From Ligustrum vulgare (lineage: Eukaryota > Streptophyta > Magnoliopsida > Lamiales > Oleaceae), in NCBI GenBank assembly GCA_963555705.1, contig OY743184.1, positions 32,808,614 to 32,872,613 of the forward strand: a stretch of 64,000 nt of DNA, in the 5' to 3' direction. The notes below the pieces were generated by a model that saw only the letters and a program-made list of their open reading frames with translations, did not search any database and was not told where the DNA came from. The translations under genes were made by a program, and so were the position numbers. How positions within the stretch are numbered: the first letter of the stretch is position 1; each line of letters begins with the position of its first letter. This document shows, one piece after another, positions 1 through 64,000 of this stretch.

Positions 1-1133
1 ATAAATTTACTTGCATTTTTCTTAATATATCCCTACACTGAATAATTGATAATTCATATTTGTTAATAACAATACATATTAAATAAGGGTATATTAAAAA
101 ATTAAGACATTAATATAGTTTCAATAAGGAAAGTAACTTATAATTTGGGATAAATAAAAAGAAAAACGAGTCTATCTTTATGGGACGAAGAGAGTATATC
201 ACTATTACTTCACAATTTGTCCCAAATTCAAATGAAATTAGACGGTAAAATAGTGCTCTCTCACATTGATAAGAAAAAGTATTACCTACAGTAATAATTG
301 TCATAATATACAATGAAGAGTAGCTAAGAAATTAAATTTGGAGTTTTTCACGAGTACAGTTTACACCAAATTCTCCTATTGAAGCAAGCAACATGAACTC
401 AATTTTTCTATTTTAGCAAAGGAAAATTTCACCTACTGTTCCGCTTGGGTGTTGTTTCCCTCGTGCTGACAATTAAAGGTAAGTAGACGAAAGTGCAAGG
501 AAAAAACCTATTGAGACAATCCCAAAAATGAGTGTTTGCACTAAAGAAAACTTGATTTACAAGATACTTTCAAGGTGTAAAAACATACAAATTAAACTAG
601 GATAATTCGAAAATCTAAGATAAGAAAATTACATCTGTATTTTGAGAGTTTTGATTTGTTGATCGTTCTAAACATCTAACTTTCTACAGTATATACAAGT
701 TGGTGAAAACTACCTACTATTTTAAACTTCTGACTTGCCACCTCAACTTCATAATTTACTTATGATAATAGATGTCCAATAATTTTCCTAACTGTCATCC
801 ACTCATTTGCATCAAATAACTTATCATGATTTTCTCCAATTGCTCACGTCGGTGGTAACTACTCATTGATAGCTCCAATAGATTTCCTTAGATCGTGGTG
901 TAGGTTGTAGAAACTGCTTCTTTGTTGACCCAATCTTCCAAACACTTCTGCAATCGCCCAAGCTCATCCATATCACCCTATTATTTGTAATGGGTTCTCA
1001 TATTTTATACTTCCATAGTAGGTCTTCAAATTAAGTATTTTTATGTGTCAATTTAAGTAAATTAGTAATTTTAACTTTATTAGTGAGAATAATTGCTTAT
1101 ATGAAAATTACTCATTTACTTATATTCATTTAT
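1..1133. other. AT-rich spacer, no gene seen
   Basis: This is the left flank of the C1 insertion. I see only short chance ORFs and no repeat, RNA gene or protein motif I can name. The last five bases before the C1 LTR (1129-1133, TTTAT) are the left copy of its target-site duplication. Confidence 0.6.
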
Positions 1134-1303
1134 TGTTGTAAATATTATTTTGTATTAGTGAATGACAATTGTACCCCTGTAACCCTATAATTACTTTGTA
1201 TATCCTTTTTTTCCTATATATATATGAGGCTCTGATTCATAATAAAATACACACGTTTATTGGTGTTTATACTTTGCTCTTTTTTTCTCTCTAGTTTATA
1301 ACA
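1134..1303 (+). repeat. C1 5' LTR (170 bp)
   Basis: Starts TG, ends CA. A TATA-like tract (CCTATATATATATGAG) lies near 1214-1229 and a CT-rich segment near the end. The phrase CAATTGTACCCCTGTAACCCT recurs in the 3' copy near 17420. Its structural resemblance to the C2 LTR (GTGAATGA...CCCCTGTAA) suggests the two belong to one superfamily. Confidence 0.85.
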
Positions 1304-1305
1304 CT

Positions 1306-1317
1306 TTATCAGCACGA
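1306..1317 (+). promoter_or_regulatory. C1 primer-binding-like site
   Basis: TTATCAGCACGA lies two bases after the 5' LTR. The same 12-mer follows the C2 LTR at 39201-39212. It shares the TATCAG core of the usual plant copia site TGGTATCAGAGC, which pairs with initiator tRNA-Met. The exact tRNA is not established here. Confidence 0.65.
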
Positions 1318-1599
1318 TTTTCTCAAAAATATTAGCTAGAATGTAATTTTTTTATGCATAATCATCTATCATGTGCACCAAAATTAATTTGGTGGCATAT
1401 AAATTTTTTAATATAAATTTTTGAATACTGATTTTTATCACAGAATCGGTGCACATCTACGAAAAAATGAAATTTCAAAATTCAATTCTCTTGTATCCAA
1501 CGAATTCAATTGAAGTTTCAAAGTCAACCTCTGAATTCAATTCAATTTCAATTGTGCAAATTTTGTTAGAATCCATATATGTCGAATTGATTTATTATT

Positions 1600-2720
1600 T
1601 CTATAATTTTAATATTCTTGAAGAATCCATATATATTTCAACATAATTTAAAATATATTCCAGAAGAATATTTTATCATCACTCGTGTAAAGCACAAATA
1701 TTGTTAGTTCGAAAGGTATAATGAATCATTAATATCAATATTCCAGAAGAATATTGACTTATTATTCTTGAAGAATCGCAATTATAGAATTATAATTATT
1801 CCAGAAGAATAATTTATTTATTTTTTATGCTCCTAACTGGCACAATATATATTAATTATTGTTATAATTGAATTAGATTCGAATCAATATTCCGAAGAAT
1901 ATTGAGTTATTGCTACATTTCAATATTCTAGAAGAATATTATTTTATTGCTCATGTGATAAATATTGCATTTTTTCTCAAAGAAATTCGAATTTATTAAT
2001 ACTCCGGAAGATAATTATGATGTAGAATAAGATATTGTTGTGATGATTCCTGAAGAATCATAATTTTATCTCATATAAAATATAATAATGGAATATAATT
2101 TGCTCCCGAAGAGCCCAATATTATGAGATATGTTATTAATTTGATATTATGGGACAATATTTTGTTGTTACTCCTGAAGAATAACAACTTTATTTTATGG
2201 TAAATATTCAATTTATTATGTTACTTGTTCACGAATAACATAGTTTCTTTTTTCTGCTCAAAGTAAATGTTAGTATTCTATTAACTTTGAATTTCCATAG
2301 AAAGTGGTATAGGTATTCGATCTTATCATATCGTTTTGATTATACCAACTTACAATAAACATTTGTTTGAATATATGATTTACATTCAATAATATAGTAC
2401 AATATTTCAGAAGAATATTGTATCACTATTCTAGAAAAAAAAATCTAAATCAATGTTCTAGAAGAATATTGATCTAAATCGATATTCCAGCAGAATATTA
2501 CACATTAGAAATATCTCATTTGAATTATCTAATAAAATATTCTAGAAGAATATTTCGTTTTTGCTCTGAAGAAGCAAAATCTCATTTCAAATTGAATAAG
2601 TTTAATATGTTTAATATGTTGTTGCTCCCGAAAAAGCATAACAATTATAAAATAATATTATCTGCTTTTAAAGAGTATGATATTGCAATATTCCAAAAGA
2701 ATATTGACATATTGATTTTG
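1600..2720 (+). repeat. Array of covarying short hairpins with common pentaloop (C1 body)
   Basis: About fifteen to twenty short inverted repeats lie 40-80 bp apart. The core C-[CAGAA/CTGAA/TAGAA/TTGAA/CCGAA]-G is nearly constant, while the arms differ yet stay complementary. Examples: 1735-1757 (arms TCAATATTC/GAATATTGA), 1794-1814 (AATTATTC/GAATAATT), 2043-2061 (ATGATTC/GAATCAT) and 2535-2555 (AAATATTC/GAATATTT). More follow near 2570 (TTTTGCT/AGCAAAA) and at 2895-2913 (ATTGAAC/GTTCAAT). The stretch has no long ORF. Arms that change in both halves point to conserved RNA or DNA structure rather than conserved sequence. The function is unknown. Confidence 0.8.
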
Positions 2721-4492
2721 AATAGCAATAAAAATATGCTTTTGAAGTAGCACATGTTTCGGAGATTATATTATTTTGAGTTCATGTTTATCCTTGAAGG
2801 AAAATATATAACTAATTTCATAAGGATATTGAATAGTTTGACTACTTAAATAATATATGATTATATAATGTTTAATCATTGAATTATATCTTATATTGAA
2901 CCAGAAGTTCAATTTGATTTTATTATTTGGCATGACCAGTTGGACCATCACTGGATCAATAATGATGCGAAATTAAAATGGATACTCAATGAAGAACCAG
3001 AAAATTCTTCAATTCAAATATATAATGTTTGTTCTCTTTCATGAAATTTTTTGACTGTCGCTAGCTAAATTAGGGATTAAATCCCCCATATTTATGAAAA
3101 TAATTAAGGGGATAAATGGGCCCCATCATCCTCCACGTTGATCATCTAAATATTATTTGTATCTAATAGATTTGATACATATACTAGATGATTGCATGGT
3201 GTTCGCAGCTGAAGTTTGCAAAATTATTGCTCAAATTTTAAATTATGAGCATAATCTTCAGATTATATAATCAAGAATGTGTCTCGATAATGCTAGTGGA
3301 CATGAATCTCAACATTTTAATAAGTGTTAGTTGGGATGTCGATAAATGGTTTGACATTTTTGCTTGTTAAACGCCTCCAATTAATTGAGAACAAAATACT
3401 TCCCTTTTTTTGTTTAAAGAATTCTATTACGCATCATGCCAACATCATAGTTCTCCCTGTTATAATTGGCTTATGGTTAGAGCCCAACTTCTCCATCTAA
3501 TTTTTTATAGTGCAATTGATCCACCACAATGCACTAAAATGGAAAATAAAGAATGTTGAGAAAAATGCGTTGTTTAAACATATATCCCAAATGGGTGATA
3601 TTTTACAACATCGAAAAAATGATTGTCAATTTAATTGGATAATTTTCTCAACATTAGGGGAGATATTAGTAGCTAAAAATTATACAAATGCATCGTACTA
3701 TGTTATCTATATCCTCGTGATTGATAATACGAACCAGAAGTTTGATTAAAAATACGAACTAAAAGTTCAAAGATAATATAATTACAAGATGCAATATCTA
3801 TAAGAGATTAATAAAATCTCATTTACTAGCTACAGATACTCTATCTTGTATTGATGTATAGCACGTGTGAAGTATAGCGATATCTGATTCGAATAAAGAT
3901 CCCCAAATAAATAAAAATAGAGCAAATGATTATGATGGTCCTATTGAGGAGGCATATACTCGTGAGAAAGTATTTATTGACATAATTAATTGTAAATCTC
4001 CAGAAGAGGTTCAAGTACTTGAAATATAGAAAATTGATATCACTATAATTATGTCTTGTGGGGAAAAGATCGAATTGAGATAATAATTGTGTCGACACAC
4101 TTTATAAAGTACTTATGCAAAAGTAAATTGCGAAGCTAGCCGCATCATAAGATTAATGATAGCGATGATAATAAAAGAAAATGTTTCGAAGAAAATCGAC
4201 TTAAAACTAGTTGGCAAAAGTATACATTGAGGCTAAATTAAACTTACTACAAAACCTGAAGTTTTGGGACTTGAAGTCCAAACACTTAAAAGTGTAAAGC
4301 TAGTAAAATACCTATAAGTATAGTCGTAATACACGACTTGATGCGCAACAAATGTTTCAAAGATCTGGCACAGATACAATATTTTATTTGCCTTACAAAT
4401 GCATAATAAGTGCCGATAAATATATGATTATTAGAAATATATGTATATATATATAATGAAAGATAATCGACTCTAATTACTAGCTTGCACTC
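2721..4492 (+). other. C1 body, left part, non-coding
   Basis: AT-rich DNA without a recognisable protein. Sparser hairpins of the same family continue: 2895-2913, near 3730, 4251-4265 (AAAAC/GTTTT, loop CTGAA), 4263-4282 (loop TTGAA) and 4282-4295 (ACACTT/AAGTGT). The ORFs of 79 and 85 codons near 3510 and 3841 look like nothing I know and I do not call them. The segment stops at the G1 insertion. Confidence 0.55.
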
Positions 4493-5323
4493 TGTTATAT
4501 ACCTATCTGAGGTGGAAAATAAATTCAGCGGTCAAACAGTCAATGGTCCAATGGTTACTCCAAATTAACGATGTGGCCCATGGTATTTCAGATCACGAAT
4601 CTCACAGTACGACGAAAGTCCTGCATCATTACCGAGGTGATTTAGTTTCCGAGGTGATCTATGCATACGAGGTGAATTGGCGTGACCGAGGTGGATTGTC
4701 TTAACCGAGGTGATTTAGTTGCCGAGTTGATTTATGCCTACGAGCTGAATTGATGTGACCGAGGTGATTGAATACGAGACGACCTCATTGGCCATGGATG
4801 AAGAGATTATAAAAAGTATGCAACATTGTCAAATCAGCCGTATTATGTGTCAGTAATCATCATTATCTGTAATATGTCAGTGTAATCATGTCATGTATGT
4901 CTGTCTGTCAGAAGAGTCAATCACCATTGTCAATCACATCCTGCAGAAGTGATATATTGTAATAATTATGTTTAACCTTCTCAACTACTATAAATAGAAG
5001 GATTAAATGCTCATTTAAGGGCATGTGATATTGAAAAACTCTCTCAACTTTTTTCATTGGAATATCGTAAACCGACCTGAACATCAGATCAGCACTGAAC
5101 TAGACGTGGATTAATTCAATCATTGTCCTAGTTCATTATTGATCTGACTCAACATTTATGTCATATCTATTTTAGTATTTCACTCAAATTTTAGTACCTA
5201 GAGGAGTATTTGAACAGTCAACCACAATAATCCAAATATCCTGATCATCCCTAAATAGTAAATATTCAAAGATAAAACACTTTTATTTGTTGACTCGCTT
5301 TGTTACAAAAAGTGACATCAACA
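4493..5323 (+). repeat. G1 5' LTR (831 bp)
   Basis: Starts TG, ends CA. A TATA box, TATAAATAG, lies at 4989-4997 in ACTACTATAAATAGAAGG. The U3 part from about 4633 to 4775 contains many imperfect copies of CGAGGTGA(T/A)TT. The 3' LTR lacks about 129 bp of this region, and the remainder differs at only about 2% of positions by eye. Confidence 0.9.
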
Positions 5324-5324
5324 A

Positions 5325-5341
5325 ATTGGCGCTTGAAGGAG
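5325..5341 (+). promoter_or_regulatory. G1 primer-binding site candidate
   Basis: ATTGGCGCTTGAAGGAGG follows the LTR end within two bases. TTGGCGC has the form of gypsy primer sites, which are complementary to a tRNA 3' end. I cannot name the tRNA with confidence. Confidence 0.6.
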
Positions 5342-5389
5342 GGCCCGTATCCTTGTTATCAGCGATCAAATACTTGCTCCCCTATCATA

Positions 5390-7058
5390 ATGAGTCGTAG
5401 ACAAGATTCACGAAGTCGTCGGGCACAACATGGTGATGATTCATAAGGAAATGTTCATGGGTCGAGGATGTTTGCTCTCCCACGACCCCCAGCTGAGGCA
5501 AACATGGAAATGGTCCTTGACCGGCTTGAACGGATGCAAAGAGAGATGGAAGAAATGAGGAGAAATCAAAATCGAGGTCGTCACCAAGAAGAGGGTGAGG
5601 TGCAGTCTCAACTACAAAGATCTAATGGACCCTCCCATTATGATGAACAACAAAATGGATACTAGGACAATACGAGGAGTGCAGTAGGTGAAAGCACACC
5701 TTATCTGCGAGGTCGAAGATCGCTCGGTTGGATGGGACCGAATCCAACAAAAAAGAGTGAAAAAGAAGGGGAGACTAAAGCTGTCCGGACTAAGGGAAAC
5801 GGGACAGATCTCCAACGAAGAAAGTAAACTTGGAGAACCAGCCAGCTAATAGCTCAACTCTCCACTTAAATCAGCCACCAACCCCTTCGTCAAACAAACC
5901 AGATCAAACTGAATTTGAACAACTAAAGAAAAGACTGTCTGACCTAGAAGCAAAACAGGAAGGGTTGGAATCAACAGAACCATCTACCAAGAGGGCGTCA
6001 CCTTTCACGGGGGTAATATTGTCACAATATTTACCGGGTAAAATGAAGATACCTCATCTCGCCAGGTACAATGGGAAAACTGGCCCGGTGTCACACCTGG
6101 ATCAATACATGTCCTGGATGGAACTTCAAGGAGCAAGCAACGCAATAATATGCGGGGTGTTTCCTTTAACTCTCGGAGACAGAGCACAACGGTGGTTCCG
6201 AAATATATCTCAACAATCCATCTCTAGTTGGTCTCAGCAAAGTGGTCAGTTCTTGAAACAATTCATGGGGTCAAAAATTCCGACCACACCAAAGGAAAGT
6301 TTGGTAACTATCAGACAGGAGAAAGAGGAATTATTAAAGAACTACTTGAGCCGCTTCAATAGACAAATCATGGGAATGAAAAAGATATCCGATGACGCGC
6401 TGTTGATGGCCATTCTATCATACCTGCAAACACAGACTCGTTTTTGGTGGTTAGTACATGAGGACGGACCTCGAACATATGAAGAGTTTCTTAACAGGGC
6501 GGAGAGGTTTATCAATGCCGAAGAAGCATCAGGTCCCAAAGGTGGTCATCATGATACTATTAGGGTATCAGAAAAGAAGGAAAGTAAAGAGGATAAGAAA
6601 GAATTTAAAAGAAATACCTTTGGGAAGAATCGAGATTACAAACCAGTTGATAGGTTCCGTCCATACAATTCAAAGCAGAAAGGTGAACTCACCCCGTTAA
6701 ATGCATCGACGGAGGTCGTTTTCATGAACGTGAAAGACAAGGGGATCATTCCGTTAGAGAGACCAATAAAGCAGAACCTAAGCAATTTGGATCCATCCCG
6801 GTATTGCAAATACCACAGGTCAGCAAGACACACAACAAACGAATGTCAGAATTTGAGGTTTGAAATTGACAAATTGATAAAAAGGGAAAGCTTTCGGGAA
6901 TATGCTGTTGAATCACGGTACCTAGGAAAGCAATCCACACAACAAGAGAAGTATGTCTTTCATCATGAAGCAGAGCCCCATGGCGCAAACCGGCCTGATG
7001 AAATCCGTACAATTGTGAGTGGAAATCAAGTGAAGGTCGGATCAAAAAGAAAAAAATG
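5390..7058 (+). pseudogene. G1 gag (capsid/nucleocapsid), broken
   Basis: The first ATG is at 5390, beginning MSRRQDSRSRR. A TAA comes at codon 19 (about 5444) and a TAG at about 5663. After a frameshift near 5825 the rest reads open to 7058 (about 409 codons). The long part holds a retrotransposon gag capsid domain (RAQRWFRNISQQSISSW; FMGSKIPTTPKESL; LLKNYLSRFNRQ). It ends with a zinc-knuckle-like stretch, YCKYHRSARHTTNEC, near 6801-6845. Gag would package element RNA in a cytoplasmic particle. The three breaks make a full protein impossible. G2 carries a related but distinct gag. Confidence 0.85.
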
Positions 7059-10000
7059 AGAATCTACTCGAGAAGCTCGAAATAGCTATCAAATATGTAG
7101 CCACATAATCACTCCGGAAAATTCAGAGTCTTTCAGCTTCTGTGAGGAAGATGCAAGAGGGGTACTCCAACCGCACTCAGATGCTTTGATAATCACGATG
7201 CCGGTAGTGGGATAAAAATCCACAGAACATTGGTTGATGACGGCAGCTCTGTGAATGTATTATATTGGAGGACCTTTGAAAGAATGTGAATTGATCTACA
7301 GAACTTACGACCAAGGAAGACAAGGATTCAGGGTTTCACAGTTGATTACATCTGTCCGAGAGGTGAAATATCTTTACTAGTGGAACTGGGGGCAGGATCT
7401 TGTTAGAGGTGCGTAATTACTGATTTTGTGGTAGTTGATGTCGTGAAAAACTACAATGCTATATTGGGAAGACCAATCCTCCACGAGCTTAAAGCAGTGG
7501 CATCTATTTATCATTATTGCTTGAAATTTCCTACATCATACAGAGTAGCTACCGTGAGGGGGGATCAAAGAGCTGCACGGGAATGCAATTTAGGTTTCTC
7601 TTCCAGCAACGTCCAAATGGTGAAAAAAGGGAGCTCCATTGCAGAACCGTGTGAAGAGGACGAACTAATAATAGAATTACAGACATTGGATCCAAGGGAT
7701 GGTCAGGACAGTGGTCAGTCGGGACCTGTGGAAGAATTGGATAATGTGAAAGTTGACGATACGAAGTCCGATGTCGAGTTCAGAATAGGACACGAGTTAA
7801 TTGAACCCATTAGGTCCAATCTCAATAAATTTTTGAAAAATAACTCAGATGTGTTCGCATGGACTCATTCGGATATGGAAGTGATTGATCCTAAGCACGC
7901 ATTTCACCATCTCCATGTCAGCCTTGATTTCGAACCAAAAGTGCAAAAAAGAAGGTCTCTTAACCCTAAACAGTACGAAGCACTAGCAAGAGAGGTGGTA
8001 AATTTACTTAGCAATGGATTTATCAGGGAATCTTTCTACCCTGTGTGGATAGCAAATCCAGTATTGGTGAAGAAGAGTAATGGGACATGGAGGCTATGCA
8101 TAGACTTTTCTGATTTGAACAAGGCGTGTCCCAAGGATAGTTTTCCACTCCCCAGAATAGATCAAATGTTGGACGCCACAGCCGTACATCAGCTGCTCAG
8201 CTTCATGGATGCTTACTCAGGATATAACCAAATACCAATGAATGAAGCAGATGAAGAGCATACCTCATTTATGACTGATCGGGGACTTTATTGTTATAAA
8301 ATGATGTCGTTTAGCCTAAAGAATGCAGGAGCAACGTACCAGCGGTTGGTGAATGCAATGTTTAGGGATCTTATCGGGAGGACACTGGAGGTTTATGTCG
8401 ATGACATGCCCGTAAAGAGCGTCCTTACTGAAGAACATATTTGGCACCTAGATGAAATGTTCCAAGTACTGAGAGCGTATCGAATGAAGCTAAATCCGAA
8501 GAAATTCTCTTTTGGGGTAGGATCAGGAAAATTCCTTGGTTATTTGGTGAACCAAAGGGTATTGAAGCTAAGCCTGATAAAATACAAGCGTTGATGAGAA
8601 TGAGAGAACCAAGGAAAATCAAAGAAGTGCAGAGTTTAACAGGAAGGATAGCAACCTTGAGCCGTTTTGTGTCACGATCTACGGATAAATGTCGGCCTTT
8701 ATTTGACGTTATCAAGAAGAATAAAGAGTTTGAATGGACAAAAGAATGTCAGACTGCTTTTGAAGAATTGAAGAAACAATTGGCATCCCCACCTGTTCTT
8801 TCAAAGCCGCTATCGGGGGAGGTACTGTCTCTATACTTGGACGTTTCAGAGTTGGCAATGAGTGCAATTCTTGTGAGAACCGAACAGGGAGTTCAACATC
8901 CTGTTTACTATGTTAGTCAAGCCTTTCATGACGCCGAACTTCGGTATTCCGAAATAGAAAAACTGGCCAATGCTCTGATAATGTCAACTTGAAAATTGAG
9001 ACCCTATTTTTTGGAGCATCAAGTGGAAGTGTTGACCAATTACCCTCTGAGATAGGTGTTATAAAAACCCGAGATGTCTGGACGGTTATTGAAGTGGGCT
9101 GTGGAGTTGGGGCAATTCGATCTTGTATACAAGGTGAGAACAGCTATTAAAGGACAAGCTTTGGCCGATTTCATAGTGGAGTTCACACCAACGGCGCAAA
9201 TCTGCTACACAGAGGTAGATAGAACTTGGAGGTTATATGTTGACGGTTCATCGACAGGGTAGCAAGCAGGGGTTGGAATCGTTCTCATCAGTCTGGATAA
9301 TCAATTCTTCTGCAGCTCTTACCATTTTGGTTTTGAAGCAACCAACAATAATGCCGAATATGAGGCTTTGATTGCAGGGTTAAACATAGCTCAAGCAATA
9401 GGTATTAATTGCCTGATCTTGCACAGTGATTCCCAGCTGATAGTCAACCAAGTTTAGGGAACATACGAAGCCAGAGGTGAAAAGATGATGGCCTACCGAA
9501 CAAGGGTCTTGGAGGAACTGAAGAAGTTCAGGCATGTAGAGATTATCCAGATCCCTCGATCCAAAAATAGTTAGGCTGATGCTTTTGCTTGATTAGTGAC
9601 AAGCGAAGGAACGTCTGAATTAAGAAGCATATCAATTGAGACAGTCGTGCAATCAGCCTTAAACTCACCACACTCAGTCGTCCTGCAGACTTCTCTGAAG
9701 AAGACATGGAAGGATGAAATTATCCAATATCTACGAGAAGGAACGACGCCACTGGATCAAGTTGAGGCCAGAAGTTTGAGGATCAGATCTGTAAGGTATA
9801 CTTTGATTAGGGATGACCTATACAAGCGAGGATTCTCCTTACCATTGTTGAAGTGTTTAGACAATGAAGAAGCTAAGTACCTGATGAAGGAATCCACGAA
9901 GGCGTTTATGGAAATCACACCGGAGGACAAGCAATAGCGTTTAAAATTATAAGACAGGGATACTTTTGGCCTACTCTGAAGAAGCGATTGAATTTGTAAA

Positions 10001-10922
10001 GAGATGTGACAAATGTCAAAGGTTCGCTCCCATGATGAGGAACCCACCTGAAGAGTTAACCTCGGTCATGAGCCCGTGGCCATTCGCCAAATGGGGAATA
10101 TATCTGATTTGACCACTTCCAGCAGCAAAGGGAGGAAACAGGTTCGCTATAGTCGCGGTGGATTATTTCACAAAATGGGCCGAGGCTGAACTGTTAGTCA
10201 AAATTACGGAGCAAAAAACCACAGACTTTGTATGGAAGTCAATCATTTGCAGGTTCGGAATCCCACAATCCATCGTGACGGACAACGGGAAACAGTTTGA
10301 CAATGAAAGGTTTAAATCTTTTTGTGAAGGACTGGGTATCAGGAAGCATTTCTCCACCCCAAACCATCCTCAATCCAACGGACAAGTTGAAGTTGTGAAC
10401 AAGATTATCAAGCACAATCTGAAAACTAGACTTGAGACCTTGAAAGGATCATGGGCAGAAGAATTACCAGGAGTGTTGTGGTCCTACCAGACAACCCACA
10501 GAACATCAACCAAAGAGACCCCGTTTACCTTGGCTTTCGGAACAGAAGCCGTGATTCTAATTGAGGTGGGTCTGCAATCATTTCGGTTTACTCATTTCAA
10601 TAAGAAATATAACGACGATGCACTCATTGTTGAATTAGGCCTTATGGAGGAAAAGCGACTACAAGTACAAATCAGGAATGCTGTATACAAACAAAGAAAT
10701 GCAAGATACTATAATACCAAGTTGAAAACAAGAAAATTCCAAAGTGGGGATTTAGTGTTCAGAAAGACGATTGCCACACATGAACCTCTGGGACCCAACT
10801 TGGGAGGCCCATATCGGATCAAGAAGGTGTTAAGTAATGGATCGTATGAGCTAGAATCACTTGATGGGGTTCAGCTTCAGCATCCTTGGAATGCAGAACA
10901 TTTGAAGAAATACTTCCAGTAG
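7059..10922 (+). pseudogene. G1 pol: protease, RT, RNase H, archaeal RNase H, integrase; broken
   Basis: Domains in order. Protease: LVDDGSSVNVLYW near 7229-7267. Reverse transcriptase: ANPVLVKKSNGTWRLCIDFS near 8050; YVDD near 8395, followed by MPVKS. RNase H: about 8650-9100. Archaeal-type RNase H: YVDGSS near 9240, NNNAEYEALIAGL, LHSDSQLIV. Integrase: CDKCQRF near 10010; VDYFTKWAEAE; VTDNGKQFD; SNGQVEVVNK. There is a one-base deletion near 8559, where the frame shifts inside the RT. Stops lie near 8990, 9051, 9060, 9261, 9457, 9572 and 9590, with another frameshift near 9890 and a stop near 10114. Pol would copy and integrate the element; this copy cannot. The final stop is at 10922. Confidence 0.9.
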
Positions 10923-11030
10923 GATAGGGCGTGAAAGTGAATATAAATATTTTTGATGTCAAAAAAGATGTGTAACCTGATGAATGAAAATTTTAATATT
11001 CCAAAATGTGCGAATTGGAATGGATCTTTA

Positions 11031-11697
11031 CAAATCAAGACCTTAGTTGATAATCCATAAGTACCTGTAAGGCAGGATATCATCAACATTACAAGACAAT
11101 CCGTCTAAAAGGCGAGAAAGACCTCCTTGAGAGGCAAATCAAGACCTTAGTTAATAATTGATAAGTACTTGTAAGGCAGGATATCATCAACATTATAAGG
11201 CAATCCGTCTAAAAGACGAGAAAGACCTCCTTGAGAGGCAAATCAAGACCTTAGTTGATAATCCATAAGTACCTGTAAGGCAGGATATCATCAACATTAC
11301 AAGGAAATCCATCTAAAAGACGAGAAAGTCCTCCTTGAGAGGCAAATCAAGACCTTAGTTGATAATCTATAAGTACCTGTAAGGCAGGATATCATCAACA
11401 TTACAAGGCAATCCGTCTAAAAGACGAGAAAGACCTCCTTGAGAGGCAAATCAAGACCTTAGTTAATAATCGATAAGTACCTGTAAGGCAGGATATCATC
11501 AACATTACAAGGCAATCCGTTTAAAAGACGAGAAAGACCTCCTTAAGAGGCAAATCAAGACCTTAGTTGATAATCCATAAGTACCTTTAAGGTAGGATAT
11601 CATCAACATTACAAGGCAACCGTCTAAAAGACGAGAAAGACCTCCTTGAGAGGCAAATCAAGACCTTAGTTGACGATCCATAATTACCTGTAAGAAC
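11031..11697 (+). repeat. 104-bp tandem array, about 6.4 copies (G1)
   Basis: The unit begins CAAATCAAGACCTTAGTTGA. Copies start at 11031, 11135, 11239, 11343, 11447, 11551 and 11654, so the spacing is 104 bp with one 103-bp step. Units are very similar to each other. The array lies just after the pol stop, between convergent pol and the antisense ORF. Confidence 0.95.
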
Positions 11698-11699
11698 AA

Positions 11700-11905
11700 G
11701 CCGAGGTGAAATTTTACTGACCTCCACTTTGCAAACAAGGTGTTTTGGTAAGAAAAAATCGAGGTGAAAGTTTATCGACCTCCACTTTGAAAATGAGGTG
11801 TTTTGGTAAGAAAAAATCGAGGTGAAAGTTTACCGACCTCCACCTTGCAAACGAAGTTTTTTGTTAAGAACAAACCGAAGTGAAAGATTTCCGACCTCAT
11901 CCGTT
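11700..11905 (+). repeat. 58-bp tandem array, about 3.5 copies (G1)
   Basis: GAGGTGAAA/GAAGTGAAA recurs at 11703, 11761, 11819 and 11877, a steady 58-bp period. The unit contains GACCTCCACTTTG. It abuts the 104-bp array. The GAGGTGAA word also recurs in the G1 LTR U3. Confidence 0.9.
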
Positions 11906-11929
11906 ATTAAACGATCACTCCGTAAATTG

Positions 11930-12425
11930 TTCAGCTCGTTTTTAATTCACCTCTGTTTGCTATTTGAAGTGAATTAACATTTGAAAATTGTTTAAGTGTT
12001 CACTTCATTTTTAATTCACCACTGTTTGCTATTTGAAGTGAATTAACATTTGAAGATTGTTTAAGTGTTCAATTCATTTTTAATTCACCTGTGTTTGCTA
12101 TTTGAAGTGAATTAACATTTGAAAATTGTTTAAGTGTTCACTTCGTTTTTAATTCACCTTTGTTTGCTATTTAAAGTGAATTAACATTGAAAATTGTTTA
12201 AGTGTTCACTTCATTTTTAATTCACCTCTGTTTGCTATTTGAAGTGAGTTAACATTTGAAAATTGTTTAAGTGTTCACTTCGTTTTTAATTCGCCTCTGT
12301 TTGCTATTTGAAGTGAATTAACATTTGAAAATTGTTTAACTGTTCACTTCATTTTTAATTCACCTCTGTTTGCTATTTAAAGTGAATTAACATTTGAAAA
12401 TTGTTTAAGTGTTCGCTTCAGCGAA
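11930..12425 (+). repeat. 69-bp tandem array, about 7 copies (G1)
   Basis: The unit contains AATTCACCTCTGTTTGCTAT and TTGAAGTGAATTAACATTTG. Starts of AATTC fall at 11944, 12013, 12082, 12151, 12219, 12288 and 12357. Each unit holds the near-inverted words AATTCAC and GTGAATT, so single units could fold. Confidence 0.95.
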
Positions 12426-12555
12426 ATATTTGTACCTACTTAGATTGGTTCGTTCGGATTTTAAGTATTTGTTGCAATAATAAACCTTTTTCATTCAAAA
12501 TCAGAAATTACTATTACAAGAGTGCAAATAAGAAAATAGTAACAGAGAGTTCTCT

Positions 12556-13770
12556 CTAGTCTACTACATTAATGGCCTCGTCAACGGATACTAGTTGGGA
12601 GTCAGGCATTGGCGAAAGGAGGTCCTCATCTTCATCATCGACATCGGTTGGCATCAGTTCAAGATATTTCTCATGAACCAGGTCGAGTTTCTCCTTTAGG
12701 AACGTGATGCCCACCTCTGGTCGTTTTGATTCCAGATCCTCTACTATCTCTTTAAAAGTGAGATAGTAGGTTTCATCCACATCATGCTCGCACTCGACGG
12801 AGTCTTTGAATTTTTTTACAGCCTCCTTATAAGAGAGCTGAGCGGCGACCTCCAATGCTAATTTCTCCTTTTTGAGGTCTACTTCGATGCGATTTACGAC
12901 CTCTAATTCCTTTTGGAACTCTTCTTCGACCCCTTCAGCTGGGTCACCTCGTCCCTTAAAAAGTTTAGCTTTTCTTTCAACGGAACAACCTCCTCCTTAA
13001 AATTAATGAAGTTCCTTGTTCTATTCATTTAGCCTTTCCACCTCCGCCAAGGCATTTTTCAACTTCTCCTTGGCCTCATTTCTGGCCTTCACCTCGGTTT
13101 CAAACATCTTTCTGGCCTCGGTGGCTAGTTTCTTGAACTTGACAGTGTCACTAGCTACCTCGGACATCCTTGATTGAGTCCCAGTGAGATAATTTAGAGC
13201 TTGGCCGAGGTGGGCCATGCTGGTAGCAACGAGGTCGTTGACTGGCATATCCCCACAGTACTTCTCATGTCGAGGTGTCCAAGTTTTAGCCGGGACATCC
13301 ATCGCTACCTTGGTCCGGTCTGGAAGCTTTATCAACCCCACTGGGGTTAGGTTGGCAGCAGAGACGAAATCTCTATAAATTTTAGGCGATGTCCCTTCAC
13401 CGAGCTTACCAATTCGGCTCGAACCCTGTTGATACCAAGGTAGGAGCCTTCAGTTGAATGAGTCCCTTGGGATGATTCCACCTCGTTGAAAGTTGTGGGG
13501 GTGGAGGTGGAATAGAAATATCGGTAGGTCTTTTGGAACCTCAGCTCTTTTAGACTTTTTCTGAGGAGAGGGAGGAGGAATTTGACCCTCTTTGCGAGTG
13601 GGCGAGCTCTTCGCCGCTCTCTTCTGAGTAGCTCTCTTGCGAGCCTCTGCCCTAGCGTTTGCCTCCTTCTTCGCTTTCATGGATTCCAATTTTCTTTTGC
13701 CTTTTCGAGCTGATAACCAATACAAAATTTTCTAAGTACCCACCTCGTAATGGCATAAAATATGTTTTTG

Positions 13771-13832
<62 letters not shown>

Positions 13833-14871
13833 AGCTTACATTTCCGAAGTGGAGGGTAATAGTCGGACGGGTCGACGTGAGTAAGGCTTGCTTCGAACAG
13901 ATGCTCTTCTGTCAATAATTCTTTGATCGACCTGTCGGGTTCTGGTACATCTTTTAAACTCACAATTCTCCTAATTGTATCTTGGTCCAACTCCGGCTCC
14001 TTGACCTCTGCAAAAAACGAGATGATTAATATTATAACATTTAAGCTTGAAAAGATCTCAAAACTGAAACTTACTGATCTTCTCTCTATAATGGATTGGT
14101 ACTATGTGGCCAGCGTTATCACTTCGGTATGGACTCATCCAGTTCCCTCCAACGTAGAACCATTTTTCCTTCCACCAATGCACTGAGTCAGGCAGGTCGA
14201 CTAATAGTTTTTTCCCATAAAAAACGGACCTTTGCATGGCGTAAAACCACCCCCTTTTTTTGCCATCAGCCCGGAATTGATAAGCGTAGTGGAATTCATC
14301 AATGGTAGGATCACCATATCCCATTTGGTTATAGAGGGGAATAAAACCTAGGATGTGCCTCCACCCATTGGGATGAATCTGAGTTGGGGAGACGCCCCAA
14401 GAATGAAGAAAATCGGTTACTATAAATGGGAGGGGGAAGTGCAGACCTGCTTCAAGGATTTGATAATTAGCGGCCACACAACCGCGGGGTGGTTGGTCGG
14501 CTAGCTCGAAGCTCTCGGGAAGGAAGAAATGAACATAACCTGGGATTCTATATTTCTTTTCCACATGGCCAGTTCGTTTTCGGTGGCATTGGATCGGAAA
14601 TGCTTACAGGCGAAGTCCGAGCTATAGCTAGTACAAGGATCAGGTCGTGTAAAAGTGGCTTGGAAGGATATCGAAATGAACTGGGAGAAATAGTTCGAGA
14701 CACGGGGACTATAGTTAAAGGGTGGGGATGAAGAGTCTCATCTTCCTCCACGTCGTCTCAAAAAAGGCAATAAGTTTCTACACTTTCGTTCCATGGCACA
14801 GCAGGTTCGGAACCATTGCCTGAATTGACCCACCTCACTCCACTCTCACCAGAACTCAAGCTCCCACTCAT
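12556..14871 (-). pseudogene. G1 antisense ORF (putative gypsy-type transposon domain), spliced, broken
   Basis: The minus-strand gene converges on pol. The ATG at 14871 begins MSGSLSSGESGVRW. A TGA comes at codon 38 and a frameshift near 14560. Next is a domain of the plant 'putative gypsy type transposon' family (GCVAANYQILEAGLHFPLPF; GWRHILGFIPLYNQ). Two GT-AG introns are evident: 14075-14008 (68 bp) and 13839-13710 (130 bp, containing a TA microsatellite). Exon 3 is basic (KKEANARAEARKRATQKRAA), and the C-terminus (13341-12556) is rich in Lys/Glu and probably coiled coil, interrupted by a stop near 13021. Its role in the Tat lineage is unknown; nuclear or RNA binding is only a guess. Confidence 0.8.
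13774..13830. repeat. (TA)n microsatellite inside an intron of the G1 antisense ORF
   Basis: About 28 uninterrupted TA units within the 130-bp intron (13710-13839). It probably arose after insertion, by slippage. Confidence 0.95.
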
Positions 14872-15041
14872 TTTGAAAAGAGTAAAGAAATATTAAAGAT
14901 AGTTAAAAATCCTCACCTTTTCAGATCAAACTCGGATAATCTAATGATCACAAATTCAGTTCGGAATCAAAAGCGAGTCGGCAGCAATTGGGAGAGAATC
15001 AGAAGAAATTCGTGGAGAAGAATGAAAAATGATTTCTTTAT

Positions 15042-15076
<35 letters not shown>
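15042..15076. repeat. (GA)n microsatellite
   Basis: About 17 GA units in the 5' flank of the antisense ORF, between it and the G1 3' LTR. The stretch 14872-15283 otherwise shows no coding sequence. The purine run AGAGGGGAC at 15272-15280 is the likely polypurine tract for the G1 3' LTR. Confidence 0.9.
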
Positions 15077-15079
<3 letters not shown>

Positions 15080-15283
15080 CGGTTTAACAGCCATTATGAC
15101 AAGAAGCGTTGTCATAATGATGGCGGATACACATGATCTAAGATCTGGCGTACCTATTAGACAATGACGCGAGGCCATAGGCGTTACATAATTCAAGAGG
15201 CAAACGTCAATGTTAAATTTTCGATAAAGGATTAAATTTCTAAATCCGCTCTCACATCTTCAAACTGATCTAGAGGGGACATT

Positions 15284-15985
15284 TGTTATATACCGATCTG
15301 AGGTGGAAACGAAGCAACTCATGGATTGTCTGAACCAAGGTGATTTAGTTGCCGAGGTGATTTATGCCCACGAGGTGAATCGACGTGACTGGGGTGAATT
15401 GTCTGAACCGAGGTGATTTAAGTGAACGAGGTAAATGAATACGAGACGACCTCATTGGCCATGGATGAAGAGATTATAAAAAGTATGCAACATTGTCAAA
15501 TCAGCGGTATTATGTGTCAGTAATCATCATTATTTGTAATATGTCGTGTAATCATGTGATGTATGTCTGCCAGAAGAGTCAATCACCATTTTCAATCACA
15601 TCCTGCAGAAGTGATATATTGTAATAATTATGTTTAACCTTCTCAACTACTATAAATAGAAGGATTAAATGCTCATTTAAGGGCATATGATATTGAAAAA
15701 CTCTCTCAACTTTTGTCATTGGAATATCGTAAACCGACCTGAACATCAGATCAGCACTGAACTAGACGTGGATTAATTCAATCATTATCCTAGTTCATTA
15801 TTGATCTGACTCAACGTTTATGTCATATCTATTTTAGTATTTCACTCAAATTTTAGTACCTAGAGGAGTATTTGAACAGTTAACCACAATAATCCAAATA
15901 TCCTGATCATCCATAAATAGTAAATATTCAAAGATAAAATCCTTTTATTTGTTGACTCGCTTTCTTACAAAAAGTGACGTCAACA
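15284..15985 (+). repeat. G1 3' LTR (702 bp)
   Basis: Starts TGTTATATACC and ends GACGTCAACA. It repeats the 5' LTR at about 98% over the shared length but lacks about 129 bp of U3 repeats. TATAAATAG recurs at about 15651. CGCTC at 15986-15990 is the right target duplication. Confidence 0.9.
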
Positions 15986-15990
15986 CGCTC

Positions 15991-17388
15991 TTTGATGTAC
16001 CAATGAGTGATATCAAAATGTATGATCATCAACTCGGTACATTGGAAGTATTCTTTGAAGTACCAATTAGTGAGATTAAAAAGGGTAATCAATATCTCGG
16101 TACTTTGGGATTGCAGTGAAATGATTAGAGAAGATCTATTTGAAATATAGGAATCGTTACCTATCTAACGTTTCATAGCTTAAATTTGTTGGTAGCAATT
16201 TCACAATTACAATGTGAAACATATACGATACATGAAGCATATAGTATAATTCTTGAAGGATTAAATATATCTGAAATATATAGTTCAAATTTTTAAAAAA
16301 CTTGTTTGATCAAAGTATACATATACTTTGTAATCTGAATATTTAATATGCCCTGAACAGAATCACTTTGTAATGGAATGTGATTGTCGCATAAAATTAT
16401 TTTTGAAAATTCAAGCAGTTGTTTTCAAGATACAAATTCATGGTTAATTATTCACCAGAAGTGACTAAGTTAATTGTTCATTGAAGTGAATAAGTCACTT
16501 TCAAATTTTAAAACCGCATTAAATGCATTGATAATATTAATTATAGAACATGACTCTATGTTGCATATTCAAATGATTGAAAATATTTTTCTTCAAGTTC
16601 AAAGGAATAATTGAATTTATATTCGAAGAACAAATAATATGAGATATGAGTCATTTAAATATTTTTGGTGAAGATATTTGATATTACACCGATTAATAGT
16701 TGAAATAAGTATATGCAATATCCAAATAATTGTAATGTTCCCATGAGGGGGAGCTAATATGCACTACACTCTGTTTTCCTTAACCAAGGTTTTGTCCCAT
16801 GAGGTTTTCCTGGCATGGTTTTTAATGAGGTAGCTGTTATCAATGTCTATTGATATACTATCCTATACGAGACTCCTGAAGAGTTCAAGATATGGATGAT
16901 TCAATAGAGATTGAATCAGGGAGAGTAATTATATGGATGATTCAATAAGAATGAATCAGGGGGAATAGCTATGCACTTTTTCCTTCGTTCAGGTTTTTTT
17001 CCACTAGATTTTTCTAACAAGGTTTTAACAAGGTAGCATCAAAATACTCCAGAATTTTCAACAAATTCACCCAAGTGACAATGAAGCTGATTTATCTACA
17101 AAAGCACTACCAGCATCTACATTCAAGAAATCAGTTCACAGATTGGGATACATCGACTCGATGATTTACATCGATCAACACTAGGGTGAGTACCTGTACT
17201 CTTTTTCCTTAACCAAGGTTTTGTCCAATTGGCCTTTCTTGGCAAGGTTTTAATGAGGCAGCATTAATCTTAATACTTCAATAATAACTGTACTTTTTTC
17301 CTTCGTTTAATATTTTTGTCCAATTGGGTTTTTATCAAACAAGGTTTTAACGAGGCAGATATTTTGTAATATGTCATTCAATAGGGAG
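15991..17388 (+). other. C1 body, right part, with 65-bp motif repeats
   Basis: This resumes C1 after G1: TTTGATGTACCAATGAGTGA parallels C2 at about 43731 (TTTGATATACCAATGAGTGA). It holds four copies of a roughly 65-bp motif, CTCTTTTTCCTTnnnCnAGG + TTTTGTCC + GGTTTTAAnGAGGCAG, near 16763, 16971, 17199 and 17289. The same motif occurs five times in C2. Hairpins with a CAGAA loop occur near 16451-16465. Otherwise it is non-coding. Confidence 0.75.
17044..17184 (+). pseudogene. C1 relic of copia polyprotein C-terminus (end of RNase H)
   Basis: This short open stretch ends in TAG. It contains NEADLSTKALPASTFKKSVH followed by RLGYIDS, which matches the C-terminal tail typical of plant copia RNase H (the 'ADLFTKSLP' region). 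It is the only clear coding relic in C1 and places the 3' end of the former pol about 200 bp before the 3' LTR. Confidence 0.7.
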
Positions 17389-17525
17389 TGTTGTAAATAT
17401 TATCTTATATTAGTGAATGACAATTGTACCCCTGTAACCCTAGTTATAATTACTTTGTATATCCCTTTCTTTCCCTATATATATGGGGTTCTAGTTCATA
17501 ATAAAATACACAAGTTTATTGGTGT
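17389..17525 (+). repeat. C1 3' LTR, left piece (broken by G2)
   Basis: Repeats the C1 5' LTR from TGTTGTAAATAT up to TTTATTGGTGT. The last five bases, GGTGT, are the G2 target duplication. The LTR continues at 29670-29706. Confidence 0.9.
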
Positions 17526-18208
17526 TGTTGACCACAAAATTCAGCTGGACCTTGGACCAACACGTCTCAGCTCCTCCCTCTTGAACACGTGGATCTTCTG
17601 CGCACTGTGACAAACAATCAGTTTGCAAAGGGGGCCAAGGTCGCTCCCGTTTGCACTCCGATGCCAAAGTCAGTGCCCATGTTAAGAAAATATAATTTGA
17701 GTGCAGGAGATATAAGTGTGTAAAAGAGAGAAAAGGGAGTGAGAGTAAAATATTTAGTTAAGAGAGTAAAATGCTAACCCCTTACATGGCGGGAGGAGGC
17801 TTCTATTTATATAAGGATTCGTTGTTTTGGATTGTGACACATGGCGGACTTTACACGTGTATTCACCCTAGCTCTTGGAGGGGACAACCTTGCTTTTTGA
17901 CCGTAATCATTGCTACATTTCATAGGAGATGGGCGCCTGTCACATCTTGGTAAAGGCGGTGTCACTTCTCTGACTTCATCCCTTGTCTCATCTGTACATC
18001 CGAGGCGCCACCGTAAGCACCTCGGCTAAGCGTAAAGCGCGTCTGCTAGACACAAATCAGTTCGGCCAGAGGAGTTCGTGTGCTTTTCCACCTCTGCCAT
18101 TGGCCCATGGCGATATCTTAAACTTTAATCATGGGCTAAAGTCCATTGGGCCCTCATTGGGCCTTCACTGGTGGCCCAATGTGCCACATTTTGGGTACGA
18201 TCTCAACA
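17526..18208 (-). repeat. G2 LTR (3' LTR in element orientation, 683 bp)
   Basis: Starts TG, ends CA on the plus strand. Read on the minus strand it has a TATA box (TATATAAATAG, plus coordinates 17803-17813). Just inside the element, 18209-18231 reads on the minus strand as GGATTTGAGGGACTAG, the probable polypurine tract. Confidence 0.9.
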
Positions 18209-19109
18209 CTAGTCCCTCAAATCCGATGTGGTCATTTATGGGTAGGTAGGATTTGTTGTATGTTCGAGGCACTGACTTTGTTTTGATGGCCTTTTGTAAT
18301 CGTGTAGCTACTGGGTTACGATCTGGATCAAACTTTGTTATCTGTTACATCCAATATATATATATTTATATTTTATTATTCTACCCTCTTTCGGCTGGGA
18401 ATTATCGTATGGTGCTGCAAGCTTGAAGCTCGGAGCGACATTCCTTAGCGAGAGCTCGGATTGAAAGTAAAGTCGACCTTCTATTCCCGTTCCACTTTTC
18501 AAGTGAAAATTGGAGTTATACCTACAGGTCTTTCAGGCGGCGCATTTAACATAAAGGGGGGCCTACTAATATCGGTTTCCAAGGAGTAGGAAAGGAATGA
18601 TAGGTGACATCTCTCCGCGCGTGGCTCCCACTATGGTAACTAAACGGTTTTCTCCCTTCGTTTGACAGTTGGTGCCTTGATTAATCCATCCCCAAGGGAT
18701 GTTGGTTACCTGTGTTAATTATGTGGCTCGCAAACCAAGGGTTTTGGTTTATTGAGTTCCCTATAAAGCCTTCCTCTCCTCGTTGTTTCTCCTTTACCAT
18801 ATCCTCAAAAATTTTCTGCAGTAGTATCTCCGCAAGAAGTTGCAGCGTCTCTCACGTTACAGCAATTCTTTCAATATCTCTTCAAGGGCTTTCCACATAG
18901 GAATTCATCCCTGTCGCTATACACTCTTCATTGGCGCATTCTTCGTCCCGAGTATACAATCTTGGACTTCCATTTCCGAAGGTAAATTTCTTTTCCTTTG
19001 TAAGTGTAAAGAAACCTCTTTATTTCTAGTCTTCAAGAGTGGGTTTGAAAATTTTGTTTTGCCCTTTGTTTTTTATTTCGGTGAGTCTGGCTCTTTTTTT
19101 TAAGAATAA
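18209..19109 (+). other. G2 spacer upstream of antisense ORF
   Basis: About 900 bp of probable promoter and leader for the plus-strand antisense gene. It has an AT tract near 18352-18380 and CT-rich stretches (18770-18960). Short ORFs near 18712 and 18840 show no known domain. No repeat is evident. Confidence 0.4.
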
Positions 19110-21878
19110 ATGGAAAGAGTTGGGGGAACGGGTTCACAGGAAATGTTAGCAATGGCGATTCCGGTCAGAGCTTTTTGCCCCATATCTTTGTCGGTTTTTA
19201 GTTCCTGCTTCTTTAGGGAGCAGATTAAGAGGAGGAATAGGAAAATCAGTGGTATAATTTATTTGAGTGATTCTGACAGCGAAGAAGAAAAAGACCAGAA
19301 CTACATGGCTCATCTATCATCCGAGGAGGAGGCATCTTTGAGAGACCTTCGAAGCAAGCGGGACAGGGATTTGGGAAGAGAAGAGGCAGTAGGCTCTTCT
19401 TCCGGTCACCAGGACCTCGGTTTAATTGTTAGGGCCCCATTTAGGGCACATAGGGAAGAGTTGGGGCTTTCGGAGGAGGAGATAACCCAAGTTGAAGGTT
19501 GGGTAGACCTGGTAAATAAAGTGTCTGGGTATCATGTTGACCCTGATCCAAACCCAGAATCGTGGGAGAGCAGTGAGATTGCCAATGAAATTCGAGGGGT
19601 TGATTTGGCTGGAGCCTCGGAAAAATTCAGGATGCCAGAAGAGGTTCGATTAGTGCACCCTACACCTTCTTGCCGACCCTGCAGCCCTCCCCCAGGTCAA
19701 GTGGCCATATGTTATGATGCTCTATCCTACGGGATGAGGCTACCCCTGCACCCCTTCTTCAGGGCACTGCTCAAGAGCTACAACATATGCCCCTACCAGC
19801 TGGCTCCCAACTTCTGGACGCAGGCCGTGGGTACTTGGCTAGTGTGGTAAGAGGTCAATCCTGACTATCCCATCTCACTGCACATCATTCATACCCTGTA
19901 TACTTTGAAGAAATCAGTTAGAAGGGAAAAAGACGTGAGGTCGAACGTCAAATATTGGTATTACTTGTCTCCCAGGGGCTCATATCCTCCTGTTATTACC
20001 GGTCATCCAACTTCGATAAAGAACTGGAGGAACCAATGGTTCTGGGTCGCTGGGGAGTGGCAGAGCTCTCCTGTGGACCCTAGTCCAGAAATTACAGTTC
20101 CCCGAACTCTTTTCCTACCTAGTGAGTCTTGTACTTGCTTTAGTGTCTTTAAGTGTCATGTGTCATTTGCTTTTTAATTTCTGTTCACTTTTCTTGACTG
20201 GTTCCTAACATGTTATTGGTTTATGGCAGAGGACACTTTTGCTTGCCTCCTCCCTGATGCAGACTTAGCAGCAATAAGGCGCTTGTTTGATTACAAGGGC
20301 ACTTATCAGGGGGTCATTCAACAAAATAAGTTATTTGTTAAGCACGACCTTATGCGAGCCATGAGTAAGTTTGTTTCCTTATTGCCTTCATAACTTATGC
20401 CTCTTCTGTTCATAACCCTATTTTCCTTCTTTTCTTGCTAGGTTCCAAGGACTTTCCGAATATTTCTTTGAAGGGTCTCATGGCTAAAAAGATCCCTCCT
20501 GCCCTTCGCCACGGCAGTGAAATTGAAAAGAGGCAGAAAGCAGTACTTGCTAACCTGCAAGTTGGGGTGACAAAGGAGGTGTCTGAGGCATCCACATCCC
20601 AACTTCAGGGTCCTCTTCCCGTCCTACTGCCACCACCCAATCTGCTGCCAGTGGGTCCCCAATAGCCCAGCATAGAAAAGGAGGCTGATCCTAAAAGAGT
20701 TATCGCAAAGGGGAAAGGGAAAAAGTTAGACAAGGGTGGCTCTAAGAGGGAAAGGGAGGCTAAGGATGTCTCTGCACCATCCTCATTCTCCGAGGATATT
20801 TTTGAGCGCGTATCCGAGGAGAACCCCGCTCCCTTGAAGAGGCTCAGAAGGGGCAAGGACAAGGAATCCACCTCCGCACCTCTGCCACCAGAGATTCAGG
20901 ACTTGGAGGACGAGCCATTTGTGTCTATCCCAGATTTGGCTTACAAAGTGACACCTGAGGGGGCAGAAGAGCTCGAGCGCATTAAAACCAGTGTTCTCCC
21001 CAAAGATGTTACCTTCAGTCCTTCCCTATTCGACTTCCCCAGCTCTCCTCCCGCCAGGGCCGCATTAATTACTGAACAATTTTGGACGGAGGGCTAGTCT
21101 GCCTTTTCTTCCAGTGTCAGTCCGTCTCGGAAGTTGCTCGCTGTTAAGGCCATGAACGCCAGGGCGTTGGCCCTTATTGACGAGGTGGAATCTTCCGTGG
21201 AGGAGGCGTAGCGGGACAAGAAAGATGCTGAGACTGCTCTCCGCCATGCAGACAACATGCTAAAGGACATTAATGACCTCAAAACTCAGCTGTCCATAGC
21301 CCGTAAATCTTCCTCCGAGGAGAGGGCTAATGCTAAGCGCCTCCAGGAAGATAATGATAAATTGAAAGACCTCCAGGCCTCTGAGTCAAACGTGGCGGCT
21401 CTGTGCAAGAAACTAGATGACTCCAACCGTTCTGACCGCCGCTAACGCAACCAAATCTAAGCTGGAGGCTGAGGTGGCAGTAGCCAACAAAAAATTGGGG
21501 AGGGAGATGGAGGCTAAGGAAAAAGCAAAGGAGGACCTTGCCTCTTTAGAACGGCACATGCAAACTAGGATCACAGAGGTTCTGGAGCAAACTGTCATGA
21601 CACGGGTGGAGAATGCTCTAAGTGCCAAAGTGTCTGAGGCTATCCAGAATTTTAAAGATACTTTTGAAGAGACCCCAGAATACGAGGTCATGCAGAGGGT
21701 CTTTGGGAACATAGGGGCCAGGATGGCTTTGGGGGACGTGAAGGAAGCTTTCCCAACCCTGGACCTATCCTCCATTGAAGCCCTATACCTCGAACCTCAA
21801 GATGATTCTCCTAACGACCCTGCAGATCTTTTGGGTGCACCTGGAAAGGGTTCTTCAGAGGATGTCCCTTCACAATGA
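19110..21878 (+). pseudogene. G2 antisense ORF (putative gypsy-type transposon domain), three exons, broken
   Basis: Exon 1 starts at 19110 (an alternative ATG lies at 19143). It is acidic near the start (SDSDSEEEKD) and contains the family domain, with MRLPLHPFFRALLKSYNICP followed by QLAPNFW. A TAA lies at 19848-19850, and the same frame continues to a GT donor at 20122. Introns at 20122-20229 (108 bp) and 20365-20441 (77 bp) keep the frame when removed. Exon 3 encodes a Lys-rich linker (KGKGKKLDKGGSKRERE), then a long coiled coil ending at 21878. Further breaks: stops near 20662, 21095 and 21209, and a frameshift near 21420. It matches the layout of the G1 minus-strand gene. Function unknown. 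Confidence 0.82.
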
Positions 21879-22573
21879 TCATCTTTTGTGTTTGTTGTTG
21901 TTGTTTTTTCTTTTTTTTGTAAGTGCAATGGCGCTTTATACTGTAAATGTAACAACATTCAAATTGTAAATACTTTGATTTTATGAATGCAATGATTTGT
22001 TTATATTTAGCTTAATGTCTTAGTTTGTACGACCTTATCTGTTTAAGCGTGAACGCTTCCAGACATAAAACGCGTTGTAAACGCCTTGTAAACGCATCAA
22101 ATGCCTTGTAAACGCATCGTATGAAGATAAGACACAAACGCGTTGTAAACGCGTTGTAAATGCATCAAACGCCTTGTAAACGCATCGTATGAAGATATGT
22201 GTATTAGTCCCTCAGATCTAAGTAGCTCAAGGCATTCATGTTTGCTGGTTAGATCTGATTTTGACCAATTTTTGAACATTTCTATTTTATGCTCTGTAAC
22301 ACCTATGTTTATAAATTTGTATGAACCCCTATTGATGGTGTTAATACTTTCAACCCATACGTAGTGGTCGCAGTGTATGCTTAAAAGAGTCCCTTGTTTT
22401 TAACAAATTTCATGCATGGCGTAGACGTATGGTCTTATAACCAAAATAATCTAGGAATTTGTGTTTATCCATTATGTTTGTCTAATCAGTACTTGGTATA
22501 ATCCTCAACGTAACTCACTTAGGATTTTATAAGATTATATGGCAATGCTGTAAACCCTGGAGAAGATTTTGAT
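21879..22573. other. G2 convergent spacer with 68-bp duplication
   Basis: Lies between the ends of the antisense ORF (plus) and pol (minus). Two 68-bp copies (CGCGTTGTAA starts at 22071 and 22139) each contain smaller copies of TTGTAAACGCATC. The rest is AT-rich without coding sequence. Confidence 0.8.
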
Positions 22574-25500
22574 TTATTGAAAATAACGACGAAGGTGATC
22601 CGTGTTCCAAGGATTACATAAAGGTACCCCAGATAAGTCCTCGATCATGTACGTTCCGGGTACCACCTCGGCAGAGACTTTGTAAGGGCGTTCCCAGTTA
22701 GGACCTAGAGTCCCTACTCCTGGTTCTTGAGTTGAGGGAAGAATCTTTTTGAGGACTAAGTCCCCAATATTAAAGTGTCGACTCTTAACACTTTTGTTGT
22801 AATAGCGGGCCATTTTCTCGTGGTACCTGGTCATTACTACTTGAGAATCATTCCATTTTTCTAGGAGGAAATCCAAATTAGCCCTTTGTGTTTCTTCGTT
22901 TCCCATCTCGTCATAATGGATTTGACGAAGAGAAGGGACCCCAATTTCAACTGGACATACCGCCTCGGATCCATATGCCAAGGAGAAAGGCGTTTCACTA
23001 GTGGCAGTGTGCAAGGTGGTTCGAAGTGCCCATAACACTTGTGGGAGTTCATCTACCCATGTGCCCTTTTTGGACTCCAGCTTCCTTTTCAGGGTATTCT
23101 TTATGGTTTTGTTCACAGCTTCAACCTGTCCGTTAGCTTGTGGGTGATGCAGAGATGAAAATAATTTCTTAATTCCCAAATCGTCGCGCAATTCATCTAT
23201 ACTTCTGTTTTTTAACTGTTTTGCATTATCACTAACCAGCGAGTGCGGTATTCCGAATCGACATATGACATTCTTCCAGATGAACTTTGTGGTGTTGGCC
23301 TCGGTAATCCTCATCAGAGGTTCCGTCTCGACAGACTTGGTGAAGTAGTCAATTGCCACTATTGCAAAGCAATTATTACCAACACCATTTGGCATAGGAC
23401 CAATAATATCAACCCCCCACTTCGCAAAAGGCCAAGGGCTAGTTACTATAGTCAGCTTGTGATGCGGCTAATGTGGTATGGTTGCATGCCTTTGGCATTT
23501 ATCGCACTTGCGTACGAAGTCATGAGAATCCTTCCGCATAGTCGGCCAAAAATATCCCTGTTTAAGAGCTTTCCGAGCCAATGATAATGCCCCGGCGTGG
23601 TTGCCACATATGCCCTCATGGATTTTTTTCATCACATAACGTCCTTCCTCCGGCCCGACACATCTCAGCAAAGGAGAGGAGTAACTCCGTTTATAAAGCA
23701 GGTCATCAAAGAGTACAAAATTTGCGGCATATCTTTGCAATTTTTGAGTTGTTTCAGGCTCGTCTGGCACTGTCTGATGCTTCAAGTATGCTAGTATAGG
23801 ATTCATCCAGGATCCTTCTTCTTCTATTGCCAAAATCTCCGTCCCTGGCTCAATAGAAGAGGTCAACAAGTGCTCAATTGGGATCGGATTACGGAGCTCT
23901 GAATCATTGCTACTTGCTAGTTTGGATAAAGGGTCGGCGTTGGAATTCTCAGTTCTGGGAATGTGCCGTAACTCCATTTTTCCAAAGCGCATAGCCAAAT
24001 CTATTACTTTTTTCAAGTAAGTGACCATAGCTGGTTCTTTGGCAGAAAATTGCCCATTATACTGACTCACAACGAGCTGTAAATCACTATTCACCACTAT
24101 GGACTTAATCTTCAAAGCTTTCGCAAGTCTCAGCCCAGCTAATAGCGCCTCGTATTCAGCGACATTGTTTGAGGCTTTAAATTCAAAGCAGATTGCACTG
24201 TGCATTTTGAATCCTTCTGGGCTTATTAGCAATATTCCCGCACCGGATCGTCCCTCAGCCGAGGACCCATCAACGAACAATTTCCACTCTCGGCTGTCAT
24301 CCGTGTTATCAACCATCTCAACCTCCGGCGGATGTGTGAACTCAACTATGAAATCCGCTAATGCTTGACCCTTTACAGCGGTCCGAGGCTCATAATGTAG
24401 GTCGAACTGGCTAATTTCAATCGCCCACTTCATTAACCTTCCAGATACATCTGGTTTTTGCAACACCTGTCTCATGGGAAAGTTGGTGAGCACGTGTATG
24501 GAGTGTGCCTGAAAGTAGGGATGGAGCTTGCGAGATGCTGTGATCAACGAGAAAGCAAGTTTTTCCATATATGGGTAACGTGTTTCAGCATCCAGCATGG
24601 CTTTGCTTACATAATACACCGGGAACTGATTCCCGTCCTCCTCTCTGACCAACACTGAGCTAATAGCCTCTTTTGATACGGCTATAAACAAGTAGAGAAG
24701 TTCGCCAGCTTTTGGTTTCGATAGTAATGGGGCATGTCCCAAGAATGCTTTCAGGTCGGCAAAAGCCTGCTCGCATTCCGGCGTCCATTGAAATCGCTTT
24801 CCTCCCTTCAAGACCTTAAAGAATGGTAAGCATTTGTCAGTGGATTTGGAAATGAATCGATTTAAGTCCGCAATTCTCCCCGTCAAGCTTTGCACTTCTT
24901 TTGAATTCTGAGGTGATCGCATGCTTAACAAAGCATTGATTTTATCGGGATTGGCTTCGATCCCCCTCTTATTCACCATGAATCCAAGAAATTTTCCAGA
25001 CGCTACCCCAAAAGCGCACTTCGCTGGGTTGAGCTTCATTTGATATTTCCTCAAAACATCGAAGGCCTCTGACAAATGACGGGTATGCTCTGTGGCGACC
25101 ATACTTTTGACCAGCATGTCATCAACATATACCTCCATGGTGTTTCCTAATTGTTCTGAAAACATGGGATTTACCAACCTTTGATAGGTAGCTCCAGCAT
25201 TTTTTAAGCCAAATGACATAACTTTGTAACAATAGAGTCCCCTATCTGTAATAAACGAAGTATGCTCCTCATCTGATTCATACATGGGGATTTGATTGTA
25301 CCCGGAGTATGCATCCATAAAACTCAGCATCTCATGTCCCGCTGTGGAGTCCACTAACTGATCAATCCGAGGCAGTGGAAAACTGTCTTTGGGACATGCC
25401 TGGTTCAAATTTGAAAAATCAATACATACTCTCAGCTTCCCATTATGTTTTGGTACCAAAACAGGGTTTGATACCCACTTTGGATACCGGGATTCTCTGA

Positions 25501-26642
25501 TAAAGTCATTTCAACAGCTTCGTAACCTCTTCTTTCAAGGCCTCATACTTATCAGAACTCATAGGTCTTCTCTTTTGCCTGTGCCCAGGGCTTCTGGGAT
25601 CAAGCTGGAGTTTGTGACAGGCCACTTTAGGATCGATCCCAACCATGTCATCATGTTTCCATGCGAATACATCGAGGTTTTCAAGTAAGAAGCTTTTCAG
25701 CTGACCTTTGTATTCAACCGGTGAATCCAATCCAATTTGCATTTCTTTGATTGGGTCAAGTGGATCTACACTGAAGCATTCCAACCTTTCAGCTGGGATA
25801 GAGCAATTTCCTCCTGCCATTCTTGGGTCCAGATCTGCCAGATCTTCTTGCAACGTCATTGTAACATCCTCAATTCCTGAGGGTCCTCCACCCAGTTTTT
25901 CAGGGTCTGGAACAGCCTCGGCCATTGTTACATCGCTAATCATGTTAAAGCTCCGGTCTTGAAATTTCCGAATTGCGTTTGTGTAACAGGCCCGCAATTC
26001 AGTTTGGATCCCCTTTACAGTTGCAATACCATGCTCCGTGGGGAATTTCATGCAAATGTATTTTGTATGAATGGCAGCTCCCAAGTCAATGAGGCCTGGC
26101 CTCCCAATTGAGCCATGATAGGAGGAGATTTTGTCCACAACCAAGAACTCCATGGGGATTCTGGAAAGAGTTGGCGCTTGCCCTACTTCAGTCATAAGGG
26201 TAATGGATCATCTGGGAGTTATGCTGTCCCCAGTGAATCCATATATTGGATTCGGAACTGGAATGAGTGGAGTGATGATCCTCATCTTATCAAAAGTTAC
26301 CCCGTAAATCACATTTACCGAGGCACCATCATCCACCATCATTCGTGACAACCCATTCCGAGCCACTACTACCCTGATAACCAATGCATCATTGTGTGGA
26401 AAGTGTACTCCAATAGCATTGTCTTGGGTAAAAGTGATAGATTCTGTCAGAGGCATCCCAACAGGATGTGAATGGATATGGTAATTCATGTTGGCAGGCT
26501 GCTTGACTTCTCTGATATATCTCTTTTGGGAGTTGTTTGTGCTCCCACTTGGGTGGGGACCTCCCAATATTGTATCGATTTCACGAATAGGAGGGTCGGC
26601 CACAGGCGTAGGTAGTTCTCTTGTATCTTTAGCATGTGCCAA
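22574..26642 (-). pseudogene. G2 pol: protease, RT, dual RNase H, integrase; broken
   Basis: Minus-strand domains. Protease: MMVDDGASVNVIYGVTFDKM, about 26340-26281. Reverse transcriptase: LVPKHNGKLRVCIDFSNLNQ; YVDDMLVKS near 25120. RNase H: LTGRIADLNRF onward to KPDVSGRLMKWAIE near 24430. Archaeal-type RNase H: FVDGSSAEGRSGAG; SNNVAEYEALLAGL. Integrase: CDKCQRHA near 23490; VAIDYFTKSVETE; VSDNAKQL; ANGQVEAVNK. Breaks are few: TGA at 26208, a frameshift near 25500 at the start of RT, and TAG at 23468. Otherwise the reading is continuous to 22574. Note VSDNAKQL, where most relatives have DNG: Asn-Ala replaces Asn-Gly beside the second catalytic Asp. Confidence 0.9.
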
Positions 26643-28548
26643 GGAGGTATCCTAGCCCTTGTTCCTGTCTATTTGAGGATTGTCAATCCTCTCTTTGGTC
26701 GAGTTCTTCCATGGAGCTCTCCTGTCAGCTCGGTTGAACTTCTGGCCCCCTGATTTTTGAGTTCTCCCCTTGTCAGGGGAGAAATCATTTCCCCTTCTTC
26801 CATGCTCCTTTTGGTCCGCTAACATGTGAATTTCCCTGCAATCTTCTATTGCGTGACAATAATACCTGTAGTAGGCGCAGTAAGCCCCAATCATGGGCTG
26901 TTTTCCACCTCGGCTACTTTTCATTCTTCCTTGAGCCATGAGAGGATTCTTAGAAGGAGCGTTGGAGTGCAAGTTGGGGATAGCTTCCGTGATCACTGCT
27001 GCATAGCTGGACCCTGTCCCCGGAAATGGACGCGGAGCTCCACCTCGGTTACTGCCGAACCTATCCTTGTTACCTCCTTTCTTGAGGTTTGCTTCATTAG
27101 AATACCCAAGATTGTATCTCTCTTGAAGGTGGTTATCTCTGGCCCTAACCATTTATTCTGATACGATCTCCTCCTTCATCAGGTCTACTAGGGCGTTGTA
27201 ATCCGTTAGTTTCCTGCTTCGGACATCCCTCCAAAACATGCTCGTCATATCTAGCCCTCCTTTCAAAGCGGAAAACATCTCCGCCTCGGTGATGTTTTCA
27301 CAAATGTGCATATCTTCAGTAAACCGAGCTAGGTAACTTTTCAGAGATTCATCCCTTCCTTGCCTTAGATCCTGAAGGCGTTGGAGTGAGAGCTGGCCAG
27401 GCCTGGAGGAAACAAAACCATTTTTAAAAGCTGTTTTCAGATCTCTCCAACTGTGGATGCTACCCGGAGGGAGCTTTTTGTACCATCGTATCGCGCTTCC
27501 CTCCAGGGTCAAAGAAAAAGCCTTGCACTTCAGTGCCGGAGTGGCTCCGGCTATTTCCATGCTAGCGCGGTAGTTTAGCAGGTGATCGTCACGGTCACCT
27601 CGGCCAGAATACTTTGTTATTTCTAGCATTTCGAAGTCATGAGGCACTGGGTACCTACGGATGCCCTCCATGAAGGGACTTATTTCCTCGTCCTTATCCA
27701 GCTCGTATGAGGGTAGTTCACTGTTCTCGTCATGACCGGAATACATTGGGTCATGGTATTGGTCGTAGGGCGGTGGAGCGTACTCCTGCCTTTGTGGTGT
27801 CAAAACTCGGCCGTAGTTTGGCCTTTCATGGGTCGGTAAATCATTACTAGATTTGGTCCGAGCTGCTTCGGCTCTCCTTTCCTGCCTATTCCTAGGCTCA
27901 TGAGTGGGGGCTAATTTTTCCACCCCTATGCCATGCCGGTCTCTATGCATTTCGCTTCGCGACAGGGCTTCTTCAGTGCGTCGCTCCCGCCTATTTCTAG
28001 GCTCAGTTGCATGGTGTTGACCTTGGCCAGTCCGGCCCCCTCTTTTGCTTCTGAATAACCCTCCTATTCGGCTGAAGACACTTCCAGATTTTGAGAGAGA
28101 AGCCTCCTTGTGTCTATCTGGGGGTTGGTTTTGTTCTTCAGGTGTTTCATGCTCCGGGCCTTCTTCGTAGAGAGGCACGGATTCCACCTCGGCATATGCC
28201 TGCGGATCTTGATAATAATAGGAGGCAGTAGCCAGTAGCCGCATCAGATGGAGAGTAATGTGGCTGTGAATATTGCGAGGGCATCACGGGCTCGTTCATA
28301 ACATACCCTCTAGCCATGTACGCATTCATCGCAGCAGTTTGTTCTATCTGCTATTTCTGCATTTCCAGCATTTGGGCTGCCATGCGAGTCATGTCTCGCA
28401 GCATGCGACGATTTCGGTGCCGGTGCGGAGGGTTAGGTTGGGCCACCCCCTCGTTTGTGTTCTCACGAGGCCTCTGAGGAGTCTCCTCCTCGCTGAGCTG
28501 GTCATTTCTACTCCTACGAGGGTTAATATCTTCATCACTTTCATTCAT
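26643..28548 (-). pseudogene. G2 gag, broken
   Basis: The ATG at 28548 begins MNESDEDINPRRSRNDQ. There is a stop at 28351, a frameshift near 28240, then open reading from 28244 with in-frame TAA at 27153 and TAG at 26652. The capsid domain is clear (FSLTLEGSAIRWYKKLPPGS; LKSYLARFTEDMHICENITE). The zinc-knuckle region reads YCAYYRYYCHAIEDC, in which an expected His appears as Tyr. Gag and pol are in one frame from 28244 to about 25500 apart from nonsense codons, so the original was a single polyprotein. Confidence 0.87.
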
Positions 28549-28599
28549 GTTCAGAGCAATTTTTTGGTTTTATCTTCTCTTTCAAAGATTGGTGAACTT

Positions 28600-28862
28600 T
28601 TATCTTAAAGCTCTAAGCCTTTTTCAAGGTTATTAAACTTGTATTTCAAAGTTTCATGCCTTTTTCAAGGTTAATAAACTTATATTTCAAAGTTTCACAC
28701 CTTTTTCAAGGGTAATAAACTTATGTTTCAAAGTTTCACGCCTTTTTCAAGGGTAATAAACTTATGTTTCAAAGTTTCACGCCTTTTTCAAGGGTAATAA
28801 ACTTATATTTCAAAATTTCACGCCTTTTTCAAGGGTAATAAACTTATATTTCAAAGTTCTTG
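28600..28862 (-). repeat. 41-bp tandem array in G2 leader, about 6.5 copies
   Basis: The unit reads TTTCAAAGTTTCACGCCTTT + TTCAAGGGTAATAAACTTAT on the plus strand. Copies nearest gag are more diverged and the middle copies are nearly identical. It lies between the primer site and the gag ATG, so it is transcribed as 5' leader. Confidence 0.93.
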
Positions 28863-28961
28863 CAGTTCTTCGCTCTTTTGCAAGAGGTTACTCGTCCTTT
28901 TTCAAAACTTCCTTTTTATGTGTGGCTTTTCATTATGCATTTTCGTGGTTAGAAGTATGGT

Positions 28962-28979
28962 TTCCCACAGACGGCGCCA
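28962..28979 (-). promoter_or_regulatory. G2 primer-binding site
   Basis: On the minus strand, four bases after the LTR end CAACA, the sequence is TGGCGCCGTCTGTGGGAA. TGGCGCCGT is complementary to the 3' end of plant tRNA-Asp; the match then fades. This fixes element orientation. Confidence 0.8.
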
Positions 28980-28982
28980 AAA

Positions 28983-29664
28983 TGTTGACCACAAAATCCT
29001 GCTGGACCTTGGACCAACACGTCTCAGCTCCTCCTTCTTGAACACGTGGATCTCCTGCGCACTGTAACAAACAATCAGTTTGCAAGGGGGCCGAGGTGGC
29101 TCCCGTTTGCACTTCGATGCCAAAATTAGTGCCCATGTTAAGCAAATATAATTTGAGTGCAGGAGATATAAGTGTGTAAAAGAGAGAAAAGGGAGTGAGA
29201 GTAAAATATTCAGCTAAGAGAGTAAAATGCTAACCCCTTACAAGGAGAGAGGAGGCTTCTATTTATATAAGGATTCGTTGTTTTGGATTGTGACACATGG
29301 CGGACTTTACACGTGCATTCACCCTAGTTCTTGGAGGGGACAACCTTGCTTTTTTACCGTAATCATTGCTACATTTCGTAGGGGATGGGCGCCTGTCACA
29401 TCTTGGTAAAGGCGGTGTCACATCTCTGACTTCATCCCTTGTCTCATCTGTACATCCGAGGCACCACCGTAAGCACCTCGGCTAAGCATAAAGCGCGTCT
29501 GCTAGACACAAATCAGTTCGGCCAGAGGAGCTCGTGTGCTTTTCCACCTCGGCCATTGGCCCAGGGCGATATCCTAAACTTTAATCATGGGCTAAAGTCT
29601 ATTGGGCACTCATTGGGCCTTCACTGGTGGCCCAATGTGCCACATTTTGGATACGATCTCAACA
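28983..29664 (-). repeat. G2 LTR (5' LTR in element orientation, 682 bp)
   Basis: Pairs with 17526-18208. On the minus strand it carries the transcribing TATA box (plus coordinates 29259-29269). Confidence 0.9.
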
Positions 29665-29711
29665 GGTGTCTCTACTTTTCTCTATTTTTCTCTCTAGTTT
29701 ATAACATTTAT
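29665..29711 (+). repeat. C1 3' LTR, right piece, and C1 target duplication
   Basis: GGTGT (G2 duplication) is followed by the last 37 bp of the C1 LTR, ending GTTTATAACA at 29706. TTTAT at 29707-29711 then matches 1129-1133. This closes the outer nest. Confidence 0.9.
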
Positions 29712-31533
29712 GAACTTGTGGGTAAATTTATAAATCAACGTTTTTAGTTTTTCCTAATTAGATTTTTGTACAACACGACAATTTGTAAAACAAAATGTAT
29801 GTAGCCAACAAAAATTTAAGAAATTAAAAATATGTTTTTCAACTATAAAAATAAACTCATGTTTAGTCAGCTTTGAACCACTAAGGGTTTATTTTTTCAT
29901 TTAATTATGTTCATAAATTATAACTAAAACATTTGGAATATTCTATGTATGAGGTTATTTGAGGAAGTTTGAATGGTCAAAGTCTATATTCCAAATGTTT
30001 TAGTTTCAAAGTCTATTTTTCAAAATGTTTATGTTGATAGTTCTATTTATGGGTATTCCCCTATTTATTTTTAGAGGAAATTACATCAAATGTCCATTTT
30101 TACATTGTTGATTGCAAAAATGTCCCAATTTTTAATGATGTTCATTTTCCTTTTTTTGGAACTAAAATGCCCTTACTACAATTTTCAAATTTCATATTGA
30201 GTACAAAGTGTTGACTATAATATTTTATTGTGAGTGACCAATGAGAAATTAACACATAATCTACTATCTATATTAAACTAGTACAAATATCAATCAAATT
30301 GAGTACAATATATTATCCACAAGTTATTTCGAATTTACATTTGAAATGTCAAGTGTCTAGAAAAACAGGTTTTGAATGTCAAGAATGAAATGTGAAAATA
30401 TCGAGAACTGTAATGAATGTCATGAAACATTTGATAAATGTCTAGATTTTATTTCTCTTTCACATTGACTACCCAAACATTCTTAGTTGCAATATTACGT
30501 TTGATTCTTGTCTTATCCTAGATGTATCAATTGCAACTGTTCAAAACATATGGTAAAGAAAAAAAATGTATACTTTAACCTTTAACCTTCGTGGTTCAAT
30601 ACTAGGTAATTAATTTTTGGATGACATAACAGTACAGTTCAAACAAAAAAGAGGGATTTAGGAAATCTAAAATGTAAAGTATGCGTCACTTCGTACAACA
30701 ATGGACGCTGTCCGGTTGCCAAACCACATTCAATTGTCTTTAATGTTGAGAAAAGTTCCACCGTGCTAGACAACAAACCTCATTATATCTGTCATATCTA
30801 GATGCCAGGAACAATACGATGATGAGCTAACACGAAATAAGCGGATACAAAAAAACTATCTAGAAGAAGGCGTTTCAAACAATTATCATTTTTGAGTTCA
30901 TTAGCCACAATCAGCCACAATCTCGACATTTTAAAACTGTCTAGAACAGTATTTTAAATGTCATTCTCGATATTATAAATGTCAAGAATTACGTATCCGG
31001 ATTCCCTCAACACTTACATATCTCATCTTCTCCAACTACAATTTTTAAAAATCATTTCATATCGAATATTAATGACATTTTCAATACAAAACAACCTCAT
31101 ATTACTAACATAAATGATAAAAAAATGATATGATTTGAAAATAACACAACACAATGATCATAATATTGACAACAATACTTTGATAATCTTAAAAATTAGT
31201 TCAACTAATTATCTAGTATTTCTCTCCATTTTTTTAAGATAATGCAAAACAATTATAGGCAAGTTTTCATTGGAAACAAAAATTTGAAAATAATACGTTC
31301 TAATGAAATTCCTTGTATAGCAAATGGATTCCACAATATGTTGGTAAATTTTTTCTCAAAACCTGTTCAAGCATTTCCTTCCATGTAACTCACGAAATGT
31401 GCAAAAAATTGGTAATACAAGTTCAAAATATTTGTCTCATGTAGTTATAGTGGTTATTACCCAATGTTTAAATGGATTTAAATGGAACTAATGAATATTT
31501 ACTAGTATAGATGTGACAACTCAAAGATCAAAT

Positions 31534-31586
<53 letters not shown>

Positions 31587-32769
31587 TATACATATTTGTT
31601 TCATTAAGGGTAAGATAGTCAAATTACACCCAAATTAGGACTTGCAAAAACTATTAACTTTAGACACAACTTTTATGATTAGCATGAAATTGGACATTTT
31701 TAAAAATTCCCCTTTATTTTATTTCTCACTTTGTTCTATTTTGTGTATAGTATTTCTCAAATGTCTTATGTGAGTGAAAATCTTCTTGAATGTTACTAAT
31801 TTTCATTCATTTGAGAAAGTAGTTTCACTCAAATTGCTGAGTTTCTATCAGGCCAATGACTAAATTTGGGGCTCTCGGTTTCAGAGATGGAAGACATATT
31901 AAGAACTAACATCATCCACATGTAGAACTCGTAACTAATGCCTGTACTATGGTGTAAATGCTGTGATTCAGTGGAGGAGTACTTAATTGTGTTATTTATG
32001 TGTAGAAGACAGTTGACATTTGTCAATGAATTTTGTGTATATTCTTGTTGACTGAATGTTACCTGTGTTCCTGTGAGTGTTACCTGGGTATATTCCTGTG
32101 AGAAGAAGGAATTGGTACTTTAAATATTTATTGACCTGAATTATTAGTTTAATTTATTGTCTTTTTGCATTTTTATTTTTCCTTTCAATAAGGTTAGCAA
32201 AAATTATATAAATAAAAAGGATTCAATTTCTACTACAAATTGTATTATCGTTGGTATAATATATTTATTTGCTTCTCCACAAAATTGTTTTGGTAGTGAA
32301 ATGTAGGATTAAATTTACCAAAAAAATTTCGACGCAATATTTTTTGAGGGAAAAGGACGATTAAATTTATCTTGTGCCTACTAAACCTATGTCGTAGGTG
32401 AAATTAACTTTAGCAAACGAATAATTTTGCCGGTAAATAACTTAAGCTCCAAATGCATTTGTCTCCAAAGGATCTAAAGGAAAAGACCTTAGCCCACAAA
32501 ACTTCATTATTTGTCGCCTAATACATGTTTTCACGATGTTTGCGCTACAAATGATCATAAGAATTTTTTTTTTGTCTCGAAAAGTTTTTCCCCACAAATA
32601 AGAATATTTCCCCGAAAAAATAATTTATATGTGGAATGTAAAATTCTTGTAGTGCAGGTTTGTTAACCTTTGAATTTTGAGTTAGATTTAAACTTGAGTT
32701 AAGGTATTTCTTTATCATTTTAACTTTTTTAAGTTGATTTTAAATTATTATGGAAATTTTTGGTCCAAA
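29712..32769. other. AT-rich spacer; possible inverted-repeat element 30.07-31.72 kb
   Basis: No gene. AAATGTCC-containing sequence at 30076-30140 resembles the reverse complement of 31610-31720 (AAAAATGTCC; both flanked by a GTAA or CCCTTA word). This suggests a decayed element with terminal inverted repeats of about 100 bp. A (TA)n microsatellite of about 24 units occupies 31534-31580. I cannot define ends or a target duplication. Confidence 0.35.
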
Positions 32770-33215
32770 ATAAATGGGTTCGCATCACTTCATTTCCATT
32801 GAAGTCAATCCAAGTCAATATGAACTCTATTATTATTAGGTTATGTTAATGTAAGCCAGCACATATCGTTAGCCATGATGACAATGACTCAAACAAAGTA
32901 GAAAAACGTAAAGTGATGGCAATCAGGTTTGAAAAAGTATGGGGGTGGGGGACAGGGAAATAACTTTTTAAAAAATTATTCTTCTAAAACATATTTTAAT
33001 TTCAACTACCAATTCTACTCTTCGTAAAACCATTTTTTACTTTTTAACTCACCACCCAAATATATATATATTCCCATAAAAAAAATCTACCAAATAAGCC
33101 CTTAAATAATCATTCATTAATATTTAGATAAAATGATTAATGAGCATAATTGCAAATTTTGACCCTAGTGATTTATGAATATCATTTGTCATGGACGCAG
33201 TACTGTAATCTCTTA
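32770..33215. repeat. Dispersed repeat, copy 1 (shared with 47.7-48.0 and 53.15-53.26 kb)
   Basis: CATTTCCATTGAAGTCAATC onward matches 47726 onward (CATTTCCATTGCGGTCAATC), followed in both by CAAGTCAATnTGAACTCTAT. ATTCATTAATATTnAGATAA at 33112 matches 53160. In the second copy C3 interrupts the repeat. Confidence 0.75.
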
Positions 33216-33725
33216 TCCCTACTATATATAAAGTTCACTTCAAGTTCACTATTCCTAAGGACTAAAAGTAGCACTTTTAGGCTAGAAATGGTGAAGCTGG
33301 TTAGCACTTTTCCTTATCTTCTCTTAAAGGTGAAACCCGATTTTTACCGATTTTTACTCTGTCTCCTTTGTACATTCATTTCACCACTTTGTCATTTTTC
33401 TTCTCTCATCATGCCTAGAAACTTCCATTCCTTCCGTTTCCTTTTCTCGGTCGTGGTTCAGTGATTCTCCTCTGTTTTTCTCCCAAACACCCAACCCCAA
33501 CATCCTTTTCCTGTCCAAAAATCGGTGAGGCAACTTTGTTTTGTTGGATTTCATCCAATTGCTATTTCGATTCGATCTTTCCCGTTCTGCACTCCCCGAT
33601 TTGCTTCCTTCGAGCGTTATTCTCCGGCAACTACCTTCTTCTTCGTCGACCTTTCTGTCGATCTATATATGTGTGACCTTTGAATTTTTTTGTTGATTTT
33701 CGTGGGTTTTTTTTATTTTGTGCAG
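33216..33725 (+). other. CT-rich leader-like segment before the CDC48-like exon
   Basis: Pyrimidine-rich DNA with the look of a plant 5' UTR and first intron, ending in the acceptor TTTTGTGCAG at 33716-33725. Two ORFs of 71 and 104 codons inside have no recognisable domain. The likely reading is 5' flank carried along with the CDC48-like exon. Confidence 0.35.
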
Positions 33726-33841
33726 CAGGGGAAGAGAGATTTCAGTACGACAATTTTAGAAAGGAAAAAGACGGCGAATAAGCTGGTAGTGGACAAGGCT
33801 GTTAACGATGATAATTCCTTGGTGGCTTTCCATCTTTCCCA
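33726..33841 (+). pseudogene. CDC48-like N-terminal exon fragment
   Basis: Bounded by TGCAG and GTGAG splice signals. Read in frame it begins GKRDFSTTILERKKTANKL and continues VVDKAVNDDNS, the N-terminal start of the plant AAA+ ATPase CDC48/p97 (a ubiquitin-dependent segregase). Only this first part is present: I find neither the remaining N-domain nor either ATPase domain downstream. It is therefore a gene fragment, perhaps captured by a transposon. The exon itself has no stop, so decay is recent or slight. Confidence 0.72.
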
Positions 33842-33924
33842 GTGAGAAGTTCTGTTTGTGATTTTCTGATTGAACTGATAATTCATTTGTAATTAATTGA
33901 TGATTCTATGCCGTATACATTTTC

Positions 33925-34465
33925 TATTTAGTTATGGATCATATTATGATTTTCTTTCATTATTCCTGCTGTGTAGTGCTCCGCTATTACTTTTGTGATT
34001 ATAACTAATGAAACAATCAAAGAAGATGATAGGGTAGTCTTTTTAGAAGGTCTTGTAAAATCTGCATCTACTAAGTTGTTCACTACATTTATCAATCAAC
34101 GATTTGTGTTTAGTTGGTCTATAGAGTTGAAGGACTGATTTGATTTAAAAGTGCAAGTATAAATTACAAGGAATGCTTATTTTTATTGTTTTGAAGTATC
34201 CAAGCTTGTAGATGTTACAAGCTATTTAAGTTTATTGATCCGCCTTTTTATGAAATAAACATCAGGAAGAAAGAAAGTCCCCAAATTAGGAGTGATGAAT
34301 ATGTGAAGCGCATAGAAGTGAATCCATCAAAGAGGTATTCATTTTGTTTATTTCTTTTGTCCACATTGTGTATTTAGTTATGAATCGTATTATGATTTTT
34401 TTTTTTTCATTATTCTTGCTGCGTAGAGCTTCGCCATTGCTTATGTGATTATAACTAATGAATTC
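33925..34465 (+). repeat. Direct duplication of about 95 bp (33925-34015 and 34370-34465)
   Basis: Both copies run TATTTAGTTATGnATCnTATTATG, then CATTATTCnTGCTGnGTAG and GTGATTATAACTAATGAA. They lie in the introns after the CDC48-like exon and after a small exon-like stretch (about 34266-34335, ending at GTATTC). Confidence 0.75.
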
Positions 34466-34860
34466 TTATCAATATACTTCTATTGGGAAGGAAAAAAAGT
34501 TTGCACTATCCAGATGCTTTTAATCAAAGCAAAAAGGTGACATCACCGGAAAGGTAACATTTTTAACTTTGATTGTGATATTTGTAAAAAGTAATAATGT
34601 AACGAAAATGTGATCTACTAGAAGTATAAACAATCTGAATTGTTCCTATATCATTGCTACCATCAAGATCTTTACCAGAATCATTGACATATTTGATTAT
34701 CTTTCGCTTTCCTCGCATTTTATTTTTTATTTTTCCTGCCATAATCTCTCACTTGCAATGATGTTTTTTCCTCTAACGTTTTCCTTGCTATCTCCATAAT
34801 AGGCAAAGTAAAGAGTTTATTAGTGAACAGAAAGCGAGCTACATAGATTGAAACCTTGCT
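34266..34860 (+). other. Small exon-like stretches, identity unknown
   Basis: Three short open stretches with plausible splice signals: 34266-34335, about 34490-34552 (ends GAAAG|GTAAC) and about 34803-34848 (starts after ATAATAG). Translation gives basic peptides such as EYVKRIEVNPSKR and QSKEFISEQKASYID. I cannot assign them. They lie on the same strand as the CDC48-like and RPA-like pieces. Confidence 0.25.
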
Positions 34861-37252
34861 CAGATTCAATTTGGGTTGTACTTAAATTGGAGGTAATTTT
34901 TTGCCTTTTAATAATTTGTTACTTAGTCAAAATCTGTAAAGTGTTCAATCTTCTGGTGGTGAAAATCTCGAAAATTATTTGTTGTTTACACCAAATATAT
35001 GCTAAACCAAGAACGAATTGCTTTATCATCGTGATCCTTTTGGAAATTAATGGAAGCTTATAAATCTTAATTAGCTATGTTCTAATGCTTCATCATATTC
35101 ATCATGCTCCTTCTAGCAATTAATGGAAGCTTATAAATCTTAATTAATCAGTGCCTGTTTTATTCAACGTTATTCGAGAAATCTTATTTTTCATAGAAAA
35201 ACAATTCACCTCGGCGTTATTATGATCAGTTTGAATTGTACAGGATAAACCTATTTATCTGTCACCAATCATGCTATTATGAGCAACTTGGTATTAGCCA
35301 ACATGCTCTTGCTCAGGTTCTCATGTCACATTCACTTCATGTTCTACACTTGACTCATATACTCAGGTAACATTTATAATTATTATGTCACATATACACG
35401 CATTAGGAGAGAAACCACAATTTTATTTTTATTTTTTTAGTTTTGAATGCCCATATCCTTTCATAATGCATTGCTTGAGTTGGCAAGGGTTCAGGAATGC
35501 TCATGATCCTATTGTTCAACTGTACATCTAGATGTTAAGATGATCCAGGAGAGATTTAGCTCTTTATTTTCTTACAAACTTTGAAAGAGCAAGTCCATGC
35601 AAAGGCATGTATTTTCACTCTTATAACTATTCATACAGGCCAAGGATATATGAGGTTTGGGACTCCGTTTTGAAGACATAAAAATGAAAAACTTTTTCAT
35701 TTTTTTACCGAGCATTAATTTTGTCAGTGTTGCATTTTGTGTTTTTCTAGCTTAACATTGCTGATGATATTTTAATTTGATCTAGGGTTTTTATGTTGGA
35801 TTTGACACATTTGTATTTTATACTATGACATATATGATTCTTGATTGAAATAAAAGTGTTTCTTTGAGTTTTGGGGTGGGCTTAAAAGTTCCTATTTGAT
35901 AGTAAGATAGCAAGTTTTATGACTTTTGAGATGATTATCGTGTTCTACGAAAAGTATAATTGAGAAGTAAGTTTGGGTTTTTTTTTTTTTAAAGGTCCAG
36001 CCTAACACGTTTTATAAGTGAGGAAATTATTTCATTTAATTCTATATTTTTTGGAATTCTACAAATACATAATGGATACTGTCATTTACTATTGTAGTGT
36101 ACATTTGGAGTAAAGTGCTATTTATTTTGTGCTGGTTAGTTACTCCTAAAAAGGAGCTTGGAAAATATCTTCTTGATCGAATTATAATTATTCTTTGGAT
36201 GTGAATTGTGCTTAAATACTTTTTTTTTTTTGGTAAGTATAGAAAGCAAGTTATATAACTTTTGATTTGAATGTCATGTTGAAGAAAATAAGTCCGTGCA
36301 CTAAAAAAATTGACACTGACCTTTTTTTTTTTTTTTTTTTTTTTTTACTTCTGTATCTATAAATTTCTTCTTACATTTATGTTTACAATTTTTTTCCTTG
36401 AAATTGAAGTTTAACATCAATTTCACATTCCATTCTTTAAAAATTATATATATATATATATAATCTTTTCTGTAGATTTACTCTTTTTTATATTATATTA
36501 TTATATATTATATTATTTGATATTTGAAGATTTCTTACTAAATAAACACTTCATATATTCTGTTTCATAATTTATAGTTGATTTATTTTTAGAGTATTAA
36601 CTGGGAATCTATTTGATTACAAATCTATAATAAAAATCTCTTTAAATGCTATTTCTCAGTCTTGATATTTAACCCCATACATAATCAATTCTTCTCCTTA
36701 ATTTCCTCCTCCAGATTCACTGGATCTACTCACTCACTGTCTTCAAAAATTTGCAACAAAGTATTTTCAAGTAGCCTATTCCCTTTATATCATTACAAAA
36801 GCTTCACAGCTTTAAAAAAAAGTTGACATAAATGTATTTTCAAGATGTAAGTAAACTAAAGATCTTATTATATAATGCTTCCTTTTTATTAATAACATGC
36901 AATTTCAACAAACTTGGTTTTGGGTTAAAGGTTGTGCAACAGTGAAGATGAATAGCTCTCCATTTTGGTACATAAGCTGTAACCTTTGTTTTAGATCTTC
37001 TTGTGTCACAATCGCCGGAGAAAGCTATGATTGTCATTTTTTTGTAACACAACAAATGTAACAGCAATACCAAAGTTTTTCTCTCTCATCAATATATATA
37101 AACCTTACTTATGTACTCATAGATAATATTCATGTTTCTATTGTTATTTTTAATACAGCTAACATCTTAATTCTATAACATCTCAATAGCATTCTCCCTT
37201 TTTTACTAAACATTTACCACTTGAATTGATCTTTATAATTTTTTTTTATTAG
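34861..37252. other. AT-rich spacer
   Basis: No gene. A direct repeat of TTAATGGAAGCTTATAAATC occurs at about 35046 and 35118 within a 70-bp duplication. A run of about 26 T near 36320-36346 and a short (AT)n at 36447-36462 are the only other structures seen. Confidence 0.5.
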
Positions 37253-37801
37253 AGCAAGAGTTGACATTCATATAAAAGATGAAACTGGAAGTTTACCAGC
37301 CTCAGTCATGGGAGAAGCAGCAGAAGATTACCTCCAATGTTCAGACCTCCAATGTTCAGCTTTTAAATTGATGGGAATTTCTATAGGGGTCAGTATCCCC
37401 TTTATCATCCTGCCATTTTTTCATATTATCATCACTTACCCGTCTACAAATAATTTGCACTTATCACATGAAAATTTCTTTTATAGAGAATCCATGGTGG
37501 AAGCATAAGGCTAAACATCGAAGATCAGTACATTTTCTATGTGAAAGCAATTCCAATAGCAAAAAGTCCAAGTCATCGTGGAAAATCATAAACGACATCT
37601 TCCCTTGAGAAGTATGTGCCAAGTAAGTTCAAGCAGCTTCATATAGTCACAACTGTTGATGATTCTTTAGTTATTTCAAACTCAGCTGATGTAATCACTA
37701 CCGTTGGCCATTCTTCATCATCGCCTCCAACTAAACGAACTTTATTCCCACCTGATACTACAATGTCTCCAACAAAGAAATTGAATGATAAACTTGGCTA
37801 G
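37253..37801 (+). pseudogene. RPA1-like OB-fold C-terminal fragment
   Basis: Exons at 37253-37388, 37487-37591 and about 37613-37801 are separated by GT-AG gaps. The first encodes ARVDIHIKDETGSLPASV then EAAEDYLQCS; the second YIFYVKAIPI; the last a Ser/Thr-rich tail ending at TAG 37801. The pattern resembles the C-terminal OB-fold of replication protein A large-subunit relatives, which bind single-stranded DNA and are common in plants and in Helitrons. The 15-base word ACCTCCAATGTTCAG is repeated in tandem in exon 1, adding five residues. A TAA at 37589-37591 ends the middle exon unless it is spliced out. No N-terminal domains found. Confidence 0.45.
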
Positions 37802-38968
37802 AATTTTCTAGGTAGAACTTTATTATCCATGAACAATGATCTTTTGTATTATGAACAATATATTTTTGATCTCTTGATTGACACTGGTGCTGTATATAAA
37901 TGTAGAACAATACACGAGTTTGAACATCAGAATTGGCATTATGTTTATGTGAAGTTTTCATTTTATAAGTTTCCATGTGTTAGCACATTGTACATTAGAG
38001 CACTATGATAATGTTTTAGTTTGCATAGGTCCCTGGGAACTGCAATTTAAGTGTAGTTTGTCACAGACCAACTATGAATATGAAACTGTTAATTGTGGAT
38101 GGATGCATGATCTATTACATGAGTTAACTAAAATAGATTGATTTGATGTTTCTTAAAGAAAATGCTTCATGCTGTTGATTTGGAGTTCAATTGCTTCGTT
38201 ACTTGTTCTTTTAAATTATGTTATCTGTTTAATGAATTTTTTTTTTTTGTGTGTGTTCAGGTATTTTTGAGTTTTAAAGTTTTAATTCTTTTACTTGCAG
38301 TGTTGATTAATTACATTATTTTAATTCATGAGTTCAACATGGAAAATAAATGTGTGTTAGAATATTATTGAATTACTTGAAGTTGAAGTACCAAAGGTGT
38401 CTACGTAGTAGCAAATACTCTATATAATTGACCTTATAAGTATTTGAATTAAGATAGTTTTTTATTATAATGGTTGTCGACATTACAGTCATCACTGCAG
38501 GTTCAATAACTTATCCATCATGATTGATTCTCAATTCTAAATCACACCAAATTTAGATTTCCACGCTAATAAACACAAATATAGGTCTACACCTGGAGTA
38601 ATGAGAAAGTCTTCAGACCGTCCAATGATGTGTTGCCATGTGGGCAAGGGCTCGTACACCCACAAGGTGAAAGCACCTCGCCAAAACTGAGAGCACGATT
38701 GACGAGGTGTCTGCACCCCATTGGTGGGGGTGCGGACTCCTCGCCCATGTGGCGGCATCTGAGTGGGGGTTGCAACTACTAACATTGCGTGACCGCCTCA
38801 CTGAAGATTTTCTCTTACGTGAATAATGCAAGTGGGCTTGTGTTATACATGTTAATTATTGAAGAAAAGTAATTTTGGAGTAAATTTGAGTGTTCACAGC
38901 CCCACTGAAGATTTTTTCGTCAGTGGTCCCGTGTTATATAAGATAATTATTGAAGAAAAAGTTATTTC
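37802..38968. other. Spacer between RPA-like fragment and C2
   Basis: Mostly AT-rich with no coding signal. 38590-38770 is locally GC-richer and has repeated phrases (GAGGTG, CACCTCG, TGGGGGTG) but no ORF with a known domain. ATTTC at 38964-38968 is the left C2 target duplication. Confidence 0.5.
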
Positions 38969-39198
38969 TGTTATAAATATATATAATTTAGGTATAGTTA
39001 GGTATAAGTTGGAAAAAATCGGTGAATGAAAATTACTCTTATGCCCCTGTAAAATTTATATATTACGATTATGTCATTGTCCAATATTACGATTATGCCA
39101 TTGTCCCCTCCTATAAATAGGGGCCTATATTCATTATGAAATAAGAAGAATAAGAAATTCTCTCTGATTCTCTCTATATTCTCTATAGTTTTACAACA
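38969..39198 (+). repeat. C2 5' LTR (230 bp)
   Basis: TG...CA ends. A TATA box (CCTATAAATAGGGG) lies at about 39110-39122. Two near copies of ATATTACGATTATG(T/C)CATT occur at about 39058-39102. Confidence 0.9.
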
Positions 39199-40754
39199 CG
39201 TTATCAGCACGAGTCTCTAGCCAATTGAGTAATAACGGGAGTATGCTCTACAGTTGCATCTAAATGATGAACCTCTGTATCAGAAACATGATTATTACAA
39301 ATCAATGTTTTCCTTCAAAACTTTCAAAGCTGATCTATGCAAAACCGTATATCCAATTGACGATCGGAGACCGGATCTGGAATCACGGCGGCAAGACGAA
39401 TCTCCAGAACCGACGCGTGTCACCGGCGGCGACAGACGGGGGCGGCGCGTGAGGCGCGTGGGCCCACGCGCAGACGTCAATCTGGCGTGTGCGAGCGCGT
39501 GGAGTTGTTTCCGGCGATGGTGTCAACAGGAAGTTTGTTCATATCGACGTTCTTGATTTTTCTATGGTCTTACTTTTCTGTTTGGTGCAGTTTTGGATAT
39601 TTTCCGGCGGTCGAACGTGGCGGCGTCGTAAAAACTATTTTTAAAGCAATTCCGGCGAGATTTTGAACTTCAGACCAAAAGTAAGTTTGTTCTAAATTAA
39701 ATTTCAAACCTATTGACGGTATCGATTTATCCATATGATCAATATATTAAAATATGGACGATTTTGTCCTTAATGATACGATAAAATATATTAATCGTGA
39801 TTTAACGAAATTGATTAATCATTATTAATGATATGATGATAAGTGTTAATAAAATATATATTCTAAATTATTTAACACTACTATGTAATCAATACGATAA
39901 ATTAAAAGATTTAAAAGTAACATAATAGTTGCCATACCGTGATGGATTGAGTTTTATGGACTGGATTTATACCTTAACTGGAAATGACTCATTATCGTAA
40001 CGGATTGGACTATTATGAATACCTTGACTGGATTTGAAGATTCGACTCGCTCACTCATGAAAGGTAATTATTTCATTATGTTGTTGCCACCTACATGGTT
40101 GGTTCTACCACCTACATGGTTGGCTTTATCAGTTTAATTATTTCATTATGTCGATTCCGCCTATATGGCCGGTTTAGCAATTGAATATATAAAATACTTT
40201 ACATATATTCATATTTTATATTATTTCAGAAACACCTCAATTGTTGGTTAATTCTAACATATTAGAGGATGTTTAACATATATACGTGGTGATATTATTA
40301 TTGTTTAACCTATATACATGGTGATATTATTGTTATTTGATACTTCATCAAATGATACCAGAAGTTATCATTACCAAAAAGTTAGTAAATGTTGATAAAA
40401 ATATTTCATCCAATGGTACCAGAAGTTACCAATATCTGAATTTGAAGGGTGGATGAAAATTATTCAACAAGAGAATGTTGATGTATGATAAGATAATATC
40501 ACATGATAGCTCGGATATGGCTAATGTGAAAATAATCTCTTCAGTATTATGAGATGAATATTAGATGATAAATGTCTGGAAATGTTCTTGCACGAGCACT
40601 TATGTATTCCAGAAGAAGTGTATATTTACTCCAAAAGAAGTAAAAATTATCATCTAAACATACTGAAATGATATTATTATTGCTCCTGAAGAAGCATAAA
40701 CGAGACATACATGCAAAATGCAAAAGGGGAAAACATTTATGATCCTCAAAATGA
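39199..40754 (+). other. C2 leader and left body, non-coding
   Basis: The GC-rich patch at 39360-39560 is unlike the rest of the element and resembles a structured leader. A 100-codon ORF there has no known domain. CACCTACATGGTTGG repeats at about 40089 and 40110. Pentaloop hairpins include 40351-40372 (AATGATAC/GTTATCATT, loop CAGAA) and one near 40411-40431 (ATGGTAC/GTTACCAAT). Confidence 0.6.
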
Positions 40755-40960
40755 GAGATGTGTTTCGGGAGTAGCCGTATCCTACCACCTCTGACCTTTT
40801 GAGGAAATAAAGAAAAAGGTGTGTTTCAAGAGTAAGAAATACTCCATACTCTACCACCTTAAATCTTTGAGGTACACAAGATTAAACATAAACAAAATCG
40901 TAGAAATTCATGGTGTGTCTCAAGAGTGAGAATACTCCGTACTCTACCACCACCTATTCT
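40755..40960 (+). repeat. Imperfect tandem repeat beside the LOG stop codon
   Basis: Three copies of GTGTnTCnnGAGTnnnAnTACTCC...CTACCACC start near 40758, 40820 and 40913. GAGTA-AGAAA-TACTC within the middle copy is a perfect 5-bp stem. The last copy ends a few bases from the LOG stop (40966), so on the minus strand this is the LOG 3' flank. Confidence 0.7.
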
Positions 40961-40965
40961 AGGGT

Positions 40966-41619
40966 TCACAAAGATAAATTTACATTAATCGGACTCCATT
41001 TTCGCTTGATTCTCCTTCCTTGCGACCAATCTATCTTTACTCCTGCTGGATCTTGTATTGGAATATATGATTGCAACTTATCCAACAGTTCCTCGATAGT
41101 AGGAGCAGAAATAAGGATTCTCCTAGAAAATGGAGAGATGAATCCCTGTTCCACAGCATAATCAAGAAATGTTAGCAAACCATCAAAGAAATTGTTTACA
41201 TTTAAAAGCCCAATAGGCTTAGTATTGAGATCTAGTTGAGCCCATGAGGTAATATTAAAGATTTCTTCTAAAGTACCAAAACCTCCAGGCAGAGCTATGA
41301 AGGCATCAGAACCATATAGCATGCAAGTTATGCGTTCATGGATAGATAAGGTTTGTACTTCATGCCCTTGTGTTTTACCTGTGATATCAGCTAAAGGAGT
41401 AGGTATAACACCTATCACTCTTACTTTCTCTGCTAGAGCGGATTGTGAAACACAACCCATTAATCCACTGCTACCTCCTCCATACACGAGAGTGATACCT
41501 TTCTCTCCCAATTTCTTTCCAAGATCCACTGCTGCTTCTAGATACCCAAAACCTTTCCCTACTTTTGATCCACAAAATACACAGATAGTTTTGATCTGTC
41601 GAAGTTTTGGTCCTTCCAT
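40966..41619 (-). CDS. LOG-family cytokinin riboside 5'-monophosphate phosphoribohydrolase, intronless
   Basis: 217 residues, uninterrupted, ATG at 41619. The Rossmann-type LOG/'lysine decarboxylase-like' fold is shown by CVFCGS (13-18), VYGGGSSGLMG (45-55) and the family motif PGGFGTLEE (111-119) with its Glu; the Arg before it (R96 in HERITCM) is kept. LOG enzymes release active cytokinin bases from nucleotide precursors. The Lys usually following that Arg is Ile here, and the protein looks more diverged than ordinary plant LOG paralogues, which carry several introns. It is antisense to C2 and follows the zinc-finger ORF by 259 bp. Length is normal for LOG. Activity is not certain because of the Ile. 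Retrogene or virus-derived copy are both possible. Confidence 0.9.
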   Translation of the reverse strand: MEGPKLRQIKTICVFCGSKVGKGFGYLEAAVDLGKKLGEKGITLVYGGGSSGLMGCVSQSALAEKVRVIGVIPTPLADITGKTQGHEVQTLSIHERITCMLYGSDAFIALPGGFGTLEEIFNITSWAQLDLNTKPIGLLNVNNFFDGLLTFLDYAVEQGFISPFSRRILISAPTIEELLDKLQSYIPIQDPAGVKIDWSQGRRIKRKWSPINVNLSL

Positions 41620-41878
41620 CTTTGAAAGAATAAGGAAGGAAAAACTTACAAGAAAATGTTATTTTGGATGCATAAACTGTGAAAATCATTGGCTTTTAAA
41701 CTCGAAAAACTTCACTATTTACTACTCGTATTTCGAAAAAGTAAAGATTTACTTTTGACAAAATCACCCGACTCACCTTTCGGTGATTTAATATATTTAA
41801 CCAGCCTTTATCAAAACTCGTGAAAGAAAATAGAAAAATATTTTATATGTGCATATATATCAAATGATTTACCTTGTA
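41620..41878 (-). other. Spacer between the two cassette ORFs, with alternative hairpins
   Basis: AT-rich spacer of 259 bp. At 41761-41789 AAATCACC pairs with GGTGATTT, while an inner competing stem TCACC-TTT-CGGTGA lies at 41773-41786, so two mutually exclusive folds are possible. No splice signal is needed to join the ORFs. Confidence 0.55.
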
Positions 41879-42424
41879 TTAATGCTGTATAGACAAAACA
41901 TCATTGTTTATAACAGCCTGGCAAACAAGATCTTTTGCTATTATATTCTTGAGACTATAACGCTCTTTATCGCTGATAAATTTAGCCCATAAAGATAGTA
42001 GCTCACGCTGCACATACCCACTAGGGTGCGTCTCAAGAGTCAATAGGATATCATCCAATGACTCCTTACTCAGCCCACCCTTAATGAAGTCTATCTTATC
42101 ATCTCGATTTATAGATGAATACCCTATTGACTTACAACGGGTATCACATGTCCATCGAGCACATTTGTAGCAACTATTTAATCTTTTTGCTCTTCGCTTC
42201 TTTGCAAAAGTACTCTTACCTAAGCCAGGTTTGTGCTTAGAAAATGAATCTGGTAATTCACCAGCTAATCGAACTTTCGCTTCGATCAACCAGCGAACAT
42301 CTTCTGGGATGCCATGATCCATCAGCAACCTCAATCTTTCGAGCCTAATTCGATAAATTTTTCTCAAATCATTTACTGGAAGATTGGAATAATATTTGCG
42401 AATATTTGAAAGTATGATATCCAT
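41879..42424 (-). CDS. Flexivirus-like cysteine-rich nucleic-acid-binding protein (predicted)
   Basis: 181 residues from the ATG at 42424; an upstream in-frame TTG would add nine. A helical N-terminal half is followed by a basic patch (KSTFAKKRRAKRLN, 70-83) and a zinc-finger-like cluster CYKCARWTCDTRC (C85, C88, C93, C97), then IGYSSINRDDKIDFIKGG. Basic patch, C-x2-C-x4-C-x3-C and the following aromatic/FIxxG stretch resemble the small cysteine-rich RNA-binding protein encoded near the 3' end of carlaviruses and related Betaflexiviridae, where it acts in silencing suppression or gene regulation. The C-terminal 60 residues have no counterpart I recognise. Intact, same strand as LOG. The assignment rests on motif similarity only. 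Confidence 0.55.
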   Translation of the reverse strand: MDIILSNIRKYYSNLPVNDLRKIYRIRLERLRLLMDHGIPEDVRWLIEAKVRLAGELPDSFSKHKPGLGKSTFAKKRRAKRLNSCYKCARWTCDTRCKSIGYSSINRDDKIDFIKGGLSKESLDDILLTLETHPSGYVQRELLSLWAKFISDKERYSLKNIIAKDLVCQAVINNDVLSIQH

Positions 42425-44389
42425 TTTTGATGCATCTAGCCTTCTTCCCAAATCATCTATTTAAATGCATTATTCAACGCGTGAAAGAGCGATAGCTCCG
42501 CGTGTCAGTGATATCGATTCCATTAAGAGATAATGGAATAAATTATTGAAAAGGTGAGAACAATGAGATAATGCGATATAAGGGAAGATTTGGCGACAAG
42601 ATTGAGATATTTTCCTTGGATATTGTACCTGATTTTTCCGGTATAAAAGTAATAAAGGTATGCTGATTTGAACTGTACAGAAATACGTACTGATGAAATG
42701 AATACTGTATTGAACCAGAAGTTCATACATATGTACAAGTGAAATATCTTGTTGAACCAGAAGTTCTATAATGATTGGTTAGATTCCAATTCAATAATGA
42801 TATTTATTGAGAATGAATAATGGCATTCATTAAAGAACCAGAAGATTGTTATCATTGCTGCTTGTTCTCAAAAGCAAATTAATTATCTCACTAAATGAAT
42901 GACTGATTTTTTGCTCAAGTAATGATATTACGAGCAAAGTGATAAATGCTAGCATGAATATATTTTAAAGTCATTAATGATTTTACGAATTAGTTGAGAT
43001 AATAGAATAATATATTGCTAATGGTTTAGCAGATTAAAAGCCTCAAGTTATTTTCTATGAGAACAATTTGATTATGCAGCAATATTCTACATATAAACAT
43101 GTCAATACGATGAAATAATGATTTGCTTGTGAAACTTTATGACTTTTTAAGAAGTGCGATATCTATATACACTCCAACAATACGCACTTGATTTATGATT
43201 GTATGACATGTGTTGCGGCATTTTAGCCGATTGATATAATATAAGATTTGTGAATATTATAGGGAAAACATGCTTAAAGCGTAATTATGCCTGAAGCATA
43301 ATGAGAATCGATTCCAAAAATAAATATCTCTTGAATGATTGAGATGATCCCTTTGAGGCTGAATACTCATAGTGAGTATAAGGGACATAGTTAAAAGAGA
43401 TTCAGGTACCTGATGATAGAACATATACAGAGATCTCTCTATATTGAGTTGAAGTGGAATCGATGAATAAGTCGACTACATACAACCCTCTTATGAAAAT
43501 GAGGTTGACGAAATTATAATACTTTGGCCAAGTATATAACCCCAATGTAGGGATTATTATTCAAGGACCAGAAGTCCAAATGCTTAAATTTAAAGCCAGT
43601 AATTATATGTATAAATGAAAAATATTTCATAGTCGTAGATGACTACTCGTTGCACGCAAGATTTTTCATTGAACTGGCATGACATATGGTGGATGTGACT
43701 ATAATCTAAATCACTAGCTTGAGCTCTTTGATATACCAATGAGTGAGATCAAAAAGTGTGATTTTCATCTCGGTATTTTGAGGGTATTCTTTGATGTACC
43801 AGTTGATCGCAGTACGTTGGGATTTCAAGTAAAATGATTGTAGATTATATGTCAAAATTGATATCTATTTCAATGATTGATTATGATCCTGCAAATTAGA
43901 AATTGCAGTTTATAAAGTGCAAGAACATACATGTATAAATCATTGAAAGATTCAATATGCCCAGATTAGTATCACTATAGAATGATACAAATGACCCCAT
44001 AATATAATATGTTGAAATTGAAATTGGAGTGTACTATTATTATATTTGAATATTCGGGCATGCAATTGATTTTCAATATGCAAAATTATATTATCCACCG
44101 GAAATTGATTATTCACCAGAAGTGAATATGAAAATGAATATTTAATTATTCATCAAATGTGAATTCTAGATTTTGATAGAAGTGAATCAATTCTAGATTT
44201 GAGTAATGCAATCAGTCAACTAAATAAACATTGCTTGGTATAGCATGTTCAGTACATCATAAATAAACTATGACATCATAAATGAGCTATGAATGATTTA
44301 TATAAAGCTCATCATGAATGATATGTTTTGATGAAAATATATGAGATTGCATCAACATACTTGTGATATTCCATGAAAAGGAATAAATA
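42425..44389 (+). repeat. C2 right body: pentaloop hairpins, non-coding
   Basis: Hairpins of the C1 type. Examples: near 42713 and 42758 (GAAC-CAGAA-GTTC), 42910-42938 (TTTGCTC/GAGCAAA with inner GTAAT/ATTAC), 43284-43302 (ATTATGC/GCATAAT, loop CTGAA), about 43563-43575 (GGAC/GTCC, loop CAGAA) and 44111-44127 (ATTCAC/GTGAAT, loop CAGAA). Sequence from 43726 parallels C1 from 15985. An 86-codon ORF (42470-42730, minus) has no known domain. Confidence 0.72.
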
Positions 44390-45060
44390 CGCGTTGCACT
44401 CTTTTTCCCTTAGCTGAGGTTTTTTCCACAGGGTTTTCCTAGCGAGGTTTTTAATGAGACAACAGTTGAGGCGTATTGATGAAAACTAATGAGAATAATG
44501 TACTCTTTTTCCCTTCGCTGAGGTTTTGTCCCACAGGGTTTTCCTAGCAAAGGTTTTTGAGGCATCATCATAGCTATCAACAAGCTATAATTAACAACAC
44601 ATTGTTATACTGGAATGATATCAACAAATGAAGAAAATCATACACATCTTATGAAGAATGTTATGATATCGGCTACACACAAGAAGATTTTTATATATAC
44701 ATATTTCAGAAGAAAGATGATATCAATGTTCGAGAAGATCATGAATCCTCAATTGCACACTTCAGGGGGAGAATCATGCTGTACTCTTTTTCCTTTCCTT
44801 CGTCCAGGTTTTGTCCTACTAGGTTTTCCTGACAAGGTTTTAATGAGGCAGCGGCTGTACTCTTTTTCCTTGGTTCAGATTTTGTCCCACTGGGTTTTAC
44901 TGACAAGGTTTTAATGAGGCAGCACTTCAGAAGAATCAATGATTTACCATGGCCAACATCAGGGGGAGCTTCTGTACTCTTTTTCCTTCGCTCAAGTTTT
45001 ATCCCACTGGGTTTTCATAGCAAGGTTTTTAACGAGGCAAGACCATTGAGCAAGCGAGTA
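44390..45060 (+). repeat. Five copies of the 65-bp copia 3' motif (C2)
   Basis: CTCTTTTTCC...AGGTTTTGTCCCAC(T/A)GGGTTTTCCT...AAGGTTTTTAA(T/C)GAGGCA recurs near 44396, 44502, 44781, 44857 and 44976. Four related copies lie in C1. Each holds CCCA-C-TGGG and CCT...AGG complementary words. Confidence 0.85.
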
Positions 45061-45080
45061 ATATTTCATTCAAGGGGGAG

Positions 45081-45300
45081 TGTTATAAATATATATAATT
45101 TAGGTATAGTTAGGTATAAGTTAGAAAAAATCGGTGAATGAAAATTACTCTTATGCCCCTGTAAAATTTATATATTACGATTATGCCATTGTCCAATATT
45201 ACGATTATGTCATTGTCCCCTCCTATAAATAGGGACCTATATTCATTATGAAATAAGAAGAATAAGAAATTCTCTCTATATTCTCTATAGTTTTACAACA
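45081..45300 (+). repeat. C2 3' LTR (220 bp)
   Basis: Matches the 5' LTR except for about four substitutions and loss of ten bases (TCTCTGATTC region). Directly preceded by CAAGGGGGAG and followed by the target duplication ATTTC. Confidence 0.92.
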
Positions 45301-45360
45301 ATTTCAGAGTAGTTAATTTGGATGTTCACACTAGAGAATGTTATTTTATCTATATCTATA

Positions 45361-45642
45361 TCTATACTATATGAAAAGTGAGAATAGACCTGTGAATGCA
45401 TTTATTGTCTTTTGTGTGTGTGTGTGTGTGTAAATACAAATATTATTTTATGGTAAGTACTAAACAATTGTTAATTTTTCGATAATTTGAATTATTTTTG
45501 TTGTTTTTAAATTTTAATAATTGTTGTAATAAAAATTTATTTTTGTATCTTTTATATTTTTGTTGATTACGTATAATCATTAAATTTTATAAATGCTTAT
45601 CTATATTGCGGATAGAATTTTAAATCATCGTACTGGTAGAAA
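45361..45642 (+). mobile_element. Diverged Helitron-like fragment
   Basis: Starts TCTATACTATATGAAAAG, preceded by a (TCTATA)n tract, and contains a (GT)n run near 45413-45431. Its 3' half (TAATTATTTT...GTTGATTACGTATAATC) matches the 3' half of the next element (46610-46740). A clear hairpin and CTAG end are missing. Confidence 0.5.
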
Positions 45643-46793
45643 TCTATACTATATATAAAAGTAGGATAGTTTGGCAGAATTTAATTCTTAAATTATTTAT
45701 GTTTTAGTATTATAATAAATAATATTATATTATAATAAATAATTAATATGATGTTATTGTTATTTGTTTATTTTGGTTATAATTATTATTATTATTTTTC
45801 TTATTAACATTAATATTGAATGAGTTCAATCAATATTTTAGTTATCAGTATTAAAATTATTATTTAATTATTGATTTTTTTATTTATTTGTTGTTCTTAA
45901 TATTATAAATCCTATTAGCCACTAATAATTAAATTGTTAATGATCAAATCATTTGTTATTTTTAATATTACAAGTCATATTTTCTAAATATATATTATAT
46001 ATATTATTATTAAATATTTTAATAAATTAAACCTCTATTCAGCAGCTATTTTGAGGTAAAATGTGTTGTTGAAAAATAGTTTTGAAAAAATAAGTGGTTA
46101 AAAAATGGGTTGAAAAAATGTGCTGCTTATAGATAATTTATAAAAAGAAAGTTTATTGAACGAATGTTAATATTGAAGAGTTAATGTTTTAATTTTTTGT
46201 AGTTAATAATATTAATAGAATGATTAATATTCGTAATCTCGAACTTTAATTAGTTGTCGTATCATGATAATCGCGAGATTTTCAAAATTATTATTTTGAC
46301 TACTTATTTTTGTAAATAAAGTTTTATTGGTTAAATTCAAATATTTTGACTATTTATTTTTTAATTATTGTGATTTGTATTTTTGAATGAAAATTAAAAA
46401 GTACGATAAACACAAGAGACATGTGTAGAAGTTATGCTAACATTTTTCACATGCATCAATATTCGTGCACATAATATTACATCAAATATGATATAGCATT
46501 AAAAAACTACTAAATTTACATTTTCAATAAAGTTAATAATAATTCATAAAAATCATTGAAATCCATAATAATTTATTATTTAAATATAAAAAATAACGTT
46601 TAATATTCAAAGAATTTTTTAATAACTTGAATTACTTATGTTATTTTTTAAATTCTAATAATTATTGTAATAGAGGATTTTTTTTTAGACAATTATATAT
46701 GTGTTGATTATGTATAAGCAGTATTTTACAAATACTTATTAAAATCGAAATTACGAATAATAAATTTCATGCATAGCACGGGTGAAATGCTAG
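45643..46793 (+). mobile_element. Non-autonomous Helitron (about 1.15 kb)
   Basis: The 5' end is TCTATACTATATATAAAAGT after an A. The 3' end is GCATAGCACGGGTGAAATG + CTAG (46790-46793), followed by T. ATTTCA (46764-46769) can pair with TGAAAT (46783-46788) just before CTAG. TC start, CTAG end and subterminal hairpin are the plant Helitron signature. No Rep/helicase ORF is inside, so it needs an autonomous partner. Confidence 0.72.
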
Positions 46794-46837
46794 TTTAATT
46801 AATATGAGAAAAGGTGATGAATTTGCATAGAAAAAGG

Positions 46838-47982
46838 CAGCCAATCTCTCGTCAATGTGTCTCTCTGGAAAGTTGTGTATAGAATGGTTTTACGGTAGGA
46901 TTCAAATAATTTGGATATATAAAGTTTTGATTTTTGAAGTTAATTTTTTATTAATGCCAAGCAAGAAGTGCAGGTACATTCGGAAATGGGAGCTTCACAT
47001 GTTGGAATTTTAGGTAATTAATTAGTTGGTGCTTTCCAGTACGTAATTTTGTACTTATAATAGGGTTTTGTTTTTGTTTTTTTTTTTTTTAAGGTTAAAT
47101 ATTGTGGTTAAAAAATGTTTTGAAAATTTACGTGGATAACAATTGATTTGGGGAAATGTGAAAAATAAATTTGTGTTATAATAACGTACTATATGTCACG
47201 TAAGAACATGGAAAAAAAGAAAAAGACTAAAATTATCCGCAAGATTTAAATAGTCTTTTTTAGACGAATTGATTAATTGGCTTGATTACAAATTTTAACC
47301 ATGGCAATTTATGAATATTGGCCGGTGTCACGGATTCACAATTGTTTGGCTGCTTGTTTATAAATAATTGTTTATAAATGACGAGGTGACAATATTTTAT
47401 TTATCTACTTTGTTTGAAAAATAAGAATTATGAATCAAATTTGGTCAGTCTAAATACTATCGTTTGCTTTTTATACATAACCTGTTAATCCACATTTTTT
47501 AATTATTTTTCTGAATTTTCTTTTTATTTTTATTTTCAATTTCAAATAATTTACTTCTTGAAAATATTTTAATTTACAATAATGGATTAAAGGTCACGGA
47601 CTTAGGAAGGCAAAAAAATTGAATGTGAATGAAGTTGCAAAAATAGTGTGAGACTGGGAATGTTTGTTACTACTTACTGTTTAATTAATTATTGATGCCA
47701 AATGTCCCAAAATTTTGCCTTCATTTCCATTGCGGTCAATCCAAGTCAATGTGAACTCTATTATTATGTTAATTGATGTAAGCAAGCATCGTCAGTGAGG
47801 GCCAAGATGACATCGGCTCAAAAAAAAAAAAAAAAAAGCTGAAGTAAGGCAAGCTTGGAAAAGTAGGAAAAAATCTGAAGTAAAAAATAAAAATGGAAAA
47901 AACTTTTTAAATTTTTTTTTTAAATATATTTTCAACTACACAGTCTACTTTTCGTCAATCATTTTTCATTTCAACTCAACAC
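46838..47982 (+). repeat. Direct duplication, copy A
   Basis: 46920-47060 (GGGAGCTTCACATGTTGGAA) and 47090-47420 (CACGTAAGAACATGGA, TTTAACCATGGCAATTTATG) recur at 53290-53420 and 53430-53760. A shorter third copy lies at 54425-54560. With C3 removed, the period is about 1.2 kb. No coding sequence. Confidence 0.85.
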
Positions 47983-48380
47983 TGTTGAAAATAAACTTGT
48001 TTGGCCCAAAATCTTATTGAGTCCAAGTCCAACATTTTATGTGATCCAATTAGCCCAATGCATGGAAGTTTCTTGTAGTAGGCAAGATTGAATAAGAATC
48101 ACTAGATTGAAGTTGGTAAGATTAATTGTAGATTGTTGGATGGGAGTTGGTATGATCAAATATTGATCGTCGGATGTATATTTGTTTTTAATATTTGTAC
48201 GGTTAGGATTGGTTTGTATTTCCCATAAATAGCCCTCCCCATTCTCATTTGAAATCATCAAGTGAGTGAAAGAAGAACAAGAAGCATAGCTTCTTTGAGA
48301 GTGTGAAGAGTAAGTTGTAATATTTGAGTTTGAGTGTTTTAGTTAATAAAAGTGTGTTTTTGAGTGAAATCGATCCAACA
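47983..48380 (+). repeat. C3 5' LTR (398 bp)
   Basis: TG...CA ends. A TATA-like CCCATAAATAGCCC lies near 48222-48235; the 3' copy has the stronger CCTATAAATAGCCC, one of the few differences. Confidence 0.93.
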
Positions 48381-48383
48381 AAG

Positions 48384-48395
48384 TGGTATCAGAGC
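48384..48395 (+). promoter_or_regulatory. C3 primer-binding site
   Basis: TGGTATCAGAGC, three bases after the LTR, is complementary to the 3' end of plant initiator tRNA-Met. Confidence 0.95.
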
Positions 48396-48668
48396 GAGGT
48401 TATAGGAAAAGGAAAAATATCGTCATTGAATATCAAATCGAAGCTCTCAAAGAGAGGAAAGTAGCGGTGCAAAAATCGGCCAAATCTGAAGTCGTTTGAG
48501 CCCCAAATCATTCCACAAAGTTGATGTCCCGGAACCGAGTTGACTCATCCAGTGCACTGAGTCAGACCCAGTTCAAACCGAGTTCAACCGAATCAGACAC
48601 TACCCCGACGTTTTCCAGCATTCCGGATCCGTCGGTGTGATCAGAATTTCCAAATTCAGTTTCTATAA

Positions 48669-51600
48669 ATGGCGAATAATGGTATGTGTTCCTTTCAAGT
48701 ACCTACACTAAAAAACAACAACTATGATAATTGGAGTATCAAAATGAAAGCTCTTTTGGGTGCACACGATGTTTGGGAAGTCGTAGAGAAAGGTTTCAGT
48801 GAGCCTGAAGATGAAACTACTCAAACTCAAGTGCAAAAGGATTCATTGAAGGATTCAAGGAAAAGAGACAAGAAGGCTCTCTTTCTCATCTATCAAGCAT
48901 TAGATGATGATGGTTTCGAGAAAATCTCAAGCGCAAAAACTTCCGAGGAAGCATGGAATAAATTACAAACATCCTACAAAGGAGCTGAACAAGTGAAGAA
49001 GGTTCGTCTTCAAACACTAAGAGGTGAATTCGAATCCTTGCATATGAAAGCATCCGAGTCGATTTCCGAATATTTTTCTAGAGTCTTGACTGTTTCTAAT
49101 CAATTAAAAAGAAACGGTGAGAAACTAGAAGATATAAGGATCCTAGAAAAGATACTCCGCTCACTTGACCCAAAGTTCGAGTACATTGTCGTGACTATAG
49201 AAGAAACTAAAGATTTAGAAGAAATGACGATCGAGCAATTACAAGGATCATTGCAGGCTTATGAAGAAAAGCATAAGAAAAGGCAAGGAATCAATGAAAA
49301 ACTGCTTAACACACAACTCAAAGAGAAAGAAGAAATCAGAGGCTACAACAGAAATCAACATAGTCGAGGAAGAGGCGGAGACCGAGGACGAGGTAGAGGT
49401 CATAGTCGTGGACGAGGTTGGAATTACAATAACAACAATTTCAACAGTAATTACGAAAGAGGAGAAAGTTCGACAAGAGGTCGTGGAAGAGGCAATTCAA
49501 ACTCGAGGTACGATAAATCTCAAGTTCAATGTTACAATTGCAAACAGTATGGCCATTATGCAGCAAACTGTTGGAATCCAAAAAATGGAGTCGAAGAGAA
49601 GGCTAACTATGTTGAAACAAAAGAAGAGGTTGATGGAACAATGCTATTTGCACACAAAGACAGTGACGGAGGCCAAGGAAGTATTTGGTACCTAGATACT
49701 AGTGCAAGCAATCACATGTGTGGAAAAGGAAGCATGTTTGCAGAACTCAATGAAAGAGTAAGTGGCAATGTTTCGTTTGGAGATCACTCTAAAATACCAG
49801 TCAAGGGAAAAGGTAACATCCTTATTCGCACTAAAGCTGGAAGACATCAAATGATTTCAAGTGTCTACCATGTGCCAAATATGAAAAGCAATGTCTTAAG
49901 CCTAGGTCAGCTATTAGAGAAAGGCTATAATTTTTACTCCAAAGATTATAGTATTTTTGTAGTAGATGACCAAGGAAAATTGATAACCAAAGTGAAAATG
50001 TCGAAGGATAGATTATTTCCTTTGAATATTGAAAATGATTTTGCAAAGTGTCTTAAAACTTGTTACAAAGATGCATCATGGCTTTGGCATCTTCGATTTG
50101 GGCATCTAAATTTTGGAGGATTGGAGCTATTATCCAAGAAGAACATGGTGAGAGGCTTACCTTATATAAATCATCCAAATGAATTGTGCAAAGGATGCTT
50201 ACTTGGGAAACAGTCCAGGAAGAGTTTTCCAAAGCAGTCAGAATTAAGAGCCAAGAAGCCACTCGAGCTCATCCATACCGATGTATGCGGTCCAATCAAG
50301 CCAAGTTCTTGTGGTAACAGTAATTATTTCCTTCTCTTTATAGATGATTTTTCAAGAAAAACCTGGGTATATTTCTCAAAACAGAAATCAGAAGTTTTTG
50401 AAGCATTCAAGAAGTTCAAAACTGCAGTAGAAAAAGAAAGTGGTTACCAGATTAAAGCCATGCGATCAGACCGAGGAGGAGAATACACTTCCAAAGAATT
50501 CCATGAGTTTTGTGAAGCAAATGGAATCAGACGTCCACTGACCGTTCCAAGATCACTCCAACAGAACGGTGTTGCAGAAAGGAAGAACAGAACCATCCTT
50601 GACATGGTACGAAGCATGCTCAAAAGCAAGGGACTACCAAAGGAGTTTTGGGCAGAAGCAGTTTCATGTGCAGTCTATTTGTCCAACCGATCTCCAACAA
50701 GGAGTGTATGGGGAAAGACACCACAAGAAGCATGGAGTGGAAGGAAGCCTGGAATATCCCATCTACGAGTATTTGGAAGTATTGCATACAGACATGTACC
50801 GGATGAGATACGGAGAAAACTTGACGACAAAAGTGAGAAACTTATCTTTATTGGCTATGATACACAGTCAAAGGGCTACAAGCTATACAATCAAAGAAAT
50901 AAGAAAGTTATCATTAGTCGAGATGTGGAGTTCGATGAAGAAAACAATTGGGATTGGAGTACCCAAAAAGAAGACTACAACTTCTTTCCTCACTTTGAAG
51001 AAGAGCACGAGGATCAACCAATCATAGAGCAAGAGCAAGCAGTAGGAGAGCCAAGCACACCACCTACTTCACCTACAGTAACTGAAGATAGAAATTCTCC
51101 ACCATCTTTCTTAAATGAAAGAAATGAAGAACGCACAAGAAATCTCCAAGATATATATGAGGTAACTGAGAGGCTTGATAATCTTACTCTTTTCTGTCTC
51201 TTTGCTGAATGTGAACCAATGAAATTTGAAGAAGCTGTACAAGAAAAGAAGTGGAGAAATGCGATGGATGAAGAAATCAATTCCATCAAGAAGAATGATA
51301 CATGGGAACTTGCATCTCTTCCAAGAAGTCACCAAGAAATAGGTGTCAAATGGGTGTACAAGACGAAGAAGAATGCTACTGGAGAAATTGAACGATACAA
51401 GGCAAGACTTGTAGCAAAAGGATATAGTCAAAGAGCTGGAATTGACTATGATGAGGTATTCGCTCCTGTTGCTCGATTAGGAACTATAAGACTAATAATT
51501 TCTTTGGCTGCTCAGAACAAATGGAAGATTCATCAGATGGATGTAAAGTCTGCCTTCCTAAATGGAGTCCTAGAAGAAGAAGTGTACATTCAACAACCAC

Positions 51601-52742
51601 CAGGTTATGAAGTGAAAGATCAAGAAGACAAAGTCTTAAAATTGAAGAAAGCCCTTTACGGGTTGAAGCAAGCACCAAGAGCATGGAATAGTCGAATCGA
51701 TAAGTACTTCCAGGAGAATGGCTTCACCAAAAGTCCATATGAACATGCTCTCTATATCAAGAATAAAGATACAGATATTTTGATCGTGTGCTTGTACGTG
51801 GATGATCTTATATTTACTGGAAGCAGTCCAAGCTTGTTTGACGAATTCAAGAAAGCAATGGCTAAGGAGTTTGAGATGACAGACATTGGGCTTATGGCAT
51901 ACTATCTTGGCATTGAAGTCAAACAAAAAGAGGAAGGTATCTTCATCTCCCAAGAAAGCTATGCGAAGGAGATACTCAAGAAGTTAAAAATGGATGATTG
52001 CAATCCGATAAGCACCCCAGTAGAATGTGGAGTCAAAATGTCCAAGCATGAGGAAGGTGAAAGAGTAGATCCAACATTATTCAAAAGTTTGGTTGGAAGT
52101 CTACATTATTTGACTTGTACAAGGCCAGATATCCTGTATTCAGTTGGATTGGTTAGTCGCTACATGGAATCTCCAACAACTACTCATTTTAAAGCTGCAA
52201 AGAGAATTCTTCGCTATTTGAAAGGTACAACTGATCTTGGCTTGTTTTATTCAGTTTCTAATGAGTATAAACTTGTTGGATATAGTGATAGTGACTGGGG
52301 TGGAGATATAGATGATAGAAAGAGCACTACAGGGTTCGTGTTCTTTACGGGTGACACTGCTTTTACTTGGATGTCAAAGAAGCAACCAATTGTCACTCTC
52401 TCAACCTGTGAAGCTGAATATGTAGCTGCAACCTCGTGTGTTTGCCATGCAGTTTGGCTAAGAAATTTGCTGAAAGATTTAAACATATCTCAAGGAGATC
52501 CAATCAAGATTTGTGTTGATAACAAGTCAGCAATTGCCTTAGCAAAGAATCCAGTATTCCATGATAGAAGTAAACATATCGACACGCGCTACCACTACAT
52601 AAGGGAATGCATTGCAAGGAAAGATGTGCAGCTACAGTATGTGAAGTCTCATGATCAGATTGCTGATATTTTCACCAAGTCCCTGAAGTATGAAGACTTC
52701 ACCAGATTGAGAAATTCTCTTGGAGTTATAAAACAAGTTTAA
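48669..52742 (+). CDS. C3 gag-pol polyprotein (1357 aa)
   Basis: Gag: N-terminal copia-type domain (1-210), then an RG-rich stretch ([17 protein letters not shown]) and a CCHC knuckle [14 protein letters not shown] near 287. Protease: [12 protein letters not shown] near 340; the usual D-T/S-G reads D-T-S. Integrase: His/Cys finger HLRFGH...CKGC near 473-505; [16 protein letters not shown] (about 598) and GVAERKNR give the D, D, E residues. Reverse transcriptase: [28 protein letters not shown] near 1041. RNase [11 protein letters not shown] near 1204; [16 protein letters not shown]. Integrase precedes RT, as in copia. ATG at 48669 opens directly into gag. Full length and stop-free. The protease substitution may block processing. 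Confidence 0.95.
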
Positions 52743-52749
52743 AGGGGGA

Positions 52750-53147
52750 TGTTGAAAATAAACTTGTTTGGCCCAAAATCTTATTGAGTCCAAGTCCAAC
52801 ATTTTATGTGATCCAATTAGCCCAATGCATGGAAGTTTCTTGTAGTAGGCAAGATTGAATAAGAATCACTAGATTGAAGTTGGTAAGATTAATTGTAGAT
52901 TGTTGGATGGGAGTTGGTATGATCAAATATTGATCGTCGGATGTATCTTTGTTTTTAATATTTGTACGGTTATGATTGGTTTGTATTTCCTATAAATAGC
53001 CCTCCCCATTCTCATTTGAAATCATCAAGTGGGTGAAAGAAGAACAAGAAGCATAGCTTCTTTGAGAGTGTGAAGAGTAAGTTGTAATATTTGAGTTTGA
53101 GTATTTTAGTTAATAAAAGTGTGTTTTTGAGTGAAATCGATCCACCA
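52750..53147 (+). repeat. C3 3' LTR (398 bp)
   Basis: Directly follows the AAAGGGGGA purine tract. Ends ATCCACCA where the 5' copy ends ATCCAACA. Confidence 0.93.
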
Positions 53148-53152
53148 AACAC

Positions 53153-54217
53153 CCCCCTCATTCATTAATATTAGATAAAATGATTAATTAGCGTAATTGC
53201 AAAATTTAACCTTAGTGATTTAAGAATATCGCCGGTCATTGGAGGCACAACTCTCATCTCTCACAAAAGAAGTGAATTTGGATATAAAGTTGTGATTTTT
53301 GAAGTTATTGTTTTATTAATTCCATGCAGAAAGTGCAAGTAAATTCGGAAATGGGAGCTTCATATGTTGGAATTCTAGGTAATTAATTAGTTGATGCTTT
53401 GCAGTACATAAATTAGTTGTATTTTTTAAGGTTAAACTTGCGGTTTAAAAAATAGTTTGAAAGCTGTGTGTCGATAACAATTGATTTGGGAAAATGTGAA
53501 AAATAAAAATGTGTTATAATAGCGTACTATATGTCACGTAAGAACATGGAGAAAAAGAAAAGGGCTAAAATTATCGACAAGATTTAAATAATGTTTTTAG
53601 ATAAATTGATTAATTGGCAATATTGCAAATTTTAACCATGGCAATTTATGAATATTGGTCGGTTTCACGGACTCACAATTGTTTGATTGCTCGTTTATAA
53701 ATAATTGTTTATAAATGACGAAGTGTCAATATTTTATTTAACTACATTGTTTGGAAAATAAAAAATTATGAAAAAACTTTTTGACAAGTCTCTATTGTTG
53801 AATTTTCAAAAAGAAATATTGATTTATAAATGATGAATCACATTTATAATTTACCAAACAGAGGCATAAAAGAAATAAATTTGGTTTATACGTGATTGGA
53901 AAGCAAGACAAGATGCTACGCAGGATAATTACAAAAGAAAAATTTACTTTGGATTGTTCACACTTGAAATTGTTATTTTATTTTCAAATAGCATTTTCCT
54001 TATTTTCCACAAACGGAGACACGAATTTTGTTCTAGTGCCCTTCCCTTTAAGGCACAAGCTGTGAGCCCCACTATTTGGTGGGATCAACTCTTTGTGTCT
54101 TGAAGGGCACCATAGTGTGTGCCATCCAAGAATACTAGAACATGAATGACAGAGATACTATTGAAGAATTTTTTTTTACTTATAAAAAGGGTGGCCAACC
54201 TCTGTGTGTGTGCGCGC

Positions 54218-54260
<43 letters not shown>

Positions 54261-54576
54261 AGGAGAAGGAGAAGGAGAAGGAGAAAGAGATGAAGAAGTA
54301 GTAGTAGTAGTGTGCCAAAAGATTTTTGGGGTAAGATTCAAATATTACGTACTTTTGCTACCCACTTCCAACAAAAGCTGATGTTTAATAATTTTGACAT
54401 TAATTAAGTTAAATTTCCATGTGATTTTTGAAGTTATTGCCTTATTAATGACATGCTGGAAGTGCAAGTAAATTAGAAAATGGGAGCTTCATACGTTGGA
54501 ATTCTGGGTAATTAATTAGTTGATGCTTTGCAGTACATAAATTAGTTGTGTACTTATAAAAACGAGTAGTGTTATT
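53153..54576 (+). repeat. Direct duplication, copies B and C, with compound microsatellite
   Basis: Copy B (53280-53765) and the shorter copy C (about 54180-54560) both repeat copy A. 54203-54312 is a compound microsatellite: (TG)n, (AG)n, (GAGAAG)n, (AGT)n. No gene; 53766-54179 shows nothing recognisable. Confidence 0.8.
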
Positions 54577-54579
54577 TAT

Positions 54580-54607
54580 CTTAAGTAGAGATTGATCTCT
54601 ATTTAAG
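54580..54607. repeat. Inverted repeat, 12-bp arms
   Basis: CTTAAGTAGAGA, loop TTGA, TCTCTATTTAAG: one mismatch in twelve. It lies between copy C and C4. No further context explains it. Confidence 0.7.
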
Positions 54608-54666
54608 TTGGCACACATTCATTGAAGAATGAGGAGGTGTCCATGTGCACATGTACAAGGTACCTC

Positions 54667-55121
54667 TGTTAGAAAATACATCACAGATAATTGTTTATCT
54701 ATGATTCAAAACATCATCATGCTGGAATTATCAAGAATCAAATAACTGAAACGGAAGCGTACCTTAATCAAACATGATTCACGATGAACGATTCGACGGT
54801 TGGATCTTCCAAATCAATACGTAGTCCTTATTTTCTCTCTGATGATGGGATGTCAGATAGAATGAACAGTACATACGATTCGAGGACCATAACCGACTTT
54901 ATATACTGAATTGCTAGTTAACCTAATTCGGCCCATCATGAATTAGGTAATGGTCTGGTATCTACACATAAAATTCCATACATTAATTAGATGCATTAAA
55001 GCCCGATATATATAAAATCCTTATTAGATCACTTTAAATGGGCTTAACCAAATTTGATAGCCTTTTATTCAATACACAATAATTCACATATAAGCCCACA
55101 CGATTGATTAAAATCCTTACA
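54667..55121 (-). repeat. C4 3' LTR (455 bp)
   Basis: TG...CA ends on the plus strand (TGTTAGAAAATAC to ATCCTTACA). No partner LTR is in the window, so the boundary rests on the ends and the adjacent polypurine tract. Confidence 0.7.
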
Positions 55122-55429
55122 ATCTCCCACTTGGGCTATATGTGTAACCTTACAATTGTGTATCAATCATAACCTTATGAGTACTCAGAATTTTGCTATC
55201 ATTACTGAATGCATCCCCAAACAATCCGGTCCATCAATTATATCAACATAGGATCAAAGCGGCTTTCATTACATTAATCGTAACTAAACCTATCAATGGT
55301 CACGTATATCGACATAACTGAATTACATGGATCAAGTATGGATGTGTAGCATGGAAATTACATATAATATGATCTTCAACATGCCTATTTTCAACTGGTC
55401 CAACTTTAGTGAGATCATCCTCAAATGAG

Positions 55430-57180
55430 TTCAGAGATAATAAACCTGAAACCTTACAGTTGTAAATAACTTTAACTTTAAACTGTATCCGAAAGGACAG
55501 TGAATGTGTCTAAAGCACCCAAAATACAAACTCCCACTGAAACCAAATATCCTTAAGAAATACAACACCCATATGAGTATTGTGCTCATGAAAGACATTG
55601 GGTTGTAATACTTTAGTAAGAGGATCCGCAATTATGGAGTTTGTCACAATGTGCTCTTATTGACACGTGTCCACTCTGAACTGTATCATTCACAACCAGG
55701 AACTTATGTCAATGTATTTTGACTTAGTTGAGCTCCTGTTGTTACTGGAATATAAATCTGCTGAGTTATTGTCACAATATAACTTTAGTGATCTTTCTAT
55801 ACCGTACAGAATATGCAGCCCAGTGACAAAAATTCGCAGCTATATTCCATAATTAGATGCCTCCCAAAATTGCTACAAACTATGCTGCCAAGTGAAAGAA
55901 TCTAAAGTGTTTGTTAAGCACTCCTTCCGGAAATAGCTCCTCCAACTAGCAGATAGATGTAGCCTGATATGGATCTTCTACTGTTTTGGCATCTAGCAAA
56001 AATCGGAATCATAATACCATATGATCTCCAACTGATCCGATTTTCTGTATGTGAGCATGTAATCTTTTGTTCTCTTTAAATACCTTATAACCTATGTTTG
56101 GCTGCTTTCCAAATGATCCATCCCAGGGTTATTTAAATATCTCCTTAGTATCCCAACAATGTACGCAATATCCGGACGCGTACAAACTTGAGTATACATC
56201 AGATTCCCTATAGCTAAACTATATGAGATCTTCTGCATTTATTTAACTTCAAGATCACTTTTCGGGCATTAGTTGAGACCAATTTGTCTCCCTTAGCGAT
56301 AGAGGTGTCCCCTGGTTTACTGTCTTGCATGCCAAAGTGCTTTATATCGATATAGCCCTTTTGTGACAATCCAAGAATACCCCGAGAGTAATCCCGGTGT
56401 ATCTGAATCCCTAATACAAAAGAGATGTCACCAAGATTTTTAATCTCAAAATCCCTTGACAAAAAATCTCATAATTTTATGTGACATGCCTATATCATTG
56501 GTGGCAAGCAATAATCAACATATAAAACTAGAAAAATATACTTACTCCCACTGAACTTGTAATACACACAACCATCAACACCATTAATCTCAAAACAAAA
56601 TGAGATAATTGCTTGATGAAATTTGTATTACCCTTAATGGGAAGCTGGCTTGAGCACATAAATGGATTTCTTTAATTTGTAAACCGTCTCATCAATGTCT
56701 CCATTGAGAAACGTCGTCTTAACATTCATTTGATGTAACTCGAGGTCAAAATGTGCAACAACCTGACTTTCCTAAAAGAGTCTTTCGTAGAAACCAAAGC
56801 GAAAGTCTCTTTATAATCAATGCCATCATTCTATGTAAAGCATTTAGATACAAGACGAACTTTATATCTTTCCACATTACCTTTCGAATCCTTCTTGGTT
56901 TAAAAATTCATTTAAGACCAATGGGCTTCGTACCTTCTGGTAATAGGACAAGATCCAAAACTTTATTGTCTTGCATATGCTTATACTTCTTATTTATGGC
57001 ATCAATCCACTTCTGAGAGTTAGAACCCTGCATGGCCTGATGGAATTGATTGGACCATCTTCCATTATTTCCTTATGTTCTTGGAAAAATACTATTTAAA
57101 TTATCCAGAATAGCATTTTTTCCCTTTCTCTCGTGGATCTCCTCAATGGCTTTAGTTATTGAGATTGTTGAGTTTGTACT
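55430..57180 (-). pseudogene. C4 RT-RNase H remnant
   Basis: Minus-strand pieces in copia order. RT: LELHQMNVKTTFLNGDIDET followed directly by VYKLKKSIYVLKP, where the usual intervening residues are missing. Then SRDFEIKNLGDISFVLGIQI and ILGLSQKGYIDIKHFGMQDS (56462-56214). RNase H end: KLYCDNNSADLYSSNN, KSKYIDI, IADPLTKVLQPNVFHEHN (about 55830-55560). Many stops and frameshifts; no piece exceeds 82 codons. No activity expected. Confidence 0.8.
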
Positions 57181-57192
57181 TCTGAAATTTAC

Positions 57193-58724
57193 TGTTCGCT
57201 AGAAACACACCGCAAGTGCACGAGTCGCATACAAGTGATGGTGAACTAATTGAGTCCGGTTTATCGATCCCACAAGGATTGTCTATTTCAACTACACTCT
57301 AGTATAATTAATTTTAACAAGGAACACACACAATAAAAGTTTGTTTTGGGAAAGTTTTAGTACTAGAATTAAAGTTGCAATTATACATAAATAACTAGAA
57401 AAATGGTGATAAATAGATGATAAAGGAGTGTTGGGATTCTTGATTCCACTTGACCATTACCTAATTGAATTATCAACAAGCAAATAGAAATGCAATTCAT
57501 TAATCATGTTAGACCCGATTTTCCAAGCTTAGCCAATTACCTCTCTCGAGTGAAATCAACTCTAACTAGTGGTATTAACCTACTATATCTCTATGTCGAT
57601 TAAAAACACACCAATTGCATTAAACCTATGTGAAAATAACTCAATGGGTCATCTAGGGTTTTAGGTATATCTCTATCCTAAACAAGAACCTAGAGCAAAT
57701 ATTGTATAGATCTAGAACACACAACAATTTCTCAATAATTGTACATCCCATGAAACCTAAGCATAAATGTGGCCACAATAAATGCTAGTCAATAAATACA
57801 ACAATAAATGCACAAGATAATAAAAAGCTTAAATTCTTAATACAAGCATTAAAATCAACTAAGCTAGGTCAAGCTTCATCAATAATCCCAACACAAAATA
57901 GTTTAGCCCATGATGAAATAACAATGAAATCCAAGAATTAAATACATTATTTCAACAATGGATTAAAGTAAATAGAGAAAAATGAGGATTAAGCAATAAA
58001 TACTTCCCTCAACCAATGATTCAAGCTTCAAAATATCAATATTCTTCCACAATGGCTTTGGTATTTCTCCCCTTAATCAATATTCATCAACTAAACTATA
58101 CAAAATCAAGAGAAATTTACAAGAAGAAGAGAGAAAAAATGGAGAAGGAGAGAGCCTAGGGTTTTTCTTGAGTTCCCAAGATGAAAAGTAATTCAAATTC
58201 TTGCCAAAACTACCTCAAAAACACCCAAAATTCGTAAGATCCGCATCCTTCAGCATCTGGGCCGAATTGGGTCGCACCGGGTCGGCCCAGAATTTGGTTC
58301 AAAATTTTGACCATGCGATCGCGTGGCATAGCACCTCGTGATCGCGTGGTTGAGGTGAAAACTCTCGGGTTGAGTTTATGCCTGAACTCGCGAGCGCGAC
58401 AGACTCATAACCACGCGATCGTGTGGTTGAACTGAGTGATGATTTTGCAGCTTGATCGTCTTTTGGTGATTTGCAATTAAGTCCTCCATCTTTCAATGTA
58501 GATCAACTTGGTCCTCATACTTCGGCTCTTTGATGGATTTGACTCTTTTCTCTTCAATTTCTTCAAGTATTCATCCATTTAGCTTCTTTCTTGTGCTTTC
58601 TCCATGAAATGATTGTTAAACCTATTTAATCACAAAATATGCACAATTAAGTAGGTATTTGTCCAAATTGCTCAAAAAGTATTACTAAAAATATATGAAA
58701 TATGCATATAAAATGCACTCAACA
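57193..58724 (-). repeat. Athila-type 3' LTR (1532 bp)
   Basis: Starts TGTTCGCTAG, ends CACTCAACA. TTTAC at 57188-57192 is the probable target duplication. 58313-58426 holds a cluster of CGATCG-centred near-palindromes, in contrast to the AT-rich remainder. Confidence 0.85.
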
Positions 58725-60520
58725 TTTACCCCCAAACTTGAACTCTTGCTCGTCCCGAGCAAGAATATTCACATGCATCTACAAAAAATGACATAATGAT
58801 CAACAATGTTAAATAGCTCGCAATCTTCCATGAGTGTGAAATTGCATAATTAATTCACAATTATGTTCCCAAATAATGCTACAAAAATGAGTTTGACTTA
58901 TCCAATGTTCGATCGGTGCGTGTGTGTATAGCCAATGTCAATCGTCAATAAGATTCAAGAATGTTGATGAGTAAAGAGGTTTCAAGTCAAAACTATCCCA
59001 CCATTGGTGGTCAATTCTTTCCTTTCCCACTCGTGACATTCATCCCCCAATGAATAATTTTCTTTCCACTCCCGGGATGCAATTCTAGAGGGTACTTCTC
59101 AGATCACTCTTTCTTTTTCCACTAAACCACGGTTGTGTTTTACCGACAATCTCGACAACCTAGAAATGCAGTGACTCTCCACTAATGAGTGCTTCGACAT
59201 TCAAGTTTATACCAAGCAATTCAAACCCACTATTCATCTAAGCCCTTATGCAAGTACAAATGCATGATTTCTAACAACTAACATGATGTTTGCTCGTGAC
59301 TTCCCCACTCCCTTAAACTTTCTAATTGACCCATGTAGCGAGCTTTAGGTCGGCAGCTCCCCGATTGTTTTAAGATCAAAGGGTACCAGGTTTCAAAATA
59401 CCCCTACGGACTTATTAACTCGAGTCAAAAAGGCTACGAAGTGGGGTAGACTTATTAAGCGAATGCAATGATAATGTGCTTTTTTTTTTTTACATGTGTG
59501 TGTGTGAGTACCCTACTCATTAAGTTTTCTAATTGACCCATGTAGCGAGCTTTCGGCCGGTGACTCCCAAATTTCAAACTTAAGGCACCAAGTTTCAAGA
59601 TACTCCTACGGGCTTAATAACTCGAGTCAAAAAGGCTTCGAGATAGGGCAATGCAATGCAAAAAATTAAAATGGGCTTAGAACTCTAGCATACGGTCATT
59701 ACTTGGCTTATACTTGGCGAAAGACACTCCACACAAAAATTTACTTCCACATGCATGGAATCACCACACGTCTAGGCCGTCTCCTTTACCGGGTCGACCA
59801 CCCCCAAACTTATCTTACATTAGGGTCAAGAGATTTAGAGCATTAGGAAATATTTGATAGGTTGATACAAATAAACAATACAAGCTCACAACCTAGTTCA
59901 TCTACTCCATTAACATCTTCGCCCTTCAACGATTCCCAAACTCACCGACAATTGAACATGTCTATTGTGCTCAATGTACATATGATCTTACATGGATAAG
60001 CATTTAAAGAGAGTAGCACAAGTATCACATTTGGTCATAACTCATGAATTAACAACAATTTCAAACATCAAAGTCTTATAAGCCGGCAAGGCTATCTAGC
60101 ATGTCAATATTCTCAACAAAATAAACAATTTCAAACCATCAAGACATCAAGGGCCGGCAGGGCAATGTAAAATGTTCATAAAGCAACATGATCCTAACAC
60201 CCCAAACTTAAATCAAACATTGTCCTCAATGTCGACAATGACATAATAACAAGAAAGGGATGGGTGATGGAACTTCCCCGGATTGATGCGTGTATGATGT
60301 TCCAAATTGACCTAAGCTTTGATTCTCTTGACACTCAATTCTCCCCCAAACTCGTTGAGGATAAGGTTGCTTAGGATTTCAAAAAGAATTTCGAACCTAC
60401 AAAATTTGGTGATTAACCAAGTTAGAGATAATAAAAATGCAATAAGTAAAAAAAGTAGAAATTTGGGTTGCCTCCCAAAAAGCGCTTGGTTAAAGTTGTA
60501 AGCTCGACTTTTTGATACAA
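58725..60520 (-). other. Athila 3' non-coding region
   Basis: No env-like or other ORF is recognised here. A perfect 8-bp hairpin CTTGCTCG-TCC-CGAGCAAG lies at 58745-58763, beside the polypurine tract. A duplication of about 145 bp occurs at 59312-59460 and 59516-59660 (ATTGACCCATGTAGCGAGCT in both). A smaller GCCGGCA(A/G)GGC repeat lies near 60083 and 60152. Confidence 0.75.
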
Positions 60521-63500
60521 TTACTCCGGGTTTGCAAGAGGGATGGATGACTTTTCTTTTTCATAATTTCCCCCCAAGTATGGCTTCAAGCGTTGTCCAT
60601 TTACTTTGAAGTTCCCTTTACTTCCATGATAAAGTTCAACCGCTCCATGTGGGAAGATTTGAGCAATGGTAAAAGGTCCCGACCATCTAGAGCAGAGTTT
60701 ACCAGGGAACAATCGAAATCTTGAGTTGTAGAGAAGTACTTGTTGCCCAACTTGGAAGTCCCGCTTCACAATGTTCTTGTCATGCCACCTCTTTGTCTTT
60801 TCTTTGTAAATCCGAGCATTTTCATATGATTCAAGGCGGAATTCATCAAGCTCATTGAGTTGGAGCAATCTTTTCTCACCGGCCAACTCCATATCAAAAT
60901 TCAACACTTTTGTTGCCCAATATGCTCGGTTCTCAAGCTCAAGCTCAACCGGAAGATGACATGCTTTACCAAATAGGAGTTGAAATGGAGACATACCAAT
61001 GGGGGTCTTGAAAGCAGTGAGGTATGTCCATAATGCATCATCCAATTTCTTGGACCAATCTTTCCTTGAGGCATTCACCGTCACTTCAAGGATCTTTTTC
61101 AATTCTCTATTTGAAATTTCAACCTGCCCACTTGTTTGCGGATGATAAGGAGTGGATATTCGATGTTTGACTCCATACTTGGTCAAAAGTGAGTCGAAGA
61201 GGCGGTTACAAAAGTGTTTTCCTCCATCACTAATGATAGCTCGAGGGGTGCCATAACGAGTAAAAGTATTTTTCTTCAAAAATTTCACCACCACTCGAGC
61301 ATCATTTGTGGGGAGTGCCACCGCTTCTACCCACTTGGACACATAGTCTACCGCAACTAGAATGTATTGATTAGAAAAGGACGATGGAAAAGGTCCCATA
61401 AAATCAATACCCCAAACATCGAATATCTCCACCTCTAAAATAGAATTTAAGGGCATTTCATTTCGGTTAGAGATATTACCCAATCGTTGGCATCGGTCAC
61501 ATTTGGACACAAGTGTGTGAGCATCCTTGAATAGAGTGGGCCAATAAAATTCTGATTGAAGAACCTTTGATGCAGTTTTCACGGCACCAAAATGGCCTCC
61601 ATAAGGCGATGAGTGACATTGTTCAAGAATCTTCTCCATCTCCTCCTCGGGCACACACCTTCTCATGATTTGATCCGGACCCCTTTTGAACAATAACGGG
61701 TCATCCCAAAAATAATGCTTGATATCCGCAAAGAATTTCTTCCTTTGTTGATAAGACCGGTCCGGGGGAGTGATGCCACTTGCAAGAAAATTCACATGGT
61801 CCGCATACCATGGCACACTAGCAGCTTGTAGAAGATCCATGATTTGGAAAATTTGCTCATCCGGGAATACTTCACTTATAACTTCATCCAAAATTTCCTC
61901 GGTTTGCTCAAGTCTAGACAAGTGATCGGCTACAAGATTCTCCGTCCCCTTCTTGTCATGAATCTCCAAATCAAACTCTTGGAGGAGAAGAACCCATCTA
62001 ATTAACCGCGGCTTGGCATCCTTCTTTGCCAACAAATACTTGAGGGCCGAGTGGTACGTATACACAATCACCTTGGAGCCAGTAAGATATGACCGAAACT
62101 TATCAAAGGCAAAGACCACCGCTAGCATTTCCTTCTCGGTAGTAGCATAATTCAATTGAGCATCGGTCAAGGTTCTACTAGCGTAGTAGATGACATGCAA
62201 GAGTTTGTCCTTTCTTTGCCCCAAAACCGCCCCCACGGCGTAATCACTTGCATCACACATAAGCTCGAAGGGAAAACTCCAATCCGGAGCCACAATAATT
62301 GGTGCCGTGATGAGTTTCTCTTTGAGAGTGTTAAAAGCTTGAAGACACTCTTTAGAGAAATCATATGTTGCACTCTTCTCAAGTAATGAACACAGTGGCT
62401 TCGTGATTTTTGAGAAATCTTTGATAAACCTTCTATAAAATCCTGCATGCCCCAAGAAGCTTCTTATACCTTTTACCGAGGTTGGGGGAGGTAATTTTTC
62501 GATAACTTGAATTTTTGCCTTATCAACCTCAATCCCCTCACTTGAAATCCGGTGCCCAAGAACTATCCCCTCTCGAACCATAAAATGACATTTTTCCCAA
62601 TTCAAAACCAAATTGGTATCCTCACATCTTTTTAGCACCATCTTCAAATTATTCAAACAATTATCAAATGAAGTACCAAAAACTGAGAAGTCATCCATAA
62701 ATACCTCGATAAATTTTTCCACCAGGTCGGAGAAAATAGCCATCATGCACCGTTGGAAAGTGGCGGGGGAATTGCAAAGACCGAAGGGCATCCTCCTATA
62801 TGCAAAAGTTCCATATGGGCATGTGAATGTTGTCTTTTCTTGATCCTCCGGGGCTATAGAGATTTGATTATAGCCCGAATACCCATCCAGAAAGCAATAA
62901 TGAGAGTGACCCGCCAATCGCTCAAGCATTTGATCGATGAATGGAAGGGGAAAAGGATCCTTCCTAGTAGCATTGTTGAGCTTGCGATAATCAATGCAAA
63001 CTCTCCACCCCGTCACTGGCCTCGTTGGAATAAGCTCATTATTCTCATTCTCCACCACCGTGACACCTCCTTTCTTCGGTACTACTTGCACCGGGCTCAC
63101 CCATGCACTATCTGAGATTGGATAGATAATACCCGCATCAAGCCACTTCACCACCTCGGATCTTACCACTTCCTTCATGTTCGGATTTAACCGACGTTGA
63201 TGCTCCACCGAAGGTTTAAAATCATCTTCCATAAGAATTTTGTGCATGCATAATGAAGGGCAAATACCTTGAATATCCGAGATGGTCCATCCAATAGCCT
63301 CCTTGTGCTCCCTCAATACCCGAAGCAATTTATCTTCCTCCTCTTCATTCAATAAATTAGAAATAATGACCGGAAGGGTAGAAGATTCCCCCAAGTAAGC
63401 ATACCTCAAATGAGAAGGAAGAGGCTTTTGCTCGAGTGTAGGTGCCTTCTTGAGAGATGGTAGGGGTGGTGAAGAACTCTTTTTCAACTCCTCAAAGTAA

Positions 63501-63757
63501 GGGGCCCTCTTGTGTTGATATTGTGGTGATGCCTCCAAATAATGAGCCATTTGTTCAACTTTATGATCATCATCCTCAATAGTCAAAGAGTGGGCAATGC
63601 AAGACTCCAATGGATCTTTAGAAATCCCACGGTTGAAGGAGTTTACCACAAGATGATCAATTACATCCACTCGAAAGCATGAATTTGACTCCGAAGGATA
63701 TTTAATGGCCTTCAACACATTGAAGGTGACTTGCTCATCTTGTACCCTCAAAATCAA
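60521..63757 (-). CDS. Athila-type pol polyprotein (RT, RNase H, integrase), open for 1078 codons
   Basis: After the stop at 63755-63757 the frame is open to 60521. [42 protein letters not shown], and FMDDFSVFG as catalytic box (FMDD instead of YVDD). RNase [18 protein letters not shown]. Integrase: [42 protein letters not shown] and [11 protein letters not shown] give D, D, E. The C-terminal tail runs [20 protein letters not shown] to RWSGPFTI. All catalytic residues I can check are present. The Met used as start is only the first after the stop; the true protein begins in gag. Confidence 0.88.
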
Positions 63758-64000
63758 TTACCCTTCTTGCACATCAATAAGTGCTCTCCCAGTTGCTAGA
63801 AATGGCCTTCCCAAAATGATTGGAATGTCATGATCTTCCTCCATGTCTAGAATAATAAAGTCCGCCGAAAAGATGAATTTATCCACCTTCACAAGAACAT
63901 CCTCAATGATCCCCCGAGGATATTTGATGGACCTATCCGCCAATTGTAGAGACACGGTGGTTGCTTTAGCTTCCCCTAATTCCAATTTCCTGAAAATGGA
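63758..64000 (-). pseudogene. Athila-type protease region, upstream of an in-frame stop, runs off window
   Basis: Minus-strand reading from the window edge: [20 protein letters not shown], then [16 protein letters not shown] and RALIDVQEG, stop TAA, then [14 protein letters not shown] in the same frame. This is the C-terminal part of the gypsy aspartic protease joined to RT. The TAA sits where relatives read straight through, so a single point mutation divides gag-PR from RT-IN. Confidence 0.8.

Follow-up and report, generated by a model that had tools for sequence, protein, structure and literature searches.

A Recurrent C[YNGAA]G Hairpin in Copia-Type LTR Retrotransposons of Ligustrum vulgare as a Candidate Counterpart of Viral Dispersed Packaging Signals

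Dispersed packaging signals are already known in viruses, including hepatitis B virus, where the available portions of the published accounts describe a common loop motif that recurs on varying stems in both coding and non-coding sequence (PMC6281560, PMC7612645, PMC4789732), and in RNA viruses many stem-loops of one common motif cooperate in assembly (PMC6281560). Retroviral packaging hairpins, as presented in the accessible sections of PMC7599994, are few and lie in the leader, and exposed guanosines are the targets of the zinc knuckles of HIV-1, MoMuLV and RSV; for HIV-1 and RSV, these guanosines are located in hairpin loops. Among plant elements, the Sireviruses are a copia genus with conserved motifs outside their coding sequence (PMC2829016, in part), and the Ty1/copia lineage Bianca is described as having a half-tRNA-Ile primer-binding site (PBS), where editing turns the first base of the anticodon into inosine (Neumann et al. 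2019, PMC6317226, in part). The accessible text of a review from 2025 on the LTR retrotransposon life cycle in plants (PMC12786077) contains neither "hairpin" nor "stem-loop", and our search of the literature, in which subscription journals were thinly covered, found no description of a dispersed packaging-signal system in LTR retrotransposons.

Here, we describe a family of hairpins with the strict form stem-C[YNGAA]G-stem, which we propose as a candidate retrotransposon counterpart of the viral signals. As in dispersed packaging signals, many stem-loops with a common loop motif are found along the genomic RNA; in contrast to the viral systems, their carrier is an LTR retrotransposon, whose non-autonomous copies hold them in dense non-coding arrays, and binding by a coat or Gag protein is a candidate function. 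The loop guanosine that we propose for a zinc knuckle recalls the SL2/SL3 packaging hairpins of HIV-1, whereas the many copies of a single loop, found also in pol, are unlike the retroviral arrangement. The conserved motifs outside coding sequence are a likeness to the Sireviruses, and the PBS, presumably of the half-tRNA-Ile type, would be a likeness to Bianca; the hairpin array, in turn, is a feature of the elements studied here, and the available part of the Bianca account (PMC6317226) makes no mention of one.

The window, which is a stretch of 64,000 nucleotides, contains a non-autonomous LTR element, A (1134-29706, + strand), with the 5-base duplication TTTAT on each side, and a further element, B. 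Element A is split by two nested gypsy elements, and the region 1600-2913 is its leader. The PBS of both A and B presumably fits half-tRNA-Ile. Comparing the internal parts of A and B with the window's own copia and gypsy proteins gave nothing below E 0.4. The layout is as follows:

1134..1303, + strand: 5' LTR of A; target duplication TTTAT at 1129-1133 and 29707-29711
1304..1317, + strand: PBS of A, CTTTATCAGCACGA, read from the sequence; presumably of the half-tRNA-Ile type described in the available part of PMC6317226
4609..15985 (ends approximate), + strand: gypsy-type element inside A; LTR match 4609-5323 / 15309-15985
17389..29706, + strand: 3' LTR of A, broken by the second nested gypsy-type element (17526-29664, duplication GGTGT)
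38969..45300, + strand: element B; PBS type as in A; target duplication ATTTC
39199-39213, + strand: PBS of B, CGTTATCAGCACGAG, of the same kind as that of A

Two open frames lie antisense within B. The frame at 40966-41658 (- strand) is intronless and LOG-like (PF03641, 116.6 bits), and is possibly a captured copy of a host gene, and that at 41879-42460 (- strand), with matches to Viral_NABP (PF05515) and Carla_C4 (PF01623), is predicted from these matches to be an endogenous carlavirus-like nucleic-acid-binding protein.

The hairpins of A and B are listed below, with loops in square brackets and bulged bases in parentheses; L numbers denote sampled loci, which are introduced further on:

1655..1671, + strand: ATATTC[CAGAA]GAATAT hairpin
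1735..1757, + strand: TCAATATTC[CAGAA]GAATATTGA hairpin
1794..1814, + strand: AATTATTC[CAGAA]GAATAATT hairpin
1884..1905, + strand: decayed hairpin, loop short by one base (CCGAAG)
1922..1940, + strand: AATATTC[TAGAA]GAATATT hairpin
2043..2061, + strand: ATGATTC[CTGAA]GAATCAT hairpin
2102..2114, + strand: GCTC[CCGAA]GAGC hairpin
2164..2188, + strand: GTTGTTACTC[CTGAA]GAATAACAAC hairpin, one mismatch
2449..2473, + strand: hairpin, loop TAGAA, one G·U pair
2482..2498, + strand: hairpin, decayed loop CAGCA (CCAGCAG)
2535..2555, + strand: AAATATTC[TAGAA]GAATATTT hairpin
about 2559..2579, + strand: TTTTGCT/AGCAAAA hairpin, loop one base shorter than in its L016 relative
2686..2706, + strand: hairpin, decayed loop CAAAA (CCAAAAG)
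2895..2913, + strand: ATTGAAC[CAGAA]GTTCAAT, counterpart of the pol hairpin at L025 5539
2987..3010, + strand: decayed hairpin (CCAGAAA), in the stretch corresponding to L025 5653
3730..3744, + strand: CGAAC[CAGAA]GTTTG hairpin, one G·U
3995..4011, + strand: AATCTC[CAGAA]GAGGTT hairpin, one G·U
4250..4266, + strand: CAAAAC[CTGAA]GTTTTG hairpin
4267..4279, + strand: GGAC[TTGAA]GTCC hairpin
40352..40371, + strand: in B, ATGATAC[CAGAA]G(T)TATCAT, with a single base bulging on the 3' side of the closing G
40414..40431, + strand: in B, TGGTAC[CAGAA]G(T)TACCA, one bulged base
43284..43302, + strand: in B, ATTATGC[CTGAA]GCATAAT hairpin
44110..44128, + strand: in B, TATTCAC[CAGAA]GTGAATA hairpin

Exact CYNGAAG 7-mers occur 14 times on the + strand of 1600-2913 and not once on the - strand. 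Taking the slightly longer interval 1320-2913, the 14 sites compare with a mean of 0.21 (maximum 2) in 300 dinucleotide shuffles; at least four Watson-Crick pairs, including the C-G pair, form at 10 of the 14 sites (shuffle mean 0.01, maximum 1), and at least six pairs at seven of them (mean 0.00, maximum 0). When sites were taken without preselection for pairing, the first five outer pairs formed at 11 of the 21 sites of element A and at 5 of the 11 of element B; four other stretches of the window, taken on both strands, gave 1 of 63 (G·U allowed, zero or one base bulged 3' of the G, duplicates removed). Thermodynamic folding of pieces of A gave a closing-pair probability above 0.7 at only six of the 14 sites, and of at most 0.03 at five. 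No Rfam family matched in the window at the gathering score.

These data bear on a first-pass annotation that had described about twenty hairpins with a fixed 7-mer at 1600-2913. Its coordinates 1735-1757, 1794-1814, 2043-2061 and 2895-2913 are exact, and the dinucleotide-shuffle check that it proposed came out as it had anticipated; twenty hairpins are reached, however, only when decayed variants (CCAGCAG, CCAAAAG, CCGAAG) are counted along with the 14 exact copies. The arms TTTTGCT/AGCAAAA, placed near 2568, do form a hairpin, but one that lacks the standard loop, its L016 relative having C[TTGAA]G with a one-base bulge after it. The motif also extends beyond the leader array, to which it had been confined, being found at 3730-4279, in element B and in coding regions of relatives. 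Tandem duplication had been dismissed as the source, and the argument that one loop sits on many stems stands, but part of the leader array is plain duplication, as many stems share AATATTC/GAATATT, and 1562-1975 and 2362-2776 are 63% alike. A genome scan for one pair of arms returned 8865 occurrences of AATATTC-N5-GAATATT in the 1.385-Gb genome, compared to 12 for the reversed control, and our literature search, with its thin coverage of subscription journals, found no description of this hairpin family. The hairpin feature is real, and no mere tandem-repeat artefact.

Across the genome, ATTCCAGAAGAAT has 2929 copies on one strand and 2925 on the other (reversed control 7 and 14). The 30 places on contig C1 listed for this sequence formed our locus sample, which is therefore selected for one hairpin, and all element copies come from one genome. 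In the first 20 loci, with the orientation of each defined by its hairpin majority, 227 hairpins of at least six pairs lie in the majority orientation and none in the opposite one. A gag match was found in only eight of the 30 loci, which we call autonomous, and which comprise family I (L025, L027, L031 and L036) and family II (L030, L033, L034 and L037), 82-85% identical to each other across gag-pol. The first five outer pairs form at 21 of 77 unique sites in the eight autonomous loci (other strand 0 of 10), and at 74 of 209 in 18 non-autonomous loci (other strand 0 of 31). The 18 gag-less loci hold between 1 and 21 hairpins of at least six pairs (median 11.5), compared to five in L025 and two in L027; L012, L014 and L019 have pol matches at only 27-32% identity, yet carry 12, 14 and 21 such hairpins, respectively. 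LTR pieces are 89.5-92.5% alike in L009, L011, L012 and L016, and 96.4-100% alike in L010, L013, L015 and L019, which suggests that the latter four moved recently and hence, we infer, in trans. The family II leader has a single CYNGAAG site in 955 bases, and thus the leader array is not general.

In addition to the strict form, a common variant carries a single unpaired base immediately 3' of the closing G, as in the two B hairpins at 40352-40371 and 40414-40431, at 4518 in L025 gag, at 5653, 7898 and 7925 in L025 pol, and in leader units with the pattern TGCTC[CTGAA]G(T)AGCA. Bulged sites with at least four outer pairs number three in L025 pol, compared to 0.21 expected, a count reached in 0 of 500 shuffles. 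Among 72 unique pentaloop hairpins closed by C-G with six further Watson-Crick pairs (duplicates removed), the loop is YNGAA in 39, and where a single position departs, it is most often the loop G that is lost (14 of 72), which would fit decay of methylated cytosine in a CAG/CTG context after insertion.

The autonomous relatives encode recognizable copia proteins. The matches of L025 to the copia protein of the window cover 472-734 and then 849-1353, in the same order; in that protein, Pfam locates rve at 529-628 and RVT_2 at 876-1119, such that integrase precedes reverse transcriptase in pol, which is the copia-type layout. The Gag protein P0001 has an arginine-glycine stretch followed by C-x2-C-x4-H-x4-C, read from the sequence spacing; the zf-CCHC profile matches its relative P0002 and stays below passing on P0001 itself, and Retrotran_gag_2 scores 25.2 bits in P0001 (cut-off 27) and 30.1 in P0002. 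Searching with gag gave 2152 relatives at E 0.001 or better (7976 scored); among those with a name, the highest scores belong to Primulina, Orobanche, Henckelia and Salvia, which would point to a host in or near the Lamiales. The viral contigs searched with gag contained no relative, and of the viral-contig stretches with the hairpin pattern (37) or the PBS pattern (one), none has a gag or pol match. In L025, 188 bases (4941-5128, oriented) separate the gag and pol frames, with TTCAG directly before the start of pol, and this spacer is perhaps an intron.

Coding sequence was compared with 1000 shuffles that held both the protein and the codon usage fixed, counting hairpins with at least four outer pairs and a bulge of up to two bases 3' or one base 5'. 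The pol of L025 (family I) contains 11 CYNGAAG sites compared to 4.25 expected, and nine paired hairpins compared to 0.94; the corresponding values for L037 (family II) are 12 compared to 3.06, and seven compared to 0.90. In neither case did any of the 1000 shuffles reach the observed number of hairpins, and the - strand of pol has one such hairpin in each of L025 and L037. We note that the two families do not constitute independent tests, because of their shared ancestry. In gag, the result for family I is not significant (one of two sites paired, 215 of 1000 shuffles), and both of the two sites are paired in family II (5 of 1000 shuffles). Three control coding stretches from other elements in the window gave no hairpins. 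When all 64 triplets were tried in turn as the final bases of the C-G-closed loop, GAA stood out most strongly in each family (10 compared to 1.35 in family I and 9 compared to 1.10 in family II, 0 of 300 shuffles each); the ending TTC in family II (2 compared to 0.16) was likewise reached in 0 of 300. In an unrelated control copia element, GAA is not the strongest outlier (1 compared to 0.35).

Several homologous stems differ on both sides, although these cases are few and were picked by eye. Compared to L025 5539 (ACGAAC/GTTCGT), the hairpin of A at 2895-2913, which lies in a pol relic, reads TTGAAC/GTTCAA, with both partners altered in two neighbouring pairs; non-autonomous copies have G-C for one A-T pair of L025 5653, and retain the bulged A. 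The gag hairpin of family I has ACCATTGC/GCAAATGGT, compared to AGCATTGC/GCAAATGCT in L077, L079 and L081, a C-G pair in place of G-C; this pair is lost in L078, and L080 has the loop without a stem. At alignment columns 1134, 1165 and 5117, L018 has A-T/G-C or T-A/C-G pairs exchanged relative to the other non-autonomous copies. Across 201 stem positions, from hairpin columns with the 7-mer in at least 3 of 12 rows, a near-standard loop and at least four mean pairs, 98% of cells are paired, compared to 33-53% with slid partners. The automatic count of double changes gave four consistent and two inconsistent, which does not beat the slid controls (0 to 4 and 0 to 5); two of the four consistent changes lie at one pair, in column 1707, and column 574 probably holds misaligned paralogues. 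Strand counts of G·U and A·C are 14 and 9, or 5 and 4 in the unique hairpin set. Many pol sites are absent from the relics, which suggests that sites come and go, and the alignment is loose away from its two anchors. The pairing is thus clear, and strict covariation is suggestive only: the earlier claim that both arms change together holds at these stems by eye, but not in the automatic count.

The hairpins exceed chance, face one way, are in synonymous-level excess in the pol of two related families and persist without gag. Taken together, the pol excess, the GAA outlier and the often greater hairpin content of gag-less copies support the view that the hairpin is under selection, with the RNA of the element as the simplest level. 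The proposal in the first-pass annotation of a recognized stem-loop under selection is therefore supported, considering that the pol excess was reached in 0 of 1000 shuffles twice, that GAA is the strongest of 64 endings, that flanks are complementary at 74 of 209 sites compared to 0 of 31, and that both arms have changed at some homologous stems. We consider it very probable that the hairpin is under selection as RNA, a degree of confidence that we have lowered slightly because the automatic covariation count fails to beat its control.

The hairpins would then be dispersed cis-acting sites of a Bianca-type Ty1/copia lineage, each comprising a short stem of free sequence, a C-G end pair and a YNGAA pentaloop, often with one base bulged 3' of the G, and acting in the + strand genomic RNA. 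Free stems, a single direction, occurrence in coding and non-coding sequence, turnover in place and retention in carried copies are what is expected of repeated + strand RNA sites for a protein supplied in trans. As YNGAA retains one loop guanosine, and knuckles bind exposed guanosines, the Gag knuckle is a plausible reader: Gag, with its arginine/glycine-rich stretch and CCHC knuckle, would bind the loop, and many copies together would direct the RNA to the particle and serve to nucleate assembly. Non-autonomous elements like A, mobilized in trans, may have multiplied the sites into arrays that compete for Gag. We give Gag as the reader, with packaging as the purpose, an even chance, and hold slightly more tentatively the full model of a distributed RNA code, in which dozens of interchangeable C[YNGAA]G hairpins in leader, gag and pol would be read by Gag for genomic RNA selection and assembly, with non-autonomous parasites winning by dense arrays. 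Against a packaging role stand the gag of family I, which alone gives 215 of 1000, the stemless loop of L080, and the family II leader, which is nearly without sites.

All of the evidence for selection at the RNA level would fit equally well if a host RNA-binding protein read the hairpins, or if they served RNA stability, localization or translation instead of packaging. We consider this rather unlikely, as packaging is the simplest account of gag-less, trans-carried copies that are often richer in sites; our literature search, which was aimed at other topics, gave no host reader preferring YNGAA. A role of the sites at the level of double-stranded DNA, such as that of heat-shock elements (TTCnnGAA) or of some other array bound by a factor, is highly improbable: TTC-YN-GAA is present at 9 of the 14 sites between 1600 and 2913 in A and at 16 of 38 in L019, but at only 1 of 13 coding sites in L025, 2 of 14 in L037 and 1 of 11 sites in B, and such sites would have no need of long complementary arms. 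Heat-shock elements in particular are disfavoured, since TTCnnGAA is not found at each site.

Tandem duplication combined with template switching, during reverse transcription or replication, could make or repair palindromes with no selection at all, and would account for the AATATTC/GAATATT arms and for the duplicated parts of the leader. This origin leaves unexplained both the single loop on many different stems and the excess of GAA over the 64 endings in pol at fixed protein, on which grounds template-switch palindromes are disfavoured and the absence of selection appears very unlikely. An effect of conserved peptides encoded by the 7-mer, with incidental stems, is scarcely probable at all; the gag loop does lie within a conserved LPEAN peptide, and L080 retains the loop without the stem, but the excess remains in shuffles that preserve the protein, which disfavours this constraint, and hairpins are also found in non-coding leaders and pol relics.

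Recognition of the hairpins in element RNA, with Gag as the candidate reader, bears on the means by which plant LTR retrotransposons select their RNA, and by which non-autonomous copies are mobilized in trans. Both questions become directly testable with a defined loop motif that occurs in natural arrays as well as in coding sequence, and it may be possible to pair non-autonomous families with their helpers by sequence. If true, the model would carry the concept of dispersed packaging signals over from viruses to cellular retroelements.

Two further repeats were observed in these elements. In the family II leader (L037 3052-3329, oriented), the unit CCACCTACATGGTTGG is repeated in eight exact copies, with two in B (window 40087-40123); by eye, it could fold as CC[TACAT]GG with a bulged T and ACCA/TGGT arms, and this leader may use a different hairpin array. 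Tandem units of ~66 bases (TGTACTCTTTTTCCTT ... AACGAGGCA) lie by the 3' LTR at window positions 16746-17358 and 44369-45046, and at ~8650-8815 (oriented) in L025; they are common to A, B and autonomous copies, and look foldable.
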